This document shows, one piece after another, positions 1 through 62,473 of a DNA stretch of 62,473 nucleotides. Under the pieces are notes generated by a model. The model saw only the letters and a program-made list of their open reading frames with translations, was not told the DNA's origin and did no database searches. The stretch comes from Roseofilum reptotaenium CS-1145 (lineage in GTDB: Bacteria > Cyanobacteriota > Cyanobacteriia > Cyanobacteriales > Desertifilaceae): positions 1 through 62,473 of the forward strand of contig NZ_JAQMUE010000054.1 in NCBI RefSeq assembly GCF_028330985.1, given 5' to 3'. A program made the position numbers and the translations under genes. Position 1 is the stretch's first letter. Every line of letters begins with the position of its first letter.

Positions 1-369
1 CTGGTGAATAATGGTGTGTAAAGTTCTTCCACTCTCGACTTCTGTGATTTTGGCTGTTTTGTCATCGCTGCCAGTAGCCAGGTAACGTCCGTCAAGGGAA
101 AAGGCTGCTGCCCTGACCTTACTCTGGTGAATAATGGTGTGTAAAGTTCTTCCACTCTCGACTTCTGTGATTTTGGCTGTTTTGTCATCGCTGCTAGTAA
201 CCAGGTAACGTCCGTCAAGGGAAAAGGCTACTGCCCTGACCCTACTCTGGTGAATAATGGTGTGTAAAGTTCTTCCATTCTCGACTTCTGTGATTTTGGT
301 TGTTTTGTCATCGCTGCTAGTAGCCAGGTAACGTCCGTCAGGGGAAAAGGCTACTGCCCTGACCTTACT
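1..369 (-). repeat. Tandem 123-bp WD40-coding repeats
   Basis: Three successive units begin at 1, 124 and 247, and a diverged fourth begins at 370. Each unit is 123 bp (41 codons), encoding one WD40 blade with the SPDGRYLATSSDDKT type of core. By eye, neighbouring units differ at only 4-5 positions (about 96-97% identical). That suggests recent duplication or gene conversion of sensor blades. The array continues beyond the window. Confidence 0.9.
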
Positions 370-3300
370 CTGGTGAGGAATTTGATTCTGCGCCCTGATC
401 GTTTGGGTAATTTGTTGCAATGCTGAAATTGGACTATAGGCGACATACTCAGTCACAGATTGATTAATCACTTGAGAGTACAACTCTTGAGTGATTTGTA
501 GGGCAAAAACAAGAGTCTCTAACTGCTGACTGGGTACATTCTCAAATTGCCGTAGGACTTTAATACCCAACCGTTCCCATCGAATACTGTCTAGGGCGAG
601 TTTGCGTTCTACCCTAGCTCGATACACCAACCCACCTGTACCAGCAATAATCAGCACTGAGGCCAGAGATGTGAACCTTAATTGCCAACGGCTCTGCCGT
701 ACCCTCTTCTCAATCTCAGCTAAACTGCGTTCCGCTTCTTCCCGTTTGGTTTGCTCCTGTTCCAGTTTCTCCTGCAACTGTCGTAGTTCCGGTGCTTGCT
801 CGCGCACATAGCGCACCAAATAATCATGCACCAACTGATAGCACTGTTCCCCTCGCTCGTCTATCGACAGCACCAACCCCGAACCCACCAATATCTTCAG
901 CACCAGGGGTAAGTCTGCCTCCTCTATCTTTTCCCGTAACTCCCGTTCCAGTTCCGGCTCTGTCTTCACCGGACGGCGCAAGTCTTCATCCGTCAACAAA
1001 AACAACAGCCAATAGGCCGATCGCTCATGTTCTGTGCCACAATCTTCAACAACCGTCTTGATATAACGCCGCACCAGCTCCGTTTTCGGCTCCAACACCC
1101 CCTCATACAGCCGCTCGTACTCCTCCAACCGCGTAATATAACTGTCTTCCAATTGACTGCCTACAATCTGTAACTCAATCGGAATCACCTCTTCCGTCTC
1201 TCCCGCCAAATCCTGCACCAGACGCTCCAAGAGTTCCTCTTCCGGATGAAAGCTCGTCTTCTCCGTCAACCGCCGAATAATCTGCACCGCCTCCTCCGGC
1301 TGAAAATAGGACAACGGATAAGCATTCTCCTGACGCAGCACATCCCCCACCCGTTGCAGTTCCCGTTCCTCAAACAAATAATGAATATAATCCTGGCGAA
1401 TCGAAATCACCACTTGCAGCTTAGGACAGCGCTCCAACCCCTCCGAGAGCAACCCAAACAGCGCCCTCCGCTCCGGCTTTGTCCGAAACCGAAAGAAAAA
1501 CTCCTCAAACTGGTCAAAAATCAACACAATGCGCTCATGGGAACGCTCTGCCTCTCGCCACACCCGCAACAAATCCCCCTCAGTCCACCCATTCCCGTGC
1601 CCTGAGCGGAGTCGAAGGGCTGTTCCCTGAGCAAACTCAAAGGACGTGCCCTGAGCGGAGTCGAAGGGCTGTTCCCTAAGCGGAGCCTGTTCCCTGAGCG
1701 AAGTCGAAGGGAGCGAAGTCTGTTCCCTGAGCGGAGTCGAAGGGAACAACCCAAAGCGCTCCAACTGCTCCCCAATCTGCCCTTGCCAATCCTCATATCG
1801 CCGCAACACAATAGGAACAATCCGGTCTTGATGCACCTTCTCCTCCAAAGCCGGAACCAACCCCGCTTGCAACAGCGAACTCTTCCCCACCCCCGAATAC
1901 CCATAAATCACCGTCACCACATGAGACGTATCCAATATCCGCTCCACCAACTCCTGAACCGCTTCCTCTCTCCCAGCCGCCCGAATTTCCGTCGCCACCC
2001 CCCGTTGATGGGGTCTGGGTTTCAAGCGACTCGCCCCCACAAACCCGCGAAAATTATACTCAAACTCCGCCGTCCGTAACTCCCGCTTCACCTCATAGGC
2101 TTCCCAATAGTCCTGACGCTCAAACAACAACGCTCTCAACAACTCCAACGCTTCCACATGCAGCCTCGGCGCACGTTCTACCCCCAACTCCCGTACCTTC
2201 TGTACCCTCTGCAATTGCTCAATAGCTGCATCCCTCTCTCCCCGACGGCGATAAACTTTTGCCAAAATCAACCGCGACAGCACCATATAATATTGAGTCG
2301 AGTCTTCTGGAGCTTCCTGTAATACCTTCTCGCTCCACTGCTCTGCCTCCTCCCAATGCTCCTGCTCAAACGCCACCTCTGCTAACACCGAATAATCCCG
2401 CAATAGATAATACTTCGGCCATTTCTCCTCATCTTCATGGAACGGAATCACCTGACGCGCCAACTGTGCCAACAACTCCCAATGCTGCAAATAGCGCAAG
2501 ATTCCCAACCAGCGATGAAACGTCCTCGCCACATTCTCCAACCTTCCCCCCTCTTCCCACAGTGCCAACGTTCGCTGCACATACCCATACGCCACCTGCC
2601 ACTCAGAACCCTCTCGCCGTTGCTCCTCTACCAGTTCATTAAATAACTTCGGCGGCACAAACTGTACATTCTCCCTCGTCGGAAACGCTTTCCGAAAATA
2701 GGCATACGCCAACTGACTGCACACATAGCCTTGTTGCTCCAGATTTCCCTGCTCTTCCCACATCTCCAGCGCCCTTTGATAATGTCCAATAGCTTCCTCA
2801 ATCTGGCGATTATCTCCATAAGGCACTCCAGCCAACCCCAACAACAGTTCTAGATGCGCTCTCCCTTCAGAACTCAGAGTTCCGGCTCCCTCCTCTTCGA
2901 TATCCCGTTGGAGCGCTTCTAGTGCCATTGCTAGTTCTTTGGCTTCTTCCGGAGTACACATCACCCCATTCCTTTGAAAACGCTCCACCCGCTCGGCTAA
3001 CCAGTCATTCAGTGCGGCTGAAGGAAGCCGAAATTGATAGTGACTTGCCCAACTTGCCAAATCCGGAGCCGATTTGAGCAACGTTTTCAAGACTCCCTGA
3101 TTCACCCAAAACACCATTGGTACAGGAAACTCCCCCTTCAGAGACTCCCGCACCTGGTTCACGGATGCCAACAGTTTCTCCAGTTGCTCGACTCGCTCCC
3201 AACCCGTAAGAATTAGGGAATAGGGAATAGGATTTTCATTTCCCCCCGATGTTTCTTGATAAGATCCTTCTCGGTGCAGCGCATTTAATAAAGAAGTCTC

Positions 3301-3486
3301 CCCTTCCTGCAATTTCACTACCTTGATGTGTAAGGCTGACATCTTCACTAACTCATCGATTAACGCCTGCTGCAAATCACCATAATTACAACAAGCAATC
3401 ATCAGCGCAAACTCACCGCGAGACACTTCAAGCATCCAGTTGAGGTTGTCTAGAATATCCAGATTTTCAGGACTGAGAGCAATCAT
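1..3486 (-). CDS. STAND NTPase with TPR-like, membrane and WD40 regions (copy A, 3' end outside window)
   Basis: One uninterrupted minus-strand frame runs from an ATG at 3486 to the left edge (1162 codons), so the C-terminus is missing. Residues 1-170 are a degenerate NTPase-like N-domain and 180-500 are helical and TPR-like. The P-loop GYSGVGKSS lies at about 529-537 and a Walker B-like FDQFEEF at about 658-664. A coiled coil is followed by one membrane segment near 935-960, and WD40 repeats start at about residue 1038. This is the layout of STAND sensors, which are thought to oligomerise when ligand binds the repeats. Relative to the 38910-44054 paralogue it carries about 50 extra residues (about 582-633) encoded by palindromic repeats. 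Its likely partner is the ATPase at 4640-6016. Role in defence or signalling is inferred. Confidence 0.85.
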   Translation of the reverse strand, partial: MIALSPENLDILDNLNWMLEVSRGEFALMIACCNYGDLQQALIDELVKMSALHIKVVKLQEGETSLLNALHREGSYQETSGGNENPIPYSLILTGWERVEQLEKLLASVNQVRESLKGEFPVPMVFWVNQGVLKTLLKSAPDLASWASHYQFRLPSAALNDWLAERVERFQRNGVMCTPEEAKELAMALEALQRDIEEEGAGTLSSEGRAHLELLLGLAGVPYGDNRQIEEAIGHYQRALEMWEEQGNLEQQGYVCSQLAYAYFRKAFPTRENVQFVPPKLFNELVEEQRREGSEWQVAYGYVQRTLALWEEGGRLENVARTFHRWLGILRYLQHWELLAQLARQVIPFHEDEEKWPKYYLLRDYSVLAEVAFEQEHWEEAEQWSEKVLQEAPEDSTQYYMVLSRLILAKVYRRRGERDAAIEQLQRVQKVRELGVERAPRLHVEALELLRALLFERQDYWEAYEVKRELRTAEFEYNFRGFVGASRLKPRPHQRGVATEIRAAGREEAVQELVERILDTSHVVTVIYGYSGVGKSSLLQAGLVPALEEKVHQDRIVPIVLRRYEDWQGQIGEQLERFGLFPSTPLREQTSLPSTSLREQAPLREQPFDSAQGTSFEFAQGTALRLRSGHGNGWTEGDLLRVWREAERSHERIVLIFDQFEEFFFRFRTKPERRALFGLLSEGLERCPKLQVVISIRQDYIHYLFEERELQRVGDVLRQENAYPLSYFQPEEAVQIIRRLTEKTSFHPEEELLERLVQDLAGETEEVIPIELQIVGSQLEDSYITRLEEYERLYEGVLEPKTELVRRYIKTVVEDCGTEHERSAYWLLFLLTDEDLRRPVKTEPELERELREKIEEADLPLVLKILVGSGLVLSIDERGEQCYQLVHDYLVRYVREQAPELRQLQEKLEQEQTKREEAERSLAEIEKRVRQSRWQLRFTSLASVLIIAGTGGLVYRARVERKLALDSIRWERLGIKVLRQFENVPSQQLETLVFALQITQELYSQVINQSVTEYVAYSPISALQQITQTIRAQNQIPHQSKVRAVAFSPDGRYLATSSDDKTTKITEVENGRTLHTIIHQSRVRAVAFSLDGRYLVTSSDDKTAKITEVESGRTLHTIIHQSKVRAAAFSLDGRYLATGSDDKTAKITEVESGRTLHTIIHQ
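1588..1743. repeat. Cluster of short palindromic repeats inserted in frame
   Basis: The core CCCTGAGCGGAGTCGAAGGG and degenerate copies recur at about 1600-1620, 1649-1669, 1693-1711 and 1725-1744. They interrupt the STAND gene between its P-loop and Walker B but keep the frame. The encoded stretch has low-complexity motifs such as PLREQ and DSAQGT. The same core lies in the loop of the palindrome inside the cyclase gene at 31022-31075. Confidence 0.85.
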
Positions 3487-3522
3487 GAGGTTAGGGAATA
3501 GGGAATGGGGAATAGGAGTTTT

Positions 3523-3879
3523 TTATGGATAACTTGATTTTAGTTTTTTGATGATAGTGGTTAGAATCTTGATGATGGTGGTTAACTCGTCTTGCATTGC
3601 AGTAAACTTTTTTTGAGAAACAAGTTGAGCATTAATCATAATTTTAATCCAGTATTGAGTTTCTGATGCTTCTTTAATGGCTATAGAATATTTAGAAATC
3701 AGATCGTTTCGAGATTGAGCATAAGTAGCTTCGGCACAGTTAGCTCCAATCGATGTATCACTTCTTAAAAACTGTTTAGCTCATACTTTTCCGGCATCAT
3801 CATAATTCCTTTTACTCAATTCTACATAAGCGCTAATCACTCGCACCGCAAAATATTCCGTTCTCTCTTGTATAGCCAT
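3523..3879 (-). pseudogene. Four-helix-bundle protein (S23/avd-like) with in-frame stop
   Basis: The frame from the ATG at 3879 reads a helical protein with the motifs GANCAEA and INAQLVSQK, typical of the small four-helix-bundle family found in rRNA intervening sequences and many cyanobacterial loci. Codon 33 (3781-3783) is TGA, just before AKQFLRSDTSIGANCAEA, where the family normally has a sense codon. Downstream the frame stays open for 85 more codons to a TAA at 3523. The gene is probably recently inactivated, or restarts internally. It lies between the STAND gene and the toxin-antitoxin pair. Confidence 0.7.
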
Positions 3880-3885
3880 TTCCCC

Positions 3886-3910
3886 CATTCCCTATTCCCT
3901 ATTCCCTCTA
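3886..3910. repeat. Short tandem heptamer repeat (ATTCCCT)
   Basis: About three consecutive ATTCCCT units lie between the four-helix-bundle remnant and the antitoxin. This matches the STRR-type heptamer repeats common between cyanobacterial genes. Confidence 0.75.
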
Positions 3911-3938
3911 TCCTCCTATCACAGCCCAAAGCACTGTA

Positions 3939-4157
3939 TCATTGATTCAAAGCATCCAACCGCTCCAAAATCTCTAAACCCTGCGCCACATCACCCTGCA
4001 TTGCCAAGGCTTGAAAGCGTGTCTGAGCATCAAACTCAGCCAGTGCCAGTGTTGAGAGTTCCTCCATTAGTTTATTCACACTCATGCCACGAGATTGAGC
4101 CAGTGCTTTCAGGCGAGAATGTTTATCATCGGGTAAACGAATAGTTAAGGTTGCCAT
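3939..4157 (-). CDS. Ribbon-helix-helix antitoxin (VapB/CopG-like)
   Basis: A 72-residue protein. The N-terminus ATLTIRLPDDKHSRLKALA is the short beta strand plus two helices of an Arc/CopG ribbon-helix-helix DNA-binding domain, and MSVNKLMEELS forms the second helix. The C-terminal tail probably wraps the PIN toxin encoded just upstream, with a gap of 7 bases. The family usually neutralises its toxin and represses its own operon as a dimer. Here the toxin gene comes first, the reverse of the usual antitoxin-toxin order. The ATG at 4157 is the only sensible start. Confidence 0.8.
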   Translation of the reverse strand: MATLTIRLPDDKHSRLKALAQSRGMSVNKLMEELSTLALAEFDAQTRFQALAMQGDVAQGLEILERLDALNQ

Positions 4158-4164
4158 ATTATAC

Positions 4165-4587
4165 TTACTCCATAATCAAGGCTTTAGGGGAAAGAATAGA
4201 AAGCTGGGGAAAGATGAGTTCAGCCCTCTGGAAATCTTTAACATTTTGGGTGATAATTGCCTCAGCATTTCCTGCGATCGCCAACTCAATCAAATGATTA
4301 TCCCCTTCATCCCTCAAGTTTGGCCGCCATAAGTAATACACCTGAACCCATTGACTCACCGACATCAAAGCAGCCAGCAATGCTTCAACATCTACTCTCG
4401 GTAGCGGACAACGTGCCATGACTTCTGACCTCGACAGAATGGACTCATACTCCAAAAACAAAGCTATTCCCATCAGGGGTTGATACTTGCCTTGTAAGCA
4501 GGCACGAAGCACAGCACGACTGACACCATCGGCACTAATCAAGGCACTGACAAAAACATTGGTGTCAATCACAAGCTTGCTAGACAT
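4165..4587 (-). CDS. PIN-domain toxin (VapC-like ribonuclease)
   Basis: A 140-residue PIN protein. LVIDTNVFVSAL carries the first catalytic Asp, the Glu/Asp cluster continues in YESILSR and RDEGDNHLIELA, and AIITQNVKDFQ is the C-terminal strand with its Asp. PIN toxins of this 'toxin component, PIN family' group are Mg-dependent ribonucleases kept inactive by the partner antitoxin. It is followed after 7 bases by the ribbon-helix-helix gene, and the two are surely one operon. The pair sits inside the AAA/STAND module of copy A and is absent from copy B, so it was probably acquired. Confidence 0.85.
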   Translation of the reverse strand: MSSKLVIDTNVFVSALISADGVSRAVLRACLQGKYQPLMGIALFLEYESILSRSEVMARCPLPRVDVEALLAALMSVSQWVQVYYLWRPNLRDEGDNHLIELAIAGNAEAIITQNVKDFQRAELIFPQLSILSPKALIME

Positions 4588-4639
4588 GAGCCAATGATAG
4601 CATATACGCCATCATTAGGGATGGGAATGGCGATCGCCC

Positions 4640-6016
4640 CTATGCCCTATTCCCCAATTGTTCCGCGCCTTCCAAAATGGGGTTGAGATCGAACCAAGAA
4701 ACTCCATCTTCTTGATACTCAAATACTAAACGAGAATGAATTAATTTATCGTAATGTTCATCGCCGCTTACCTGCTGAGTCTGTTGTACCTGTCGCAACA
4801 ATTCCCATTCAGATTCATCAATCTGCAACATCATATTACTGCGTCGCTGGCGGATGACAAATTCTAAACTTTCACGGATAAGTTTTCCCTTTTTACGGTC
4901 TTTAGGAATCCACTCAGTTAACAGTTGCAGTAATTCCCGGACATGACCGCCACTGGTACGACAGAGATGGTCTAAACTGGAGGAATGATCAAATATTTCT
5001 ACAACTTTATTCAGTCGTTCTGCTTCAGTCAAATTGGGGAAAGCTCTGGCTAAAACCATTTGCCTCATTTTCTCCATTCCTTGAGGACAATCTTGGCGAT
5101 CGCGATTCTTAAGCCGTACCATAGGCAAGAGTTTCGGTGAATCGGGATAGCGGGTTGTTAAACGGTTGTATTCATCACAAAATCGTAATGATAAGGGCAT
5201 GGTATAGACTAGGTGGCATTGGAATTTTTGCAGGAATTCGGCTTGATCAATAAACAAGTATTCTTGTTGAGGACGATCCCAAGATTTTCGGGTGGCATCA
5301 ATGCGGTCTAAGTTATCAACAATGACAACTAATCCTTGCTTGTTTTGTTGTTTTAAGCATTCAATGGCAGGCTGAATCAGTTCTTGGTTAATGGCTTTGA
5401 TTAACTCGGTTTTCTGCGGCCCTAAAAATTGATTAAGCTTCTGTCTCAGTTGAGTATCTTCTTTCGCTTTGGCAGTAATTTTAGCAATTCCCATGCCTAA
5501 TGAAAAGCCTTCTGAATTGGCTTTAACACCGATTTGAGGCAGTTTTTCAGTTTCAGGAATGCCAATTTCTGCTTCTGTGAGATTAAATTCCTTTTGTAAT
5601 AAATCCGTGGTTCGGTTTAAGAATCCCCGTAGTCCTGTGGCTGGGGGAAGTTGTAGTTCTTCGAGTCCCTGGGAAATTCGACGGGCGATCGCCAATAATA
5701 CATCTCCAATATCTACATCTGCTAATTCTAAGTCTTCGCTGGATTCAAAATAAATGGTATAAAATCCGGCTTCTTCCAATTCCGTTCTGAGCTTCAATAG
5801 TTCGGTTGATTTACCGCAGCCAATATGTCCAGTAAAGAGATTACAGGTGGGTTCATCGGGATAGATCTCAGTAATATGCTCAAATAACTCGGTAATAACG
5901 CGATCGCCTCTTACCTGAGTAAAATCAATATAGAGCTTTCTTTGTTCGCGATCGCTAACATCAATAGTATCGCTCGGTTTAGTCGCTTTAAGAAACCGAA
6001 TAAAATCAAAGGGCAT
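4640..6016 (-). CDS. AAA-like P-loop ATPase of STAND-WD40 module (copy A)
   Basis: A 458-residue soluble ATPase. Walker A is GHIGCGKSTELL (K69) and Walker B is in LVVIVDNLDRI. YFESSEDLEL follows the P-loop, and HLVYTMPLSL is a sensor-like strand. The C-terminal 100 residues are helical with WFDLNPIL near the end. It is clearly paralogous to the 467-residue protein at 37549-38952, with Walker A at the identical position. In copy B the next gene is the STAND-WD40 protein. Here the STAND gene (1-3486) lies in the same direction about 1.1 kb downstream, with the TA pair and a pseudogene in between. The function is not established. The ATPase may load, or be controlled by, the STAND partner. Confidence 0.8.
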   Translation of the reverse strand: MPFDFIRFLKATKPSDTIDVSDREQRKLYIDFTQVRGDRVITELFEHITEIYPDEPTCNLFTGHIGCGKSTELLKLRTELEEAGFYTIYFESSEDLELADVDIGDVLLAIARRISQGLEELQLPPATGLRGFLNRTTDLLQKEFNLTEAEIGIPETEKLPQIGVKANSEGFSLGMGIAKITAKAKEDTQLRQKLNQFLGPQKTELIKAINQELIQPAIECLKQQNKQGLVVIVDNLDRIDATRKSWDRPQQEYLFIDQAEFLQKFQCHLVYTMPLSLRFCDEYNRLTTRYPDSPKLLPMVRLKNRDRQDCPQGMEKMRQMVLARAFPNLTEAERLNKVVEIFDHSSSLDHLCRTSGGHVRELLQLLTEWIPKDRKKGKLIRESLEFVIRQRRSNMMLQIDESEWELLRQVQQTQQVSGDEHYDKLIHSRLVFEYQEDGVSWFDLNPILEGAEQLGNRA

Positions 6017-6095
6017 AGATTAACTACTCATGGTCTAATTCAACGAGTGGTATTGAGGGGTTTCCCTTCATCCCCCAGTAGGAGGTAAGAGAAAT

Positions 6096-6115
6096 CCCTC
6101 TCCTGCAAGAGAGGG
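6096..6115 (-). terminator. Candidate hairpin downstream of the 6245-6967 gene
   Basis: CCCTCTC (6096-6102) and GAGAGGG (6109-6115) form a 7-bp GC-rich stem with a 6-base loop. Read on the minus strand, the stem is followed by ATTTCTCTT, only a weak U tract. It may end transcription of the membrane gene at 6245-6967. It may equally be one of the palindromic repeats: the same CCCTCTCC/GGAGAGGG core flanks the insertion at 25950-26088. Confidence 0.35.
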
Positions 6116-6244
6116 ACTTTCAAGTTGACAAAAAAACGTGATATAAGCAGCGCAAAGGAGAGTTAGGAGAATTTTTATTGCCTATTCCCTATTGCCTCAA
6201 ACAATACCATAATCCTCCTAAATACCTCATGCACTGCTATAGCA

Positions 6245-6967
6245 CTATCCTCCAACTGAGCCAGCAGAGCCTTGAGCTGTGTAGTCGAAATTCAGGAACA
6301 TAATCACAGATACAGTGGCAAAATAATAGCCAATTATCCCGATAGCTAAGTACAAGACTGCTAAGGCAGCAATCGTTAACCCAACCATACCGAGGAGACC
6401 ACTAATAATACCTGCGGCAAAAGTCAAAAGTAGAATAGGGATGAAAACAGATAACCCTAAAAGTACGAATCGTCCAAATACAGCCCACCAACGACCTTTA
6501 ACCAGACCTTGACTATAGCCCATGGCATCGAAACCACAATCACGTAATGCAATAGCATAGTAGGTAAAGCTGTACCGAATAGACAGCCAGATACCAGGAA
6601 TGATCAATACGATGAAGCCCAGTGCAACAAGAATAGATACGACGATGCTGACAATAAACGCAATAAAAAACTTAGGGGCAGCATTTTCCAATACTGCCAT
6701 CATCTCTACACTCTGACCTCGAATGGAGCGCTCAACCACATTGGGTACAGCTAGTCCAACTACGATCAACAGGACATTGCCAATGATAGCAAGCAGTATG
6801 GCTAGGCCACCAGAGAGCTGCTCTGAGAGTAAAAGGGGTAAATTAGTGATCAGCGTAAAAATGCAAAAGATTTGAATATTTTTAGTGAACTCTGACCAGC
6901 CTATACTAAGGTACTCTGGAACACCAAGTAGAGACTTTTGCAGAGAACGTTGCAGGTTTGATTCCAT
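6245..6967 (-). CDS. Polytopic membrane protein, function unknown
   Basis: 240 residues with about six hydrophobic segments, including stretches near 35-60, 65-90, 110-140, 165-200 and 205-230. The glycine-rich LIIPGIWLSIRYSF loop and the DAMGYSQGLVKGRWW loop resemble bacterial integral membrane proteins of the DUF975/glycerophosphodiesterase-membrane-domain type. No catalytic residues are recognisable. The start is an ATG at 6967. About 300 bases of upstream sequence hold a palindromic repeat at 7037. It appears monocistronic. Possible roles in membrane organisation are guesswork. Confidence 0.7.
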   Translation of the reverse strand: MESNLQRSLQKSLLGVPEYLSIGWSEFTKNIQIFCIFTLITNLPLLLSEQLSGGLAILLAIIGNVLLIVVGLAVPNVVERSIRGQSVEMMAVLENAAPKFFIAFIVSIVVSILVALGFIVLIIPGIWLSIRYSFTYYAIALRDCGFDAMGYSQGLVKGRWWAVFGRFVLLGLSVFIPILLLTFAAGIISGLLGMVGLTIAALAVLYLAIGIIGYYFATVSVIMFLNFDYTAQGSAGSVGG

Positions 6968-7036
6968 AATTGTAGACTTCCTTTCAATTTAATCATCAGT
7001 TGCCTGAGAGAACCTGAACCGAATAAATAGAGTATT

Positions 7037-7062
7037 TATAGCGCTTCACGCTAGGCAATAGG
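7037..7062. repeat. REP-like hairpin (TATAGCGCTTCRCGCTA type)
   Basis: A short palindrome TATAGCGCTTCACGCTAGG runs into CAATAGG-type tails. Related copies occur at 10295-10328, 10505-10535, 34811-34837, 54331-54379 and about 58581-58612. It lies in the 298-base gap 6968-7265, which otherwise shows only AT-rich, promoter-like sequence upstream of the membrane gene. Confidence 0.65.
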
Positions 7063-7265
7063 TACAAGGCAATCTAGCAATAGCTTGTATGGCTTAGAGT
7101 CTAAGGCTTCAATCTACACCTTATAGACGAAAAAAACGCTATAATCTCTGGTACACTCAGCGTATCACATCCCTTTTTGAACAAACTTTAAGATATAAAT
7201 AGAAACACAGATTGGGAGGTTTAGAATCTTTTAATCATACTCTCCTCGTTAAGCAGGGGTTAAAA

Positions 7266-8405
7266 TTATTCTAAAATGCGTAATTCTTTACGAATGTCTT
7301 CGAGTTTCTGAGTATATCCTAACGTTTGATATCCTTGTTGAGCTTCAGTTAACCAATCGAGGGCTTGGGAGCGATCGCCCATTACCTGATAAATTTGAGA
7401 GAGACCATGGGCGATCGCCGCTCGATCTTCTAAATTATCGGAAGCGATCTGATTCAAGCCTTGTTGATAATACGCTTGAGCTAGAGGAACCAGCCCCAAA
7501 TTCAATAAATATAAATCCCCTAATTGTCGGTATATGCTGGCTCCCTCGATATCGTTACTCACTACTGATTCTAAATGTGCGATCGCCTCAGCGATTAAGT
7601 CAAAATTCAAATAGAGTCGCGCTAACGCTAAATGTTCAGCCGCAGGATCGAGAGACTGTTGCCGAACTTGGGCTTCTTTTAAAGAGAATTCGGCTTGTTT
7701 TTCTGGTTCTAGAATCTGGAAATGAATTCCTCCAGCCATGGGTTGTGCATCGAGAGAAGAAGCACCTTGATCTGTTTCAATTTGTAGGGTGTAGCTGATT
7801 CCCGCCTCCAGAGCGCGATCGCCAGAATATATTATTTCTGTGGGGATAGGTTCCAAACCTGCTTCTACAGAACCCACTTCTACTGTGGTGCGCCAAATCT
7901 CGACCCCATCCCCTTTCAAAATGACTGTATAGCTTTGGCTATTGGGAACTGAATGCCAACGAAAGCGAGGCGTTGAGGTTCTCAGATACGTGCGTCGAGG
8001 GCTAATAATATAGGGTACATCAGCGTGTAGTTGAAAATCCCTATCACCTCGATGAGGACAACCATAGGAACCCGGAGAACATTCAGGTTCATCTTCTGTC
8101 TTTTCAGCTTGACTGATGCAAGTATTCGGTTTTTGTTCTCCTGAAGCGATCGCCTGTAAACTTAAATTCAAACATTGGACTAACAGGGAGCCATCCGTAG
8201 CTAACAGGCGATCGCCTGCAAACACCGGCATTCCTAATCTAGCTCTTACTCTACGTCCATCTTGGCGCTCCAGTTCTCCCTTCCCTTCCACTTGCACAAT
8301 CCAAGCATTGGGCAACTCATTACTCGCAGCAAAGGCGATCGGAGTAAAACTCAATACTCCAGCACTCAAGAGGGTAGTGAGTAGTAGGTCTCTCTTGATA
8401 TTCAT
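7266..8405 (-). CDS. Secreted protein with FecR-like and TPR regions
   Basis: 379 residues. A signal peptide (LLLTTLLSAGVLSFTPIAFA) is followed by a FecR-like region that reads WIVQVEGKGELERQDGRR and continues through GMPVFAGDRLL. A short Cys/Pro-rich linker (about 95-118) leads to a fibronectin-like segment with TPRFRWHSVPNSQSY. Three or four TPR units follow at about 255-375 (AEHLALARLYLNFDLIAEAI, YRQLGDLYLL, LSQIYQVMGDRSQALDWL). Such proteins are common in cyanobacteria and are probably periplasmic; no enzymatic motif is visible. The gene is followed on the same strand by a 298-base gap and the membrane gene 6245-6967. Its exact role is unknown. Confidence 0.75.
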   Translation of the reverse strand: MNIKRDLLLTTLLSAGVLSFTPIAFAASNELPNAWIVQVEGKGELERQDGRRVRARLGMPVFAGDRLLATDGSLLVQCLNLSLQAIASGEQKPNTCISQAEKTEDEPECSPGSYGCPHRGDRDFQLHADVPYIISPRRTYLRTSTPRFRWHSVPNSQSYTVILKGDGVEIWRTTVEVGSVEAGLEPIPTEIIYSGDRALEAGISYTLQIETDQGASSLDAQPMAGGIHFQILEPEKQAEFSLKEAQVRQQSLDPAAEHLALARLYLNFDLIAEAIAHLESVVSNDIEGASIYRQLGDLYLLNLGLVPLAQAYYQQGLNQIASDNLEDRAAIAHGLSQIYQVMGDRSQALDWLTEAQQGYQTLGYTQKLEDIRKELRILE

Positions 8406-8510
8406 AGCTCTGTTTGGTGAGGATAGCTTTGTTACTTATCATACTGTAAAATCCTTTCGTCAACATTTAATCGACATGGCAAAAGAGTAATGGGTACACA
8501 GTTTTTCCCC

Positions 8511-8537
8511 ATTCCCTATTCCCTATTCCCTATTCCC
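8511..8537. repeat. Short tandem heptamer repeat (TTCCCTA)
   Basis: Three to four consecutive ATTCCCT units occupy the gap between the secreted TPR gene and the lipoprotein gene. It is the same STRR-type heptamer as at 3886-3910 and 54331-54362. Confidence 0.8.
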
Positions 8538-8545
8538 CAAGAAAT

Positions 8546-8962
8546 CTATTGAGTTCCTGCATCAATACCTAACTCGATATTCGAGCGACACAATTGTTGG
8601 GTGGCTTCATCTGGAATCAAGACTAGCTCTTTTTCTTCAGGATATTCTCGTTTCAGAGCCGAAACTCTCACGGTTCTGGGTAGGGGAGTGATGCGAGCTG
8701 ATTTCATCTGTTCCTCTTCCATTTCATCAAACGCAATCGGCCACTCTGCTGCACCTAAATCAGAAAAGAGATAACGAACAAACTCTGAAGGCTTGCCATT
8801 AGGATAAATGAGATAAAAGCAGGAACGAGAGAGCATTTTAGGAGTCGCCATTTGAGCCATTGCAGATGAGGCTTGTTTGATGTCCGGATTCGGGGGGGCC
8901 TCACATCCGGCCAACAGGAGAGCGCCGACTAAGGTTAGTCCTAAAGTGGTTCTAAAAATCAT
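8546..8962 (-). CDS. Small lipoprotein
   Basis: 138 residues. The N-terminus MIFRTTLGLTLVGALLLAGC is a clear lipoprotein signal with the lipobox LAGC, so the Cys at about residue 20 should be lipidated. The mature part is acidic and mixed, with SCFYLIYPNGKPSEFVRYL and CRSNIELGIDAG. I do not recognise the family. The start is an ATG at 8962, and the gene diverges from the 9040 gene with only about 77 bases between, so a shared promoter region is likely. Confidence 0.75.
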   Translation of the reverse strand: MIFRTTLGLTLVGALLLAGCEAPPNPDIKQASSAMAQMATPKMLSRSCFYLIYPNGKPSEFVRYLFSDLGAAEWPIAFDEMEEEQMKSARITPLPRTVRVSALKREYPEEKELVLIPDEATQQLCRSNIELGIDAGTQ

Positions 8963-9039
8963 TTTGGTTTCTCCCTATCGGGCTTATCTATAATAGTGAA
9001 CAGTTAGGGGCAATTAACGTTTATTTGAGTGAAGCAGAA

Positions 9040-10293
9040 ATGATCAATGGCAATCAGGGATTTGAAACGACGATTAACAAGGTTGTCCGGATGCCTCAAG
9101 AGAGTGAACTGTGCGATCGCGCCCGCATCCTCGGACTGAATGTCGTTAACGTCATGTGGGAAGATACCGCCCGGACTGCGGGTTCTGTCTGGGGGCCCAA
9201 TATTACTGATATGACACTACAAGTGCGCCATGGCAATAATTCCCAGAAGAAAGAACTCTTACCCGTTATTCGCTATCCTAACTTTACCGATAAAACGGGT
9301 GATGTGCCTCTAGAGTATGTCTACCTCAAAGTCGGAAATCAACAGGGAGAAGACCTAGAGGCAATCTCGTTGAAAGAATACCTGAATAATCTCTCTGAAT
9401 ATATTAGTTATCCAGAGAAATATGATCCTGAAAACAAATCCCTGGTAACGGATAAGGATACCCACGTTTTAGTTAGCGCTCAAGCCTGCTTTCTTCCCAT
9501 TCCTCAACAAGGGAAATGCGAGTTTAACCCGGTTCTGTTTAATTATCAATCTCGTAAGGATAGTCCGGCCGTTCTGGCGATTCTAATCACGACAGAAGGC
9601 AGTAGTGCAACTGTACTCGATAATAATAGCGATCGCGCCCAATGGGGACAAAATGTCTATTTCAACAACAACGGTCAAAAGACTTGCCTCACGGGAGAGC
9701 GCCTAAGCGACTACAAAGACCACCAAGCCCAAGAACTTGCCACTCGTCAAGGCATTTCCCTAGAAGAAGCTCGTAGCCAAGTCACCGTTGCCGAAGATGT
9801 GAATAGGGTAATGATTGTGCAAGTTCCCTTAAAACAAAAACAAGATTCTCCCTTCCTGTCTATGGCTGCTGGTAGCTGTGATTTTATGCTAGAGGAGAAG
9901 TGCCGGGGGATAACCTTGGGAGAGAGCGATATGGAAGATGCCGTCATTAGTCATGGAGAGGATGAAGGCGAACATTTAGAACTTGGGGGTTACAAACTCG
10001 AACGAGACCCCAACTATCCCATCCGTATCACCGTACAGTTCTATAAAGCCACCAGCAACGGCATTATTGATGACGAAGATTTAGTCAATATCCATAACTG
10101 CATTGAAAAAGCCTATACCAGTGCCGATTATATCGGTTCTTTAGTCGTTGGAACCCTAGAAAAAGGCCACCTAGGAATGGGTGAAGCGCGTCCCACCCAA
10201 CCTGCACCTTCTACCAAACCGGTTCTTGGGCCTCCGAAAGACTTTTTACAAGTGGTGAATCCTTTTGCTCCCCACGAGAAGCCAAAAACATGA
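9040..10293 (+). CDS. Conserved protein of unknown function
   Basis: 417 residues from the ATG at 9040; a TTG at 9025 in frame is also possible. There is no signal peptide or membrane segment, so it is likely cytosolic. An early motif, ILGLNVVNVMWEDTARTAGS, is followed by a beta-rich middle (EYVYLKVGNQQGEDLEAISL, ACFLPIPQQGKCEFNPVLF). Near the end, YPIRITVQFYKATSNGIIDD leads to a Pro-rich tail. Codon use matches the neighbours. I do not recognise a family or an active site. It ends just before a REP-like repeat. Confidence 0.7.
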   Translation: MINGNQGFETTINKVVRMPQESELCDRARILGLNVVNVMWEDTARTAGSVWGPNITDMTLQVRHGNNSQKKELLPVIRYPNFTDKTGDVPLEYVYLKVGNQQGEDLEAISLKEYLNNLSEYISYPEKYDPENKSLVTDKDTHVLVSAQACFLPIPQQGKCEFNPVLFNYQSRKDSPAVLAILITTEGSSATVLDNNSDRAQWGQNVYFNNNGQKTCLTGERLSDYKDHQAQELATRQGISLEEARSQVTVAEDVNRVMIVQVPLKQKQDSPFLSMAAGSCDFMLEEKCRGITLGESDMEDAVISHGEDEGEHLELGGYKLERDPNYPIRITVQFYKATSNGIIDDEDLVNIHNCIEKAYTSADYIGSLVVGTLEKGHLGMGEARPTQPAPSTKPVLGPPKDFLQVVNPFAPHEKPKT

Positions 10294-10294
10294 C

Positions 10295-10328
10295 TATAGC
10301 CCTTCGCGCTAGGGAATAGGCAATAGGC
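10295..10328. repeat. REP-like hairpin with heptamer tail
   Basis: TATAGCCCTTCGCGCTAGGG followed by AATAGGCAATAGG starts immediately after the stop codon of the unknown 9040 gene. It is the same family as 7037-7062. Another copy lies at 10505-10535, inside the IS4-like remnant. Confidence 0.7.
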
Positions 10329-10464
10329 ATTGGTAACAAGTTAAGGCTGTACACTAGTTGTCAAAAGAGATCGGGCTGGGTATTCTTGACGAGATTGGTA
10401 GGAAGAACAAGAACCGAATTAACCCAGTATGGTATTAGCGCAACAACATTTTCAACATTTGTGA

Positions 10465-10899
10465 ATAGTCGATGCTTCGACTTGAGAAGCCTTGTTTCGG
10501 AAACTTACAGTGCTTCGCGCGGTAATAGGTAATAGGAAAACCATTTTTCACGCTATAATGTCCATTCTTCAAGCTTTTCATCGGAAAGCACTCTCAAGGA
10601 AAATTTCGATTACTGTACCTCATAACATCGAAAAATGCTGTAAGAGCTTAGAAACGACTCCCTTGGGTCAGTTAGGAGGCCGGATTTGTGCTGTGGTCGA
10701 TTTAGACACTCGTTTACCAGTAGACACTTGGTGTTCTCAAAACCCCTACTAACATGAAACTTATTTTACGCAGTCTCTGTTAACCTGAGTTCGAGTTAAG
10801 CAGAATGTTGACAAAGCAGTTCACTGGGCTACGGTGACGGGAGTGTTCAATTTGAGAAATATTCTTCAGTTGGCCAATCACCGTAAAAAGTCGCCATAG
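10465..10899 (+). pseudogene. Remnant of an IS4-family transposase
   Basis: Two blocks in plus-strand frames look like pieces of cyanobacterial IS4-type transposases. Block 1 (10465-10752) reads IVDAST, a TGA, then EALFRKLTVLR; after a REP-like insertion it continues to LGGRICAVVDLDTRLPVDTW. Block 2 (about 10806-10899) reads [19 protein letters not shown] and ends with TAG. Most of the catalytic core between them is gone and several stops interrupt the frame. The end abuts the IS701-like gene with no space. Non-functional. Confidence 0.65.
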
Positions 10900-12144
10900 C
10901 TATCTTTGAGCTGTCTGGTCACCCTGTAAAATTGGCTGAATCAGTAAACGAAGAGTATTCAAGACACTTTTCCACTCACCAGAGTGATGCGACTGTGAGG
11001 CTTCAGAATCATCCATTTGAGCTTTAGAGCTTTCTGCATTCTGCAATGCTAAACTCTTTAATGACAAAAAGGGTTGACTATTCAAGCTAATCATGAGGTA
11101 AGCACTCAGGATCATCTCCCACCATTTTTCAATTTGGACATATTGAGTTAATCGATAATCCGCCCAGCCCAATTCTTGTGTACATTTTCTAAACCCATAT
11201 TCTGACCAGTTGGTCAAACTATAAAGGTTGCTAATGCTCTTTTTCATCTGATTCCTGGTCTCTTGAATATTGGTTATCATCCAAAACGTTGAATTTTCTG
11301 GCAGAGTAGAAATATCTGTAGTTAGTTGCCAATAGGTTTGCGCTCTTCGACGATCAAATATAATCTCTCTAACATACCGTTTTTCTGCTGTTGGATCGCC
11401 AAGAAATCTGGAAAATTTGTACCACTTATTCTCTCTAACTTTTTCATGACTGGGTATTAGGGCTGCCCGATCGCTCCTCATGAACAAAAGATAGCATAAG
11501 TTATAGTCCTCTAATTTGCTCACAAATGTCCCACCTTCTCTAGGACAAATATCCGCCAATACTAATTCAATATTCAAGCCATAATTCCTGAGTTCATCAA
11601 TCATCTGTGAAGCAATTTCAAGCTTACTTCTATATATGTCTCCTTCCTTTAATGTCCCTTGAGGCTTAAAGACTTTACACAGGAGTGGAAAGGTAATATT
11701 TTTGTAGACTCCATAAGCATTGACGGCGACTATCCCTCGATCTATTTTTCCCACACTTCCTAAGTATTGCCTAGCCACATAATCGGTTTTCTTTCCTTTT
11801 TTTTTATCTCCTATTTCATCAATGATTACCGTGATTTTATCGTCTTTTAATGCTTCTCGAGTTTTTCTTAATCTGAGGTTTCTTAATTCTCCGACAGACC
11901 AAGGAGAATTGGCTATAAAATGGTGTAATGATTGAGGGGAATTGATGCCAACTGCTTTGGCGATTTCTGGAAAGGATTTTTTCTTAATGGGTGAGATAAT
12001 TCCTATATGCAAGTATTTAAAATATTCATAACTTCTCACTTCACCAAAAATCTCTTTATAACTTTCACAATATTGATCTACTACAGCAGCTGTTTTTTCT
12101 GGCGATCGCGGCAAATGTTTTAAGATCTGTAACTCTACATCCAT
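10900..12144 (-). CDS. IS701-family transposase, C-terminus replaced
   Basis: 414 residues with the DDE core of IS701 transposases. IDEIGDKKKGKKTDYVARQY holds the first Asp, ELVLADICPRE the second, and SEYGFRKCTQELGWADYRL the terminal Glu region. The core seems intact. IS701 proteins usually continue well past LRLLIQP. Here the frame leaves the family at ILQGDQTAQR and stops exactly next to the IS4 remnant, so the tail was probably lost when two elements recombined. I could not identify convincing terminal inverted repeats or a target duplication, so the element is likely immobile. Confidence 0.8.
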   Translation of the reverse strand: MDVELQILKHLPRSPEKTAAVVDQYCESYKEIFGEVRSYEYFKYLHIGIISPIKKKSFPEIAKAVGINSPQSLHHFIANSPWSVGELRNLRLRKTREALKDDKITVIIDEIGDKKKGKKTDYVARQYLGSVGKIDRGIVAVNAYGVYKNITFPLLCKVFKPQGTLKEGDIYRSKLEIASQMIDELRNYGLNIELVLADICPREGGTFVSKLEDYNLCYLLFMRSDRAALIPSHEKVRENKWYKFSRFLGDPTAEKRYVREIIFDRRRAQTYWQLTTDISTLPENSTFWMITNIQETRNQMKKSISNLYSLTNWSEYGFRKCTQELGWADYRLTQYVQIEKWWEMILSAYLMISLNSQPFLSLKSLALQNAESSKAQMDDSEASQSHHSGEWKSVLNTLRLLIQPILQGDQTAQR

Positions 12145-12329
12145 TGCGCTGTCTCCTTTCCAGCCATTGATACTCTACATTATTCTATCTTAATTCCCAA
12201 AGAGTGACAGAAGAGGGATAGAAGCAAAAGCGTACAACCGAATAGAGAAGGCTATTAATGTCCTAGGAGAGTACTATACAATGGGGTCTATTCTTATATC
12301 GTGTCAGGGAGTTCAACTCAAGTTCCCCC

Positions 12330-13991
12330 ATGTCTGAAGTGCCCAAATCAAAGTCTTCTGGTCTGAGACTGGTTATTTTTGCGGCGATCGCCTTTTTCCT
12401 CTTTAGCCTCACCCTGACCTTGCACCGCCATTATACTTTTTATTCCACCTACAATCAGGGATTATTCAATCAGATGTTCTGGAATAGTCTCCATGGGCGT
12501 TTTTTTAATACTTCTCTGGGTTCCGTACTATCGGCGGAAATCATCTATGAAGGCGAGATTCCCACCGTCACTCACAATCACTTAGGACAGAACTTTACAC
12601 CGGCAATGCTACTTGGGTTGCCTCTCTATGCTCTCTTCCCCCATGGCGTGATATTGATTGTCATTCAAGTTATCTTAGTTACGGCTGCGGGCTTGGTGCT
12701 GTATATCTTAGCCAGAGAGTATCTAAACCCCCCAGTTGCTGCCATGATTGCCTGTAGCTTTTATAGTGCCACGGCTGTACTTGGGCCAACTTTAGCGGAT
12801 TTTCACACGATTAGTCAATTTCCTCTCTTAGTTTTTAGTGCCTTACTTGCCTTAGAAAAACGTTGGTGGTGGCTCTTTGCACCTCTCATTCTGTGGATAT
12901 TAGGTGTGCGCGAAGATTCAGGATTTATTATTTTTGGTATCGGCGTGTATTTAATCCTTAGTAAACGCTATAGCCGGTTAGGAATTGGGTTATGTACATT
13001 GAGTTTTGCCTATATTTTAATCGTCACGAATACCCTTATGCCCCAATTTTCTGCCGATGTGGATCAGCGATTTCTGATGGATAAATTTGGGCAATATTTG
13101 AAAACAGATGAAGTCTCCGCAGTTCAAGTACTGTGGGAATTAATTAAACATCCAGGAAAACCCCTAACCTATTTAGTTCATCAGGTCTTACCTTTAGCAT
13201 TTATTCCGATGGTTTCTCTGGCAGCTTGGTGTATTTCCGGTTTCCCTTTACTGCTCGTACTTCTAGGTCAGGGATTATCGAGGTTAGCGATTACTGCACC
13301 CTATGCCATGGTGGGAGTTCCTGGTTTGTTTTATGGGGTAATTCTCTGGTGGTCTGGCCAAGATTTTCATCATTTTACTCGCAATCCCCATACACTTTAT
13401 TCTCGGCAGTTAACACCCCGATTTCAGAAGATTTGGTCAGGATTTATGATCCTCTCTATTTTGCTGACGATTATGGCAAATCCGAGTCACGCCTTTTATT
13501 TTCTGGTTCCTGAGTCGGTTAATCCCTGGATTTTTGTTTCTTTACCGGAACAATGGAAACATGCCGGTACAATTGAGTCCATCATTGATCAAATTCCACC
13601 AGATGGGAGTGTGTCGGCAACCCAAGAAATTATTCCCCATCTTTCTGGAAGACCGGAGATTATTCGCCTGCCGGGAATTGAGTTAAGAAATGAACAGGAA
13701 GATCGCTTGCAAGTGGAGTATTTAGTAGCTGATCTGTGGCGCTTGCAACGCTATCAATCCGCTTTTACCCAAGAGCGCCACTTGCTTTACTATAATGTAG
13801 TCCTGATTGATGCGCTATTGCAACAGCGCAGTTATGGGATTCTGGAGTTTGAGGATGGAGTTGTTTTCTTGCGCCAAAATGTAGCGAACGATCCAGAGGC
13901 GATCGCCGCTTGGTTAGCCTATCGACAAATGCTCAATCCCCTGATCCAAAATATCCACCAAGAACTCAATCCCACCTCCCCAGTGTCTTAA
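12330..13991 (+). CDS. DUF2079 family integral membrane protein
   Basis: 553 residues. The N-terminal transmembrane helix is followed by FYSTYNQGLFNQMFWNSLHG, the hallmark of DUF2079 (Pfam), with PTVTHNHLGQNFTPAMLLGLP after it. About ten hydrophobic segments extend to residue 390, then a soluble C-terminal domain containing WKHAGTIESIIDQIPPDGSV. DUF2079 proteins resemble the glycosyltransferase-C superfamily in fold, but no activity is established. The start is an ATG at 12330. The next gene begins 22 bases after its stop, so they may be co-transcribed. Confidence 0.8.
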   Translation: MSEVPKSKSSGLRLVIFAAIAFFLFSLTLTLHRHYTFYSTYNQGLFNQMFWNSLHGRFFNTSLGSVLSAEIIYEGEIPTVTHNHLGQNFTPAMLLGLPLYALFPHGVILIVIQVILVTAAGLVLYILAREYLNPPVAAMIACSFYSATAVLGPTLADFHTISQFPLLVFSALLALEKRWWWLFAPLILWILGVREDSGFIIFGIGVYLILSKRYSRLGIGLCTLSFAYILIVTNTLMPQFSADVDQRFLMDKFGQYLKTDEVSAVQVLWELIKHPGKPLTYLVHQVLPLAFIPMVSLAAWCISGFPLLLVLLGQGLSRLAITAPYAMVGVPGLFYGVILWWSGQDFHHFTRNPHTLYSRQLTPRFQKIWSGFMILSILLTIMANPSHAFYFLVPESVNPWIFVSLPEQWKHAGTIESIIDQIPPDGSVSATQEIIPHLSGRPEIIRLPGIELRNEQEDRLQVEYLVADLWRLQRYQSAFTQERHLLYYNVVLIDALLQQRSYGILEFEDGVVFLRQNVANDPEAIAAWLAYRQMLNPLIQNIHQELNPTSPVS

Positions 13992-14013
13992 GCCTACCCA
14001 TTACCCGTTACCC

Positions 14014-15309
14014 ATGTCCCAAAAAATTGCCCTTATTGCCCACGATCGCAAAAAAGACGATATCGTTAACTTTGCCCAGAAACATACTAAGTTGCTCTCT
14101 TGCTATCCCCTGATTGCCACCGGGACTACCGGGGAGCGCATCGCCTCTGCCACCGGATTAACCGTAGAATGCATGTTATCTGGGCCTATGGGAGGGGATG
14201 CGCAAATTGCCGCCCAAGTCGCTACAGGTCAAGTGAGAGCGCTTATTTTCCTCATTGATCCCCTCTACGCCCAACCCCACGAACCTGATATTAATGCTCT
14301 GTTGCGGATTTGTGAAGTGCATGATGTGGCATTGGCGACGAACGTATCGACCGCAGAAGCGATCGTTACCAGTCTGCGGCGCACTCGTAGGGCACATTTA
14401 ATCTTTAATCCCGTTTCCGGTCAAGGAAACTCCCACCAAGACCTATTATTGATTCGGCAGTTGTTGGAACCGTATTTCCAACTGACGGTATCCATGACTA
14501 CACCGGATGAGGGGCCGGAAGTCCTCGCCAAAGCGGCGATCGCCCAAGAAGCCGATCTGATCCTCGCTTCTGGCGGTGATGGCACAGTATCCGCCGTTGC
14601 TGGAGCTTTAATTAGTACAGGAATTCCCCTAGGTGTGATTCCCAGAGGAACCGCTAACGCCTTTGCCAACGCCCTCGACATTATTTCTCTTTCCAGCTTA
14701 ACCCCCATTCGCACCGCTTGTGATGTCATCATTACCGGAATGACTCGCGTCGTGGATGTGGGATTATGCAATGGTCAACCCATGATTCTCTTAGCCGGTA
14801 TCGGTTATGAAGCTGGAGCCATTGAAAAAGCCGATCGCGAAGCCAAAACTCGTTGGGGTCCCCTAGCCTATATCATTGCAGGGTGGAAGCAAGTTCGAGA
14901 ACACGAACTCTTCGAGGTGGAAATGGAAGTTGATGGCGTGCTGAAAACCTTTCAAGCAGGAGCCATTACCATTGCCAACGCGGCTCCCCCAACCTCTGTC
15001 ATGGCTCAAGGTATGGGTCAAGTCCTGCCCAATGATGGCTTATTGGAAGTAGTCATTATTACGGCTGAGACCAAACTGGCCACCGTGGATGCCATGATTG
15101 ATTTATTTGGTTCTGGACTGACCAAAACTCCCATTCAACGGGAAGATACCCTAGGAGTACGCACGCGCAAAGTTAAAGTCGCTACTCATCCTCCTCAAAA
15201 AGTCGTCTTAGATGGAGAAATTATTGGCACAACCCCTATTGAAGTCGAATGTATTCCTCAAAGCTTAACGGTACTTGCACCGCCACCCAATCAAAGAATC
15301 AATGATTAA
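14014..15309 (+). CDS. mgsA: Methylglyoxal synthase fused to a lipid (diacylglycerol) kinase
   Basis: 431 residues with two domains. Residues 1-115 match methylglyoxal synthase, which converts dihydroxyacetone phosphate to methylglyoxal and phosphate. IALIAHDRKKDD (H10), SGPMGGDAQ (D61), LIDPL (D81) and PHEPD (H88, D91) reproduce the spacing of the E. coli active-site residues. Residues 125-425 are a YegS/BmrU-type lipid kinase with NPVSGQG, the nucleotide-binding GGDGT (186-190) and PRGTANAFA. The joining links triose-phosphate overflow with phospholipid metabolism, although a functional link is inference. The symbol refers to the N-terminal domain only. The start is an ATG at 14014. Confidence 0.85.
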   Translation: MSQKIALIAHDRKKDDIVNFAQKHTKLLSCYPLIATGTTGERIASATGLTVECMLSGPMGGDAQIAAQVATGQVRALIFLIDPLYAQPHEPDINALLRICEVHDVALATNVSTAEAIVTSLRRTRRAHLIFNPVSGQGNSHQDLLLIRQLLEPYFQLTVSMTTPDEGPEVLAKAAIAQEADLILASGGDGTVSAVAGALISTGIPLGVIPRGTANAFANALDIISLSSLTPIRTACDVIITGMTRVVDVGLCNGQPMILLAGIGYEAGAIEKADREAKTRWGPLAYIIAGWKQVREHELFEVEMEVDGVLKTFQAGAITIANAAPPTSVMAQGMGQVLPNDGLLEVVIITAETKLATVDAMIDLFGSGLTKTPIQREDTLGVRTRKVKVATHPPQKVVLDGEIIGTTPIEVECIPQSLTVLAPPPNQRIND

Positions 15310-15414
15310 CCCATTGAAGACGTATGTTAACCGCTTCATAGCCACTCATCATTGCCAAGAAAGAGAACCCAAGTTACAACAGCCATAATAAGGCATCAGA
15401 GGGAAGAGCAGGCG

Positions 15415-17262
15415 ATGAAGATTTTATTGGTCGAAGATGATGAAGCCCTAGCTGAATTGTTAAAAAATGAACTTACTGCTCACCATTACTTGGTGGATGT
15501 GGCTTTTGAAGGGAACTTAGGATGGCAGCTTGCTGAAGGCATTATCTACGATTTAATTTTACTGGATGTGGGATTGCCTCAGTTAAATGGTATTGAATTT
15601 TGCCAGAAACGACGCAAAAAAGGCGATCGCACCCCCATTCTATTAATGACTGCTCAAGACTCTAGCAACCAAAAGGTGACAGGTTTAGATGCAGGCGCTG
15701 ATGATTACCTGACTAAACCGTTTGACTTACCGGAACTTCTGGCTCGAATTCGCGCTCTGTTGCGCCGGGGAAATAATACTCGACTCCCCATTCTCACCTG
15801 GGGTAAGTTACGTCTCGATCCCGGTAAATGCCAAGTGATGTATGGGCAAAATCAACTCAAACTGACAGCGAAGGAATATGAATTGCTGGAACTCTTTTTG
15901 CGTCATCCGGAACGTATTTTTAGTCAAAGTGCAATCCTCGATCATTTGTGGTGTTTTGATGACCCCCCGTCCGAAAATGCGGTACGCACCCATATCAAAA
16001 GTTTACGCCAAAAACTTAAAAAAGCGGGTACTGCGAACGATTTAATTGAGACGGTATATGGTTTAGGTTATCGCCTCAAGGCTAGAAATCAAGAGTCCTC
16101 TGCCACCCAAAACTCGGGCATTCCTCCCGCTTTTCTCCCTATTTGGGAGCGGTATCAGCATCAATATTGCGATCGCCTCAAAGTCATCCAAACAACCCTA
16201 GATCATATACCCACTGGTTTCCTCAATCCGGATTCCTTACATGATGCCATTCGAGAATCCCATACCCTGGCAGGTTCCTTGGGTAGCTTTGGTCTCACTC
16301 GGCTCTCCGAAGTAGCCCGGCAAATCGAGCATACCCTGAAAACCGCTCAAGATCGAACAATGCTCCGAGAAACCATAGCGCCTCAAATTGAGGAATTACA
16401 TCAAGGTCTCACCCAGAATAGCCCAGAAAAACCGACCTCTCCCCCACCAGAGATTCCCTTACCCCATATTCTGACGATCGAACCCGATCCCATTTTTGCC
16501 CAAGCTCTTAAAGAACAAGCAATACGCGCTCACTTCAATCTGAAAATGGTGTCTACCCTATCAGAGGGGAAAGAGCAAATGCAGCAACAGCGACCGGATC
16601 TGATTTTACTGGAGTTATCCCTACCGCAAACTTCCCGCACTCAAGTTTTAGAATGGATTACGTCCCTTTCTAGCGCTCAACCTCCCATTCCGGTGGTGGT
16701 TGTGACCGAGCAAAATACCCTAAACGATCGCGTGGCGGTAGCTAGAGCAGGAGGTGAAGGGTTTCTACAAAAACCCATTCTGGCACAGGAGGCGATCGCT
16801 TCGGTGCGTCCCTTTTTAAAAGGAGATCAAACCCAATCGCCCCAACTGCTCATTGTCGATGATGACTGCCAACTGTTGGCTTATTTGGAAGAAATCCTCA
16901 CACCTTGGGGTTTTGAGATTACTTCTCTTGACCATCCCCAAGCCTTTTGGCACATCCTACAACAGATCCAACCTGATTTAGTGCTGCTGGATATTGAAAT
17001 GCCTGAAGTGACGGGAATTGAACTGTGTCAAGTGCTGCGGAATGACCCTCAATGGATGGCGCTTCCGGTGTTGTTTCTATCGAGTCATCAAGATTCCGAA
17101 ACCATTCAACAGGTCTTTCTTGCAGGAGCGGATGATTATATCCAAAAACCGATTGTAGAACCCGAGTTAATTGCTCGCATTCTCAATCGGTTAGAGCGCC
17201 GAAAAGTAGGGTCGAAAGGCCGTTCACCTCTACAGGTTCAGCGATATTTGCACAGCAGCTAA
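15415..17262 (+). CDS. Multidomain response regulator: REC-wHTH-HPt-REC-REC
   Basis: 615 residues from the ATG at 15415, which has GGAAG upstream; an earlier in-frame TTG adds only unlikely sequence. REC1 (1-120) has DLILLDVGLP with acceptor D51. An OmpR-type winged helix (about 125-222) includes LTAKEYELLELFLRHP and the C-terminal ETVYGLGYRL. An HPt domain around SHTLAGSLGSFG carries H283. REC2 (about 350-465) has Glu400 at the acceptor position (LILLELSLP), so it is probably not phosphorylated. REC3 (about 480-600) has D526. One protein therefore holds receiver, phosphotransfer and DNA-binding parts. The large kinase gene starts 7 bases downstream. Confidence 0.9.
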   Translation: MKILLVEDDEALAELLKNELTAHHYLVDVAFEGNLGWQLAEGIIYDLILLDVGLPQLNGIEFCQKRRKKGDRTPILLMTAQDSSNQKVTGLDAGADDYLTKPFDLPELLARIRALLRRGNNTRLPILTWGKLRLDPGKCQVMYGQNQLKLTAKEYELLELFLRHPERIFSQSAILDHLWCFDDPPSENAVRTHIKSLRQKLKKAGTANDLIETVYGLGYRLKARNQESSATQNSGIPPAFLPIWERYQHQYCDRLKVIQTTLDHIPTGFLNPDSLHDAIRESHTLAGSLGSFGLTRLSEVARQIEHTLKTAQDRTMLRETIAPQIEELHQGLTQNSPEKPTSPPPEIPLPHILTIEPDPIFAQALKEQAIRAHFNLKMVSTLSEGKEQMQQQRPDLILLELSLPQTSRTQVLEWITSLSSAQPPIPVVVVTEQNTLNDRVAVARAGGEGFLQKPILAQEAIASVRPFLKGDQTQSPQLLIVDDDCQLLAYLEEILTPWGFEITSLDHPQAFWHILQQIQPDLVLLDIEMPEVTGIELCQVLRNDPQWMALPVLFLSSHQDSETIQQVFLAGADDYIQKPIVEPELIARILNRLERRKVGSKGRSPLQVQRYLHSS

Positions 17263-17269
17263 CCCACCC

Positions 17270-20200
17270 GTGAACAGAGATACAATAAAAAGATTCGGGT
17301 GTCTAGCCCTTATCAGGCGATCGGATATGGTGTTTCCCAATTATCGATGCAATTCCTTAGAAGGAGAGAACCGCACTCAAGCATCAGAGCGGTTTAGGAC
17401 TCAACTGGCAACTGATGCCGAAATCCATCAGGCTTTGTCTGTCCTGCAACATCTGATGCTCATTATCGATCTGAATCACCATGAGATTAAAGTGATTCCC
17501 ACTGATATACAGACGGATTGGGTGCAACTGACGGTACAAGAATTATCCAGAGAGGGCTATTTATGCGCTATGGAAAAGGCGATCGCCACTCAAACTCCCC
17601 AATTGTTTCAATATCAGTTAACCCACACCAATCAACTCACCCGCTCTTTTCAAGCTCAAATTTACCCTTACGCTGAAAATACCGTTCTTTGGGTTGCACA
17701 AACCCATACTTCCCTCTCTCCTCCTCCGAGTCTCCCTTCCCTCCTGGCCGAAATTACCCTCAAAATTCGTCAGTCTTTAGATGTAGAATCTATTTTAGAA
17801 ATCACGACGACTGAAGTCTGCAAATTATTACAAACTGACCGAACCTTAATTTTACAACTCCAAAAAGATGGCTCTGCACTCGTGATTCAAGAATCGGTTG
17901 TCCCTGGATGGATGGCTTTATTAGGACAGAAAATTTATGACCCCTGTTTCCGAGCTTATGACTTCCACTATCTTCAAGGTCGAATTGGGCAATTAAATCA
18001 GATTTCAACGCTCAGTAAAAATTCTTGCTATCGAGATCTTTTAGACTATTTTCAAGTTCAATCCAATTTAGTTATTCCGATTATTAGTCAAGATCAACTC
18101 TGGGGATTTATTGCCCTTCATCAATGTGCCCATCCCCGGCACTGGCAATCCTGGGAAATTGATGGCATCAAGCAATTAGGTAATCAAGTTGGTATTGCTA
18201 TTACCCAATATAAGATCCTTCAAGAACTGCGGCTTGTCGCCCAAAAACTGACTTTTCATTTTGAAAATTCTCCCCTAGCGGTGATTGAATGGAATCATGA
18301 ATTCCGGGTCAGTCAATGGTCTCCCCAAGCCGAGCATATTTTAGGTTGGGATTTTGCTGAAGTACAGGGACAACATTGGTCTCAATTTCCGTTTATCTTT
18401 GATCCCGATTTAGAGGAGTTTAAGGAGTCTGTTTTTAGCCTCATTGATGGCAGTCAGGATCGCCAGATTTGTAGCTATCGGAATTTAACCAAAACAGGAC
18501 AGGTCATTTATTGTCAATGGTATCATTCTGTTCTGCGCGATCGCGAAGGGAACGTGCTCTCGATTTTGTCTTTAGTCCAAGATGTGAGCGATCGCCACAA
18601 AGCTGAAACGGCTCTGCGCCAAAGTGAAGCCCATTTCCGCATCACCTTTGAACAGTCTCCCATTGGCATGAGCTTAAATAATTTAGATGGTACGGCTGTT
18701 CAACTCAATCAAGCCTATCTCAATTTATTAGGGTATAGCTTTGCCGAACTGAAGAAATTGCCCCTTCGCTACTTCATTCATCCCGACGATCTGCATATTG
18801 ATCGGGCGCTCTATCAGCAACTTATTGATCGCACTATCGATCATTATACCATAGAAAAAAGATTAATCAACAAATCAAAAGAAATTGTCTATACTCTGTT
18901 CAAAGTTGCCTTGATTCATGACGATAATGGTGACCCCTTACATCTAATTTCGCAAGTTATTGATATTAGCGATCGCCAACAAGTTGAAGAATCCCTCAGA
19001 CAGAGTGAAGAACGATGGCAACTGGCGATTCAAGGCAATCATGATGGCATTTGGGATTGGAATGTACAAACGAATCAAGTCTTTTTCTCGCCTCGCTGGA
19101 AAGAAATGTTAGGGTATTCGGACGGGGAAATTAGTAATGATCTAGAAGAATGGACAGATCGCGTCCATCCCGATGATTTTCCCTGGGCAGTGCGAGCGAT
19201 TCGCAAGCATTTTAATCAGGAAACGCCCTTTTATATGCACGAGCATCGATTACAGTGTAAAGATGGCAGTTATAAATGGATTTTAGACCGGGGCAGAGCC
19301 TTGTGGGATGAAGCCGGAAATGTGCTGAGGATGGTGGGTTCTCACACAGATATTAGCGATCGCAAGCAGGCAGAACAAGAGCTACAGCAAACGCAAAATT
19401 TCTTACAGACCATTATTGACTATTTACCCGTTGCCGTATTTGTCAAAGAAGGCAGACCGGACAAATTTGGACAGTTTAAGTTATGGAATAAAACCTGCGA
19501 GCGAATTTTTGGCTTAACGGCAGAGCAAGCCGTAGGTAGCACAGATTATGATTGGTTTCCCTGGGAACAAGCCGATGGATTTGTCTGTAAAGATCGAGAA
19601 GTTTTAGCCCGAGGAGAACCAGAAGAAATCCTGGAAGAACGGGTTGATAGTTATCATCTCGGTCAGCGAATTTTGCATACCATAAAAGTGCCGATTTATG
19701 GAGAAGAGTATGAGCCAGAATATTTACTTTGTATTTCCGAAGACATTACCGATCGCAAACAAGCGGAGGCTGCCCTACGAGAAAGTGAGGCTCGCTACAG
19801 TTCCCTCACCAATGATGTGCTAGATAAATCCGCCGTCGGTATTTTTATCCTGGATGCCGACTTTAAGGTGGTTTGGGTGAACCAAACCCTAGAGAACTTT
19901 TTTGGCATCCATCGGGAAGAGATTATCGGCCGGGATAAACGAGAGCTAATTCGCGATCGCATTCAATACTTCTTTGCCGATCCTCAACAGTTCAAAGATA
20001 CCGTCTTAGACACCTACGACCATAACACCTATACCAAGAACTTTGAATGCCATATTCTCCCAGATCCCGACCGTCAAGAACGATGGTTAGAACACTTGAG
20101 CCAACCCATTGAGTCCGGTCTATACGCGGGGGGGCGCATCGAACATTACACAGATATTAGCGATCGCAAACACAATGAAGCCGAACTCCATCGCCTTAAC

Positions 20201-22705
20201 CGTGCCCTGCATACCCTCAGCAACTGTAACCAGGAGATCGTCCGTTCCACCTCTGAAACTGACTTGATCCATAACATCTGTCACATCCTCGTGAACCTGG
20301 GGGGATATCGTCTGGCTTGGATCGGGTATGTTCAACAAGATACCCAAAAAAGTATTACTCCCATGGCCAAAGCTGGGTATGAAGAGGGCTATCTTGACCA
20401 GCTCCACATCACTTGGGCTGATACTGAACGAGGCCGAGGCCCCACCGGAACCGCTGTCCGTACCGGCCAACCCTGTACTTTCCAAAACATTCTCACCAAT
20501 CCCCACTATACCCCTTGGCGAACCCAAGCCAAGCAGCGGGGTTACCGCTCCTCCATTGCCCTTCCCCTGAAAACTGACCAAGGCGTATTTGCGGTCCTCA
20601 ACCTTTACTCTAGCCAACCCGAAGCCTTTGATGCCTCTGAATTTCAGCTTCTGTGCGAATTGAGTGAAGATATCACCTATGGAATTATAGCCCTGAGAAC
20701 CCATCACGCCCACGCTGAGAGTGAGGAAAAATTCCGCCAACTGGCTGAAAATACGAATGATGTGTTCTGGATGACCACGGCAAGCCTCGACCAAATGCTC
20801 TATGTGAGTCCCGCCTATGAAAGGATTTGGGGACGCACTCAACAGAGCCTCTATCAACGGCCCCAGTCCTTTATAGAAGCCATACATCCGAGCGATCGCC
20901 CCAGGATTAGCGCCATTCTCCAATCCTCCTATACTTTTGATCTCGAATATCGCATCAGGCAACCCAATGGCAACCTGCGCTGGATTTGGGATCGAGGCTT
21001 TCCCATTTTTGATGCCAACGGCAAGGTGTATCGGCGGGCCGGAATTGCCAAAGATATCACCACCCGCAAAGAAACGGAAGAATTGCTACGTAGTACGAAT
21101 GAACATCTAGAAGTCCGAGTTGCCCAACGGACGGCTGAACTAGCCTCAGCCAATCACCGGTTGCGAGAGGAACTCGAACAAAGACAACGGACGGAAACTC
21201 AACTTCGTAACTCCCACAAACAATATCGCACCCTCGTGCAGAATTTTCCCCAAGGGGCGGTATTCCTGTTCGATCGACAGTTCCGCTATACCATTGCTGA
21301 TGGAGTTGGATTAGCCGCCATGGGATTAGACGGCGATCGCCTAGAAGGTCAATTAATTAACCAAGTCCTGCCTGCTGACCTCCTGCAAAACACTGAATTT
21401 ATCTATCATTCTGCCTTAGTGGGGCAAACCGTAGCCACAGAAATTACCTATCAAGAACGAACTTATCACTATCGCGCTAATCCCCTCAGAAATGAACAGG
21501 GCCAGATTTTTGCTGGCATGGTGGTGATGCAGGATATTACTGCCCAAAAACAAAGTAAGGCGATTCTGGAGGAAGCGGAACGCCGGTGGCGAACCCTACT
21601 GGAAAATGTACGCTTATTAGTTGTGGGACTCGATCGCCAGGGAAATATTGAATATGTTAATCCTTTTTTTGCCGAATTAACCGGCTATAAAGCCTCGGAA
21701 ATCATCGGCAAAAATTGGTTTGACACTCTGATTCCAGCCCATGCTTGCTCCAAAGTACGCCGTGCTTTCCAAGCAATGCTGACCCCCGAAGGGAATCCCC
21801 ATTATCAACATACTTTGCTGACCCAGTCTGGGGAAGAGAAAAAGATCGCCTGGAATAGCACCCAACTCCATAATGCCCAGGGAGAGGCGATCGGGACCAT
21901 GAGTATTGGTGAAGATATTACCGAACGTTACGCTATTGAACGGATGAAAGATGAGTTTATTTCCGTGGTGAGCCATGAATTGCGTACCCCCTTAACCTCC
22001 ATTCATGGAGGCTTAAATTTATTATCCACTGGCTTAGTCGATCCAAGTTCCTCCAAAGGAAAGCATGTGATCAATATTGCGGCTGAGAGTGCAGAGCGTT
22101 TAGTGAGATTGGTCAATGATATTCTGGAATTAGAGCGCCTAGAGTCCGGCAAGATTCGTTTACAAAAACAGGCGATCGCTGTCAACGAATTATTGCGGCT
22201 CGCTGTAGAGCAAATGCAGGTGATGGCCAGCCGCGCTCGAGTGACCCTTGTGGTCTCAGAAGAGACTTCAGGCGTAGAGTTTTATGCGGATTTAGACCGT
22301 ATGTTACAAGTGCTAACCAATTTGTTAAGCAATGCAATTAAGTTTTCCGATCCAGGAAGTCAGGTTAGATTAACAGCCATCCTTGGCTCTCCTAGCGATC
22401 CTATCAGCGATCGCCAGCCTTATTGTAGCCTGCCGTATTCCCCCTGTTGGGACTCCCCCCACCTCATCTTTACCATCGAAGATTGGGGGCGAGGAATTCC
22501 AGAAGATAAATTGGAGTCCATTTTTGAGCGTTTCCATCAAGTCGATGCTTCTGATTCCCGTCGTAAAGGAGGCACGGGTCTAGGCCTAGCCATCTGCCGC
22601 AGTATTGTGGAGCAACATGGGGGACGGATTTGGGTAGAAAGCCAATTAAACCAAGGGAGTCGTTTTTCGCTTTGCCTATCCATCTATAGCCAAGGAGAGG
22701 GATAA
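17270..22705 (+). CDS. PAS/GAF-rich sensor histidine kinase
   Basis: 1811 residues with no transmembrane segment, so a cytosolic sensor. In order: GAF (about 175-305), five PAS/PAC domains (318-965, each ending in a DISDRKQAE-like PAC motif), a second GAF (about 980-1125), PAS 6, a coiled coil (about 1255-1290), PAS 7 and 8, and HisKA with SHELRTPLTSIHG (H1569). The HATPase domain has the N box NLLSNAIKF (about 1684) and the G boxes DWGRGIPEDKL and GGTGLGLAICRS. The start is a GTG at 17270 or an ATG at 17327. It lies between two response-regulator genes with 7- and 3-base gaps, so all three should be one phosphorelay operon. GAF or PAS ligands are unknown; no bilin-binding Cys was verified. 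Confidence 0.9.
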   Translation: MNRDTIKRFGCLALIRRSDMVFPNYRCNSLEGENRTQASERFRTQLATDAEIHQALSVLQHLMLIIDLNHHEIKVIPTDIQTDWVQLTVQELSREGYLCAMEKAIATQTPQLFQYQLTHTNQLTRSFQAQIYPYAENTVLWVAQTHTSLSPPPSLPSLLAEITLKIRQSLDVESILEITTTEVCKLLQTDRTLILQLQKDGSALVIQESVVPGWMALLGQKIYDPCFRAYDFHYLQGRIGQLNQISTLSKNSCYRDLLDYFQVQSNLVIPIISQDQLWGFIALHQCAHPRHWQSWEIDGIKQLGNQVGIAITQYKILQELRLVAQKLTFHFENSPLAVIEWNHEFRVSQWSPQAEHILGWDFAEVQGQHWSQFPFIFDPDLEEFKESVFSLIDGSQDRQICSYRNLTKTGQVIYCQWYHSVLRDREGNVLSILSLVQDVSDRHKAETALRQSEAHFRITFEQSPIGMSLNNLDGTAVQLNQAYLNLLGYSFAELKKLPLRYFIHPDDLHIDRALYQQLIDRTIDHYTIEKRLINKSKEIVYTLFKVALIHDDNGDPLHLISQVIDISDRQQVEESLRQSEERWQLAIQGNHDGIWDWNVQTNQVFFSPRWKEMLGYSDGEISNDLEEWTDRVHPDDFPWAVRAIRKHFNQETPFYMHEHRLQCKDGSYKWILDRGRALWDEAGNVLRMVGSHTDISDRKQAEQELQQTQNFLQTIIDYLPVAVFVKEGRPDKFGQFKLWNKTCERIFGLTAEQAVGSTDYDWFPWEQADGFVCKDREVLARGEPEEILEERVDSYHLGQRILHTIKVPIYGEEYEPEYLLCISEDITDRKQAEAALRESEARYSSLTNDVLDKSAVGIFILDADFKVVWVNQTLENFFGIHREEIIGRDKRELIRDRIQYFFADPQQFKDTVLDTYDHNTYTKNFECHILPDPDRQERWLEHLSQPIESGLYAGGRIEHYTDISDRKHNEAELHRLNRALHTLSNCNQEIVRSTSETDLIHNICHILVNLGGYRLAWIGYVQQDTQKSITPMAKAGYEEGYLDQLHITWADTERGRGPTGTAVRTGQPCTFQNILTNPHYTPWRTQAKQRGYRSSIALPLKTDQGVFAVLNLYSSQPEAFDASEFQLLCELSEDITYGIIALRTHHAHAESEEKFRQLAENTNDVFWMTTASLDQMLYVSPAYERIWGRTQQSLYQRPQSFIEAIHPSDRPRISAILQSSYTFDLEYRIRQPNGNLRWIWDRGFPIFDANGKVYRRAGIAKDITTRKETEELLRSTNEHLEVRVAQRTAELASANHRLREELEQRQRTETQLRNSHKQYRTLVQNFPQGAVFLFDRQFRYTIADGVGLAAMGLDGDRLEGQLINQVLPADLLQNTEFIYHSALVGQTVATEITYQERTYHYRANPLRNEQGQIFAGMVVMQDITAQKQSKAILEEAERRWRTLLENVRLLVVGLDRQGNIEYVNPFFAELTGYKASEIIGKNWFDTLIPAHACSKVRRAFQAMLTPEGNPHYQHTLLTQSGEEKKIAWNSTQLHNAQGEAIGTMSIGEDITERYAIERMKDEFISVVSHELRTPLTSIHGGLNLLSTGLVDPSSSKGKHVINIAAESAERLVRLVNDILELERLESGKIRLQKQAIAVNELLRLAVEQMQVMASRARVTLVVSEETSGVEFYADLDRMLQVLTNLLSNAIKFSDPGSQVRLTAILGSPSDPISDRQPYCSLPYSPCWDSPHLIFTIEDWGRGIPEDKLESIFERFHQVDASDSRRKGGTGLGLAICRSIVEQHGGRIWVESQLNQGSRFSLCLSIYSQGEG

Positions 22706-22708
22706 ATC

Positions 22709-23095
22709 ATGACCAACAAACGGATTGTAGTCATTGATGATGATGATGGTGTAAGGGAAATTATTCAGATTTCCCTAGAAGCAGCAGCAGGATGGGACGT
22801 AATACCCGCTTCGTCAGGTCAAGAGGGGATAGAACAGGCCGCTTCTCAACAGCCGGATGCCATTCTTTTAGATATGATGATGCCCGGTATGGATGGTAAG
22901 GCAACCTATCAAGCCCTACAAGCCAATCCCTTGACCCAAAACATTCCCACCATTCTCCTCACAGCCAAGGCCAAAAATAGTGAAAAACAGCAGTTTATTG
23001 AAGATTTAGGGGTTACTGGCGTGATTACTAAACCCTTTGATGCCATGGGGTTAGTGCAACAAATTTGTTGGCTCCTCAATTGGTCAGAAATATAG
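22709..23095 (+). CDS. Single-domain response regulator
   Basis: 128 residues, a stand-alone CheY-like receiver. VVIDDDDGVREII has the acidic triad, AILLDMMMPGMDG the phosphoacceptor D55, ILLTAKA the conserved Thr and ITKPFD the Lys. It lacks an output domain and should act as a phosphate shuttle or by protein contact. A strong ribosome-binding site (AAGGAGAGGG) precedes the ATG at 22709, three bases after the kinase stop, so co-expression with the kinase is almost certain. Confidence 0.92.
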   Translation: MTNKRIVVIDDDDGVREIIQISLEAAAGWDVIPASSGQEGIEQAASQQPDAILLDMMMPGMDGKATYQALQANPLTQNIPTILLTAKAKNSEKQQFIEDLGVTGVITKPFDAMGLVQQICWLLNWSEI

Positions 23096-23126
23096 CCCTA
23101 CCCGCTGGGCTACAGATCGCAATCAC

Positions 23127-23156
23127 TGTAGGGGCAATTCATGAATTGCCCCTACA
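23127..23156. repeat. Perfect 30-bp palindrome
   Basis: TGTAGGGGCAATTCA is followed directly by its exact reverse complement. The motif closely resembles a palindromic repeat scattered through cyanobacterial genomes. No U tract follows it, so it is not a classical terminator, though the hairpin could protect the 3' end of the response-regulator operon. Confidence 0.85.
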
Positions 23157-23307
23157 GCACACAGAAAGTAGCAAACATTTAAGGATTTGATATTACCTAA
23201 TGTGAAGAATTGTTAAGTTTTATTCCCTATACAAACACAATCACAAAATCCTCACATTTGTCTCTTAAAGTTTGGGGGCATGGATCAATTCAGAGGCCTA
23301 AACAGTG

Positions 23308-23706
23308 ATGGGCTATACATCGAAAAGTCCTAAAACTGGAGAGAATCAAGTGGGTGGCACAGTGTGGCAAAGAGTGCCAGTCTCATCGTCTGTTTACGGA
23401 AAATGGACGGACATGGACTATATTGACCTGGCGATCGCCGTTCTCAAAAGCCAAGACCCCTATCTGATCCATTCCCTAACTGATTTCTTAATGGTTTTAC
23501 CCACTCCAGGTCAAATCGAAGGAGTGCTTCAAGATGCCGTTAATCAACTCGCTCAGATTGATAGAAATACCCATCAGTGGATCTTAGAACATTCAGGTTA
23601 TTTGATGCCTTATATTGATCTGCTCCAGGAGAAATCCGGCCAATCTTCTGTCTGTCCATCAGATTGGATTAATTCCAACTTGAACACCGCTGAATTCTTA
23701 GCGTAA
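23308..23706 (+). CDS. Hypothetical protein next to the phosphorelay operon
   Basis: 132 residues from the ATG at 23308; a GTG three bases earlier is also in frame. The first 35 residues are polar and Ser/Lys-rich. The rest is predicted helical, with DYIDLAIAVLKSQDPYLIHS, LMVLPTPGQIEGVLQDAVNQ and WILEHSGYLMPYIDLL. No known family is recognised. It is followed 29 bases later by a receiver-like protein and further small genes on the same strand, so it may belong to the same signalling group. Confidence 0.55.
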   Translation: MGYTSKSPKTGENQVGGTVWQRVPVSSSVYGKWTDMDYIDLAIAVLKSQDPYLIHSLTDFLMVLPTPGQIEGVLQDAVNQLAQIDRNTHQWILEHSGYLMPYIDLLQEKSGQSSVCPSDWINSNLNTAEFLA

Positions 23707-23735
23707 ACCAGCTTGTCAACCTTGCGAGGATAGTG

Positions 23736-24125
23736 ATGCATCCTAAAATTCTACTCATTGAACAAACTGGAGAGCTTCGGAACTTACTAGATAATATTTC
23801 AGAATTAGAAGCGTTTAGCTTCATTTCTACCAGTGAGCCTTCCTTAGCTTTACCATTATGCAACTATCTCTCCCCTAATCTAATTCTGGTTGACTTTGAA
23901 CTTCACCAATTCCATGGATATCAGTTTTCAAAGCAAGTAAATGGAGGTTTTGAACGCCCTAATATTCCCTTAATTGCTATTATTCATCCTGCTCAGATTC
24001 TGGAGAATAATCAATTCCTTTATACCGTAGATGACTATCTATTGAAGCCCATCAAGATAGCTCAATTAAGACAAAGTATCCAAACTTGTTTACCCGATCA
24101 ATCTATGTTTTATTCCCTGCATTAA
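23736..24125 (+). CDS. Receiver-like protein (degenerate CheY fold)
   Basis: 129 residues from the ATG at 23736 with GAGGA upstream. The strand-helix pattern of a receiver is clear: ILLIEQTGELRNLL, then LILVDFELHQFHG with the acceptor-like Asp near residue 53, LIAIIH and DDYLLKPIKIAQL with the conserved Lys. The N-terminal acidic pair is replaced (IEQ instead of DDD), so metal binding and phosphorylation are doubtful. It probably works as a protein-interaction module. Short gaps connect it to the zinc ribbon and DUF1830 genes. Confidence 0.75.
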   Translation: MHPKILLIEQTGELRNLLDNISELEAFSFISTSEPSLALPLCNYLSPNLILVDFELHQFHGYQFSKQVNGGFERPNIPLIAIIHPAQILENNQFLYTVDDYLLKPIKIAQLRQSIQTCLPDQSMFYSLH

Positions 24126-24156
24126 TTGATCCTTGACTTACCCCAAAAGAGGAGGC

Positions 24157-24366
24157 ATGATGTTAGAAATGAATTGTCCCTGTTGCTCCCATCCATTACT
24201 CAGACATATTCGATCTACAGGAATGTATTGGTATTGTAGTCACTGTCATCAAGAAATGCCGGCTAGTTTGAGGCAGCCGTTAGAGATTGATCGCCCGATC
24301 GCTTCTCCCTCTCTTGAGGAGTGGGCCAGGTATAAAAATCAAAAAACGTTGGCTGTCGGCGCGTAA
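24157..24366 (+). CDS. Small zinc-ribbon protein
   Basis: 69 residues. The ATG at 24157 directly follows GAGGAGG and is preferred over an upstream TTG. CPCCSHPLLRHI and YWYCSHCHQEMP supply two CxxC knuckles that should bind one zinc. The C-terminal half is polar, with the motif SLEEWARYKNQK. Small ribbons of this type are frequent in cyanobacteria next to response-regulator genes. Its partner is unknown. Confidence 0.7.
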   Translation: MMLEMNCPCCSHPLLRHIRSTGMYWYCSHCHQEMPASLRQPLEIDRPIASPSLEEWARYKNQKTLAVGA

Positions 24367-24409
24367 ATCCATTTATTCGTTCATTATTTTACTAAGGAGG
24401 CATTCATCA

Positions 24410-24721
24410 ATGTTATACCCTCAAACATTTGACCAAAAAAACTGGATGTTGTGTTATTACAAAAACGACAGTCAATCCGTTCAAATCTTAAAAATCGATA
24501 ACACAGAAGATTGGTACTTTGAAAAGCTAGTTGACCCAGAAGAGCGATTAGTGTTTGAGGCACCAGAAATGGCTCAATTACAGATTCACTATCAATCAGC
24601 CAGTGATTATGGTGTGGTAGAAATTCTCCCTTGTTATCAACTGCGAGTCCGATATGGGTTAGAGTCAGAACCCGTTGGCCGACCTAACTTAAAGGTGGTT
24701 TCAATTAACCGTAGTGCTTAA
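24410..24721 (+). CDS. DUF1830 family protein
   Basis: 103 residues from the ATG at 24410, which has a perfect AAGGAGG 9 bases upstream. CYYKNDSQSVQILKI, NWYFEKLVDPEERLVFEAP and the terminal LRVRYGL are the DUF1830 signature, a small cyanobacterial family of unknown function often linked with stress or light-regulated genes. No signal peptide. It is the last gene of the plus-strand signalling group and ends 5 bases from the convergent FAD monooxygenase gene. Confidence 0.85.
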   Translation: MLYPQTFDQKNWMLCYYKNDSQSVQILKIDNTEDWYFEKLVDPEERLVFEAPEMAQLQIHYQSASDYGVVEILPCYQLRVRYGLESEPVGRPNLKVVSINRSA

Positions 24722-24726
24722 AATAA

Positions 24727-25890
24727 TTAATTAAAAGGGCCTCCTAAAATTACTTTTGCTAAGGCATTAATCACATCAGTTGCCGATTCTTGACTCAAGG
24801 ACTCATACCATTCTTGAGTCACCGCCCTATCCTTTCTATAAATTGTATCGGTGCGCTTTCTGGCCTTCAAAACTAATTCAGCCGTCCGGGTTTTGCGGGC
24901 GAATTCATAGCGTTTTAGGGCATCTGCAACACTCACATTTGTTGTGACTAAATAGCGACATAAAATGGCTGCATCCTCCATCGCTTGACACCCTCCTTGC
25001 CCTAAAGTGGGAGTGCTTGCATGTCCCGCATCTCCAAGTAGGGCAATGCGTCCTTTCACTAAAGCATTCAAGGGATTTAAGTCATGAATGTCTAAGCGAT
25101 TGGTTTCTAAAGGATTGAGGGTTTCAATTAAAGTCTGCACTGGAGTTGCCCAACCCCTGAAAATTTCTGCTAATTCCTGTCGGCGATGTTGGGGTGCAAC
25201 CGTTGTCCCTTTTTCCATGGGACAACCGAAGAAAAAATAAAAGCGATCGCCTCCTATGGGCATCAGCGAAGCTCGCTTACCCTCTCCCACATAAATCACC
25301 CAACATTCTGGATCGATCTCTTGCACCTTTGCATCAACGATACCATTCCAATTCACATATCCGGCATATCGAGGCTCACGGCTCTCTCCCGTCACCATCG
25401 GACGAATCATTGAGTGAATACCATCAGCAGCAATTAATACATTTCCTCGAGTCGTTCTGCCATCTTCAAACCTTGCAGTAACGCCATCTTCATCCTCAGC
25501 AACACCCACACATTTACAATTGAGCGTAACATTTTCTTCGGCAACGGTTTGCAATAATAAAGCTTGTAACTCTGTCCGCGAAACGGGATAAGGGCGCTGT
25601 CCAACTCGATCAATGAGGGGATGTAAGGCGATCGCATTTAACAGGCTATCCTGATGGCTGCGATACTCCATCCGATTCATTCTCCCACCAATTTTGGCAA
25701 CCTCATCTCCCAGCCCTAATGAATTGAGAACCTTAATCCCATTTGACCATAACGAAATTCCTGCACCAGCCGGCCGAAATTCGCGCACCCTATCATAAAT
25801 TTCAATTTTATATCCGGCTTGTTTCAGGGCAATTCCGGCAGTTAAACCACCGATTCCCCCACCGATAATGATTGCTTTGAGGTTATACAT
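24727..25890 (-). CDS. FAD-dependent monooxygenase (zeaxanthin epoxidase/salicylate hydroxylase type)
   Basis: 387 residues. AIIIGGGIGGLTAGIAL is the ADP-binding GxGxxG fold (G10-G15), VLIAADGIHSMIR is the second FAD motif, and RIALLGDAGHASTPTLGQGG is the flavin GD motif with its following loop. Class A flavoprotein hydroxylases of this group use NAD(P)H and O2 to hydroxylate or epoxidise an aromatic or polyene substrate. The substrate cannot be read from the sequence. The start is an ATG at 25890. It is convergent with the DUF1830 gene and followed on its upstream side by a nest of mobile repeats. Confidence 0.85.
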   Translation of the reverse strand: MYNLKAIIIGGGIGGLTAGIALKQAGYKIEIYDRVREFRPAGAGISLWSNGIKVLNSLGLGDEVAKIGGRMNRMEYRSHQDSLLNAIALHPLIDRVGQRPYPVSRTELQALLLQTVAEENVTLNCKCVGVAEDEDGVTARFEDGRTTRGNVLIAADGIHSMIRPMVTGESREPRYAGYVNWNGIVDAKVQEIDPECWVIYVGEGKRASLMPIGGDRFYFFFGCPMEKGTTVAPQHRRQELAEIFRGWATPVQTLIETLNPLETNRLDIHDLNPLNALVKGRIALLGDAGHASTPTLGQGGCQAMEDAAILCRYLVTTNVSVADALKRYEFARKTRTAELVLKARKRTDTIYRKDRAVTQEWYESLSQESATDVINALAKVILGGPFN

Positions 25891-25949
25891 AATATCAATT
25901 AACCCTTAATAATTAACCATGCCCTTGCCCTCTCCCTAAATCCCTCTCC

Positions 25950-26088
25950 CGTGGGAGCTAATCCTGTAGGGGTTTCCCAGAAACCCCATCTAGTAAGGAT
26001 CGTGCGATCGCCTTTTAGTTGGCTCATTGGCTGAAACTCATTCATATCAAGAGCCAGTTTTAAAACCCCTACAAGATGAGCGTGGGAG
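25950..26088. mobile_element. Miniature inverted-repeat element with 8-bp target duplication
   Basis: The 123-bp insert 25958-26080 is flanked by direct repeats CGTGGGAG at 25950-25957 and 26081-26088. Its ends are inverted repeats: CTAATCCTGTAGGGGTTTC on the left and CTCATCTTGTAGGGGTTTT (reverse complement of the right end), matching at 16 of 19 positions. It has no coding capacity. The target, once healed, reads CCCTCTCCCGTGGGAGAGGG, itself a palindrome, so the element landed in a REP-type hairpin. Confidence 0.8.
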
Positions 26089-26120
26089 AGGGACTTCATA
26101 ACAGCACACAGCGCTGTAAA

Positions 26121-26225
26121 TAACCTGAGTTTGGGATAAGTTAAAACCCTGATTCTGTTCTAGGCTGAAAATCCTATTCTCTCGTGCGATTACCCCCAAA
26201 ACGGTCTTAACCGGAGCTCAGGTTA
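26121..26225. repeat. Second MITE-like element with TAACCTGAG termini
   Basis: TAACCTGAGTTTGGGATAAG at 26121 and its inverted counterpart ending CTCAGGTTA at 26225 form terminal repeats; the outer 9 bases are perfect and 15 of 19 match over the longer arm. The 105-bp body has no gene. Related ends occur at 10791-10810, 30475-30495 and 47879-47962. With the element at 25950-26088 it fills nearly all of the gap 25891-26228. Confidence 0.65.
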
Positions 26226-26228
26226 AGC

Positions 26229-27446
26229 TTACTTTTCCTTTTTATCCTCTAAGAAGGAGTTGTTATGCAGATCTTCAAACATTTTTCTTACGTCAGAATC
26301 AGTATTTCTGCGTTTCTCCTGACTGATAGCAGATTTGCGCTCTGTATCAATGTTAGAACTTCGATCGCTGCCGTCTCCATTTGTGGCTTCAGATTCAGTA
26401 GATAAGTCGTCCACGAATTCCAACAAATCACCTAACACTTTTTTTACTAGCTTGAGCGCCCCGGAAGGGGATTTACTACCCTTAGCTTTCTTGCTCCGTT
26501 GATTCCTAGAATATTCCTGACTGTCTTCTCTGGATGCGTTATCAGTGCGACCCTCCCATCGAGTGTTTTGATAGTCTCCAGAGGTTTTTCCGTATTGACT
26601 CGCGGGATCTGAATATTTCTCTTTATTGAACTCAACTTCTTGTACAGTCGGCTGTTGACTGTACCTCTCTACATAGTAAGGTACTCCTTGCTCATCAAGC
26701 TCACTCGTCACGACACATTCAAATTTGGTGTGACCGAACAATTTGCTATCAACAAGCTCTCGAGGAAAGTTAATACAAAGAGATTGACATATTCCGGTTG
26801 AAAAAAACATGTTCCAAATAACTGGATCGCTTGCCTGGCGAGGAATCACCACTGTTCCTAGCTGACTATCTTTAGGAATTTCATAAAGTAAGGCTGATAC
26901 TTTTCTCTGCCATTCTCCGACCTTCTGAGAAGCTGCCGAACCTTGACTAAGGTAATTTGTTTTAGGAGAATATTGCGTGCTTTCTACTCTCCGCCAGTTG
27001 CTTGAACTGTCCCACCACCGATGGCTGACATAGTTGTCATACAATTCACCATACAGAGCCGGGTCTCGTATTGGGATAACGGGATCTCCATGACTATGCT
27101 TGGCCAAACCAACGAAAACCTGTACAGAACGACCAGCAGCATCGTGTGTCATTGCAAAGCTTTGTGGCTTACCAAGCTTAAAAGTATTTGAAGGCTCAGG
27201 GGCTAACGCTCTCGATATATCATATGCAAAACAAGACACTCCAAAAATAATGTGTCGATCAAGTTTAAAGGCTGACCAGCGATATGCTCGATCGTGTAAT
27301 AATTCAGGACTTTGTAAAGATGCATTGATATACTGCTGGGCTATTTTTCGATCTCGATTGCTAAAGTCTTCCGGGGCAAATAGTAATCGAAAGTCTTCGC
27401 TGTATGTTCTGCCGTATACGATCGCGGCAACGCTATGATTTTTCAT
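26229..27446 (-). CDS. GTPase-island protein, possible GAP1-like
   Basis: 405 residues. The N-terminal 250 residues are folded (VAAIVYGRTYSEDFRLLFAP, HRWWDSSSNW, GTVVIPRQASDPVIWNMFF, GICQSLCINFPRELVDS). The C-terminal 150 residues are charged and low-complexity (many Ser, Lys, Glu) and probably disordered. The opening YGRTYSEDFRLLFAPEDF recalls the N-terminal domain of GTPase-associated protein 1 in bacterial conflict systems, but this is only a resemblance by eye. It lies 40 bases downstream of the intact GTPase gene on the same strand, so it is the last gene of that operon and may be its effector or adaptor. Confidence 0.6.
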   Translation of the reverse strand: MKNHSVAAIVYGRTYSEDFRLLFAPEDFSNRDRKIAQQYINASLQSPELLHDRAYRWSAFKLDRHIIFGVSCFAYDISRALAPEPSNTFKLGKPQSFAMTHDAAGRSVQVFVGLAKHSHGDPVIPIRDPALYGELYDNYVSHRWWDSSSNWRRVESTQYSPKTNYLSQGSAASQKVGEWQRKVSALLYEIPKDSQLGTVVIPRQASDPVIWNMFFSTGICQSLCINFPRELVDSKLFGHTKFECVVTSELDEQGVPYYVERYSQQPTVQEVEFNKEKYSDPASQYGKTSGDYQNTRWEGRTDNASREDSQEYSRNQRSKKAKGSKSPSGALKLVKKVLGDLLEFVDDLSTESEATNGDGSDRSSNIDTERKSAISQEKRRNTDSDVRKMFEDLHNNSFLEDKKEK

Positions 27447-27486
27447 TCTTACCTAATTGTACTTACTTTTCCGTCAAATTATCAGC

Positions 27487-28512
27487 TTAAACTTCCTCTC
27501 CGTCAAAGTAAATATAGTAAGGTCTGTGACCTGATTGATAGTCATTAAGCTGGTTAAATAGAAGTTGGAGCTTCTGTTTTGCCTCCTGCTGTTCGCGCAT
27601 CATATTGTTAAGTCGATTCTCTCTATTTGTCACCTCTGCCCGAATTCTGGCTGTTTGGTCATCTCCACTCAAGCGAGACCATAATCTACGAACAATATTA
27701 CGATTTTCGGCTGCTCTCAACCGGCTACTACTTTCGCCAAGGCTTTCTTGACCAGCGTCTATTTCTTCTTCCATAGAGTCAATTCCAGCCTTATAATACG
27801 TGAAGACTGTAAAAATCAGAGGAATATGAACCCCATTAGGGTCTATCGAGCCACTATTGCTGTCAGAGGCAAGTTCTGTCCCCAGAGTCGATGGAACAAG
27901 CATAACCCATCCCTGGTGCTTCTTGACGAACAAGACAGAAAAGTACTGTTCGATCGTTGACTTTATCTGTTCGCGAGGAAGGTGGGAACAGAGATCGGAT
28001 TTTGTGATGAGGATGATAATCGTTGGAATTGGACGAGTCTTGAAACTGTCTTCGAGTAAGACATTTGTACGCTTCACAATTTGCGCCTTTCGTCTGTCAA
28101 CACTTCCATCTTTCAGAAAAAAGTCGCCTGGAATGCAAATAATCACGCAGTCAGTTACTTCTAGTCGTTCTAGCAACCGTTTCGTATCGTCAGTGCTTGA
28201 CCGATCTCGCAATGCCCCACCGCGATAATCGACCCAATCAAATTCAATCAGAGGAGTCGTCAGGCCATAATTAAAGGAAAAGTCATACCTAATGAAATCG
28301 CCAGCCCCAGTTGGGGGAGGCCATCTTTCCTCTGTTCCAGCCTGGTCTATGATATTGTTCCATTTTTCCGAAAGGTCTAGGTCAGTATCCGGATCGGTTG
28401 ATAGGACAAATCCTTCAATACCGAAGCTCATCATTTCATACATTGCCAGAAGGAAGCAGGTTTTTCCAGACTGAGTATCTCCTAGCATAGTTATCTTGAA
28501 TTCTTGAGTCAT
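27487..28512 (-). CDS. TRAFAC-like P-loop GTPase (double-GTPase conflict family)
   Basis: 341 residues, soluble. FKITMLGDTQSGKTCFLLAM is the G1/Walker A (K17), FDWVDYRGGAL occupies the G3/Walker B position, and IIILITKSDLC is the G4-like TKSD. The C-terminal 100 residues are a coiled coil rich in Glu and Arg. The opening and the WVDYRG motif resemble the DO-GTPase families described in NTP-dependent biological conflict systems; this is family-level recognition, not a search. It follows a truncated paralogue by 15 bases and precedes the 26229 gene. The start is an ATG at 28512. Confidence 0.75.
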   Translation of the reverse strand: MTQEFKITMLGDTQSGKTCFLLAMYEMMSFGIEGFVLSTDPDTDLDLSEKWNNIIDQAGTEERWPPPTGAGDFIRYDFSFNYGLTTPLIEFDWVDYRGGALRDRSSTDDTKRLLERLEVTDCVIICIPGDFFLKDGSVDRRKAQIVKRTNVLLEDSFKTRPIPTIIILITKSDLCSHLPREQIKSTIEQYFSVLFVKKHQGWVMLVPSTLGTELASDSNSGSIDPNGVHIPLIFTVFTYYKAGIDSMEEEIDAGQESLGESSSRLRAAENRNIVRRLWSRLSGDDQTARIRAEVTNRENRLNNMMREQQEAKQKLQLLFNQLNDYQSGHRPYYIYFDGEEV

Positions 28513-28527
28513 AGTTAAGCTCCATAT

Positions 28528-29484
28528 CTAATAGATTTGAAAAATAGAGTTGAAGATTCTTGAAAAGAATTTCAAAACTTTATGAAGTAAACGACCTAAC
28601 CTTTCAGAAAAAGTTAGCTTTGACAAGCGTATAGCATATGTACCAAGCGAACATCCTTGCTGTACTGATATTAACTTATTGGTGTACACCGATAGTGCGT
28701 TTGATGGCTCTCTTAGAGGTTTCAGAACTGAATATCGTTTCTCAATTATCTTTTCTGTTTCCTCTAACTTTGCTCGAGAGCGTTCTGCTTTAGTGCGGTA
28801 TGGTTCTTCTTCTAAGATATGTTCCTTTACAAGGTCGCGTATGCCGCCAAAGATGCCAGAGGCTTTATTGCTGTTGCTCAAATATTCAGATCTTTGCTCT
28901 TTCTTCTTTTCTTTTAGTTGCTCGAGTTCCGCTTGCAAACTATCTATTCGAGATTGGATTGCGACTTGTAGTGAGAATAATGTCGGTGCTTCAACGTTTC
29001 GCAGTCTCCTTGGCGTACAAGCAATTGGAACGAGAACGCTTTTTACTAATTCGCTTTGGCTTGTCAGATTTATAATGTTCTCTATTGGAGTTAGACCATT
29101 ACGTGTGTAGTTTTCGATCAAATCAGATTTTGTGAGTACGAGCGAGACAGGCATCTTTCCACGCACATCTTTCAAGGCTCCGCTCACCAGCGACGTAATA
29201 CGTCTGACCTTAGCCCTTTCTACTCGCATAGATTCAAGCTTGTAAGAATCAAAAAATAGTAGAATCCCGTCAGCCGTTCTAATATCGTTGATAACTTCTG
29301 TTGCAACACCATCCCCCCCTTTTTGAGATTCGAGCAGTGCATTGCCTCTATAGTCAGACCAAACAAAGCTAACAACCGGATTGCCCAAGTAGCAGAGATT
29401 GAACCGGTACTCACCCCTGTACTCTGTTGGAGCAGGATACCTTCCACTTCTGACAAAATCAAATAGCTTGAGCAGTTGATTTTG
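28528..29484 (-). pseudogene. Second GTPase of the island, lacking its P-loop
   Basis: The frame is open from 29484 to 28528. It aligns by eye with the neighbouring GTPase from its residue 50 on: SGRYPAPTEYRGEYRFNL parallels ERWPPPT and the following strand, VSFVWSDYRGNALLE parallels FDWVDYRG, and SLVLTKSDL is the G4 motif. The first 60 or so residues, including the P-loop, are missing; upstream the frame hits a TAA (29485-29487). No good start exists; a TTG at 29388 would give 286 residues. A deletion joined this remnant to the preceding gene, so it cannot bind nucleotide normally. Confidence 0.7.
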
Positions 29485-30152
29485 TTATGGCAGACTTCAG
29501 ACTCTAAGATGATTATTGGCTCAGATTTGAGCTGGCCAAATAAAGTTCTAATCGTACTACCTCCTCCAAAACGGCTACTGTCCCAAGAACGATCAAGTAA
29601 CTCGATAGGGCGGTCGTCACAATCTAGCGGAAAATGGCGATCGAATACGCTTCTTATTCTTTGAGCAACATACATCTCAAAATTGAGGTATTGTTCGCCA
29701 CTACTACCTCGGAAGCGATCGTAATCAATTTCTGGAGGTGCAAGAATCACTCGAATGGGAGTAGGCTTGCGATTTGGATATGCTTCAACGATATCTTCTG
29801 GAACCAGTTTTAGCGGCCAGTTATCAACACGCTTTTGATACCAAGATTGCCGACGTGCGTTTTCTCGCTGCTCTTGAACTATCAGAAGTTGCGTTTCTCG
29901 ATTCACCTGCAACATCTGGAGTTCCAATGCACGCCTTTTCTCAAATAACTCGCGCTGTAGTTGATGGTCGCCTTCTTTTGAAGCTTTTTCTATGGCATGA
30001 CGATTCTCGGCTAATTCTGCCTGTTTTTTTAGGCTCTTATTTGTATTTATATGGCTGACGGCCGCGTTAGCTGTTCCAGCGATCGCTATACCTAAACCAC
30101 TCACAGCCCAACGCCCTAAACCCATTAAACCTGCAACGATCGGAAGTGGCAT
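29220..30152 (-). pseudogene. Coiled-coil/membrane protein of the island, C-terminus lost
   Basis: 310 residues as read, but only about 1-220 look native. There is a weak hydrophobic N-terminus (IVAGLMGLGRWAVSGLGIAI), a coiled coil (about 35-100) and then a folded part with LKLVPEDIVEAYPNRKPTPI and GQLKSEPIIILESEV. After ESEV (29493) the reading frame enters the second GTPase gene out of frame, giving a nonsense tail of about 90 residues. The family, which I recall only as a cyanobacterial unknown, would be expected to continue as a beta-rich domain. The start is an ATG at 30152. Its product may be the membrane anchor of the GTPase system. Confidence 0.65.
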
Positions 30153-30433
30153 CTACTAAATCCCCCCAAACTGTACAAAGCAGAGATATGCTCCAGTTCC
30201 AAGTGCCCCACGACTTGTCCTAGGGGCACCAGGTATTGCATTCCCGTTTTTGTCATAGATTGTGCCTCGGCACTGCCATCTTCCGTAATGACTACTAGCT
30301 TAGAAGAACTCTTCTGTGATGTCGTTTGCGTAGCCTGCCCGACAGAGCTTAGACTTTTGTTAAATCTTTCAACCCGCTTGGGAGAAGCAACGGCTCCAGT
30401 CCGGTCTGAAAAATCGCAAACGGCCGCGCTCAA
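30125..30433 (-). CDS. Short reading frame upstream of the GTPase island (doubtful)
   Basis: 102 codons from a TTG at 30433, overlapping the start of the next gene by 28 bases. The middle, SSKLVVITEDGSAEAQSMTK and QYLVPLGQVVGHLELEHISA, looks protein-like, with a strand-turn-strand pattern. The start codon is poor and no ribosome-binding site is obvious. It could be a small first gene of the island, the tail of a lost gene, or chance. I recognise no family. Confidence 0.3.
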   Translation of the reverse strand: MSAAVCDFSDRTGAVASPKRVERFNKSLSSVGQATQTTSQKSSSKLVVITEDGSAEAQSMTKTGMQYLVPLGQVVGHLELEHISALYSLGGFSRCHFRSLQV

Positions 30434-30474
30434 GAAGCCTCAACTTCATTTAGAGTGGGTTTTACCGCCTTCTG

Positions 30475-30495
30475 CTTAACCAGAACTCAGGTCAA
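30475..30495. repeat. Solitary end of the TAACCTGAG repeat family
   Basis: GCTTAACCAGAACTCAGGTC is the inverted form of the ends at 26121-26225. Together they bracket the GTPase island at both sides in opposite orientation. A heptamer-type run of TTACCCA units follows at 30501-30520. Confidence 0.5.
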
Positions 30496-30508
30496 TGACC
30501 ATTACCCA

Positions 30509-32527
30509 TTACCCATTACCAGCACGTAGTGCATCATATCTACTTAGGGCAATCAAGGGGAAATATTGGGCGTAAAAGTGGTATTTGATATAGAAGTGGC
30601 AGGGGAAACCGGTTCCGGTAAATTCGGCTTCTTCCCATTGTCCATTAGGCAATTGGGACGAAAGTAAATAGTTCATTCCCCATTTTAAGGTATCCCAGGG
30701 GAAGACTCCCGTGGCTTCTCCGGCAGCTAGTAATCCAATTAACGCCCAAGCGGTTTGGGAGGGGGTGCTAGTACCGATTCCTTTTAAGCTGGGGTCATCA
30801 TAACTGCGGCAAGTTTCGCCCCATCCCCCATTGGCATTTTGGCAAGAAATCAGCCAGTTGGCAGCTTTTTCGATTTGGGTTGTATGACTATCTGGAGCAA
30901 TTAAGGCAAGGGCGGAGAGTACGCCACTGGTTCCATAAATGTAGTTTACGCCCCAACGGCCAAACCAACAGCCTTCGGGTTCTTGTTCTTGTTGGAGATA
31001 GGTTAAGGCTTTGCGGATTCGCTCACTTCCACATCGTTCACTTCGACTCCGCTCAGTGAACGATGTGGAAGTGAGCGTTGAGAGTTGCTCAGAATGGGGT
31101 TTTAATTCGCCGAGCATTTCTAGGACTCTGGCGGTAACATCGGCGGTGTTGGGGTCAATCATGGCTTTGAGGTCTGCATAGGGGAGACTATTTAACCAAT
31201 CTTGGTCGTTATCGATGTCAAAGGCTGCCCATCCACCGGCCTGACATTGCATGGTCATAATCCAGTCTACACAACGGGCGATCGCGCCCCATTTTTTTTC
31301 TTCGTTGGGTAGCTCTAACCCGATTAAACTCATGACTGCTGCGGCCGCATCGTCGAGATCGGGGTAAAATTGGTTGTCAAACTCGAATGACCAACCGCCG
31401 GGTTTACCGACTTTGTTTTTAATCGCCCAATCTCCATAGGCTAACACCTGTTTATCGAGTAACCATTCTCCTCCTTTAACAAGCGCGGGATGGTTAGGGG
31501 CTAATCCCGATTCTACCAGGGCGCGTAATACCCAAATGGTATCCCAAACGGGGGAAACACAGGCTTGGGTGCTATAGGTGTCTTCGGTTTCCATACAAAA
31601 TCGGTCTACGGCGGCTAATCCCCGTTGCACAAAGGGGTCGCGGACGCTGTACCCTAGACAGTGCAAGGCGAGCATGGAGTTGAGCATGGCGGGAATAATG
31701 CCACCCCAGTCTCCACTGGGTTCTTGGCGCTCTAATACCCAGCGCTCGGCGGCTTGGAGTCCTTCCTGACGAAAGGGAACCCAATCTAATTCTTCTGCAA
31801 GTTTAAATCCTTGGTCAAACCAGACAAAGATATCGGTCCAATCTTGGTTTTGGGGGAGTTCATAGCGGACGTTGTGGATACCTTCGCTGTAGAGTTCATT
31901 CAGGTTAAAGTCGGGGGTAATGCGATAGACGGGGCGGCGATCGCATACAATAATCAGAGGAACGGTGCTACTTCTAGCCCAACTGGATAATTCATGGATA
32001 TTAAACCAAAATTCATCGGGTAATAGCATCACCCAGGGGGGAATAGACGGCACACCGCGCCAGTCATAACACCCCAATAGGGCCAGATGAATCTTGGTAA
32101 AAATGCGGCTTTTGCTGATGCCTCCCTTTTGCAGAATCAGGGTTTTGGCTTTTTGCAAAGCGGGGTCAGATGCAGGCACCCCCAGCAGTCTGAGCGCCAT
32201 GTATGCTTCGACGGAGGTACTTAGGTCGCCCCCATCCCCATAATACAGTTCCCAGCCGCCATGGTCTCGTTGTTGCGATCGCAGATAAGCTTCCGTTTTA
32301 TGCAGCGGCCGAGTTTTGTCCGTTCCCCAAATTTTATGCAACATCACCATCTCTGCGGTGATGGTAACATTCGATTCGAGTTCCGCCCACCAGTACCCTT
32401 GGGGATATTGTTGCGAGAGCAGATAGGTTTGACTGTTTCTAATTGCCTCTTCGAGAGAAACAGAAGGCTGGGAACTGATAGGGTTTTGGCTGGACATGGG
32501 CATTGAGTATGGCGATCGCAGAGTCAT
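30509..32527 (-). CDS. shc: Squalene-hopene cyclase
   Basis: 672 residues, close to family length. It cyclises squalene to hopene and diplopterol at the membrane, the entry step of hopanoid synthesis. The catalytic DxDD is FYPDLDDAAAA (D390-D393). QW repeats are visible as GYWWAELESN, GGWELYYGDGGD, GDWGGIIPAM, GGWAAFDIDND, GCWFGRWGVNY and GGWGETCRSYDD. A palindromic repeat has inserted in frame at 31022-31075 and adds a Ser/Arg-rich loop (STSFTERSRSERCGSERIRK) between two barrel helices. The first ATG (32527) is taken; an internal Met 9 or 11 codons in is possible. Confidence 0.93.
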   Translation of the reverse strand: MTLRSPYSMPMSSQNPISSQPSVSLEEAIRNSQTYLLSQQYPQGYWWAELESNVTITAEMVMLHKIWGTDKTRPLHKTEAYLRSQQRDHGGWELYYGDGGDLSTSVEAYMALRLLGVPASDPALQKAKTLILQKGGISKSRIFTKIHLALLGCYDWRGVPSIPPWVMLLPDEFWFNIHELSSWARSSTVPLIIVCDRRPVYRITPDFNLNELYSEGIHNVRYELPQNQDWTDIFVWFDQGFKLAEELDWVPFRQEGLQAAERWVLERQEPSGDWGGIIPAMLNSMLALHCLGYSVRDPFVQRGLAAVDRFCMETEDTYSTQACVSPVWDTIWVLRALVESGLAPNHPALVKGGEWLLDKQVLAYGDWAIKNKVGKPGGWSFEFDNQFYPDLDDAAAAVMSLIGLELPNEEKKWGAIARCVDWIMTMQCQAGGWAAFDIDNDQDWLNSLPYADLKAMIDPNTADVTARVLEMLGELKPHSEQLSTLTSTSFTERSRSERCGSERIRKALTYLQQEQEPEGCWFGRWGVNYIYGTSGVLSALALIAPDSHTTQIEKAANWLISCQNANGGWGETCRSYDDPSLKGIGTSTPSQTAWALIGLLAAGEATGVFPWDTLKWGMNYLLSSQLPNGQWEEAEFTGTGFPCHFYIKYHFYAQYFPLIALSRYDALRAGNG
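31022..31075. repeat. Perfect 20-bp-arm palindrome inside the cyclase gene
   Basis: Arms CTCACTTCCACATCGTTCAC (31022-31041) and the exact reverse complement (31056-31075) flank a 14-base loop with TTCGACTCCGCTCA. The loop carries the same core as the repeat cluster at 1588-1743. The 54-bp length is a multiple of three, so the host frame is kept. Confidence 0.9.
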
Positions 32528-32678
32528 TCTACCGTAACTGCACGTCTGGAGTGAGCATACACGATAGAATACAATCCATTATTCCTGATTTTAGAAAGTA
32601 TAAATACTCAAAACCAAGGAACAGAGTCATTCATGACCCCAACCCCATCAGGCGTAATTTTGAAATTTTTAAGGTTTA

Positions 32679-33404
32679 ATGGATATGACTTCTCCAACCA
32701 GTAAACACGGTCTTATTAGTCGGGTACTTTCTCCTGCCTTACAACTGTGGCTCAGATCCCAAGCCGAAGATATCCAAGATTTACATCTGAGTATTGATGC
32801 CGGCGATCGCCAAATTCTATCGGGACTTATTCCCCACGTTGCCGTCCAAGCCAGTCAAGCCACCTACCAAGGACTCCATCTGAGTCAAATCGATCTCGAA
32901 GCTCAAACCATTCACACGAACTTACCCCAAGTTCTGCGGCGCAAACCTCTACGTCTGCTCGAACCCATCCTCGTCACGGGACAACTGCAAATTACAGCCC
33001 AAGAACTGCGGGACTCTCTGATCCCTGACGGTTTGCTCTGCCAAGGACTCACTGAATTGTTGCGAGAACTCCTCAAGGCAAGTGGAGCAGAAGGCGATCG
33101 CCTTCTAGCCACGTCTGTACCCCAGTGGCACAGCATCATCCTCGGCGATCGCCAACTGACTCTCAGTGCTACCTGGCCCCAACCCCACGATTTTCAAGCT
33201 AGTCTGAATATAGATAGCTCTCTAGAACGGGTTGAAGGCCATCTACTGCGCTTTCATCCCCTAACCATTCAAGCTCCAGATGGACTATTTCCTAATCCTT
33301 TAAATAGTCTAGAAATAGAGTTAGGGACTGAGGTTGCCCTTCAACAGCTCTACCTCAGTCCCGAAAAAGTTTTCTGTATGGGTCAAATTACCGTTCTGCC
33401 GTGA
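32679..33404 (+). CDS. DUF2993 (LmeA-like) lipid-binding domain protein
   Basis: 241 residues. LISRVLSPALQLWLRSQAED and LTIQAPDGLFPNPLNSLEIE with repeated amphipathic strands match cyanobacterial DUF2993 proteins. They are related to LmeA-type tubular lipid-binding domains. No signal peptide is apparent. The role in lipid or pigment handling at membranes is family inference. The ATG at 32679 is taken. It is transcribed divergently from the hopanoid cyclase with 151 bases between. Confidence 0.75.
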   Translation: MDMTSPTSKHGLISRVLSPALQLWLRSQAEDIQDLHLSIDAGDRQILSGLIPHVAVQASQATYQGLHLSQIDLEAQTIHTNLPQVLRRKPLRLLEPILVTGQLQITAQELRDSLIPDGLLCQGLTELLRELLKASGAEGDRLLATSVPQWHSIILGDRQLTLSATWPQPHDFQASLNIDSSLERVEGHLLRFHPLTIQAPDGLFPNPLNSLEIELGTEVALQQLYLSPEKVFCMGQITVLP

Positions 33405-33506
33405 TCGGGTAAGGTTCGGAAGTCCCCTTCCTCCCCTCCCCTAATATCAAATCCCCATGTCCCCGTGTCAATCATCTATAGCAAAGATCTAAGGACTTGA
33501 TGTGAG

Positions 33507-34421
33507 CTAACTCCCTGGGGACAACAGGGGCAAAAGCAAAGTAACAAAATAATACACTAAAGGCGCAGTAAATACATAACTATCAGCCCGATCCAGAATG
33601 CCACCATGACCAGGCAATAACTCGCCAGAATTCTTAATCCCCGCATCCCGTTTCATCATCGACTCAGTTAAATCACCGATTAAGCTGGCAATCCCAATCA
33701 TTAAACCCAAGGTTAACCCAGTGAATTCCCAATAGGGCCAATGGAGGAAATATGCCCCAGCCATAGCCACAATGATACTACCAATCACCCCACAAACGGC
33801 TCCTTCAACAGTCTTTTTAGGGCTAATTTGTGAGAGTCGAGTGCGTCCCCATAACTTCCCAAACGCATAAGCGCCAATATCGGCAGCCCAGATACAGACA
33901 AACGACAACAGGGTTAACTTAAAGCCCATGGGCACATCCTGCCAAGCGGGCCAATGACTGGGAAGGGCCAAACTCCATTGCAAACTAGAGGTTTCGCCCA
34001 TGGAGCGCAACCTGACCCAGTAACTGGGCAAATAGCCACAATAGAATAAGCCTAAAATAGAAGAGGCAATATCGGCGATCGTCGCTAACTTCGGTTGAAA
34101 GAGTAGATAAAAACAAATCAACGTACCCGCAACCGGTACAACGGCATCAGCCAAAGAAGACGAAATCGTACAGATGACCAACAAAATCTGGGTAATGACC
34201 ACAGTAGTCTTAGCGGCTGGGAGAATGCCCTTCGCCCGCACCATTTGAAAATATTCCCATTGACCGAGATAAACGATAATCCCAAATCCCAGGGTAAAAT
34301 ACCAGCCCCCCAAGAATGTGACCGATAGGGCAATGGGAATGGCCACTAAACCCGTGATTACACGAGTCCAAGGGAATGTAGAATTGGGGTGTTGAGGAGA
34401 TAATGAAGAGTTTCCGGACAT
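33507..34421 (-). CDS. cdsA: Phosphatidate cytidylyltransferase
   Basis: 304 residues from the ATG at 34421; an upstream TTG would add two residues. About eight hydrophobic helices precede the CDP-alcohol cytidylyltransferase signature: SMMKRDAGIKNSGEL, then PGHGGILDRADS. It makes CDP-diacylglycerol from phosphatidate and CTP in the membrane, the branch point to phosphatidylglycerol. It is convergent with the DUF2993 gene; the 102 bases between them hold no obvious terminator. Confidence 0.93.
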   Translation of the reverse strand: MSGNSSLSPQHPNSTFPWTRVITGLVAIPIALSVTFLGGWYFTLGFGIIVYLGQWEYFQMVRAKGILPAAKTTVVITQILLVICTISSSLADAVVPVAGTLICFYLLFQPKLATIADIASSILGLFYCGYLPSYWVRLRSMGETSSLQWSLALPSHWPAWQDVPMGFKLTLLSFVCIWAADIGAYAFGKLWGRTRLSQISPKKTVEGAVCGVIGSIIVAMAGAYFLHWPYWEFTGLTLGLMIGIASLIGDLTESMMKRDAGIKNSGELLPGHGGILDRADSYVFTAPLVYYFVTLLLPLLSPGS

Positions 34422-34638
34422 TAGCAAGGTTAAGAAGATTTAAGAAATCCTTTAGGACATTATAATCTATACGCCAGGATAGGGGATAGGGAGAATAATG
34501 ACGAAACCCAAAAATTGGAAAAGATTGAGTCCCAGAGTCTGGAGAATCGACACATTAGTGGCTGGAATAAATTTTCTGATCGGGGAAGAGTCTTCCTTAA
34601 ATATCCCCCTCTACTCTCCCCACTCCCTACCATTGAGG

Positions 34639-34936
34639 CTCCTCAAAGACAATGGTCAAGGGATTTGTTCAGAGACTTAACAGAAAATTTTTGATCCATT
34701 CTTTACCACAAAACCGATTAGTCAAAGGACGGGACTGGGATTATCGGTTAGTTCAGCACTTTGCGATGTTGTGGAGTACAATCTTGAATCTTTAAAGCCA
34801 TGTAGCACAACCCTATTACCTAGCGCGAAGCGCCATATCAAATTATTCAGAAACATCAAGGAACAATACACATGAGTCCGAACTTGGAGGAGCAACAGTG
34901 ATTGTACTCTCTTTAGAGAAATTTTTAAGAAGGTAA
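34639..34936 (+). pseudogene. Fragment of a histidine kinase ATPase domain
   Basis: Plus-strand frame: KDNGQGI, then a TAA (34678-34680), then KIFDPFFTTKPISQRTGLGL, the N-to-G2 stretch of a HATPase domain. A REP-like repeat (34811-34837) and a frameshift follow, then a kinase-like end reading GGATVIVLSLEKFLRR and stopping at 34936. The same FDPFFTTKPIGKGTGLGLS motif lies in the intact kinase next to it on the opposite strand, so this is probably a decayed, inverted duplicate. It occupies most of the 34428-34924 gap. Confidence 0.75.
34811..34837. repeat. REP-like hairpin inside the kinase remnant
   Basis: CCCTATTACCTAGCGCGAAG followed by CGCCATA is the reverse orientation of the 7037-7062 repeat family, with the heptamer-like tail on its left. 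Confidence 0.65.
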
Positions 34937-36901
34937 AAAAATCTGGGATAGGGGCAACTTTATGATAAATTCTGTCCCTTTCCCCACTATCGATGAAAAC
35001 ATCAAATGTCCGGCATGTTTCTCAGTAATAATTTTATAACTAATCGATAAGCCCAGTCCTGTTCCTTTACCAATGGGCTTGGTCGTAAAAAATGGATCGA
35101 ATAGTCGAGAATGCAATTCCGCAGGAATCCCCGGGCCATTATCGATGATTTTGATGGCAATCCAGTCCCGATCTTCTTGAGATGTTTCAATGACAATAGT
35201 CGGTGATTGCTCTTCTTTTTTCTGTGAAATAAAGTGTTCCTCTAAAGCATCGATTCCATTACTCAAAATATTCATAAACACTTGATTAAGCTGACCGGCA
35301 TAACATTGAATTGGAGGAATAGAACCATATTGTTTGACAATTTTAATCTCTGGTCGTTGACCTTGAGCTTTGATACGACTATTCAAAATCATTAATGTAC
35401 TATCTATGCCAAGATGAATGTCTACGGCTTTGACCTCTGATTCGTCTAACCGGGAAAAATTCCGCAATGATAAAACAATTTTTTTCAACCGTTGGGTTCC
35501 GATTTGCATAGATTCCAGCAAACTGGGCAAATCTTCCGCAACAAAATCAAAATCGATATCTTCCATCATGGTTTTGATTTTTTCACTCGGTTCAGGACAT
35601 TCCTGGCGATATTCACACACCAAATCAAAGATATCTTCAAAATAGGTTTTGGCATATTGTACATTCCCATAAATAAAGTTAACGGGATTATTGATCTCAT
35701 GGGCAACTCCTGCCACTAATCGTCCTAAACTGGACATTTTCTCAGTTTGGACTAATTGCAGTTGAGCCTGTTGTAATTCTTGTAATAACTCTTCTAATTT
35801 CCTATTTTTAATATCAACATTTAATTGAGTCCATGTGGCGATTGATAAGTACATCACTAAAGAGCCAGTTCCCAATAAACCTAATGCCAGTACACTCGCT
35901 GCTCGCCAATTCAACAGGGAATGAGGGGAAGCGGGTAAGACGAGCAGGGAAAGTTCCTGTCGATCCATATTAATTGAACGAATACAAAATTGCCATTGAG
36001 ATTGATAGGGACAGGGGTTAGACCCTCGCCATCTCCTCGATCCAGACTCTAGTTTGCTTAACTGTGCTACATCTGGAGATTGGGTGAGCGTTTCGTTGTC
36101 AGATTTATAGGCCATTAAAAATCCTTCACTGGCACTGACCATCGTTTTATTTAAAGCTGAATCTAACTGATCTTCGGGTACGCCATAGAGATAAAAATCG
36201 ATGTTGTTTAGATTGAGGTGGTAAAGTGCTGCTTCTAGCCAGGTTTGCAATTCGTATAAGCCAAATACTGCTCCTTGAAATATTTCATTCTCATCGAAGA
36301 CTGGATAGTAAATGAGAAAACCTGGCTGGCCATTTTCCAGGGTGACTAATGGAGTGGTTACGCTCAGTCCCAAATATTCTGCCCGATCTAAGGCCTGCAA
36401 CCGTTTGAGATCGGCTGCTGAATCGGAGCCAAGATAGTCTTGCAGTTCATCGAAAGGCTCGATATATGTGGTTGGAAAATGAATGGCACGATCGCCGGCT
36501 GCAACTTGATCGCCGCGATCGCTTAATTCTACCATCTCGTAATATTGCTGCTCATAGCTCTGCCGTTGTTGAGCTTCGACTCTTTTCGCCCAGCCTAGCC
36601 CCAACAAGCCATCATAGTAAGGCAACAGGGTTTGAGAAAAATCTTGAAATTCTTTCTGATTTACTTCTGAACTGGCATTAAAAAAAGCACCCATAGAGCG
36701 AGTTAATTGGGTATAGCTATCTAACTTGCTTTGTAGCTCAGTGACTAAAATGGTAGATTGTTGCTCAAACTTCTCTAAACCTTTAGTCACTTCCCATCGG
36801 TACACCAGTGTGCTGGCTGTAATTGAAAGGGCAATCCCAATAAAACCGACAATACCGGTTGCTTTATAATGTTTGAAGAAGTACAACAAAGTGTTTAGCA
36901 C
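34925..36901 (-). CDS. Membrane sensor histidine kinase with CHASE domain
   Basis: 658 residues. TM1 (about 15-33, IVGFIGIALSITASTLVYRW) and TM2 (about 335-357) bracket an extracytoplasmic CHASE domain with GLGWAKRVEAQQRQ and PGFLIYYPVF. The coiled coil at about 360-385 leads to HisKA VAGVAHEINNPVNFIYGNV (H401) and a HATPase domain with DNGPGIPAEL and GKGTGLGLSISYK. It should sense a small periplasmic ligand. No response regulator is adjacent, so its partner lies elsewhere. The start is a GTG at 36901. Confidence 0.9.
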   Translation of the reverse strand: MLNTLLYFFKHYKATGIVGFIGIALSITASTLVYRWEVTKGLEKFEQQSTILVTELQSKLDSYTQLTRSMGAFFNASSEVNQKEFQDFSQTLLPYYDGLLGLGWAKRVEAQQRQSYEQQYYEMVELSDRGDQVAAGDRAIHFPTTYIEPFDELQDYLGSDSAADLKRLQALDRAEYLGLSVTTPLVTLENGQPGFLIYYPVFDENEIFQGAVFGLYELQTWLEAALYHLNLNNIDFYLYGVPEDQLDSALNKTMVSASEGFLMAYKSDNETLTQSPDVAQLSKLESGSRRWRGSNPCPYQSQWQFCIRSINMDRQELSLLVLPASPHSLLNWRAASVLALGLLGTGSLVMYLSIATWTQLNVDIKNRKLEELLQELQQAQLQLVQTEKMSSLGRLVAGVAHEINNPVNFIYGNVQYAKTYFEDIFDLVCEYRQECPEPSEKIKTMMEDIDFDFVAEDLPSLLESMQIGTQRLKKIVLSLRNFSRLDESEVKAVDIHLGIDSTLMILNSRIKAQGQRPEIKIVKQYGSIPPIQCYAGQLNQVFMNILSNGIDALEEHFISQKKEEQSPTIVIETSQEDRDWIAIKIIDNGPGIPAELHSRLFDPFFTTKPIGKGTGLGLSISYKIITEKHAGHLMFSSIVGKGTEFIIKLPLSQIFLPS

Positions 36902-37062
36902 TATTAAAAAATAATCTCAATAAAAGCAGTGACTTTCTCATTATAGTTCCCGAGTTGAGTTTTGTCCTTCAGAAAGTTAAGAAAAATGGAAGGAGCTTTT
37001 CACCTTGCCTCGAGTAGTCCATAAATAGTGTTATCTGATTACTTTCTATCTATATTTGTGAC

Positions 37063-37091
37063 TTGACAAAATGTACATCATATGTATATGT
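37063..37091 (+). promoter_or_regulatory. Candidate sigma-70 promoter
   Basis: TTGACA (37063-37068) is followed after 16 bases by TATATG (37085-37090), a plausible -35/-10 pair about 190 bases upstream of the small secreted peptide gene. The rest of the 36902-37278 gap is AT-rich and shows no gene or clear hairpin. Confidence 0.35.
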
Positions 37092-37278
37092 CACCCTTGA
37101 GTAATGAGTAAGATGAACTTTTAGACTTGATTTATCGTCTTTTGAAAATATAGAGACAATACCTGAATTCTGTCTTCCTGAAGTCCAAGGGAATGGGATG
37201 AATAGTGAATTAGGTCTTCAGACCATACCTGAGTTTCTATAGAACTCCCCGCTCAATGGGGTGAAGGAGAAGGTTATC

Positions 37279-37500
37279 ATGTTCAACAATCGTAAAATTG
37301 TACCGATCGCGATCGTATTCTGTTTAGGGATGAATCCTCTTTATAGCGATAGGTCCGATTATCCCCTTTCGTCCAAGCAATCCCTGGACTCTTTTTCGAC
37401 TTCAGACCAGAGTCAGCCGAATCGAATCAAACCCTTGGTCAATCCAGAAGCCAGAGATCAACGGGGAGGACGAGGAGATTGTACCTGGTTAGGATGTTAG
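37279..37500 (+). CDS. Small secreted peptide with RGGRGDC tail
   Basis: 73 residues from the ATG at 37279, preceded by GAAGGAGAAGG; a GTG at 37261 is possible. MFNNRKIVPIAIVFCLGMNP is a short signal-like N-terminus. The middle is Ser/Pro/Gln-rich and the end is PEARDQRGGRGDCTWLGC. Gly/Arg-rich tails of this sort occur near the start of several exported cyanobacterial proteins, and RGxGR motifs mark PatS/PatX peptides, but neither pattern is matched exactly. It starts 270 bases before the AAA/STAND module on the same strand. Confidence 0.5.
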   Translation: MFNNRKIVPIAIVFCLGMNPLYSDRSDYPLSSKQSLDSFSTSDQSQPNRIKPLVNPEARDQRGGRGDCTWLGC

Positions 37501-37548
37501 CCCGATTGCCTATTTTCTATTCTCTAGCGCGTCACCATACATAAATTT

Positions 37549-38952
37549 ATGACTTTAGATTTAGGGCGATTTTACCAAGCCTGCAATCCATCTGCACCAT
37601 TAGACTTGGGCGATCCCGACAATTCCCGTTATTATATTGACTTTTCTTCTGTGCGGGGGGGCAAAATTGTCAAAGCCTTGGGTCGTACCATTATCACCCT
37701 ATCTCCCGATCGCCCCACGTGCCAACTGTTCACCGGCCATATTGGATGTGGGAAATCCACCGAATTATTGCGCTTAAAAGCCTTGCTAGAGGAACAAAAC
37801 TTCGAGGTTGTCTACTTTGAATCCTCCGAAGACCTAGATATGGGCGATATTGACATTACCGATATTTTATTGGCGATCGCCCGTCAAGTCAGCGAACATT
37901 TACAGCAGCGCTCTATCGAACTGCAACCGCGCACGTTCAAAACCCTGCTCAAAGACGCGGTAGACTTTCTGCAAACCCCCATCGACTTAAGCGCCGAAGC
38001 CTCCATTCCCGGAGTCGGAGACATCAGCGCCAACAGTAGCGGTGAACTGGAATTCTCCCTTCCCCTCGGTATTGCCAAAATCACGGCCAAAACCAAAGAA
38101 AGTCAAAAACTGCGCCACCGTCTTCGTAACTATCTCGAACCGCGCACCGCCAGTATTTTAGAAGCCATCAACCAAGAACTCCTGCAAGTCGCCACTGCGC
38201 AACTCAAGCGTCAGGGGAAAAAAGGATTAGTCGTCATTATCGATAACCTCGACCGGGTACATAATCAAGCCGGGCCAACTGGACGACTCTTACCGGAATA
38301 TCTATTTATTGACCGAGGCGCGCAACTGCGTCAACTCGACTGCCATCTCGTCTATACAATTCCCCTCTCCCTGATTTTTTCCAGTGAATGCGAAACCCTA
38401 AAAAATCGCCTTGGAGGGGGAATTACCCCCAAAGTTCTACCCATGGTTCCAGTGAAAACCCGCACTGGAGAACCCTTCCCCTTGGGGATGCAACTCTTGC
38501 ACCATATGGTCTTAACCCGTGCATTTCCCGATCGCACCTTAGAAGAACAACAGGCCTGTATTTTAGAACTCTTTGACCACCCGGATACCTTAGATAGGCT
38601 CTGTGAAGTCAGCGGGGGTCACATGCGAAACCTCTTGGGAATGCTCTTTAGTTGTCTGCAACAAGAAGACCCGCCCTTTTCACGGGATATACTAGAGACA
38701 GTCATTCGAGACCGTCGGGATTATTTAACCACCTCGATTAACGATGAGATATGGGAACTCTTGTATCGAGTGGTCAATCAGCAAAGCGTACAAGGAGACC
38801 TAGAATACTTGACCTTATTACGCAGTATGTTTGTCTTTGAGTACCGAGATGCTGAAGGCTCTTGGTTTGCCCTCAATCCCGCCCTATACGAGCATCAAAA
38901 GTTCAAGCAATGGTTAGCACAGAACAACAGTGGGAAGATTGCGACTTCATAG
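37549..38952 (+). CDS. AAA-like P-loop ATPase of STAND-WD40 module (copy B)
   Basis: 467 residues. Walker A is GHIGCGKSTELL (K69), YFESSEDLDMGDIDITDILL follows it, Walker B is in LVVIIDNLDRV and the sensor-like strand is HLVYTIPLSL. The helical C-terminal part ends with WFALNPALY. It matches the copy A ATPase (4640-6016) along the whole length, with shared blocks such as CDEYNRL/SECETL and SGGHMRNLL/SGGHVRELL. The next gene overlaps it by 43 bases from its preferred start, indicating translational coupling. A dedicated partner for the STAND protein is the simplest reading. Confidence 0.85.
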   Translation: MTLDLGRFYQACNPSAPLDLGDPDNSRYYIDFSSVRGGKIVKALGRTIITLSPDRPTCQLFTGHIGCGKSTELLRLKALLEEQNFEVVYFESSEDLDMGDIDITDILLAIARQVSEHLQQRSIELQPRTFKTLLKDAVDFLQTPIDLSAEASIPGVGDISANSSGELEFSLPLGIAKITAKTKESQKLRHRLRNYLEPRTASILEAINQELLQVATAQLKRQGKKGLVVIIDNLDRVHNQAGPTGRLLPEYLFIDRGAQLRQLDCHLVYTIPLSLIFSSECETLKNRLGGGITPKVLPMVPVKTRTGEPFPLGMQLLHHMVLTRAFPDRTLEEQQACILELFDHPDTLDRLCEVSGGHMRNLLGMLFSCLQQEDPPFSRDILETVIRDRRDYLTTSINDEIWELLYRVVNQQSVQGDLEYLTLLRSMFVFEYRDAEGSWFALNPALYEHQKFKQWLAQNNSGKIATS

Positions 38953-41900
38953 AGAATGAACGGGCCCTCAAACAGTTGGCCCGAGCTATTTCTCTGTCTC
39001 AAGGGCAATTTTCCTTAATTTTGGTACGCTGTAACTATGTCCAATTGCGAGAAAAGGTATTAAAACAGCTATCGGAGGTATTGAAGGCGCGATCGCCAAA
39101 AATAACGGATGAAATTCCCCCATTTCGATGCTTGCAATTATCCCCAGACATTAACCATTTATATCACACGGTTAAAGCTGATTTTGCCCTAACTGAAGAT
39201 CGACCCTCTGCATTATTGGTCTTAGGTCTAGAATCCGTCATTAACTTAGAAGATATCTTAATTTCCACCAATGTTATCCGGGATGAATTTCGCAAACAAC
39301 TCAATTGTCCTCTCGTTTTATGGGTCAACGATCGCCTACTCCATCAATTTTTGCAACTTGCACCCGATTTTGCCAACTTTGCTGCTAATCCCATCTCCTT
39401 CGAGATGACCACCGAAGCGCTTTCTACCCTGATTATCCAGAAAGCACAAACCTTACTCGACAATCTCTTAAGTCGCGATAAGAAACAACTACTCGCCTTT
39501 CCCCTGTCTTTTATTTCTCCCAAACAGGGAGGATGTGGCCAACATCGCGCCGAATTAGAATTTGCCCTCTCTACCCTGGAGCGTCGAGAAACTGTATTTG
39601 ATGCCAGTTTAGAAGCGAGAGTCGCGATTCTTTTAGGTCACGATCGATTGATGCAAGGGCAGATTGAAGGCGCGATCGATTCTTATCAAACTGCATTAAA
39701 TTATGAACAACAGTTATCCCCTCAGCCCAATTTAGAGCATCAAGGCCTATTGCTCTTCTATCTAGGACTTTGTTCCTTTTATCCCGCCCAAGAAAACCCA
39801 GAAAATCAGCAATTATGGGAACAGGCGTGGCATTATTTCTATCAGGCTATACAGTGCTTTCAAGATGCTGACCGGCAGGATTTAATGGCGCAAATGACGG
39901 GACAAGTCAGTGATGTACTGCAACATTTACAAGCCTGGGAAACTCTCGTAGAGTTTACCCAAAAGTCTCTTGATTTGCATCAGCAGTATGGTTTACCCAT
40001 TCAGTTAGCTCTCGATTATGGTTTTTTAGGCAAACTCGCCCTAGAACAGGGAAAGTGGGAAATAGCCCGCGAGCAATTAAAGCAGTGTTTAGCAATTTTA
40101 GACTCAGCAGCAACCCCACCTATTGACCAAGATTTTCCGCCTTTACCGCAAGGATTATATCCTCTCCTCTGGTCTCAGTTATTTCAATTACAATTAGTCC
40201 AATGTTTGCGTCATTTGAAGCACTATGAACAGGCTTATCAGACGTTAGCAGCAGCGAAACATAAACTAGAATATGCCATTACCCAAAGCAATGCTCGCCA
40301 TGACCCACACCGATATTTACGCTTATTGAAAGGGCTGCGATCGCTCTATTTTGATGAACAATGTTATCGAGAAGCCTTTTTACTCAAACAAGAAAAGCGC
40401 TCAGTCCAGTCCCAGTATGGATTACGTCCCTTTGTGGGGGCAGGCCAATTAAGACCCGCTCAACAAGCCTTAAATCCCCTATTGGCTAATCGCATAGAAA
40501 CGGATGCACAGGTTGGAGAAGTCGCTGAAGCTATCTCTACCTCTAACCGTCAAAAAGATGTGCAAAACCTCCTTTATCGGATTAGTCGTCCGGATTATAA
40601 AATAACCGTGATTCATGGCCCTTCTGGAGTGGGAAAAAGTTCGATTGTTAGCGCAGGATTAGTCCCTACTTTGCATCGAACTACCCTAGGAGATCAAATT
40701 CCAGTTCCGGTCGTTATCCGCGTATATTCCGATTGGGTTTTGAATTTTGGGAAAGCCTTCAATGAATCCTTAAAACACTTTCAATTCACTCCTAGAGAAA
40801 TCTCAGATTATACCCCAGAAATTTATCTACAAGCCTTCGACCAAATTGCCGATCAAAGTGGCTTGACAGTACTCATTTTTGACCAGTTTGAAGAATTTTT
40901 CTTTGTCTGTACTGAGCTTGAAAAGCGACAAGCCTTTTATCAGTTTTTAGAACAGTGTATCAATCAAGCAGGGCTGAAAATTATTTTCTCAATTCGGGAA
41001 GATTATTTACATCATCTGTTGGAAATTGAACAAAATATATCCTTAGAGGCGATCGCCTGTAATTTACTCGATAAAAGTAATCGCTATGCTTTGGGCAATT
41101 TTTCCAAAGCACATACCTTTGAAGTGATTAAAAATTTGACTCAGAAGACTAAATTTGAACTGGATGATGATTTGATTGAGGCTTTAGTCAATGATTTATC
41201 GGTGGGAACCAATGAAGTCAGACCAATTGAATTACAAATTGTTGGCTCTCAACTTCAAGAGCTTAACATTACCACACTAGAGCAATATCTTCAAGTCGAA
41301 TCGAAGCACAAATTGGTCGAGAAATTTTTAGAATCTGTAATTGCAGATTGTGGAGAAAAGAACGAGTATCATGCCCGAAAAGTAGTTTACACTTTTATCG
41401 ATGAAGACGACAATCGGCCTTTAAAGACGAAATCCGAAATTTTAGCCCAAATGGGTTCCGATCTTGCTCCAGAAACCCTAGAGCTAATTTTAGATATTTT
41501 CTTTGGATCGGGCTTAATCTATCCGATTCCCGAACAACCCGAACCCCGGTATCAGTTGGTTCATGATTATCTGGTTGAGTTTATCCAAACCCAGAAACAA
41601 CAGGCTATTCATCAGGAGCGATCGCAGCTTCAGGAAGAAAACGCCCAAAATCAAAAAGAAATTGAAGATTTACGGGATGAAAATCTTCTCATTTCTCAAC
41701 TTGCTGAAGAGCGCTATAAGGCAGTACAACAGGATTTGGAAGATTATATCCCGAATTCCAATCATTCTGCTTCCGAGTCAGAATCTATAGACCAGGAGAA
41801 AAAACGCTTATCGAAAGGAAAACTCGTTCTGGAAAACTTGCGGCAAGAAAAAACATTATTAACCGCGTTAGCCCAAGCAAAAGCGAAACATAAAAAGAGT

Positions 41901-44054
41901 GAACGACAGCGCAAGTTAATTTTGAATTCTCTCTTAGTAGGTGCGGGCTTTTTTATCCTAGGATTAGGAGGATTTGCCTGGAATGGGGTGATTAATCAGA
42001 TTAAAACATTAGGGACATCTTCTGAAGCTTTAGTAGGACTCAATAATGAAATTGAAGGTTTAACTACCGGACTGAAAGCGGGAGAACAGATTAAAAGTAC
42101 GCCATTTTTGCCTAAATCAGTTTCCGATACAATTGAGAAAACCCTATCCTATGCAGTTTATAGAATTAGTGAAGAAAATCGCTTAGAAGCACATAAAGAT
42201 GGGGTTTATGCCGCCACCTTTAGCCCCGATGGTAAACTGATTGCCACCGCAGGGGAAGACCGCACCATTCGCATCTGGGATGAGCAAGGCAAGCCTGGTT
42301 TTACGATTCCTGGTCATCAAGATATTATTACCAGTTTGGTGTTTCTGGAGGATGGAAAATGGTTAGCCTCTGGCAGTTGGGATCATAGTATTAAACTGTG
42401 GAATTTAGGCAAGTTTCCCGATTTAGGCAAGATAGCGAACTTAGATCGGATAGAATATGTGGAATTAAAGGGTCATACGGATCAAGTTATTGCTCTCGCT
42501 GCTCATCAAGACCCGAAGAATCCTTTGATTGCTTCAGCGAGTCGAGATCAAACTGTAAAAATCTGGCGTAAAGATGGCTCGGAAGTGGTAACTTTATCCC
42601 ATGATTTTCCTGTATTAAGTGTGGTATTTTCTCCCGATGGTCAGTTGGTTGCTACAGCTAGTTTTGACGGCAAGATTCGCTTTTGGAGTTTGGATGGTTC
42701 GTTAGTCAAAACCTTTGTGGGCGAGCCAGAAGTGCAAGAAATATATAGCATGAGTTGGTCAGAAAGGGGACTTTTGGCGACTGCCGGTCAGGTCATTGAT
42801 GAGGAAACGGGACAGAAAAAAGGGACGGTAAGTTTTTGGACTGAGGAGGGCTTTCTTACGCAAATTGAAGCCCATGAGGATACCGTTTTAGATGTGCGAT
42901 TTAGTCCCAATGGGAAACAGTTTGTGACGGCAAGTAAAGATAAGACGATTAAAATTTGGGGGGGGTTGGATAATAACAGTTTGCAAAAAACCTTAATTGG
43001 TCATACCCATTGGGTTCCCAAGGTGGGGTTTAGTCCTGATGGGAGTCGCATTGTTTCGGCTAGTTTGGATAAGTCGGTGAAGGTGTGGCGCTTGAATAAG
43101 TCCCTGATGGAGGTCTGGGACGGGGGTGGGGCGCTGAATGGGGTGAGTGTGAGTGGCAGTAAAATTGCTACGATCGGGGATTATGGCATGATTACGTTAT
43201 GGCAACCGGATGGGACGGTGCTAAAGTCCTGGAAAGGTCATGAGGGACAGGTTTGGGGAGTTGACTTTACACCAGATGGTCAGCAGTTGGTGACGGCAGG
43301 GGACGATCTCCAAGTCAAGGTTTGGAACCTAAAGGGTGAGCTGCTGCAAACGTTGGAGGGTCATCGAGATGTGGTTCTCAGTGTCAGCGTCAGTCCCGAT
43401 GGAAAGTATATTGCTTCAGGAAGTAAGGATTATCGGGTGAAGTTATGGCGCACAGATGGGACGTTATTGAAAACTTTATTCACGGATAGCTCTGCCATTA
43501 ATTGGGTCAGTTTTAGCCCTGATGGTCAACTCGTGGCTGCTGCAAGCGATGAGGGACGAGTAAAATTATGGCGTACGGATGGCACTCAGGTGGGAACTCT
43601 GCGACATCGAGCTGGGGTTTGGGGCGTAACTTTTTCTCCTGATGGTCAGGCGATCGCCACTGCCAGTTATGATAGCCGAGTCAAACTCTGGAACCGACAG
43701 GGACAACTATTGGGTGAACCCCTGGAACATGAGGGAAACACCGTAACCAGTGTTGCCTTTAGTCCTGACGGAGAGCAGTTAGCATCCGCCAGCCACAACA
43801 CCATTCGCCTCTGGCGCAAAGACGGAACCTTACTGCATGTGCTGACTGCAAGTTCCCATCGTTCGATTAATGGACTTAGTTTCACTTCCGATGGCAAAAC
43901 CCTGATTTCTGTCGGTGGAGATGGACAAGTCACCCTATGGCATCTAGATCAGTTGGAACTCGACCAGCTATTAGAAACGGGATGTCAATGGTTACAAGGG
44001 TATTTGGAGAACAATCCTACGGGTCAAAAAGAGAGACTGTCTGTGTGTGACTGA
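38910..44054 (+). CDS. STAND NTPase with TPR-like, membrane and WD40 regions (copy B)
   Basis: 1714 residues from the ATG at 38910, chosen because alignment with copy A starts nearby; an upstream ATG at 38862 gives 1730. The N-domain (1-175) is NTPase-like without a P-loop, and TPR-like helices span about 190-530. The P-loop is HGPSGVGKSS (K576) and Walker B is LIFDQFEEFFF. A STAND helical region and a coiled coil precede one membrane helix near 1005-1030. About 13 WD40 blades (about 1092-1690) include TAGEDRTIRIWD and SASRDQTVKIW, and the C-terminal helix has LDQLLETGCQWL. It probably acts as a membrane-tethered sensor whose NTPase oligomerises on ligand binding. Confidence 0.88.
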   Translation: MVSTEQQWEDCDFIENERALKQLARAISLSQGQFSLILVRCNYVQLREKVLKQLSEVLKARSPKITDEIPPFRCLQLSPDINHLYHTVKADFALTEDRPSALLVLGLESVINLEDILISTNVIRDEFRKQLNCPLVLWVNDRLLHQFLQLAPDFANFAANPISFEMTTEALSTLIIQKAQTLLDNLLSRDKKQLLAFPLSFISPKQGGCGQHRAELEFALSTLERRETVFDASLEARVAILLGHDRLMQGQIEGAIDSYQTALNYEQQLSPQPNLEHQGLLLFYLGLCSFYPAQENPENQQLWEQAWHYFYQAIQCFQDADRQDLMAQMTGQVSDVLQHLQAWETLVEFTQKSLDLHQQYGLPIQLALDYGFLGKLALEQGKWEIAREQLKQCLAILDSAATPPIDQDFPPLPQGLYPLLWSQLFQLQLVQCLRHLKHYEQAYQTLAAAKHKLEYAITQSNARHDPHRYLRLLKGLRSLYFDEQCYREAFLLKQEKRSVQSQYGLRPFVGAGQLRPAQQALNPLLANRIETDAQVGEVAEAISTSNRQKDVQNLLYRISRPDYKITVIHGPSGVGKSSIVSAGLVPTLHRTTLGDQIPVPVVIRVYSDWVLNFGKAFNESLKHFQFTPREISDYTPEIYLQAFDQIADQSGLTVLIFDQFEEFFFVCTELEKRQAFYQFLEQCINQAGLKIIFSIREDYLHHLLEIEQNISLEAIACNLLDKSNRYALGNFSKAHTFEVIKNLTQKTKFELDDDLIEALVNDLSVGTNEVRPIELQIVGSQLQELNITTLEQYLQVESKHKLVEKFLESVIADCGEKNEYHARKVVYTFIDEDDNRPLKTKSEILAQMGSDLAPETLELILDIFFGSGLIYPIPEQPEPRYQLVHDYLVEFIQTQKQQAIHQERSQLQEENAQNQKEIEDLRDENLLISQLAEERYKAVQQDLEDYIPNSNHSASESESIDQEKKRLSKGKLVLENLRQEKTLLTALAQAKAKHKKSERQRKLILNSLLVGAGFFILGLGGFAWNGVINQIKTLGTSSEALVGLNNEIEGLTTGLKAGEQIKSTPFLPKSVSDTIEKTLSYAVYRISEENRLEAHKDGVYAATFSPDGKLIATAGEDRTIRIWDEQGKPGFTIPGHQDIITSLVFLEDGKWLASGSWDHSIKLWNLGKFPDLGKIANLDRIEYVELKGHTDQVIALAAHQDPKNPLIASASRDQTVKIWRKDGSEVVTLSHDFPVLSVVFSPDGQLVATASFDGKIRFWSLDGSLVKTFVGEPEVQEIYSMSWSERGLLATAGQVIDEETGQKKGTVSFWTEEGFLTQIEAHEDTVLDVRFSPNGKQFVTASKDKTIKIWGGLDNNSLQKTLIGHTHWVPKVGFSPDGSRIVSASLDKSVKVWRLNKSLMEVWDGGGALNGVSVSGSKIATIGDYGMITLWQPDGTVLKSWKGHEGQVWGVDFTPDGQQLVTAGDDLQVKVWNLKGELLQTLEGHRDVVLSVSVSPDGKYIASGSKDYRVKLWRTDGTLLKTLFTDSSAINWVSFSPDGQLVAAASDEGRVKLWRTDGTQVGTLRHRAGVWGVTFSPDGQAIATASYDSRVKLWNRQGQLLGEPLEHEGNTVTSVAFSPDGEQLASASHNTIRLWRKDGTLLHVLTASSHRSINGLSFTSDGKTLISVGGDGQVTLWHLDQLELDQLLETGCQWLQGYLENNPTGQKERLSVCD

Positions 44055-44077
44055 AGATCTTCACAATAGTATAACGA

Positions 44078-46681
44078 TCAAACAGAGACTTGTACTTTCT
44101 GTTGTACCTGGAGAGATTGCTGAACCTGAACAAAAGCCTCATAAATCGCAACTTCTGATTGCACAGCTTCAAAGCTCACTACTAAACAATAAGGTACAGT
44201 CGCATCTTCATTCTTATTCCAACCTTGATGTCCAACTACAGCAATACAGAATCCCTCACGTAAGTCATAAGACTTCACTCTTGCCCAGTCTTTCTGAATC
44301 GTTCCATTACTTCTTGATATTTCCTTAACTATACCATCAATTCCTTTCGGTCTCTTCTTTCCCTGAGAATCAGGTTTGAATTGCTTTCTTCCTAGTGTCC
44401 ACTGAAATCCATCTGTACCTTTTTCTGAATCCTCACTAGCTTTATATTCTTTAAGAATTTTTGCAAGAAACCCATCTGGATCTTCTCCTCGGTTACTACA
44501 TCTCCAATCTAACCAAGTCGATAAATACTTGCGACGATGCCGACGAGTTCGACGAGGTTCAGCCACATAAGACAAAGTGATCTCAACCAGAAAATCAAAG
44601 TCTTCATCCGGTCTTAGAAACATCTCTGGAATCTGAACTTGATAAACTCTAACTCCTCCAGCGCTAATCCTCTCATTCCCTTGAGTGATTAATGTTATAC
44701 GATTGGGAGTATTCTCTAGAGCGCGATCGAGATTAGGGATACCGTAACCCATTGTCCGAATGCCTTGATAGAGTTTTTCTTTTGATTCATTTGTCCAGTC
44801 CGGTAAACGTGCTGATTGAACAATTAACGCACGATAAAGTAAAGCACTCTCTTGAGGAAATTCTGCGGCGAGAGTAGCAGCAATGTGAGAGACTTTTGGC
44901 ACTGCAAATGAAGTCCCCACAGCATCAGAACTGACAGGTCTTCCTCCATTACGAGTTGAGCGTACTAGCTCAGGACAAATATCTTCTGGTGTCGAAAAAT
45001 TTGGTGAATTTTCTGAGTCAGTAACATAATCTCCACCGTATTCAACAACTTCAGGTTGAATCGTATCCCAAATTCCTAACCCAGTACAAGAGAAAGCAGA
45101 AGGATGATCTTTTTCTGCCATGGACTGCAAATTAGAATCTTTATAAGTTACATGAGAAACTGAACCAACAGTTAAAGCCTGTAAACTTTGAGCAGGATTA
45201 GCAATTCTTGCAGATTTTTCCAATAAATAATCTGGGTAATATTGTCCATTTTGAAGATGATAATCAATAGATGGTCGGGTTATAAAGTCTGTTTTAGAAT
45301 TTAGGTTGCCTGCTGCTACTATAAATAGAATATCTCCTTGTTTCTCCCAAGTCAGTTTATCTATTGTTGCTGCCCAAGCAGACATAGATTGTGTTCTGCA
45401 AGGACGAATCGCGGCAATAGAGTGATTAAAAATTCTAGTGCTGAACCGATCGTAATAGTATGCAACAATTTCTTCTAAAACTTTCGGAGGAAATAGATCT
45501 CTAGGTAACTGGTTATCCCGATCGAGAATTCTGGCATTTTGAAGCCAGCATATGGCTTGTTGGTAATCCATTGTAGGTATTCCACGAGGATAAAGAATTG
45601 CACCAGCAACTCTCGTTCCATGTCCACCATATTGAACATAATCAACGGTTGTATCCAATTCTCTAGGAACCCATGACTTGGAATGATGGGAATTAATGGC
45701 AGCTTTTAGTAGAGGATGGCGTTCTTGAATACCACTATCAATCACACAGACTTTAGGTGCATTTTGATCGGGTGCTTCTAGAGTAAATACTTTTGGATCG
45801 GATTCAGAATTACTAGATATTACTGGAGGAAAACTCGGTTCATCATGTTCAGTAACATCAAAAATATAGGGGAAATTGAGTACAAGATCTTTTAATCCTT
45901 TTCCACTAATTCTTATTCGGCAGGAAAAACCGTCTGGAAATAATATTGTATCTAATCTCTCTCCATGGTAATGACTAATAAATGAATCAAGTTTTTCTCC
46001 GCGATCCCACTGTAAATCATCGAACAAGAGTTCAGATAAATGGTTCTTTTCTAGCCACTTTATTTCCCTTTTATTAAAGTCTTCATCACTTTCATCTTGT
46101 TTTCGATTTGGATACCTTAAATATTGCTCTTTAACATGGATACAAGAAATACCCACATCTACAACATACTCTTGATACTCCCTAATATTCTCCCACTCAG
46201 CTTGAAGACTATCAGAAAGAATATATTCTGGACGTTTAGTTCCCTCTAATATATCCCAAATTTCTGGAACTTTGCCGCCACCTCTCTTAGCGTCAAGAAA
46301 ATTCTCGATCTTTTTCCTCAGTTCTGATAACTCTGTATCTGCTGATGCACCAATGATATATCCTTGCTCTAAGTCAGCAACTACTTCAATACCAAAGCTT
46401 TTGAGATCTTCAGCATTAAAACTATCAGGATCGACTTCTAAGATAAAGGAAACTGCGTCTGGTAGTTTGGGTTTGCCCTCTTGCTCACGTTTCTTCTGCT
46501 CTTCTTGCCAATGGGTTGTGATGAAATCAATCGAAGATTTTAGCTTTCTACCATGTCCTCCAGCATTACCTTTATTTCTCAACGTAATATCAGATTTTTT
46601 GCCTCCACCAGAAAGCTTCGCCTTTCCTTCTCGGACTAGACGTAGTGAAAGATGAGGATATTGCTTTGGTCGATCAGACAT
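44078..46681 (-). CDS. ietS: Subtilisin-like serine protease (IetS-like)
   Basis: 867 residues. The subtilase triad is D315 (VCVIDSGIQERHP), H354 (YGGHGTRVAGA) and S591 (AVGTSFAVPKVSH), and the oxyanion Asn sits in FIVAAGNLNS. There is no signal peptide, so it is cytosolic. About 300 residues before the protease and 200 after it are family-specific. It follows and overlaps by 8 bases an AAA ATPase. That pair is the arrangement of IetA/IetS, first known from Agrobacterium plasmid exclusion and later reported as an anti-phage system. It is convergent with the STAND-WD40 gene, 23 bases apart. Confidence 0.8.
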   Translation of the reverse strand: MSDRPKQYPHLSLRLVREGKAKLSGGGKKSDITLRNKGNAGGHGRKLKSSIDFITTHWQEEQKKREQEGKPKLPDAVSFILEVDPDSFNAEDLKSFGIEVVADLEQGYIIGASADTELSELRKKIENFLDAKRGGGKVPEIWDILEGTKRPEYILSDSLQAEWENIREYQEYVVDVGISCIHVKEQYLRYPNRKQDESDEDFNKREIKWLEKNHLSELLFDDLQWDRGEKLDSFISHYHGERLDTILFPDGFSCRIRISGKGLKDLVLNFPYIFDVTEHDEPSFPPVISSNSESDPKVFTLEAPDQNAPKVCVIDSGIQERHPLLKAAINSHHSKSWVPRELDTTVDYVQYGGHGTRVAGAILYPRGIPTMDYQQAICWLQNARILDRDNQLPRDLFPPKVLEEIVAYYYDRFSTRIFNHSIAAIRPCRTQSMSAWAATIDKLTWEKQGDILFIVAAGNLNSKTDFITRPSIDYHLQNGQYYPDYLLEKSARIANPAQSLQALTVGSVSHVTYKDSNLQSMAEKDHPSAFSCTGLGIWDTIQPEVVEYGGDYVTDSENSPNFSTPEDICPELVRSTRNGGRPVSSDAVGTSFAVPKVSHIAATLAAEFPQESALLYRALIVQSARLPDWTNESKEKLYQGIRTMGYGIPNLDRALENTPNRITLITQGNERISAGGVRVYQVQIPEMFLRPDEDFDFLVEITLSYVAEPRRTRRHRRKYLSTWLDWRCSNRGEDPDGFLAKILKEYKASEDSEKGTDGFQWTLGRKQFKPDSQGKKRPKGIDGIVKEISRSNGTIQKDWARVKSYDLREGFCIAVVGHQGWNKNEDATVPYCLVVSFEAVQSEVAIYEAFVQVQQSLQVQQKVQVSV

Positions 46682-47717
46682 GAGAAACTAAAATCTCTTG
46701 AATTGACTCTTCTAGATGTTCTTGAATAACTAGCTCTTCTCGATCTAAGATGGCTCGTTTAGCTGCATTTTGTCCCACCTTCACAACTTGGGCAGCTGAA
46801 AAGTCGCTCATTTTTTGTACAACTGAACTCCAATTAATCGAACCTAGCGATACTGAGTAAAGCGTTTGTTTAAGGATGGCTTCAATTTCTAACTCCGTTG
46901 GTTTAGGAACTTCAATTACATCATCGAATCGCCGCCATACCGCTTCATCCAAAAATTTAGTTAGATTAGTTGCAGCGACCAGTAAGCCATTGGAGGCTTC
47001 ATACTCATCAAGTAACTGAAGGAAGGTATTAACCACTCGCTTAATCTCCCCAACATCCTGGCTATCTTCACGAGATTTAGCCAGTGCATCGCACTCATCG
47101 ATAAATAGCAAGCAAGGAGACGCAGCAGTAATTTCAAATACCTCACGTAAGCTAGTGGCTGTTTCTCCTAAGTAGGAAGAGACCATGGCATCAAAGCGTA
47201 CTTTAACCAATGTTAACCCAGTGTTCCAAGCAATACGCTCGGCTCCCATAGTTTTACCACAGCCTGGCGAGCCATAAAGTAAAATTTTTTGACGATAGCG
47301 CAAACCATGATGAGCCAAACGCTCGCGAGCAGCATATTCCCTTTCAATTCGGCGAAACCGATTTTCTACAATCTCTGAAAGGATCATATGATGTCGCAGT
47401 GCTTCACGAGCTATTGTGACAATAAATGGATGGTTAAATCGGTGTTTACTCGATAATCGGGTCAGCGATCGCAGATTCTGTTGTTTCAAGGGCACATAGT
47501 CTGAGGTTGTAGGAATTTCCCGATGAACATCTGTCGATGAATTTTTGGGTTTAGAAGGAGGAGGGCCTTTTTGGATAATACTTTCTAACTGTTCAGCAAG
47601 TCTTGTGTGGCCTAGTTTTCGCTCTTCTTCAACGATAATCGACAGCATACTCTGTGTCGCCTGTGAATCTTCACTGGCAACAGCACGAAATAAACGTTTT
47701 AGCACTTCTCCCTTCAT
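46674..47717 (-). CDS. ietA: AAA ATPase (IetA-like)
   Basis: 347 residues from the ATG at 47717; a GTG five codons earlier is also in frame. The helical N-terminus, VLKRLFRAVASEDSQATQSM and HTRLAEQLESII, is followed by a classical AAA domain. Walker A is LLYGSPGCGKTMGAERIA (K155), Walker B LLFIDECDALAKSR, and sensor 1 is in LLVAATNL. The arginine finger sits in WRRFDDVIEVP. In IetAS-type systems the ATPase is thought to control the subtilase; the mechanism is unresolved. It overlaps the protease gene by 8 bases. Confidence 0.8.
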   Translation of the reverse strand: MKGEVLKRLFRAVASEDSQATQSMLSIIVEEERKLGHTRLAEQLESIIQKGPPPSKPKNSSTDVHREIPTTSDYVPLKQQNLRSLTRLSSKHRFNHPFIVTIAREALRHHMILSEIVENRFRRIEREYAARERLAHHGLRYRQKILLYGSPGCGKTMGAERIAWNTGLTLVKVRFDAMVSSYLGETATSLREVFEITAASPCLLFIDECDALAKSREDSQDVGEIKRVVNTFLQLLDEYEASNGLLVAATNLTKFLDEAVWRRFDDVIEVPKPTELEIEAILKQTLYSVSLGSINWSSVVQKMSDFSAAQVVKVGQNAAKRAILDREELVIQEHLEESIQEILVSHV

Positions 47718-47878
47718 TGTGTGCTGGGTCACCCAAAACCGTTGGCTTCAGTCCTACAATACCGACGCTCTGCTCAAATGTTAAGAAAATTTCACAAAAA
47801 GAGAACTTTCTGGTTTAGTCTTAACGTAGTTCCGTCAGATGTCGTGGAATTGATTTTTTATTCAATTATAGCTTGATT

Positions 47879-47962
47879 TACGTGAGTTTGGGATAAGCTG
47901 AAACCCTAATACTGTTGTTATACGATAGGATTATCTCTTTCCTTCGTGTCCCCCATTCTTCT
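47879..47962. repeat. Repeat related to the element at 26121-26225
   Basis: ACGTGAGTTTGGGATAAGCT, then GAAACCCTAATACTGTT, parallels the left half of the 26121 element over about 80 bases with scattered differences. It lies directly upstream of the ietA-like gene and the divergent Uma2 gene. No right-hand end was found here. Confidence 0.55.
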
Positions 47963-47965
47963 ATC

Positions 47966-48724
47966 ATGGTTTCAGTTCATCCCCAAATTGAGTATCCAGA
48001 AAGCGACGGGTTACCCTTGGCTGATAATACGATTCAGTTTCGCTACATTACCACCATTCAAGGCGGTCTAGATGCTCTGTATGCTAATGACCCCAATGTG
48101 TTTATTGCTGGAGATTTGTTCTGGTATCCCGTAGAAGGAGATAAGAAAATTCGCGTGGCTCCGGATGTGATGGTGGCATTCGGGAGACCCAAAGGCGATC
48201 GCGGTTCCTATCGACAATGGCAAGAAGATAACATTGCTCCTCAAGTGGTATTTGAAATAGCATTGCCGAGTAACACAATCAAAGAGTTAGAAGAGGAAAA
48301 GCTTGATTTTTATAACCGTTACGGAGTTAGAGAATATTATCTGTTTGACCGAGAGCGACGCAAGCTCAAAGGATGGATGCGTCAAGGACAGGGTACGTTG
48401 CTCCCCATTGCCAGTATGAAAAATTGGGTCAGTCCTCTATTAAACGTGCGATTTGTACTAACAGAAGGGGCAGAATTGGAACTGTATAGTCCTACGGGTG
48501 AGCAGTTTGCCACCTATGTGGAGGCGATCGCCCAAGTGCAACAAGAACGCGATCGCTCCCAGGAAATGTTCGAGCAACTGCAACGAGAACGGGGCAGAAG
48601 TCAACAATTAGAACAAGCCCAGCGTCAGGCGATCGCCCCATTAGCAGCAATGGGACTAGATGCAGAGGCGATCGCCAAAATCTTATCCTTATCGGTAGAG
48701 ACTGTGCAGGATTATCTGCCATAA
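47966..48724 (+). CDS. Uma2/DUF820 family nuclease-fold protein
   Basis: 252 residues from the ATG at 47966. RVAPDVMVAFGRPKGDRGSY, VVFEIALPSNTIKELEEEKL and RYGVREYYLFDRERRKLKGW are the PD-(D/E)XK-like motifs of Uma2, a family heavily expanded in cyanobacteria. The C-terminal 60 residues form a coiled coil that ends in an AIAKILSLSVETVQDYL helix pair. Nuclease activity is inferred from the fold; no substrate is known. It diverges from the ietAS pair. Confidence 0.85.
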   Translation: MVSVHPQIEYPESDGLPLADNTIQFRYITTIQGGLDALYANDPNVFIAGDLFWYPVEGDKKIRVAPDVMVAFGRPKGDRGSYRQWQEDNIAPQVVFEIALPSNTIKELEEEKLDFYNRYGVREYYLFDRERRKLKGWMRQGQGTLLPIASMKNWVSPLLNVRFVLTEGAELELYSPTGEQFATYVEAIAQVQQERDRSQEMFEQLQRERGRSQQLEQAQRQAIAPLAAMGLDAEAIAKILSLSVETVQDYLP

Positions 48725-48736
48725 AAAACGCTAGAT

Positions 48737-49681
48737 TCAAGCCATTTTCACATCGGAAAATGTGGGAGCTAACGCTTTAGAAAGTCTTGCCAGCCAATCG
48801 GTTCCTTCTCCTTCAATCCAAGGATATTCTAGGATAAAATTTTCCCAATCTAAATCGTAGCTTGATACGGATGGGAACACCCTCGCTTGCCAATCAATTG
48901 CTTCATACTGGGCAAAGTCTTGCCAGTCTGGACTTGATTGCAATACCTGATGCAGAAGATCGAAGGGTAATTCGATTCGTTCGGCTAATAAAACGGCATC
49001 ATACAAGTCTTTACCTTGGGGATAGCGGTCAGTTTCTAACCACAGTAACTTCCAAGCTAAGGACAGTTCTGGACTTGCTGACCAAATTAAAGCATTATCG
49101 CCTTCAATCAAGGACATAGAGGTTTGGATCGGCTCATCTAAAAGCGTTTCCCGAAACGTCACATCGATTTGTACCACTCCCCCTGGCAAATTCTCGGCTT
49201 GCCAAGGAAACACAATTCGTCGTCCTTCTGCCCGTTCGTAAGTCCAAATTTCATCCCGACGAATTTGGTCAACTTGGATAGTTACCGATCCAACTTCAGG
49301 ATTGTCTGAAACCATTTGAATTAAATCGTCAAATAAACCTTTGGCAACGGGATGATCGGGACTAATATTATCCGGTCTAAATACAAAATCCATATCTCCC
49401 GGTTCCCTGGCTTCATCTCCTAGCCGAGCTTTGAGCAAAAGACTACCGCGCAACACTAAATGTTGATTCCATGACGAACGACTGATCCAAACTAACAGAT
49501 GATTCATTACTTCTCGACGTGCTTTGAACCACTGGTTTTTCAGGTGTGAATCTGCAAAAATGGGGTCACCTAAACGGAAAGCATTCATGAAGTGTGCTAA
49601 TGCTGGCTCAAATACTTTGGCCTGTGTCAGGTTTGCATCGGTTTCTGTGTTTGTAGGATAGGTATTGGGGTAACCGTTCAT
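48737..49681 (-). CDS. Nucleotidyltransferase, AbiEii/DUF1814-like
   Basis: 314 residues from the ATG at 49681, preceded by TTTGGAGATATT; an in-frame upstream Met at 49768 would overlap the previous gene. LVLRGSLLLKARLGDEAREP then GDMDFVFRP is the GS...DxDF core of AbiEii-type nucleotidyltransferases, and SLAWKLLWLETDRYPQGKDL with YDAVLLAE is the downstream Lys/Asp block. Related toxins add nucleotides to tRNA ends. The usual AbiEi antitoxin is not present; instead a 207-residue partner precedes it by 25 bases. Confidence 0.75.
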   Translation of the reverse strand: MNGYPNTYPTNTETDANLTQAKVFEPALAHFMNAFRLGDPIFADSHLKNQWFKARREVMNHLLVWISRSSWNQHLVLRGSLLLKARLGDEAREPGDMDFVFRPDNISPDHPVAKGLFDDLIQMVSDNPEVGSVTIQVDQIRRDEIWTYERAEGRRIVFPWQAENLPGGVVQIDVTFRETLLDEPIQTSMSLIEGDNALIWSASPELSLAWKLLWLETDRYPQGKDLYDAVLLAERIELPFDLLHQVLQSSPDWQDFAQYEAIDWQARVFPSVSSYDLDWENFILEYPWIEGEGTDWLARLSKALAPTFSDVKMA

Positions 49682-49706
49682 AATATCTCCAAAGGAATTA
49701 CAAAAT

Positions 49707-50330
49707 TCAGTGAATCCAATCGCGATCGAGTTCAAAATTGCTATCGTAGACGACAAATTCCTGTTCAATGTCGATGATGGGGGTGTTGAGAGCGGCGATC
49801 GCCTGCAACAGGTGCTTCAGTTGTTTCTGTGCTTCCCGACGACCTACTCCTGAACACCGTTGAGTAACAAATCGCTCCTGAGACTCATCCTGACACGTCT
49901 TTAATGCATTGCGTGAAAGATGGGCACAATGGGGTTCAACTGTTTTTCTCAATGGACTCAGAGACGTTAGCGGTGGGACTAATACTTTAATGTGATGTTC
50001 AAAATAGCGATCAGCAGTATGATCCATTGCTTCATTTTTATCCTGGGGAATACCCGGATGATCGGCAGCCACCTCCGTTTTAATGCGAACAACAGAAAAT
50101 CCCTCTGCTTGTAGCACCTGGCACAGCTCTTTTACCCGCTCCAGTTCATCCGTCAAACGTCCCTCACCCCATCGGGTTAACATGGGTTGGGATGGGGTAA
50201 CTCCTCGATCTAAAAGGATGTGAAGACATTTGAGAGTGCGATCGGCACTCCATTGGCGAAGTTTTTCGACCTCATCTAAGTTCTTCACGCTAACGGTAAT
50301 ATGAGTTTCAAATGGCCCAGTAAACTGCAT
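49707..50330 (-). CDS. Conserved partner of the nucleotidyltransferase
   Basis: 207 residues. FETHITVSVKNLDEVEKLRQ and VVRIKTEVAADHPGIPQDKN with HHIKVLVPPL form alternating strands and helices, suggesting an RNA-ligase/2H-like or ferredoxin-like fold, but I do not recognise it with certainty. The repeated THITVSV / EHHIKVLV pair could indicate a duplicated domain. It ends 25 bases before the nucleotidyltransferase start on the same strand, so the two are probably co-expressed. Antitoxin function is a guess. Confidence 0.6.
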   Translation of the reverse strand: MQFTGPFETHITVSVKNLDEVEKLRQWSADRTLKCLHILLDRGVTPSQPMLTRWGEGRLTDELERVKELCQVLQAEGFSVVRIKTEVAADHPGIPQDKNEAMDHTADRYFEHHIKVLVPPLTSLSPLRKTVEPHCAHLSRNALKTCQDESQERFVTQRCSGVGRREAQKQLKHLLQAIAALNTPIIDIEQEFVVYDSNFELDRDWIH

Positions 50331-50541
50331 GAATAGTGAGTCGTCGATCGTTTTGTCAGTGAGAACTGAAAGTCTCGATCTTAATTGTAGTATAAAACCC
50401 AGGATTTACATTACATTTATAATACATTCTCGATCGCCCCAGAATTGCTCCCTAAAATGCTTCAGAAAATCTGTAGGTTCAGCCGAACCGATGCTCTGTT
50501 GCAAAAGTTGCAGTAAAATCAACTAGAAGTTATGCTCATGA

Positions 50542-50790
50542 ATGACAAACATGAAATGGTTTTTTCAAAAACAGCCAGCTAACGACATTGCACTGAAGTG
50601 TGACGATCTCCATTGTCAGATGTGTGCTGATACGGTAAAACAGGCTTTGCAAAAGGTTAATGGTGTTGTAAGAGTAAAAGTAAATGTCGGCAAAAAGGAG
50701 ATCGCTGTTTCCATTGATGAAAAAGCAAATATAACCAGTGATATGCTGATCAATGCTCTCAAACCCACTGGCTATATAGCAACGACCTAA
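50542..50790 (+). CDS. Small heavy-metal-associated (HMA) domain protein
   Basis: 82 residues. ALKCDDLHCQMCADTVKQAL contains the metal-binding HCxxC of HMA chaperone domains, followed by VNGVVRVKVNVGKKEIAVSI and the C-terminal ALKPTGYIA. It likely carries a soft metal such as copper. No transporter gene lies nearby. A second ATG three codons in is an alternative start. About 210 bases upstream hold no recognisable gene. Confidence 0.75.
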   Translation: MTNMKWFFQKQPANDIALKCDDLHCQMCADTVKQALQKVNGVVRVKVNVGKKEIAVSIDEKANITSDMLINALKPTGYIATT

Positions 50791-50935
50791 TACTCCTCAC
50801 AAAATTTGCATCTTCATTCGATCTCTCATAACTCTAGCTACTTTATACGACTTTCTTTTGAAGGTATCGTATTTCTGCTCTGTGCGATCGCCAGATTATC
50901 TATCCCGTTTTTCAGAATATTAAGGAAGAAATTAC

Positions 50936-51121
50936 ATGGCAGAATTCTATTGGCAAAAACTGGACTGTAAGAATCAACCAACAGGGGGACTTGGTGCATG
51001 GCGTGCAAAAGTCCCTGGTGGTTGGATAATAGCTATTCGTTGTGGTGGTAGCGAAGGTGGCGGAGTCACTTTTTATCCCGATCCTAATCATCAATGGAAT
51101 GGTGGAACCTTACCCTTTTGA
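50936..51121 (+). CDS. Small conserved hypothetical protein
   Basis: 61 residues. MAEFYWQKLDCKNQPTG, KVPGGWIIAIRCGG and VTFYPDPNHQW look like a small beta-rich domain. A good AAGGAAGAAAT lies before the ATG. No family with known function is recognised. Confidence 0.5.
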   Translation: MAEFYWQKLDCKNQPTGGLGAWRAKVPGGWIIAIRCGGSEGGGVTFYPDPNHQWNGGTLPF

Positions 51122-51147
51122 CATACTCTCCGACCTAACAGAGCGGC

Positions 51148-51855
51148 TCAACTCAAATCAATTGTTAACCGCTCTACAAACCTGGCATGTTCCTCCGAAG
51201 TGATACCCTGTTGCAAAACTTGCAATACCTCCATCATTTGATTATTTCTCAGGGCATCGACGGCTAACCATAACCCTGGGAACACTTTGGAGCGAATAAT
51301 GTTTTGTTTATCGGCGACGAGGGGTTGATACTCTCCTGCGACTAAATGAAACCAGTCTAAACGCTGTTCAAAAGATTGCCAAACCAAATATTCTGCCACT
51401 CCATTGCGGCGATAGACTTGCTGTTTATTGCCTAAGTCGATCGCCGCACTACTAGCGGCAATTTCCACCACTAATTCCGGTACACCTTCTAAATAGCCAT
51501 CTTCGGTTACTCTTACACCTCCCCCGACTTGGCGATCGCGCATGAGGACAATATCCGGTTGCACATCATTATCCAAGTCTAAGCGCACAGTGGGTTCAAT
51601 GCCCGATAATGTCCCTGGAGTAAATGCCGCATAAGTTTCTAAACAAGTTGCTAAACGGCTATGAGGTTGAGCATGATATGGAAAGCGTAGAGGAGAAGCC
51701 ACGTAAACAATTCCTTCAATGAGTTCTGCTTTGCGAATATGGGGAGCCGCAGCATAGCGGCGCTCGAATTCTGGGCGCGAGAGGCGATCGCCACTTTCGA
51801 GCCAAGGGATAGAAGTCTCAGGTTTAGGAGATTGGCGGAACAAATCAGTCGTCAT
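51148..51855 (-). CDS. Uma2/DUF820 family nuclease-fold protein
   Basis: 235 residues. LIEGIVYVASPLRFPYHA, VQPDIVLMRDRQ, PELVVEIAASSAAIDLGNKQ and VYRRNGVAEYLVWQ follow the complete Uma2 pattern, with the Asp, Glu and Lys of a PD-(D/E)XK-type site. It is more canonical than the copy at 47966-48724 and shares little with it beyond the motifs. The start is an ATG at 51855. Divergent in sequence, it is apparently monocistronic. Confidence 0.87.
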   Translation of the reverse strand: MTTDLFRQSPKPETSIPWLESGDRLSRPEFERRYAAAPHIRKAELIEGIVYVASPLRFPYHAQPHSRLATCLETYAAFTPGTLSGIEPTVRLDLDNDVQPDIVLMRDRQVGGGVRVTEDGYLEGVPELVVEIAASSAAIDLGNKQQVYRRNGVAEYLVWQSFEQRLDWFHLVAGEYQPLVADKQNIIRSKVFPGLWLAVDALRNNQMMEVLQVLQQGITSEEHARFVERLTIDLS

Positions 51856-51904
51856 CTGAGTGTCCTGAATTTTATTGTTTTAATTATAGTAGTAGCAGAT
51901 CGGA

Positions 51905-53245
51905 TTAGGGTTGTTCGAGACTTTGCCAGAGGTTACCGAGGATATAGGTGGCTTCAATCGTGCGATCGTCTCCTAAAATCATTAAAGTAAATAGTTGATC
52001 CACTAATTCAGATAGATTTTCGGGCGGAATTTGGTTCTGATTGCGTAATTTCATTAAGGGTGTTGGGGCAGGATTAATGATGATAAAATCCGCTTCTTTC
52101 CCCGGTTCAAAATTGCCGATTTTATCCTCTAAATGCAAGGCTTTCGCTGCACCTAATGTAGATAGGTAAAAGGCTTGGAAGGGGGAAAGAGCTTGTCCTT
52201 GCAGTTGCATCACTTTATAGGCATCTCCCATGGTTTTGAGCAGTGAAAAGCTGGTTCCTGCGCCGACATCGGTGGCTAACCCAACGGGAATGGGAGGGGA
52301 TTGGATTTGGGTTTGGTTTAAATTAAATAATCCGCTACCGAGGAATAAGTTAGAAGTGGGACAAAAAGCGATCGCGCTCTGACGCTCACTTAAGCGTTGC
52401 AATTCAGAGTCACTCAGGTGGATACCATGAGCGAAAATCGATCGCTCTGTGACTAATCCGAATTCTTCATAAACATTGAGGTAATCGGATGCTTGTGGAA
52501 AAAGTTCCTTAATCCAGGCAATTTCTTTAATATTTTCAGATAAGTGGGTATGGATATAAAGGTCTGGATATTCACTAAAACTGCCGGCTAGCTCTAATTC
52601 TTCTGGGGTTGAAGTAGGAGCAAAGCGGGGTGTTACAGCATAAAGCAATCTATCCTGATGATGCCATTTTTGGATTAAAGTTTGGGTTTGTTCATAGGCA
52701 GTTTGTGGCGTATTAACTAAAAAGTCGGGTGCATTTCGGCTCATGAGCATTTGTCCGGCAATGATTCGCATCTGTCGCTCTTTCGCCGCCGTAAATAACG
52801 CATCAACAGACTGAGGAAAAATAGTAGTTAAAATGACGGCTGTCGTTGTGCCATTGCGCAGCAGTTCATCCAGGAAAAAATTAGAGAGTGTTTGAGCATA
52901 GTCTGGATCTTGAAACTTTTTCTCTACAGGGAATACATATTTTTCTAACCATTCTAATAACTGCTCTCCATAGGAAGCGATCATTTCCGTTTGCGGACAG
53001 TGGAGATGGAGGTCAATAAAGCCGGGTAAAATCAGTTTTCCGGAATAGTCTGTGATGTGGAGATGGGGATATTGAGAGCGCAGAGTTGGGTAATCGCCAA
53101 CCGCTTTAATCTGACCTTGTTCTAAAATTAATAGACCATCAGGAAAATAGCGCACGCTTTCTGATTCCCGATAATGGAAAGGGTTATGGATAAAATCAGC
53201 GATCGCACCCCGGAAGGCTGAGTAAGTAGCAGAATTAGCAGACAT
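51905..53245 (-). CDS. guaD: Guanine deaminase
   Basis: 446 residues, amidohydrolase fold. GFIDLHLHCPQTEMI carries the HxH metal ligands, YIHTHLSENIKEI and FAHGIHLSDSEL the further His ligands, and GLATDVGAGTSFSL the metal-binding Asp region. It hydrolyses guanine to xanthine and ammonia. CPQTEMIASYGEQLLEWLEK is the family-specific stretch that separates it from other amidohydrolases. The start is an ATG at 53245. It is divergent from the aldo/keto reductase gene with 93 bases between. Confidence 0.92.
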   Translation of the reverse strand: MSANSATYSAFRGAIADFIHNPFHYRESESVRYFPDGLLILEQGQIKAVGDYPTLRSQYPHLHITDYSGKLILPGFIDLHLHCPQTEMIASYGEQLLEWLEKYVFPVEKKFQDPDYAQTLSNFFLDELLRNGTTTAVILTTIFPQSVDALFTAAKERQMRIIAGQMLMSRNAPDFLVNTPQTAYEQTQTLIQKWHHQDRLLYAVTPRFAPTSTPEELELAGSFSEYPDLYIHTHLSENIKEIAWIKELFPQASDYLNVYEEFGLVTERSIFAHGIHLSDSELQRLSERQSAIAFCPTSNLFLGSGLFNLNQTQIQSPPIPVGLATDVGAGTSFSLLKTMGDAYKVMQLQGQALSPFQAFYLSTLGAAKALHLEDKIGNFEPGKEADFIIINPAPTPLMKLRNQNQIPPENLSELVDQLFTLMILGDDRTIEATYILGNLWQSLEQP

Positions 53246-53338
53246 GGAGCAGATGATTTGCGGTAATTTTTCGGAGGTCTGTTGACTTGGGTCAGATTAT
53301 TCTAGTATATACAAGTATTGAGTCATAAAAATTTAGCC

Positions 53339-54280
53339 ATGGAAACGGTGCAACTGGGTCAAACGGATATTCGGGTCACGCCCTTGGGAATTGGTACATG
53401 GGCTTGGGGTGATAAACTGTTTTGGGATTATGGCAATACCTATGGCGAAGCGGAAATTAAAAAGGCATTTGACGCAACCCTAGATGGGGGAATCAGTTTT
53501 TTCGACACGGCGGAAGTGTATGGTTTGGGAGAGTCGGAATCTTTAATTGGTCGGTTAATGAAAGAAACTGGGCGATCGCCCCAAATAGCGACGAAATACT
53601 TCCCCGTGCCTTGGCGACTTAAAGCGGAAACCGTATCCGAGGCAATTACTAATAGTTTGAATCGGCTACAAGTGGACTCTATTGAACTCTATCAAATCCA
53701 TCAACCGGTCAGCTTCTTGATGAGCCAAGAAACTCTGCTCAATGCTTTAGCGAATGAAGTGACGCGGGGCAGAATTCAAACCATAGGAGTGAGCAACTAT
53801 TCCGCCAAACAAATGCGGGAAGCTCATGATATTTTAGCTCAAAAAGGGATTCCCTTAGCTGTCAATCAGGTGAAGTATTCCTTACTGAGTCGGAAAATAG
53901 AGAGCAATGGAATTCTAGATACTGCCCGCGAGTTAGGCATTACAATTTTGGCTTATAGTCCCCTTGCCCAAGGGTTATTGACCGGTAAATATACATCGGT
54001 CAATACACCTGTGGGAGCGAGAAAACTTAGTCCAGAATTTGGTCGGGAAGGATTACGCAAAATTGCTCCTGTGATTTCGCGCTTAAAACGAATTGCCGAT
54101 CAATATAAGAAAACGCCTTCTCAAGTGGCATTGAATTGGCTGATTTGCCAAGAGGTAATTCCGATTCCAGGGGCGAAAAGTGCCAAGCAAGCCCAAGATA
54201 ATGCAGGTGCTCTAGGATGGAGCTTGAAACCAGAAGATGTGCAAGATTTAGAAGAAGTTACCCGTCCCTGGTTAAGTTAG
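53339..54280 (+). CDS. Aldo/keto reductase
   Basis: 313 residues from the ATG at 53339; a TTG seven codons earlier is unlikely. The tetrad is complete: D56 and Y61 (SFFDTAEVYGLGES), K86 (IATKYF) and H121 (YQIHQPV). The C-terminal NADPH-binding part includes IPIPGAKSAKQAQDNAGALG. Members reduce aldehydes and ketones with NADPH; the substrate is unknown. No partner genes. A heptamer repeat lies after the stop. Confidence 0.92.
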   Translation: METVQLGQTDIRVTPLGIGTWAWGDKLFWDYGNTYGEAEIKKAFDATLDGGISFFDTAEVYGLGESESLIGRLMKETGRSPQIATKYFPVPWRLKAETVSEAITNSLNRLQVDSIELYQIHQPVSFLMSQETLLNALANEVTRGRIQTIGVSNYSAKQMREAHDILAQKGIPLAVNQVKYSLLSRKIESNGILDTARELGITILAYSPLAQGLLTGKYTSVNTPVGARKLSPEFGREGLRKIAPVISRLKRIADQYKKTPSQVALNWLICQEVIPIPGAKSAKQAQDNAGALGWSLKPEDVQDLEEVTRPWLS

Positions 54281-54330
54281 GTTTACTATAGGGATTCTCT
54301 GTTGTACAGAGTACAGTTTGAAACCTTAGA

Positions 54331-54379
54331 CCCTATTCCCTATTCCCTATTCCCTATTCCCTAGCGGGAAGCGCTATAA
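54331..54379. repeat. Heptamer repeat joined to REP-like hairpin
   Basis: Four or five TATTCCC units (54331-54362) run into CTAGCGGGAAGCGCTATA, the reverse form of the hairpin at 7037-7062. The hairpin part encodes the last five residues (YSASR) and the stop of the PhyH gene. Confidence 0.75.
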
Positions 54380-55044
54380 CCCACCCAATGCATCCCTTCA
54401 GGAAGTCGATAGCTGCTATATTCAACTTGAATCACTCGGCGATGGGTGGGATGGGTGGCTTTACTTGAAGCATGAAGAATTAGGGGTTTCATCGCCATCA
54501 CCGATCCAGGTTGCACAGTACAATTAACCGATGGTTGGGTTTGCACAATTTCTTGGATTTGAGCTGCGGATAAAATTCCCTGTAAATGGCTTCCTGGTAT
54601 CACGCGCAAGCAGCCATTTTTAGGTTCAGCAGCATCAAGATGAATGCGAAACGTGACCATTTGATGGAGGACATTTGCTGGTGGGTGAACATGGGGTATA
54701 GTGTCCTTAATGCTCCATGGCCCCCAACCTGGAATTTCCTGTTTATGAGAAACCGCGATCGCCCTATCCTGATGCCAAGGAACCAGCCAGTTATTGCTGG
54801 GAGTTTTATCGAAGAACAGGACGCGCACCACCGAGGGAGAATCCCCCAAATAGTCTTGAGCTTTTCGCAGCAACTTGGGGGAATAAACCAGATCCAAAAC
54901 CGTTCTCAGGTGGTGGTGGAGATTGCGTAGTCCCCCTTGAGTGGGTTTGAGGTGCAGAGTATTTAGCTGTTGCACAATTGGAGCGAGCGTCTGCTGTCCA
55001 ATCAAGGATTCTAAAATTTCATAGCCTTGACACGAAAAAGTCAT
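54361..55044 (-). CDS. Phytanoyl-CoA dioxygenase family (PhyH) protein
   Basis: 227 residues. WHQD gives H91 and D93 and LILHASS gives H191 of the Fe(II) facial triad, with R202 or R203 in HRRVIQVEYS likely binding 2-oxoglutarate. Family members hydroxylate diverse small molecules or lipids; the substrate here is unknown. The start is an ATG at 55044, one base after the stop of the GNAT gene, so they form a two-gene operon. The C-terminal YSASR comes from a palindromic repeat. Confidence 0.85.
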   Translation of the reverse strand: MTFSCQGYEILESLIGQQTLAPIVQQLNTLHLKPTQGGLRNLHHHLRTVLDLVYSPKLLRKAQDYLGDSPSVVRVLFFDKTPSNNWLVPWHQDRAIAVSHKQEIPGWGPWSIKDTIPHVHPPANVLHQMVTFRIHLDAAEPKNGCLRVIPGSHLQGILSAAQIQEIVQTQPSVNCTVQPGSVMAMKPLILHASSKATHPTHRRVIQVEYSSYRLPEGMHWVGYSASR

Positions 55045-55045
55045 G

Positions 55046-55549
55046 TTAACTGAGTTTTTTCACCATCCAAGTTGACAGCGCTTGGAAGCCTAACTTATCG
55101 TACAAGGCGATCGCTGGTGTATTCTGACAAAAGACTTGCAGACTAATTTGCTGCTCTCCTCGCTCTTTAGCGTAAGCTTCCGCTTGCTCCATCAATGCCG
55201 ATCCCAGTCCCTGGCGGCGATGTTCCGGTAAGATATAGAGGAGAAAAATATGGGTATGGTGCTGTCCATTCACTTGATCCACCGCTTTCCCCATCCATAA
55301 ACAGCCAATGGGTTGAGAGCGGGGAGTCGAAGAGAGGAAATCGGAAATTTGCGGATCTTCGACTTTCTCCACCCACCAGAGGGGAGTCGTCTGAGCAAAG
55401 TGTAACTCGATCGCCTGATTTAAATGAGAAAAATCCTGCCCTGGAAATAACTCCTCATAGGTTTTGTGCATAAAGCTAATCAGCACGTCGCGCTCCATCA
55501 CCCATCCAGCGCGAATCCGATAGCCTGGAACCAATTCATTTTGTGCCAT
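55046..55549 (-). CDS. GNAT family N-acetyltransferase
   Basis: 167 residues. HTHIFLLYILPEHRRQGLGS is the acetyl-CoA-binding V/I-x-P-x-x-R-x-x-G-x-G motif A, and ISLQVFCQNTPAIALYDKLG is motif B. The N-terminal half contains the signature RDVLISFMHKTYEELFPGQD, frequent in cyanobacterial paralogues. The acceptor substrate is unknown. The start is an ATG at 55549. It is the first gene of the operon with PhyH. Confidence 0.88.
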   Translation of the reverse strand: MAQNELVPGYRIRAGWVMERDVLISFMHKTYEELFPGQDFSHLNQAIELHFAQTTPLWWVEKVEDPQISDFLSSTPRSQPIGCLWMGKAVDQVNGQHHTHIFLLYILPEHRRQGLGSALMEQAEAYAKERGEQQISLQVFCQNTPAIALYDKLGFQALSTWMVKKLS

Positions 55550-55596
55550 TTACAAAAGAGAAACAGATAGTCACACTCTATCGTAGGGTAAAACGG

Positions 55597-56290
55597 GTTT
55601 TAATCCCTAATAGGGATTTATGCTTGTTTCAACACTCAAAGCTTGCAGACTGATTTAGATTTCTATCTTCGTTTCAATCCCTAATAGGGATTTATGTTCA
55701 TTTCAACCTGAGCAGAAATAATGGCATGAGTGAATTTAATATGATGTTTCAATCCCTAATAGGGATTTATGTTCATTTCAACTTTGTACAGTATTAATAG
55801 TTGTCAGTACTTTTCATGTTTCAATCCCTAATAGGGATTTATGTTCATTTCAACCGGTAGGCTTCAAACCTACATCAACGAATCTCAAGGTTTCAATCCC
55901 TAATAGGGATTTATGTTCATTTCAACTCTATCAACCATGTCCTTCCCCTATTTTCCTCCTGCAGTTTCAATCCCTAATAGGGATTTATGTTCATTTCAAC
56001 AGTTACTCCTTAGCCAATCTGGGAGGAAAATATACGTTTCAATCCCTAATAGGGATTTATGTTCATTTCAACTATAACATTCTTCATCGGAAATACCTGG
56101 CTCATAGATAGTTTCAATCCCTAATAGGGATTTATGTTCATTTCAACAGTCATCATCTTGCTCAAAAGAATAGGCAATGTAAGTTTCAATCCCTAATAGG
56201 GATTTATGTTCATTTCAACTGTACTTTTTCTCGATGCCAGTCCAAATCCTCCAGTTTCAATCCCTAATAGGGATTTATGTTCATTTCAAC
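55597..56290 (-). CRISPR. CRISPR array, 10 repeats and 9 spacers
   Basis: Repeats of 37 bp start at 55597, 55671, 55746, 55818, 55890, 55964, 56036, 56111, 56183 and 56254; spacers are 34-38 bp. Nine repeats are identical. The first (55597-55633) carries several changes, as expected for the old, leader-distal end. The plus-strand repeat begins GTTTCAATCCCTAATAGGGA, so the minus strand ends in ATTGAAAC, the usual type I/III 5' handle. Both points put the leader on the right and transcription on the minus strand. TCCCTA/TAGGGA forms the repeat hairpin. No cas gene is in the window. Confidence 0.95.
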
Positions 56291-56558
56291 CGCTTGCTTT
56301 CCAGACCCTTACTGTATTTAGTTTCCAAGGTACATTTCCGACGCTCGCCTCCTATGATAGCTCTCTGGCACTCAAAAAGCAAGCCCAAATCGCTGAAACC
56401 CTTGTCCTATCTGGGCCGACGCGACCTCGAAACTCAAAGTTGCTATAAGGCAGACGGGGTAGATGATACAGCCATTTGAGACTCAGGGGTAATTTTTACC
56501 TCTCCCTACCGTCGGATTTTAGTCGAATTGGAGACTAGGGGAATAGGCAAAGAAGATA
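56291..56558 (-). promoter_or_regulatory. Probable CRISPR leader region
   Basis: The 268 bases to the right of the last repeat contain no convincing gene. GTTTCCAAGGTACATTTCCG at 56321 resembles a broken repeat start. The rest shows mixed sequence with hairpin potential. Leader function is inferred from the array orientation only. Confidence 0.45.
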
Positions 56559-57803
56559 TTAGGTATTCCCTTGAATAATGTACTTAACTGTGGTGAGAGC
56601 CTCTAAATTAATCAAACCTCGGCGTACCCCTTTTTGATTAGACATGCCTAAAAATACGGTATTGCCTCTGGTACGATAGCGATAAAATCGGGGACTGGCA
56701 TTGATATAGAGTGAAGCACTGTTAATTCCTAGGGCAAATTTACGACTTTCGTTATAGGATTGGGTAACTAAACAGTTTGCATGGCCGCTGCTGTGGGTGT
56801 TCATCCAGGCGATTGCCCCATCCAAATCTTCGACCAACTTAAACGTCACCACTTTTTCTAAGTATGCCTGGTTCCATTCCTCTGGTTCTGCCGGTTTCAG
56901 CTCCTCATATTGAGCCGCTAATTCTGGATCGCCTCGCAACTCAAACCCTTTTTCCTTCAAAGATTTCCATAAAGAAGCGATGGCTGAGGAACTTTGACCT
57001 TGTTCAATTAATACTTTCTCAATCGCATTCACTGGATCGGGTTCGCTGGCGTGGGAATCAATAATTACATGACGAACCGTTTCTAAGCTACCGGAATTTC
57101 CCCAATATAAATAACAATTCCCCATAGCCGATCGCAAGACGGGTACAGTTGCCTGTCGCACCACCTGTTCCACCAATGACGGCCGACCATAGGGGATAAT
57201 CAGATTAATATATCGATCTTGGCGAATCACATCTCGAATGGGAGCGCCCTGTTCTGAGGATAACAAGATTAATGAATGTTTCGGTAAACCCACCTCTTCT
57301 AGGGCGACTTGTAAGGCTTCAGCGATCGCATAGTTCGTTTGGAACGATTCACTTCCCCCGCGTAAAATCAAGCTATTCCCCGTTTTCAAGCCTAACCCAG
57401 CGGCGATCGCCCCTAACTCTGGAAACGCTTCATACACCAAAGCCAACACCCCCAAAGGCATTCGCTGGCAATAGGTTTGTACCTCTTCCACTTGATAGGA
57501 GGCATTCATGACCTCTTGTAATGGGTCGGGAAAATCGGATAATCCTTGTAAAATTTGAACGACATTTTGAATGCGTTCTGGAGTTAACTTGAGCCATTCT
57601 AAAATCAGATCTGGAACCGCCATCTCGCGAGAGGTTTCTAAATCTAAAGTATTCGCCTCTAACACTCGATCGAGAGAGTCATCCAAAACCTCTGCCATCA
57701 TCTTCAGAGCGCGATCGCGGAGGGTACTGGACGTATTCGCTAAAATTAAAGAGGCTTCATGGGAAGCACCCACATCCTCTAAAAGGTCATTGGATGAAGT
57801 CAT
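56559..57803 (-). CDS. proA: Divergent gamma-glutamyl phosphate reductase (ProA-like)
   Basis: 414 residues, normal ProA length. PLGVLALVYEAFPELGAIAA, LKTGNSLILRGGSESFQTNY and LINLEALTTVKYI are ProA landmarks for the enzyme that reduces glutamyl 5-phosphate to the semialdehyde in proline synthesis. The catalytic Cys is kept (GNCYLYW), but the usual following His is Tyr. The FGLGAE segment before the end is replaced by RYRTRGNTVFLGMSNQKGVR. It may be a second, specialised ProA paralogue; activity on the usual substrate is uncertain. The start is an ATG at 57803. Confidence 0.75.
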   Translation of the reverse strand: MTSSNDLLEDVGASHEASLILANTSSTLRDRALKMMAEVLDDSLDRVLEANTLDLETSREMAVPDLILEWLKLTPERIQNVVQILQGLSDFPDPLQEVMNASYQVEEVQTYCQRMPLGVLALVYEAFPELGAIAAGLGLKTGNSLILRGGSESFQTNYAIAEALQVALEEVGLPKHSLILLSSEQGAPIRDVIRQDRYINLIIPYGRPSLVEQVVRQATVPVLRSAMGNCYLYWGNSGSLETVRHVIIDSHASEPDPVNAIEKVLIEQGQSSSAIASLWKSLKEKGFELRGDPELAAQYEELKPAEPEEWNQAYLEKVVTFKLVEDLDGAIAWMNTHSSGHANCLVTQSYNESRKFALGINSASLYINASPRFYRYRTRGNTVFLGMSNQKGVRRGLINLEALTTVKYIIQGNT

Positions 57804-57823
57804 GAATCAGTCATCTACATCAA

Positions 57824-58243
57824 TTAAGAAGAGCGTCGATACACCAGCCATCTCATCAGTGCCAGCAACAGGAGCAACATCACGGGAATGAATACCCACA
57901 CCATGATACTCGACCCTGATGGCGCTAAAAGAAAATATAAGGATAACCATACAATGGGTAAGACTAAAATGACCAACAACCCCACAGGTAAGTAATATTC
58001 CTTTAAATCTGAATGAATGGCTATCCATTGCTTCCCTGTCCAGTACCAAGTTTTCTTGTAGGGGGAACTGGTGGACACCTGTTGTAGCACATAGCCATTT
58101 TCCTCAACCGCAAAAATTTTCTGACATCGATCGCATCCAAATGCTTCCGTGAGCAAAATCGGCTGCAAACGACCTTGACAACGGCAAGGACAAGGATAAT
58201 CATGGGCGGTCAAATCAATTTTTTGAGCTTTTTTGGACTGCAC
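57824..58243 (-). CDS. Membrane protein with N-terminal zinc ribbon
   Basis: 139 residues from a GTG at 58243. CPCRCQGRLQPI and FGCDRCQKIF give two Cys pairs of a zinc ribbon, ENGYVLQQVSTSSPYKKTWY is a strand-rich linker, and two transmembrane helices follow (about 86-106 and 112-132). The protein is likely anchored with the ribbon in the cytoplasm. It ends 20 bases before the ProA-like gene on the same strand, which suggests co-transcription. Function unknown. Confidence 0.7.
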   Translation of the reverse strand: MQSKKAQKIDLTAHDYPCPCRCQGRLQPILLTEAFGCDRCQKIFAVEENGYVLQQVSTSSPYKKTWYWTGKQWIAIHSDLKEYYLPVGLLVILVLPIVWLSLYFLLAPSGSSIMVWVFIPVMLLLLLALMRWLVYRRSS

Positions 58244-58403
58244 AAGTCACCCGTAATCTGAATTTGAGATGAATTGAGGATCTTCTCGATATTCAGCGAG
58301 AAGAGAATATTGGCTCTAACCCTGTTTATTGAATCAAAGCTTACTATCCATCTAGTTTAGCTGCAAAAACGAAACCTAATAACTCTTCCTATTAAACTTT
58401 ATA

Positions 58404-58475
58404 AGCGGGTAACGCGATTCGAACGCGCGACATTCACCTTGGCAAGGTGACGCTCTACCACTGAGCTATACCCGC
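58404..58475 (-). tRNA. tRNA-Gly (anticodon GCC)
   Basis: Minus-strand cloverleaf: acceptor GCGGGTA with TACCCGC, D arm GCTC-AGTGGTA-GAGC, anticodon stem TCACC/GGTGA with loop TTGCCAA, and T arm GCGCG-TTCGAAT-CGCGT. The discriminator is U, as usual for glycine. CCA is not encoded. Confidence 0.95.
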
Positions 58476-58637
58476 ATCACTTTCCTAATTTACACAAAGA
58501 TGTGGCTCTTGTCAAGAGGTCAGCCAAGATTTTTGGCGATCGCTTGTCCTATTCGATTCAAGATCTTTTAAAGAAACTATCCATTATCCCATTACTGCGC
58601 AAAGCGCTGTAAGCTATTTGAATCATCAAGAACATCT

Positions 58638-58976
58638 GTGTGGAGTGCCCGAACTTTGTCTGTAAAATACTTTTTTTTATCAGATGGATGGATTATTGGC
58701 CGCGTCTGGGAATTTGGAGGAATTTGGAATGAAGTCGTTTGGCGCAGAAAACCAGACATTGAGCCTCTCAATATGGGAATTGTTGAGCATAACCAAACGT
58801 TATGGCTTTATCGAGTAGAAGAGGCTGTACTGATGGTTGAGGTTAAACCCATGGCTGATGCTCCCAGTAACCAAACCATCGGCCAAGTCGTTCTCAAGCG
58901 ACTGATTGACTCAGAACAGGTCATTGATCGGCTTGGCCAAGCAGAAAGCATTGTCCATCGCTTTTCAGAAGGATAG
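58638..58976 (+). CDS. Conserved cyanobacterial hypothetical protein
   Basis: 112 codons from a GTG at 58638; the true start may lie a few codons later, because the alignment-like core begins at KYFFLSDGW. The core YFFLSDGWIIGRVWEFGGIW, WRRKPDIEPLN and TLWLYRVEEAVLMVEVKP is compact and beta-rich, and GQVVLKRLIDSEQVIDRL is a C-terminal helix. I recognise the pattern as a conserved unknown but not its function. The bases between the tRNA and this gene contain only a REP-like hairpin near 58581-58612. Confidence 0.6.
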   Translation: MWSARTLSVKYFFLSDGWIIGRVWEFGGIWNEVVWRRKPDIEPLNMGIVEHNQTLWLYRVEEAVLMVEVKPMADAPSNQTIGQVVLKRLIDSEQVIDRLGQAESIVHRFSEG

Positions 58977-59069
58977 GGGAGTAGGGGGATAGCAGAACAC
59001 ATTAAAATGGAAAAATGGAGAAGTGTTCCCTATTCCCTGACTGATGTAAGAAATCTATTCAACCGTCCA

Positions 59070-60920
59070 CTAGAGAGTAGGGGCAGCCGGTAGATTACTA
59101 ATGGCTCGTTGTAGACGAGCGACAGCTAGGTTATAGCCTACAATCGCTTGCACCTGGTTAAACTGGGCTTGAGTGAGGTCAGTTTCCGAATTAATGACAT
59201 CAGTTTGTGTCCCTACCCCAGCTTGAAAACGGAGTCTAGCCAGTCGTAGGGCTTCTTCTGCTTGGGCTAGACCGACAATAGACGTTTGGATATTGTCAAA
59301 ACTAGAGACTAATTGGAAATAGGCATCTTCAACTTCTAAGCGGATACGATTACGGTTATCGGCAAATTGTTGTTCAGCAATTTCTATTTCCGCTTCTTCA
59401 ATATCAGCTTGGGCCCTTGATAGTCCCCCATCGTAGAGGGTCCAGTTGAGTTGCGCTCCTAGAGTATAGCCATCTCCAGTACCTTGGGAGAGCAGAGGGT
59501 CATCAAACCATAACTTAAGAGCGTTGTAATTCGCAAATAAACTGACTTGGGGCTTTAAGCCAGCTAACCGAGCATCGCGCTGGGCTTCATTAAGTTCTCG
59601 CTCGATTAAACGTTGTTCTAACTCAGCGCGATTTTTATAGGCGAGGATAATACTATCATCGAGGGAAAGTTGCCAACGACCGACGATTTCTACCGGATCG
59701 GCAGCAGATACATCCAGGGTTTGGGGAAGATTCAAGATTTGGGCTAGGGTACGCCGAGCCGTTCTTAAACTCGCGATCGCCTCAGTCAGTCGTTGTTGTT
59801 CGTTCGCAACTTGCACTTGAGCTTGCAACACAGCAAACCGAGTTCCCACACCTGCCGTTTCTAAAGCCTGGGCATCCCGTAAACTCCGTTCAGCCTGTAC
59901 GAGAGCCTGTTGACGAATCCGTAATTGTTCAGCCGAAGCTTGCAACTGATAATACTGTTGCGCCACATCGAGGCGGATTTGTTCCTCAATCACTTCGACT
60001 TGAAGCGCATTAAATTGAACTTGCTTTTCCGCTGCTTTAATGTTGGCTGAACGTAAGCCAGAAGTCAGCAGGTTATAACGCACTTCTACCGTTCCTGTTA
60101 AGGAGTTCGTCGGAGAATCGGGATCGCCCTGGGCTGTGTCCGTATTACGGGCGCTAATTTCGCTATTGGCGCTTTGAGAGCGTTGCAGGCCAGATTGAAA
60201 GGTCAAGGTGGGTAAGTTAGCCGCTAAAGCTTGTCTGAGTTGAGCTTGCGATCGCTCTAACTGTAGCTTGCTTTGTTGCAGCTCAATATTATTGCGCCGC
60301 GCTAAATCAATCGCCTGTTTCAACGTTAAGGGTTGAGTCCCTTCAATAGCTACTTCTGACGGATCGGTGGGAAATAACAGAGGGTTCGGACTCGGATCGA
60401 GATAGAGGGGTGCAAGTTCCGGACTTTGGGCAACATGGGGAGAAACTAAGGTTTCTGGGAGTGGATTTTGGGTTGGATCGGAGCTTAACGCCGTTTGTAG
60501 GCGACTCACCCAAGCCTTATCTTCTGCTGAGAGCTGTTGGGAATGCTCGTCAACTAGAAGGTTTAGGGTTTCCTCTAATTGAGAATCAGCTACCGTCTGG
60601 CGATCGCGCCAGGTCGCATTATCACCAATTGAGGGAGCTTCTGGGTTGCTCAATACTGAAGCGGGAGAAGGTTCAGATGGCGTTAAGGGAGTTTCCTCTC
60701 CTGTGACCTCATCTTCTGTAGATTTTGCTTCTCCCTCTAGGGGAGGTTGTGACGAGACGGGTTGTTCCTTCTCCAGAGAGGTCTGGGGTTCAAAAGATGG
60801 TTCAGGTTGACTCGTTTCTAAGAGCAGATCGCTGGCGAAAACCACAGCATTGACGCTAGGATTTATCACGGCGATCGCAGCGCCCGCACTCACACCAATA
60901 AATTTCCGCAAAGTTGGCAT
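59070..60920 (-). CDS. TolC-family outer membrane efflux protein
   Basis: 616 residues. The signal peptide (FIGVSAGAAIAVINPSVNAV) is followed by a Pro/Ser/Glu-rich linker (about 35-190). Two OEP repeats (about 200-410 and 415-610) show AIDLARRNNIELQQSKLQLE, ERSLRDAQALETAGVGTRFA and AEEALRLARLRFQAGVGTQT, the TolC helical barrel pattern with duplicated T/S-x-x-D-V/L motifs. It should form a trimeric export channel with an inner-membrane pump encoded elsewhere. The long linker is typical of cyanobacterial homologues. The start is an ATG at 60920. Confidence 0.9.
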   Translation of the reverse strand: MPTLRKFIGVSAGAAIAVINPSVNAVVFASDLLLETSQPEPSFEPQTSLEKEQPVSSQPPLEGEAKSTEDEVTGEETPLTPSEPSPASVLSNPEAPSIGDNATWRDRQTVADSQLEETLNLLVDEHSQQLSAEDKAWVSRLQTALSSDPTQNPLPETLVSPHVAQSPELAPLYLDPSPNPLLFPTDPSEVAIEGTQPLTLKQAIDLARRNNIELQQSKLQLERSQAQLRQALAANLPTLTFQSGLQRSQSANSEISARNTDTAQGDPDSPTNSLTGTVEVRYNLLTSGLRSANIKAAEKQVQFNALQVEVIEEQIRLDVAQQYYQLQASAEQLRIRQQALVQAERSLRDAQALETAGVGTRFAVLQAQVQVANEQQRLTEAIASLRTARRTLAQILNLPQTLDVSAADPVEIVGRWQLSLDDSIILAYKNRAELEQRLIERELNEAQRDARLAGLKPQVSLFANYNALKLWFDDPLLSQGTGDGYTLGAQLNWTLYDGGLSRAQADIEEAEIEIAEQQFADNRNRIRLEVEDAYFQLVSSFDNIQTSIVGLAQAEEALRLARLRFQAGVGTQTDVINSETDLTQAQFNQVQAIVGYNLAVARLQRAISNLPAAPTL

Positions 60921-61108
60921 AGTTCCTCAGTTCAATCCACAATCCCAGATCAAAAATGTCCTGGCTCAAGCAGAGACTCCATAAGCAGGATACTGGGTTA
61001 CCTAGGAACTTGGCAATCGGTTTTCCCTATTCCCTAGAGATTTGCTGGTAGGATAAACCGACATAAGATTGAATCTCAAGTAAAGATTACAAACTGTGGT
61101 GTAAGCGA

Positions 61109-62236
61109 GTGAACAACATTCCCCCTGTTGATTTAACCCAGCAATACCAAGCGATCGCCTCGGAGGTGGAAGCAGCGGTACTAGAACTTTTGCCTTCGGG
61201 TCGCTACATTGGTGGCCCTGTGGTGGAGTCCTTTGAAAAACAGTTGGCCCAAGCTGTGGGTGTAAATTGCTGTGTGGCTTGTAATTCGGGGACGGATGCT
61301 TTGTATTTAGCCCTGCGAGCAGTGGGAGTCGGGCCCGGAGATGAGGTGATTACGACCCCGTTTACGTTTATTGCCACAGCCGAAACGATCGCCATGGTGG
61401 GGGCTACTCCCGTATTTGTCGATGTAGAGGAGGAGTCGTTTAATCTGGATCTGTCCCAAGTAGAGGCAGCGATTACTGAGAACACTAAGGCCATTATTCC
61501 CGTACATTTGTTTGGCCGACCTGTGAATATGACTCGGTTGATGGCGATCGCCAAAACTCATAATCTTAAGGTCATTGAAGATTGTGCCCAAGCTGCTGGC
61601 GCAACCTGGGCGGGTTCTCCCGTGGGCAGTTGGGGGGATATCGGCTGTTTTAGCTTTTACCCGACTAAGAATTTAGCCGCTTGCGGGGATGGCGGAGCGC
61701 TGACGACTCAGGATTTGGCGATCGCCGATCGGGTGCATCTATTGCGCGATCATGGGCGGCGCAGTGGCTATGTTTATGAGGTGACCGGGGTAAATTCCCG
61801 TTTAGATGCAATACAAGCAGCAATCTTAAAAATTAAGCTTAAGTATCTGCCCCAATGGAATCAGCACCGTAGGGAAGTTGCCTATCGTTATCATGAATTA
61901 TTGGCATCAGTTTCAGGGATTGTACTGCCCCAAGAAATCGAGGGTGGGGAGTCAGTTTGGAATCAATACACGATTCGGATTAAGGACCGACAAGAGCTAG
62001 ATTCAGACTATCGCAATCGCATTCAATTGCGTTTACGGGAGCAAGGGGTGATCGCATCGGTCTATTATCCTCTGCCTTTACATCTGCAACCGGTTTATCA
62101 GGATTTAGGATATCAGCCCCATCAATTGGCGATCTCCGAGCAACTGAGCCAAGAAGTTTTATCTTTGCCCATGTTCCCCGAATTAACGTTAGAACAGCAA
62201 AAACGGGTGGTCGATTGCCTAAAAAACATTTTGTAG
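61109..62236 (+). CDS. DegT/DnrJ/EryC1/StrS aminotransferase
   Basis: 375 residues from a GTG at 61109. FSFYPTKNLAACGDGG holds the PLP-binding Lys187, NSGTDALYLAL the phosphate loop, VIEDCAQAAGA the Asp contact and HGRRSGYVYEVTGVNSRLDA the later substrate region. Enzymes of this fold transaminate keto-sugars for polysaccharide or antibiotic sugars, or act as dehydratases. No sugar-modifying genes are beside it in the window, so the exact substrate is open. Confidence 0.9.
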   Translation: MNNIPPVDLTQQYQAIASEVEAAVLELLPSGRYIGGPVVESFEKQLAQAVGVNCCVACNSGTDALYLALRAVGVGPGDEVITTPFTFIATAETIAMVGATPVFVDVEEESFNLDLSQVEAAITENTKAIIPVHLFGRPVNMTRLMAIAKTHNLKVIEDCAQAAGATWAGSPVGSWGDIGCFSFYPTKNLAACGDGGALTTQDLAIADRVHLLRDHGRRSGYVYEVTGVNSRLDAIQAAILKIKLKYLPQWNQHRREVAYRYHELLASVSGIVLPQEIEGGESVWNQYTIRIKDRQELDSDYRNRIQLRLREQGVIASVYYPLPLHLQPVYQDLGYQPHQLAISEQLSQEVLSLPMFPELTLEQQKRVVDCLKNIL

Positions 62237-62381
62237 GGAGAGTTGGCTATGGGGAAGCCTCTGGCATCCTCTTTACATTCCTTAACAAAAACATAAGATA
62301 GTTTGAAGTTTTTTGTACTATAGTTAAGAAAAGTGCGATTCGTTCAGCCCAAAAGGAAAGGGATAAAAAAAACCAAAACGT

Positions 62382-62473
62382 AGGGCTGATAGGGGTCACA
62401 AGCCCTTATAACTGAGAAATTGTTCTCAATCGGTGAGAGCGTCTGGACTCCACTTCCTATCCAATAAAGGAAG
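62382..62473 (+). other. Structured intergenic segment, possible 5' leader or small RNA
   Basis: Three successive hairpins can be drawn: AGGGCT/AGCCCT (62382-62387 with 62401-62406), GAGAA/TTCTC (62414-62418 with 62423-62427) and CTTCCT/AGGAAG (62453-62458 with 62468-62473). A TATAGT near 62319 could be a -10 box. The segment runs off the right edge, so the call is tentative. Confidence 0.3.

Follow-up and report, generated by a model that had tools for sequence, protein, structure and literature searches.

A fixed two-gene unit of an AAA+ ATPase and an N-domain partner in Cyanobacteria

The window (the whole stretch of DNA analysed, 62,473 nucleotides of Roseofilum reptotaenium CS-1145, which makes up the entire contig C54) carries an ATPase gene directly followed by a giant gene for a STAND protein with WD40 repeats. 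Do these two genes form a unit, where does it end and what could it do? The first gene of this pair (module 1, forward strand) encodes an AAA+ ATPase of 467 residues (P0001, 37549..38952; ORF call, Pfam, alignment and structure model) with the motifs GHIGCGKST (Walker A), LVVIIDNLDR (Walker B) and SGGHxR; the structure model suggests a winged helix in its C-terminal part. The partner gene (P0002, 38910..44054; ORF and Pfam) overlaps it by 43 bases, as a sequence-only reading had stated, if translation starts at the ATG at 38910, and by 91 bases if it starts at the alternative TTG at 38862. From its N-terminus, P0002 contains an AAA+-like N-domain without Walker A (38955..39434, conserved motifs RCNY, GLES, PLVLWV and APDF; alignment and structure model), a TPR-like region (about 39570..40480), an nSTAND1 NTPase domain (residues 563-906, 40548..41579), a coiled region, one predicted transmembrane segment (LILNSLLVGAGFFILGLGG, 41916..41972) and WD40 repeats (12 Pfam stretches, about 42189..43961). 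The nSTAND1 domain is a clear member of PF20703 (102.6 bits, gathering score 27.1), and the transmembrane assignment reflects the single hydrophobic segment at residues 1019-1037. The TPR-like region, in contrast, is delimited by Pfam matches under their cut-offs, which in the part encoded by 38910-40500 are 25.9 against 30.1 for TPR_12 and 23.4 against 26.8 for TPR_11.

The same reading had placed an intact inverted second copy at 1-6016. This copy proved not to be intact. Its reverse-strand ATPase (P0003, 458 residues, 4640..6016; ORF, Pfam and alignment) and partner (P0004, at least 1162 residues, 1..3486; ORF) do not overlap but are separated by 1,153 bases that hold a PIN_3 gene (4165..4587, reverse strand, PF13470, 85.8 bits) and a 72-residue ORF (3939..4157, reverse strand), and P0004 is cut within its WD repeats by the contig end. 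The small ORF looks like an antitoxin by eye and gave no hit in a Pfam scan. In a congener (L142), these two genes also separate ATPase and partner. P0004 has an N-domain (3007..3468, reverse strand, by alignment) and an nSTAND1 domain (residues 505-908, 763..1974, reverse strand; PF20703, 109.9 bits, gathering score 27.1), and its WD repeats are spaced by 123 bp and are 95-97% identical. The transmembrane segment, which the same reading gave to both partners, is weak in P0004 (Kyte-Doolittle 1.59 at residue 936). The Walker A motifs of the two ATPases do coincide, GHIGCGKST occupying the same alignment columns with equal gaps before it in P0001 and P0003. Overall, the earlier observation was confirmed in part. 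The claim that the module is present twice understates its number, as the genome encodes eight such ATPases, the window included. Because P0001 and P0003 are only about 47% identical and belong to different starred sets of the ATPase tree (fasttree, with a long-branch warning), we rejected a recent duplication inside the window; judged by sequence, the two pairs are old paralogues.

A comparison across genomes shows that the constant element of the partner is not its STAND or WD40 part. In this genome, each of the eight ATPase genes precedes a gene beginning with the N-domain, while only five of the eight partners are TPR-nSTAND1-WD40 proteins and the others contain TPR, TPR plus a nucleotidyltransferase, or NB-ARC plus TPR. 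The ATPase is paired within 1.2 kb at 73 of 80 named loci (74 if L030 is included), a non-random sample of the best 80 of 496 relatives, and the proportions are 52 of 56 in a second sample and 52 of 55 in an even sample of the phylum Cyanobacteriota; the three samples overlap (L100 and L148, for example, are one ATPase), so that the 144 collected ATPases amount to 140 different ones. The ATPase gene comes first in the pair and often overlaps its partner in a set of pairs selected for scoring 100 bits or more in the ATPase and 40 or more in the N-domain. ATPase and partner also co-evolve, to a degree that none of 2000 within-genome shuffles reached. The proposal of a dedicated functional unit is therefore strongly supported by pairing and co-evolution: within the Cyanobacteriota samples most ATPases adjoin a partner, and the pairing extends beyond close relatives. 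Its proposed border, ATPase plus WD40-STAND protein, did not survive, since 28 of the 51 paired partners in the even sample have open frames shorter than 1000 residues (at least one of them, G059:C79, cut by a contig end), which makes short partners about equally common. Some partners inspected in detail are TPR proteins without nSTAND1, and at three loci (L100, L146 and L147) a short gene with nothing but the N-domain still follows the ATPase. The earlier interpretation was thus sustained in part. The true unit is the ATPase and the N-domain of about 150 residues, the remainder of the partner being variable, and Cyanobacteria hold many copies of this fixed two-gene unit. What began as a vague pairing has become a defined, widespread and testable module: of 100 genomes sampled from the order, 68 carry its ATPase, with a maximum of 11 matches per genome.

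The pairing has exceptions. An N-domain gene is lacking beside the ATPase at L035, L065, L072, L103-L105 and L165, and in the relatives five N-domains that stand alone and two complete STAND partners lack an adjoining ATPase, with more in the phylum sample. The idea that every ATPase without a partner is matched by a stand-alone N-domain at another place in the genome turned out to be only partly general: it holds in G010, G016 and G017, whereas a stand-alone N-domain occurs without an unpaired ATPase in two relatives (G011 and G012) and three genomes of the phylum sample (G039, G045 and G056), and in G009 a short ATPase is unpaired although the genome has no stand-alone N-domain.

The N-domain stands at the N-terminus of the partner and has no Pfam family. 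Its predicted structure matches AAA+ structures, with modest TM scores (0.40-0.58 among the 50 matches listed), and a Walker A motif is present in none of 122 N-domains. It is apparently a dead AAA+ domain. We rejected the idea that it is a recognisable diverged copy of the paired ATPase, as hhalign produced no alignment of the two profiles (1% probability); common descent of the two would thus be conjectural. As a diagnostic feature, the domain would offer a way into those TPR and WD40 proteins of cyanobacteria whose names in public records are loose.

The ATPase itself is predicted to have an ORC/TnsC/STAND-like AAA+ fold. Sequence searches of the PDB gave no convincing relation, the best matches reaching 8e-4 over a P-loop stretch and 0.018. 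P0001 and P0003 narrowly pass the cut-off of 20 for KAP NTPases (PF07693) with scores of 22.2 and 20.8, the ATPase of L019 misses it with 19.3, and for P0001 both AAA_22 and ATPase_2 outscore KAP. KAP proteins have membrane helices within the P-loop domain, yet neither P0001 nor P0003 contains a 19-residue window above 1.6. The likeness to TnsC of Tn7-like and CAST elements is one of predicted fold only, and the partner here is a modular sensor protein. ORC and clamp loaders combine active and dead AAA+ subunits. The pair resembles them in the predicted fold of both parts and in the idea that an active AAA+ assembly may include a dead subunit, but differs in having no convincing sequence relation to them, in its TPR, nSTAND1, WD40 and membrane parts and in showing no sign of DNA loading. 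In nSTAND1 proteins with C-terminal sensors (PF20703), as described in PMC8195603 and PMC10907252, nSTAND1 precedes the sensor, just as it precedes WD40 in P0002 and P0004; unlike them, P0002 and P0004 show no known effector or EAD at the N-terminus, where the AAA+-like domain stands instead, and they come with a fixed ATPase gene.

A close parallel is with the MoxR-vWA ternary conflict systems with iSTAND (Kaur et al. 2020, PMC7159879), which likewise combine an active AAA+ ATPase with a catalytically dead STAND/AAA+ partner and variable effectors and have cyanobacteria among their main carriers. On a Nostoc plasmid (L171), a distant homologue of our ATPase (162 bits; KAP score 34.4) forms the C-terminal part of a protein adjoining an annotated MoxR ATPase. 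No N-domain was found at this locus, and Pfam detects no vWA domain at E 0.001, though a vWA part is suspected by eye. The window differs from these systems in several respects: the unit has two genes, not three, the fold predicted for its ATPase is ORC/TnsC/STAND-like, the dead domain lacks a Pfam family, and Pfam finds neither MoxR nor vWA in six window proteins, including both neighbours of module 1 (a CHASE histidine kinase and a subtilase are among its matches there; most remaining large ORFs were screened by PADLOC only).

Other partner parts joined to the N-domain are TPR arrays, a nucleotidyltransferase, a sigma-70 region 4 domain and NB-ARC. At one locus, two ATPases accompany one partner with two N-domains, and one of these ATPases ends in a TIR domain (PF13676, E 1e-32), a fusion seen in one of 60 family genomes. 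At L163 the ATPase appears by eye to be joined to one AAA-like and one TPR-like part in place of an N-domain gene. Membrane linkage, which had been proposed for the STAND protein, holds for P0002, but among full-length STAND partners a TM-like segment is scored in 43 of 63.

In our view these data are explained slightly better than not by a two-protein AAA+ switch, in which an active ATPase and a dead AAA+ adaptor couple variable sensors and outputs. The basis for this reading is the intact AAA+ motifs of the ATPase, the Walker A-less N-domain, co-evolution and the variable remainder of the partner. The N-domain would dock on the ATPase and enter its oligomer, by analogy with dead AAA+ subunits that complete ORC or clamp-loader assemblies, and the nucleotide state of the ATPase would govern the partner. 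In the window copies, the WD40 and TPR parts of the TPR-nSTAND1-TM-WD40 partner may sense a trigger, upon which nSTAND1 would form oligomers at the membrane; the N-domains thereby brought together would recruit or activate the ATPase, or else the ATPase would set the threshold. Elsewhere, this adaptor would join the ATPase to TPR arrays, the nucleotidyltransferase, sigma-70 region 4 or NB-ARC. If such docking is true, bacteria have here a new way to make an assembly of NLR or ORC type out of two separate chains. However, the 1% hhalign probability, the modest TM scores, the ATPases without an N-domain gene (the L163 fusion and L171 among them) and the N-domains and STAND partners without an ATPase all weigh against it, and adjacency and co-evolution could stem from co-regulation, the interaction being so far inferred only. 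The last point would favour mere co-inheritance of an operon without direct interaction, which we nevertheless regard as very improbable: the pairing is made via one domain across unrelated partner types, persists where nothing but the N-domain is left, matches in dose where two ATPases meet two N-domains, and is accompanied by co-evolution above that of within-genome shuffles. Somewhat doubtful, too, is the idea that the ATPase stays outside the signalling oligomer and acts as a dedicated chaperone or inhibitor by which the partner is folded, loaded or restrained, as proposed for MoxR/vWA. An active ATPase encoded first and often overlapping, a constant part that is the partner's N-domain and the homologue adjoining MoxR would all suit it, but the predicted fold resembles ORC, TnsC and NLR scaffolds (MoxR is merely absent among the matches listed, which is no exclusion), and one ATPase bears an effector-type TIR domain.

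As to the biological role, an anti-phage or programmed-death system, in which the WD40-STAND protein senses an invader and the ATPase launches a toxic response, is conceivable, if hardly the better bet. It would fit the TIR domain, the nucleotidyltransferase partner, the multiple copies in many genomes, the ATPase homologues in eight plasmid records, the MoxR-linked Nostoc plasmid locus (a setting as in PMC7159879) and the naming of nSTAND1 within such systems in PMC8195603. AbiEi, AbiEii, IetA and IetS models are also among the PADLOC matches listed for flank and window genes. The TIR fusion is rare, however, and nothing matched in phage records or viral contigs. Defence annotation had been suggested as a check, and no PADLOC defence model explains the pair: P0001 matches PDC-S20 (1e-7), mad8 (7.4e-5), SspC (0.008) and PtuA (0.03), P0003 matches PDC-S20 (4.4e-4), and P0002 matches HEAT-ARM_XIII over its WD40 part and mad3 (0.008). 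Nor did a comparison of neighbouring genes point to a defence island: 84 flank and window genes (55 of 114 flank genes, from 10 loci not beside ftsQ, and 29 window genes) matched 31 PADLOC families at E 1e-10 against 49 for 84 of 110 genes from arbitrarily chosen control loci, a comparison of families (25 visible per list) and not of proteins matched. Module 1 is matched at 84-99% in all five congeners, and in each of them (L199-L203) the WD40 part is better conserved than the other four partner regions, so that we also rejected WD40 as a fast-changing sensor. Moreover, a search with two FtsQ and one FtsZ queries of verified identity places ftsQ and/or ftsZ no more than 4.5 kb away from 36 of the 144 collected ATPases (33 of the 140 different ones), a fraction that is biased because the loci are mostly best hits to the window's ATPase family. 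Some copies thus look core, and this argues against a purely anti-phage role. Whether filamentous cyanobacteria use the module to regulate growth or septation as a core function, with one copy kept by ftsQ-ftsZ and others spread, is another matter. This neighbourhood, the conservation in congeners and the presence of the ATPase in most sampled genomes of the order point that way, but we consider it unlikely, as a kept neighbourhood by itself does not prove a common function, the fraction is biased, the ftsQ-linked label requires five changes on the ATPase tree (fasttree) and so leaves orthology of these copies unproved, and ftsQ of the genome itself lies on a contig (C18) without an ATPase match.

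An Npun2340/2341 family of the MNS clade was reportedly defined by Leipe et al. in 2004. This family is mentioned in PMC8195603, and an earlier notice of a related pair is possible there (Leipe et al. 2004); in the literature searched, including the accessible parts of PMC7159879, PMC8195603, PMC10907252 and PMC12288457, no description of the ATPase and N-domain pair was found. Extending the switch, one might speculate that the pair is a plug-in AAA+ platform, in which the dead adaptor couples an ORC/NLR-like ATPase family to any sensor or output as a two-chain bacterial "resistosome" whose motor and sensor chains meet at an active/dead AAA+ interface, and that filamentous cyanobacteria have retained an ancient copy of it next to their division genes; we hold this to be rather less probable than the switch itself. 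Also of note is the range of modules that such a platform would carry, namely nSTAND1-WD40, NB-ARC, TPR arrays, nucleotidyltransferase and sigma-70 region 4, with TIR on the ATPase itself.

In module 1, the ATPase ORF (37549-38952) and the partner ORF, which runs from its ATG at 38910 to 44054, overlap by 43 bases counted from that ATG, as the sequence-only reading had it. The partner is made up of an N-domain, a TPR-like region, nSTAND1, one TM segment and WD40, and a Pfam scan of this protein found no family for the N-domain. The same reading paired the ATPase with a STAND-WD40 protein. The fixed pairing stands, but the WD40-STAND protein is not its constant side, which is the N-domain: a genome search found eight ATPases in the 5.67 Mb genome, and the downstream gene encodes a TPR-nSTAND1-WD40 protein for five of them. 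In the other three (L019, L020 and L021), the downstream gene overlaps the ATPase by 11-16 bases and its product carries the N-domain within the first 170-190 residues, followed by TPR and a nucleotidyltransferase, TPR alone, or NB-ARC and TPR. Partners in relatives include TPR arrays, TPR with sigma-70 region 4 (L127) and nSTAND1 without WD40 (L122, L129). In L143, two ATPase genes, the second bearing a TIR domain, precede a single partner with two N-domains; such an ATPase-TIR fusion was seen in a single one of the 60 genomes from its family. A 961-aa protein (L163, 7764-10649, minus strand) fuses AAA-like and TPR-like parts, both recognized by eye, to an ATPase and has no N-domain partner.

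The adjacency count proposed with that reading was made in three overlapping samples. Among the best 80 of 496 relatives (named loci), a same-strand N-domain gene lies within 1.2 kb in 73 and at 3.65 kb in one (L030). The six without it are L026 (masked bases right behind the ATPase), L062 (290 bases on, an opposite-strand gene for an IS605-type transposase), L085 (contig end), L035 and L072 (close to a contig end, with other genes in the space) and L065. In 19 related genomes including our own, after 10 short or weak rows out of 66 ATPase rows were dropped, 52 of 56 full-length ATPases were paired, as were 52 of 67 N-domain matches; the remaining 15 comprise five short stand-alone genes and two complete STAND genes, plus eight weak matches (26-36 bits). 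An even draw of 59 genomes across the phylum shows the ATPase in 16 genomes and the N-domain likewise in 16, with 15 genomes carrying the two together; here 52 of 55 ATPases are paired, against about 0.11 pairs expected by chance. Outside the 19-genome sample the figure is 34/35, some of these genomes being also among the named records, and the single miss has a TPR gene directly downstream with a weak N-domain score (14 bits).

The N-domain also occurs alone. Of the 68 phylum-wide matches, 17 are not any ATPase's nearest partner: most lack an adjoining ATPase, two precede an ATPase, and L143 contributes its second N-domain. Stand-alone genes of about 160-210 aa without an adjoining ATPase are found in L107-L111 and L157-L159, all in different genomes. 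Three genomes (G010, G016, G017) combine an unpaired ATPase with a stand-alone N-domain gene elsewhere; as a general rule this does not hold. Proteins of 634-767 aa without an adjoining ATPase (L114, 2947-4890; L115, 3742-6045; L116, 3352-5256) begin with a stretch weakly resembling the N-domain (29-34 bits) and may be remote relatives of the adaptor.

The suggested co-evolution comparison, made on 122 different pairs, gave a correlation of ATPase and N-domain distances of 0.908, above that for partners shuffled within genomes (0.800 ± 0.024; 0/2000 as high). For multi-pair genomes only (49 pairs, 18 genomes), it was 0.860 versus 0.564 ± 0.060 (0/2000). The genes overlap in 65/122 pairs and are more than 500 bases apart in 12/122. 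Computation defines a constant, co-evolving unit of an ATPase with intact motifs and a predicted AAA+-like adaptor without Walker A, to which exchangeable sensor and output parts are attached. The two proteins would bind via their AAA+ faces, a trigger might cause the nSTAND1-WD40 copies to oligomerise, and the ATPase could serve as a switch or as a platform for an effector.

All five congeners contain a close match to module 1 (ATPase identity 84-99%; L203, at 84%, is called an orthologue by best match alone); these congeners have 1 to 6 ATPases, fragments not counted. The module 1 partner is less conserved than the ATPase, WD40 being the partner's best-conserved region. Of the window genes neighbouring module 1, the histidine kinase stays next to it in L199 and the subtilase does so in both L200 and L201; L202 and L203, as fetched, have neither. 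Elsewhere in the window, at 17270-22705 (plus strand), lies a multi-PAS/GAF histidine kinase of 1811 aa. In many cyanobacteria (L064, L078-L082, L087-L096 and others), ftsQ and/or ftsZ adjoin the ATPase. Of the 144 ATPases collected, 36 have this neighbourhood (33 of 140 when duplicates are removed), and 32 of the 36 are paired; in our own genome, the ftsQ contig has no ATPase. Homologues also occur on plasmids (8 of 72,556 records). Hence, the family seems to be a mixture of core and accessory copies.

Conflict biology is suggested by the TIR fusion and by a homologue linked to MoxR on a Nostoc plasmid (L171, 162 bits), and a defence role is a real if less probable reading, overlapping with that of a general two-protein AAA+ switch. 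As the core copies and the equivocal PADLOC comparison of flank and window genes with arbitrarily chosen loci leave room for wider signalling, we somewhat favor the general switch. The nearest published idea seen, in the portions of PMC7159879 available, is that of ternary systems with an active MoxR and an inactive STAND. A Pfam scan of six window proteins found no MoxR or vWA among them. The available parts of the nSTAND1 papers PMC8195603 and PMC10907252 do not describe the pair. The former names a STAND NTPase family, Npun2340/2341, that goes back to a 2004 paper and may be related, so priority for the pair is uncertain.

The window is the whole of contig C54, and the best named ATPase matches, among those listed, are a cyanobacterial MAG (99%) and Roseofilum acuticapitatum (94%). 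The described second, inverted copy, module 2, does lie on the opposite strand, but it is not intact and its two genes do not adjoin: 1,153 bases separate its genes, and its partner ends at the contig edge within near-identical 123-bp WD repeats. Three copies at 123-bp spacing, 95-97% identical, occupy 1-381 and are the likely cause of the assembly break. The gap holds a PIN_3 gene together with an ORF of 72 aa that looks like an antitoxin (3939-4587, minus strand). Because both of these genes also occur at the corresponding place in congener L142 (1640-2288), their arrival probably predates the species split. The nSTAND1 of the module 2 partner, P0004, contains an in-frame repeat-like peptide insert, LREQ..PFDSAQGT (1588-1731, minus strand), in the stretch that links Walker A to the FDQFEEF motif, and a different insert of this type occupies the equivalent position in L142.
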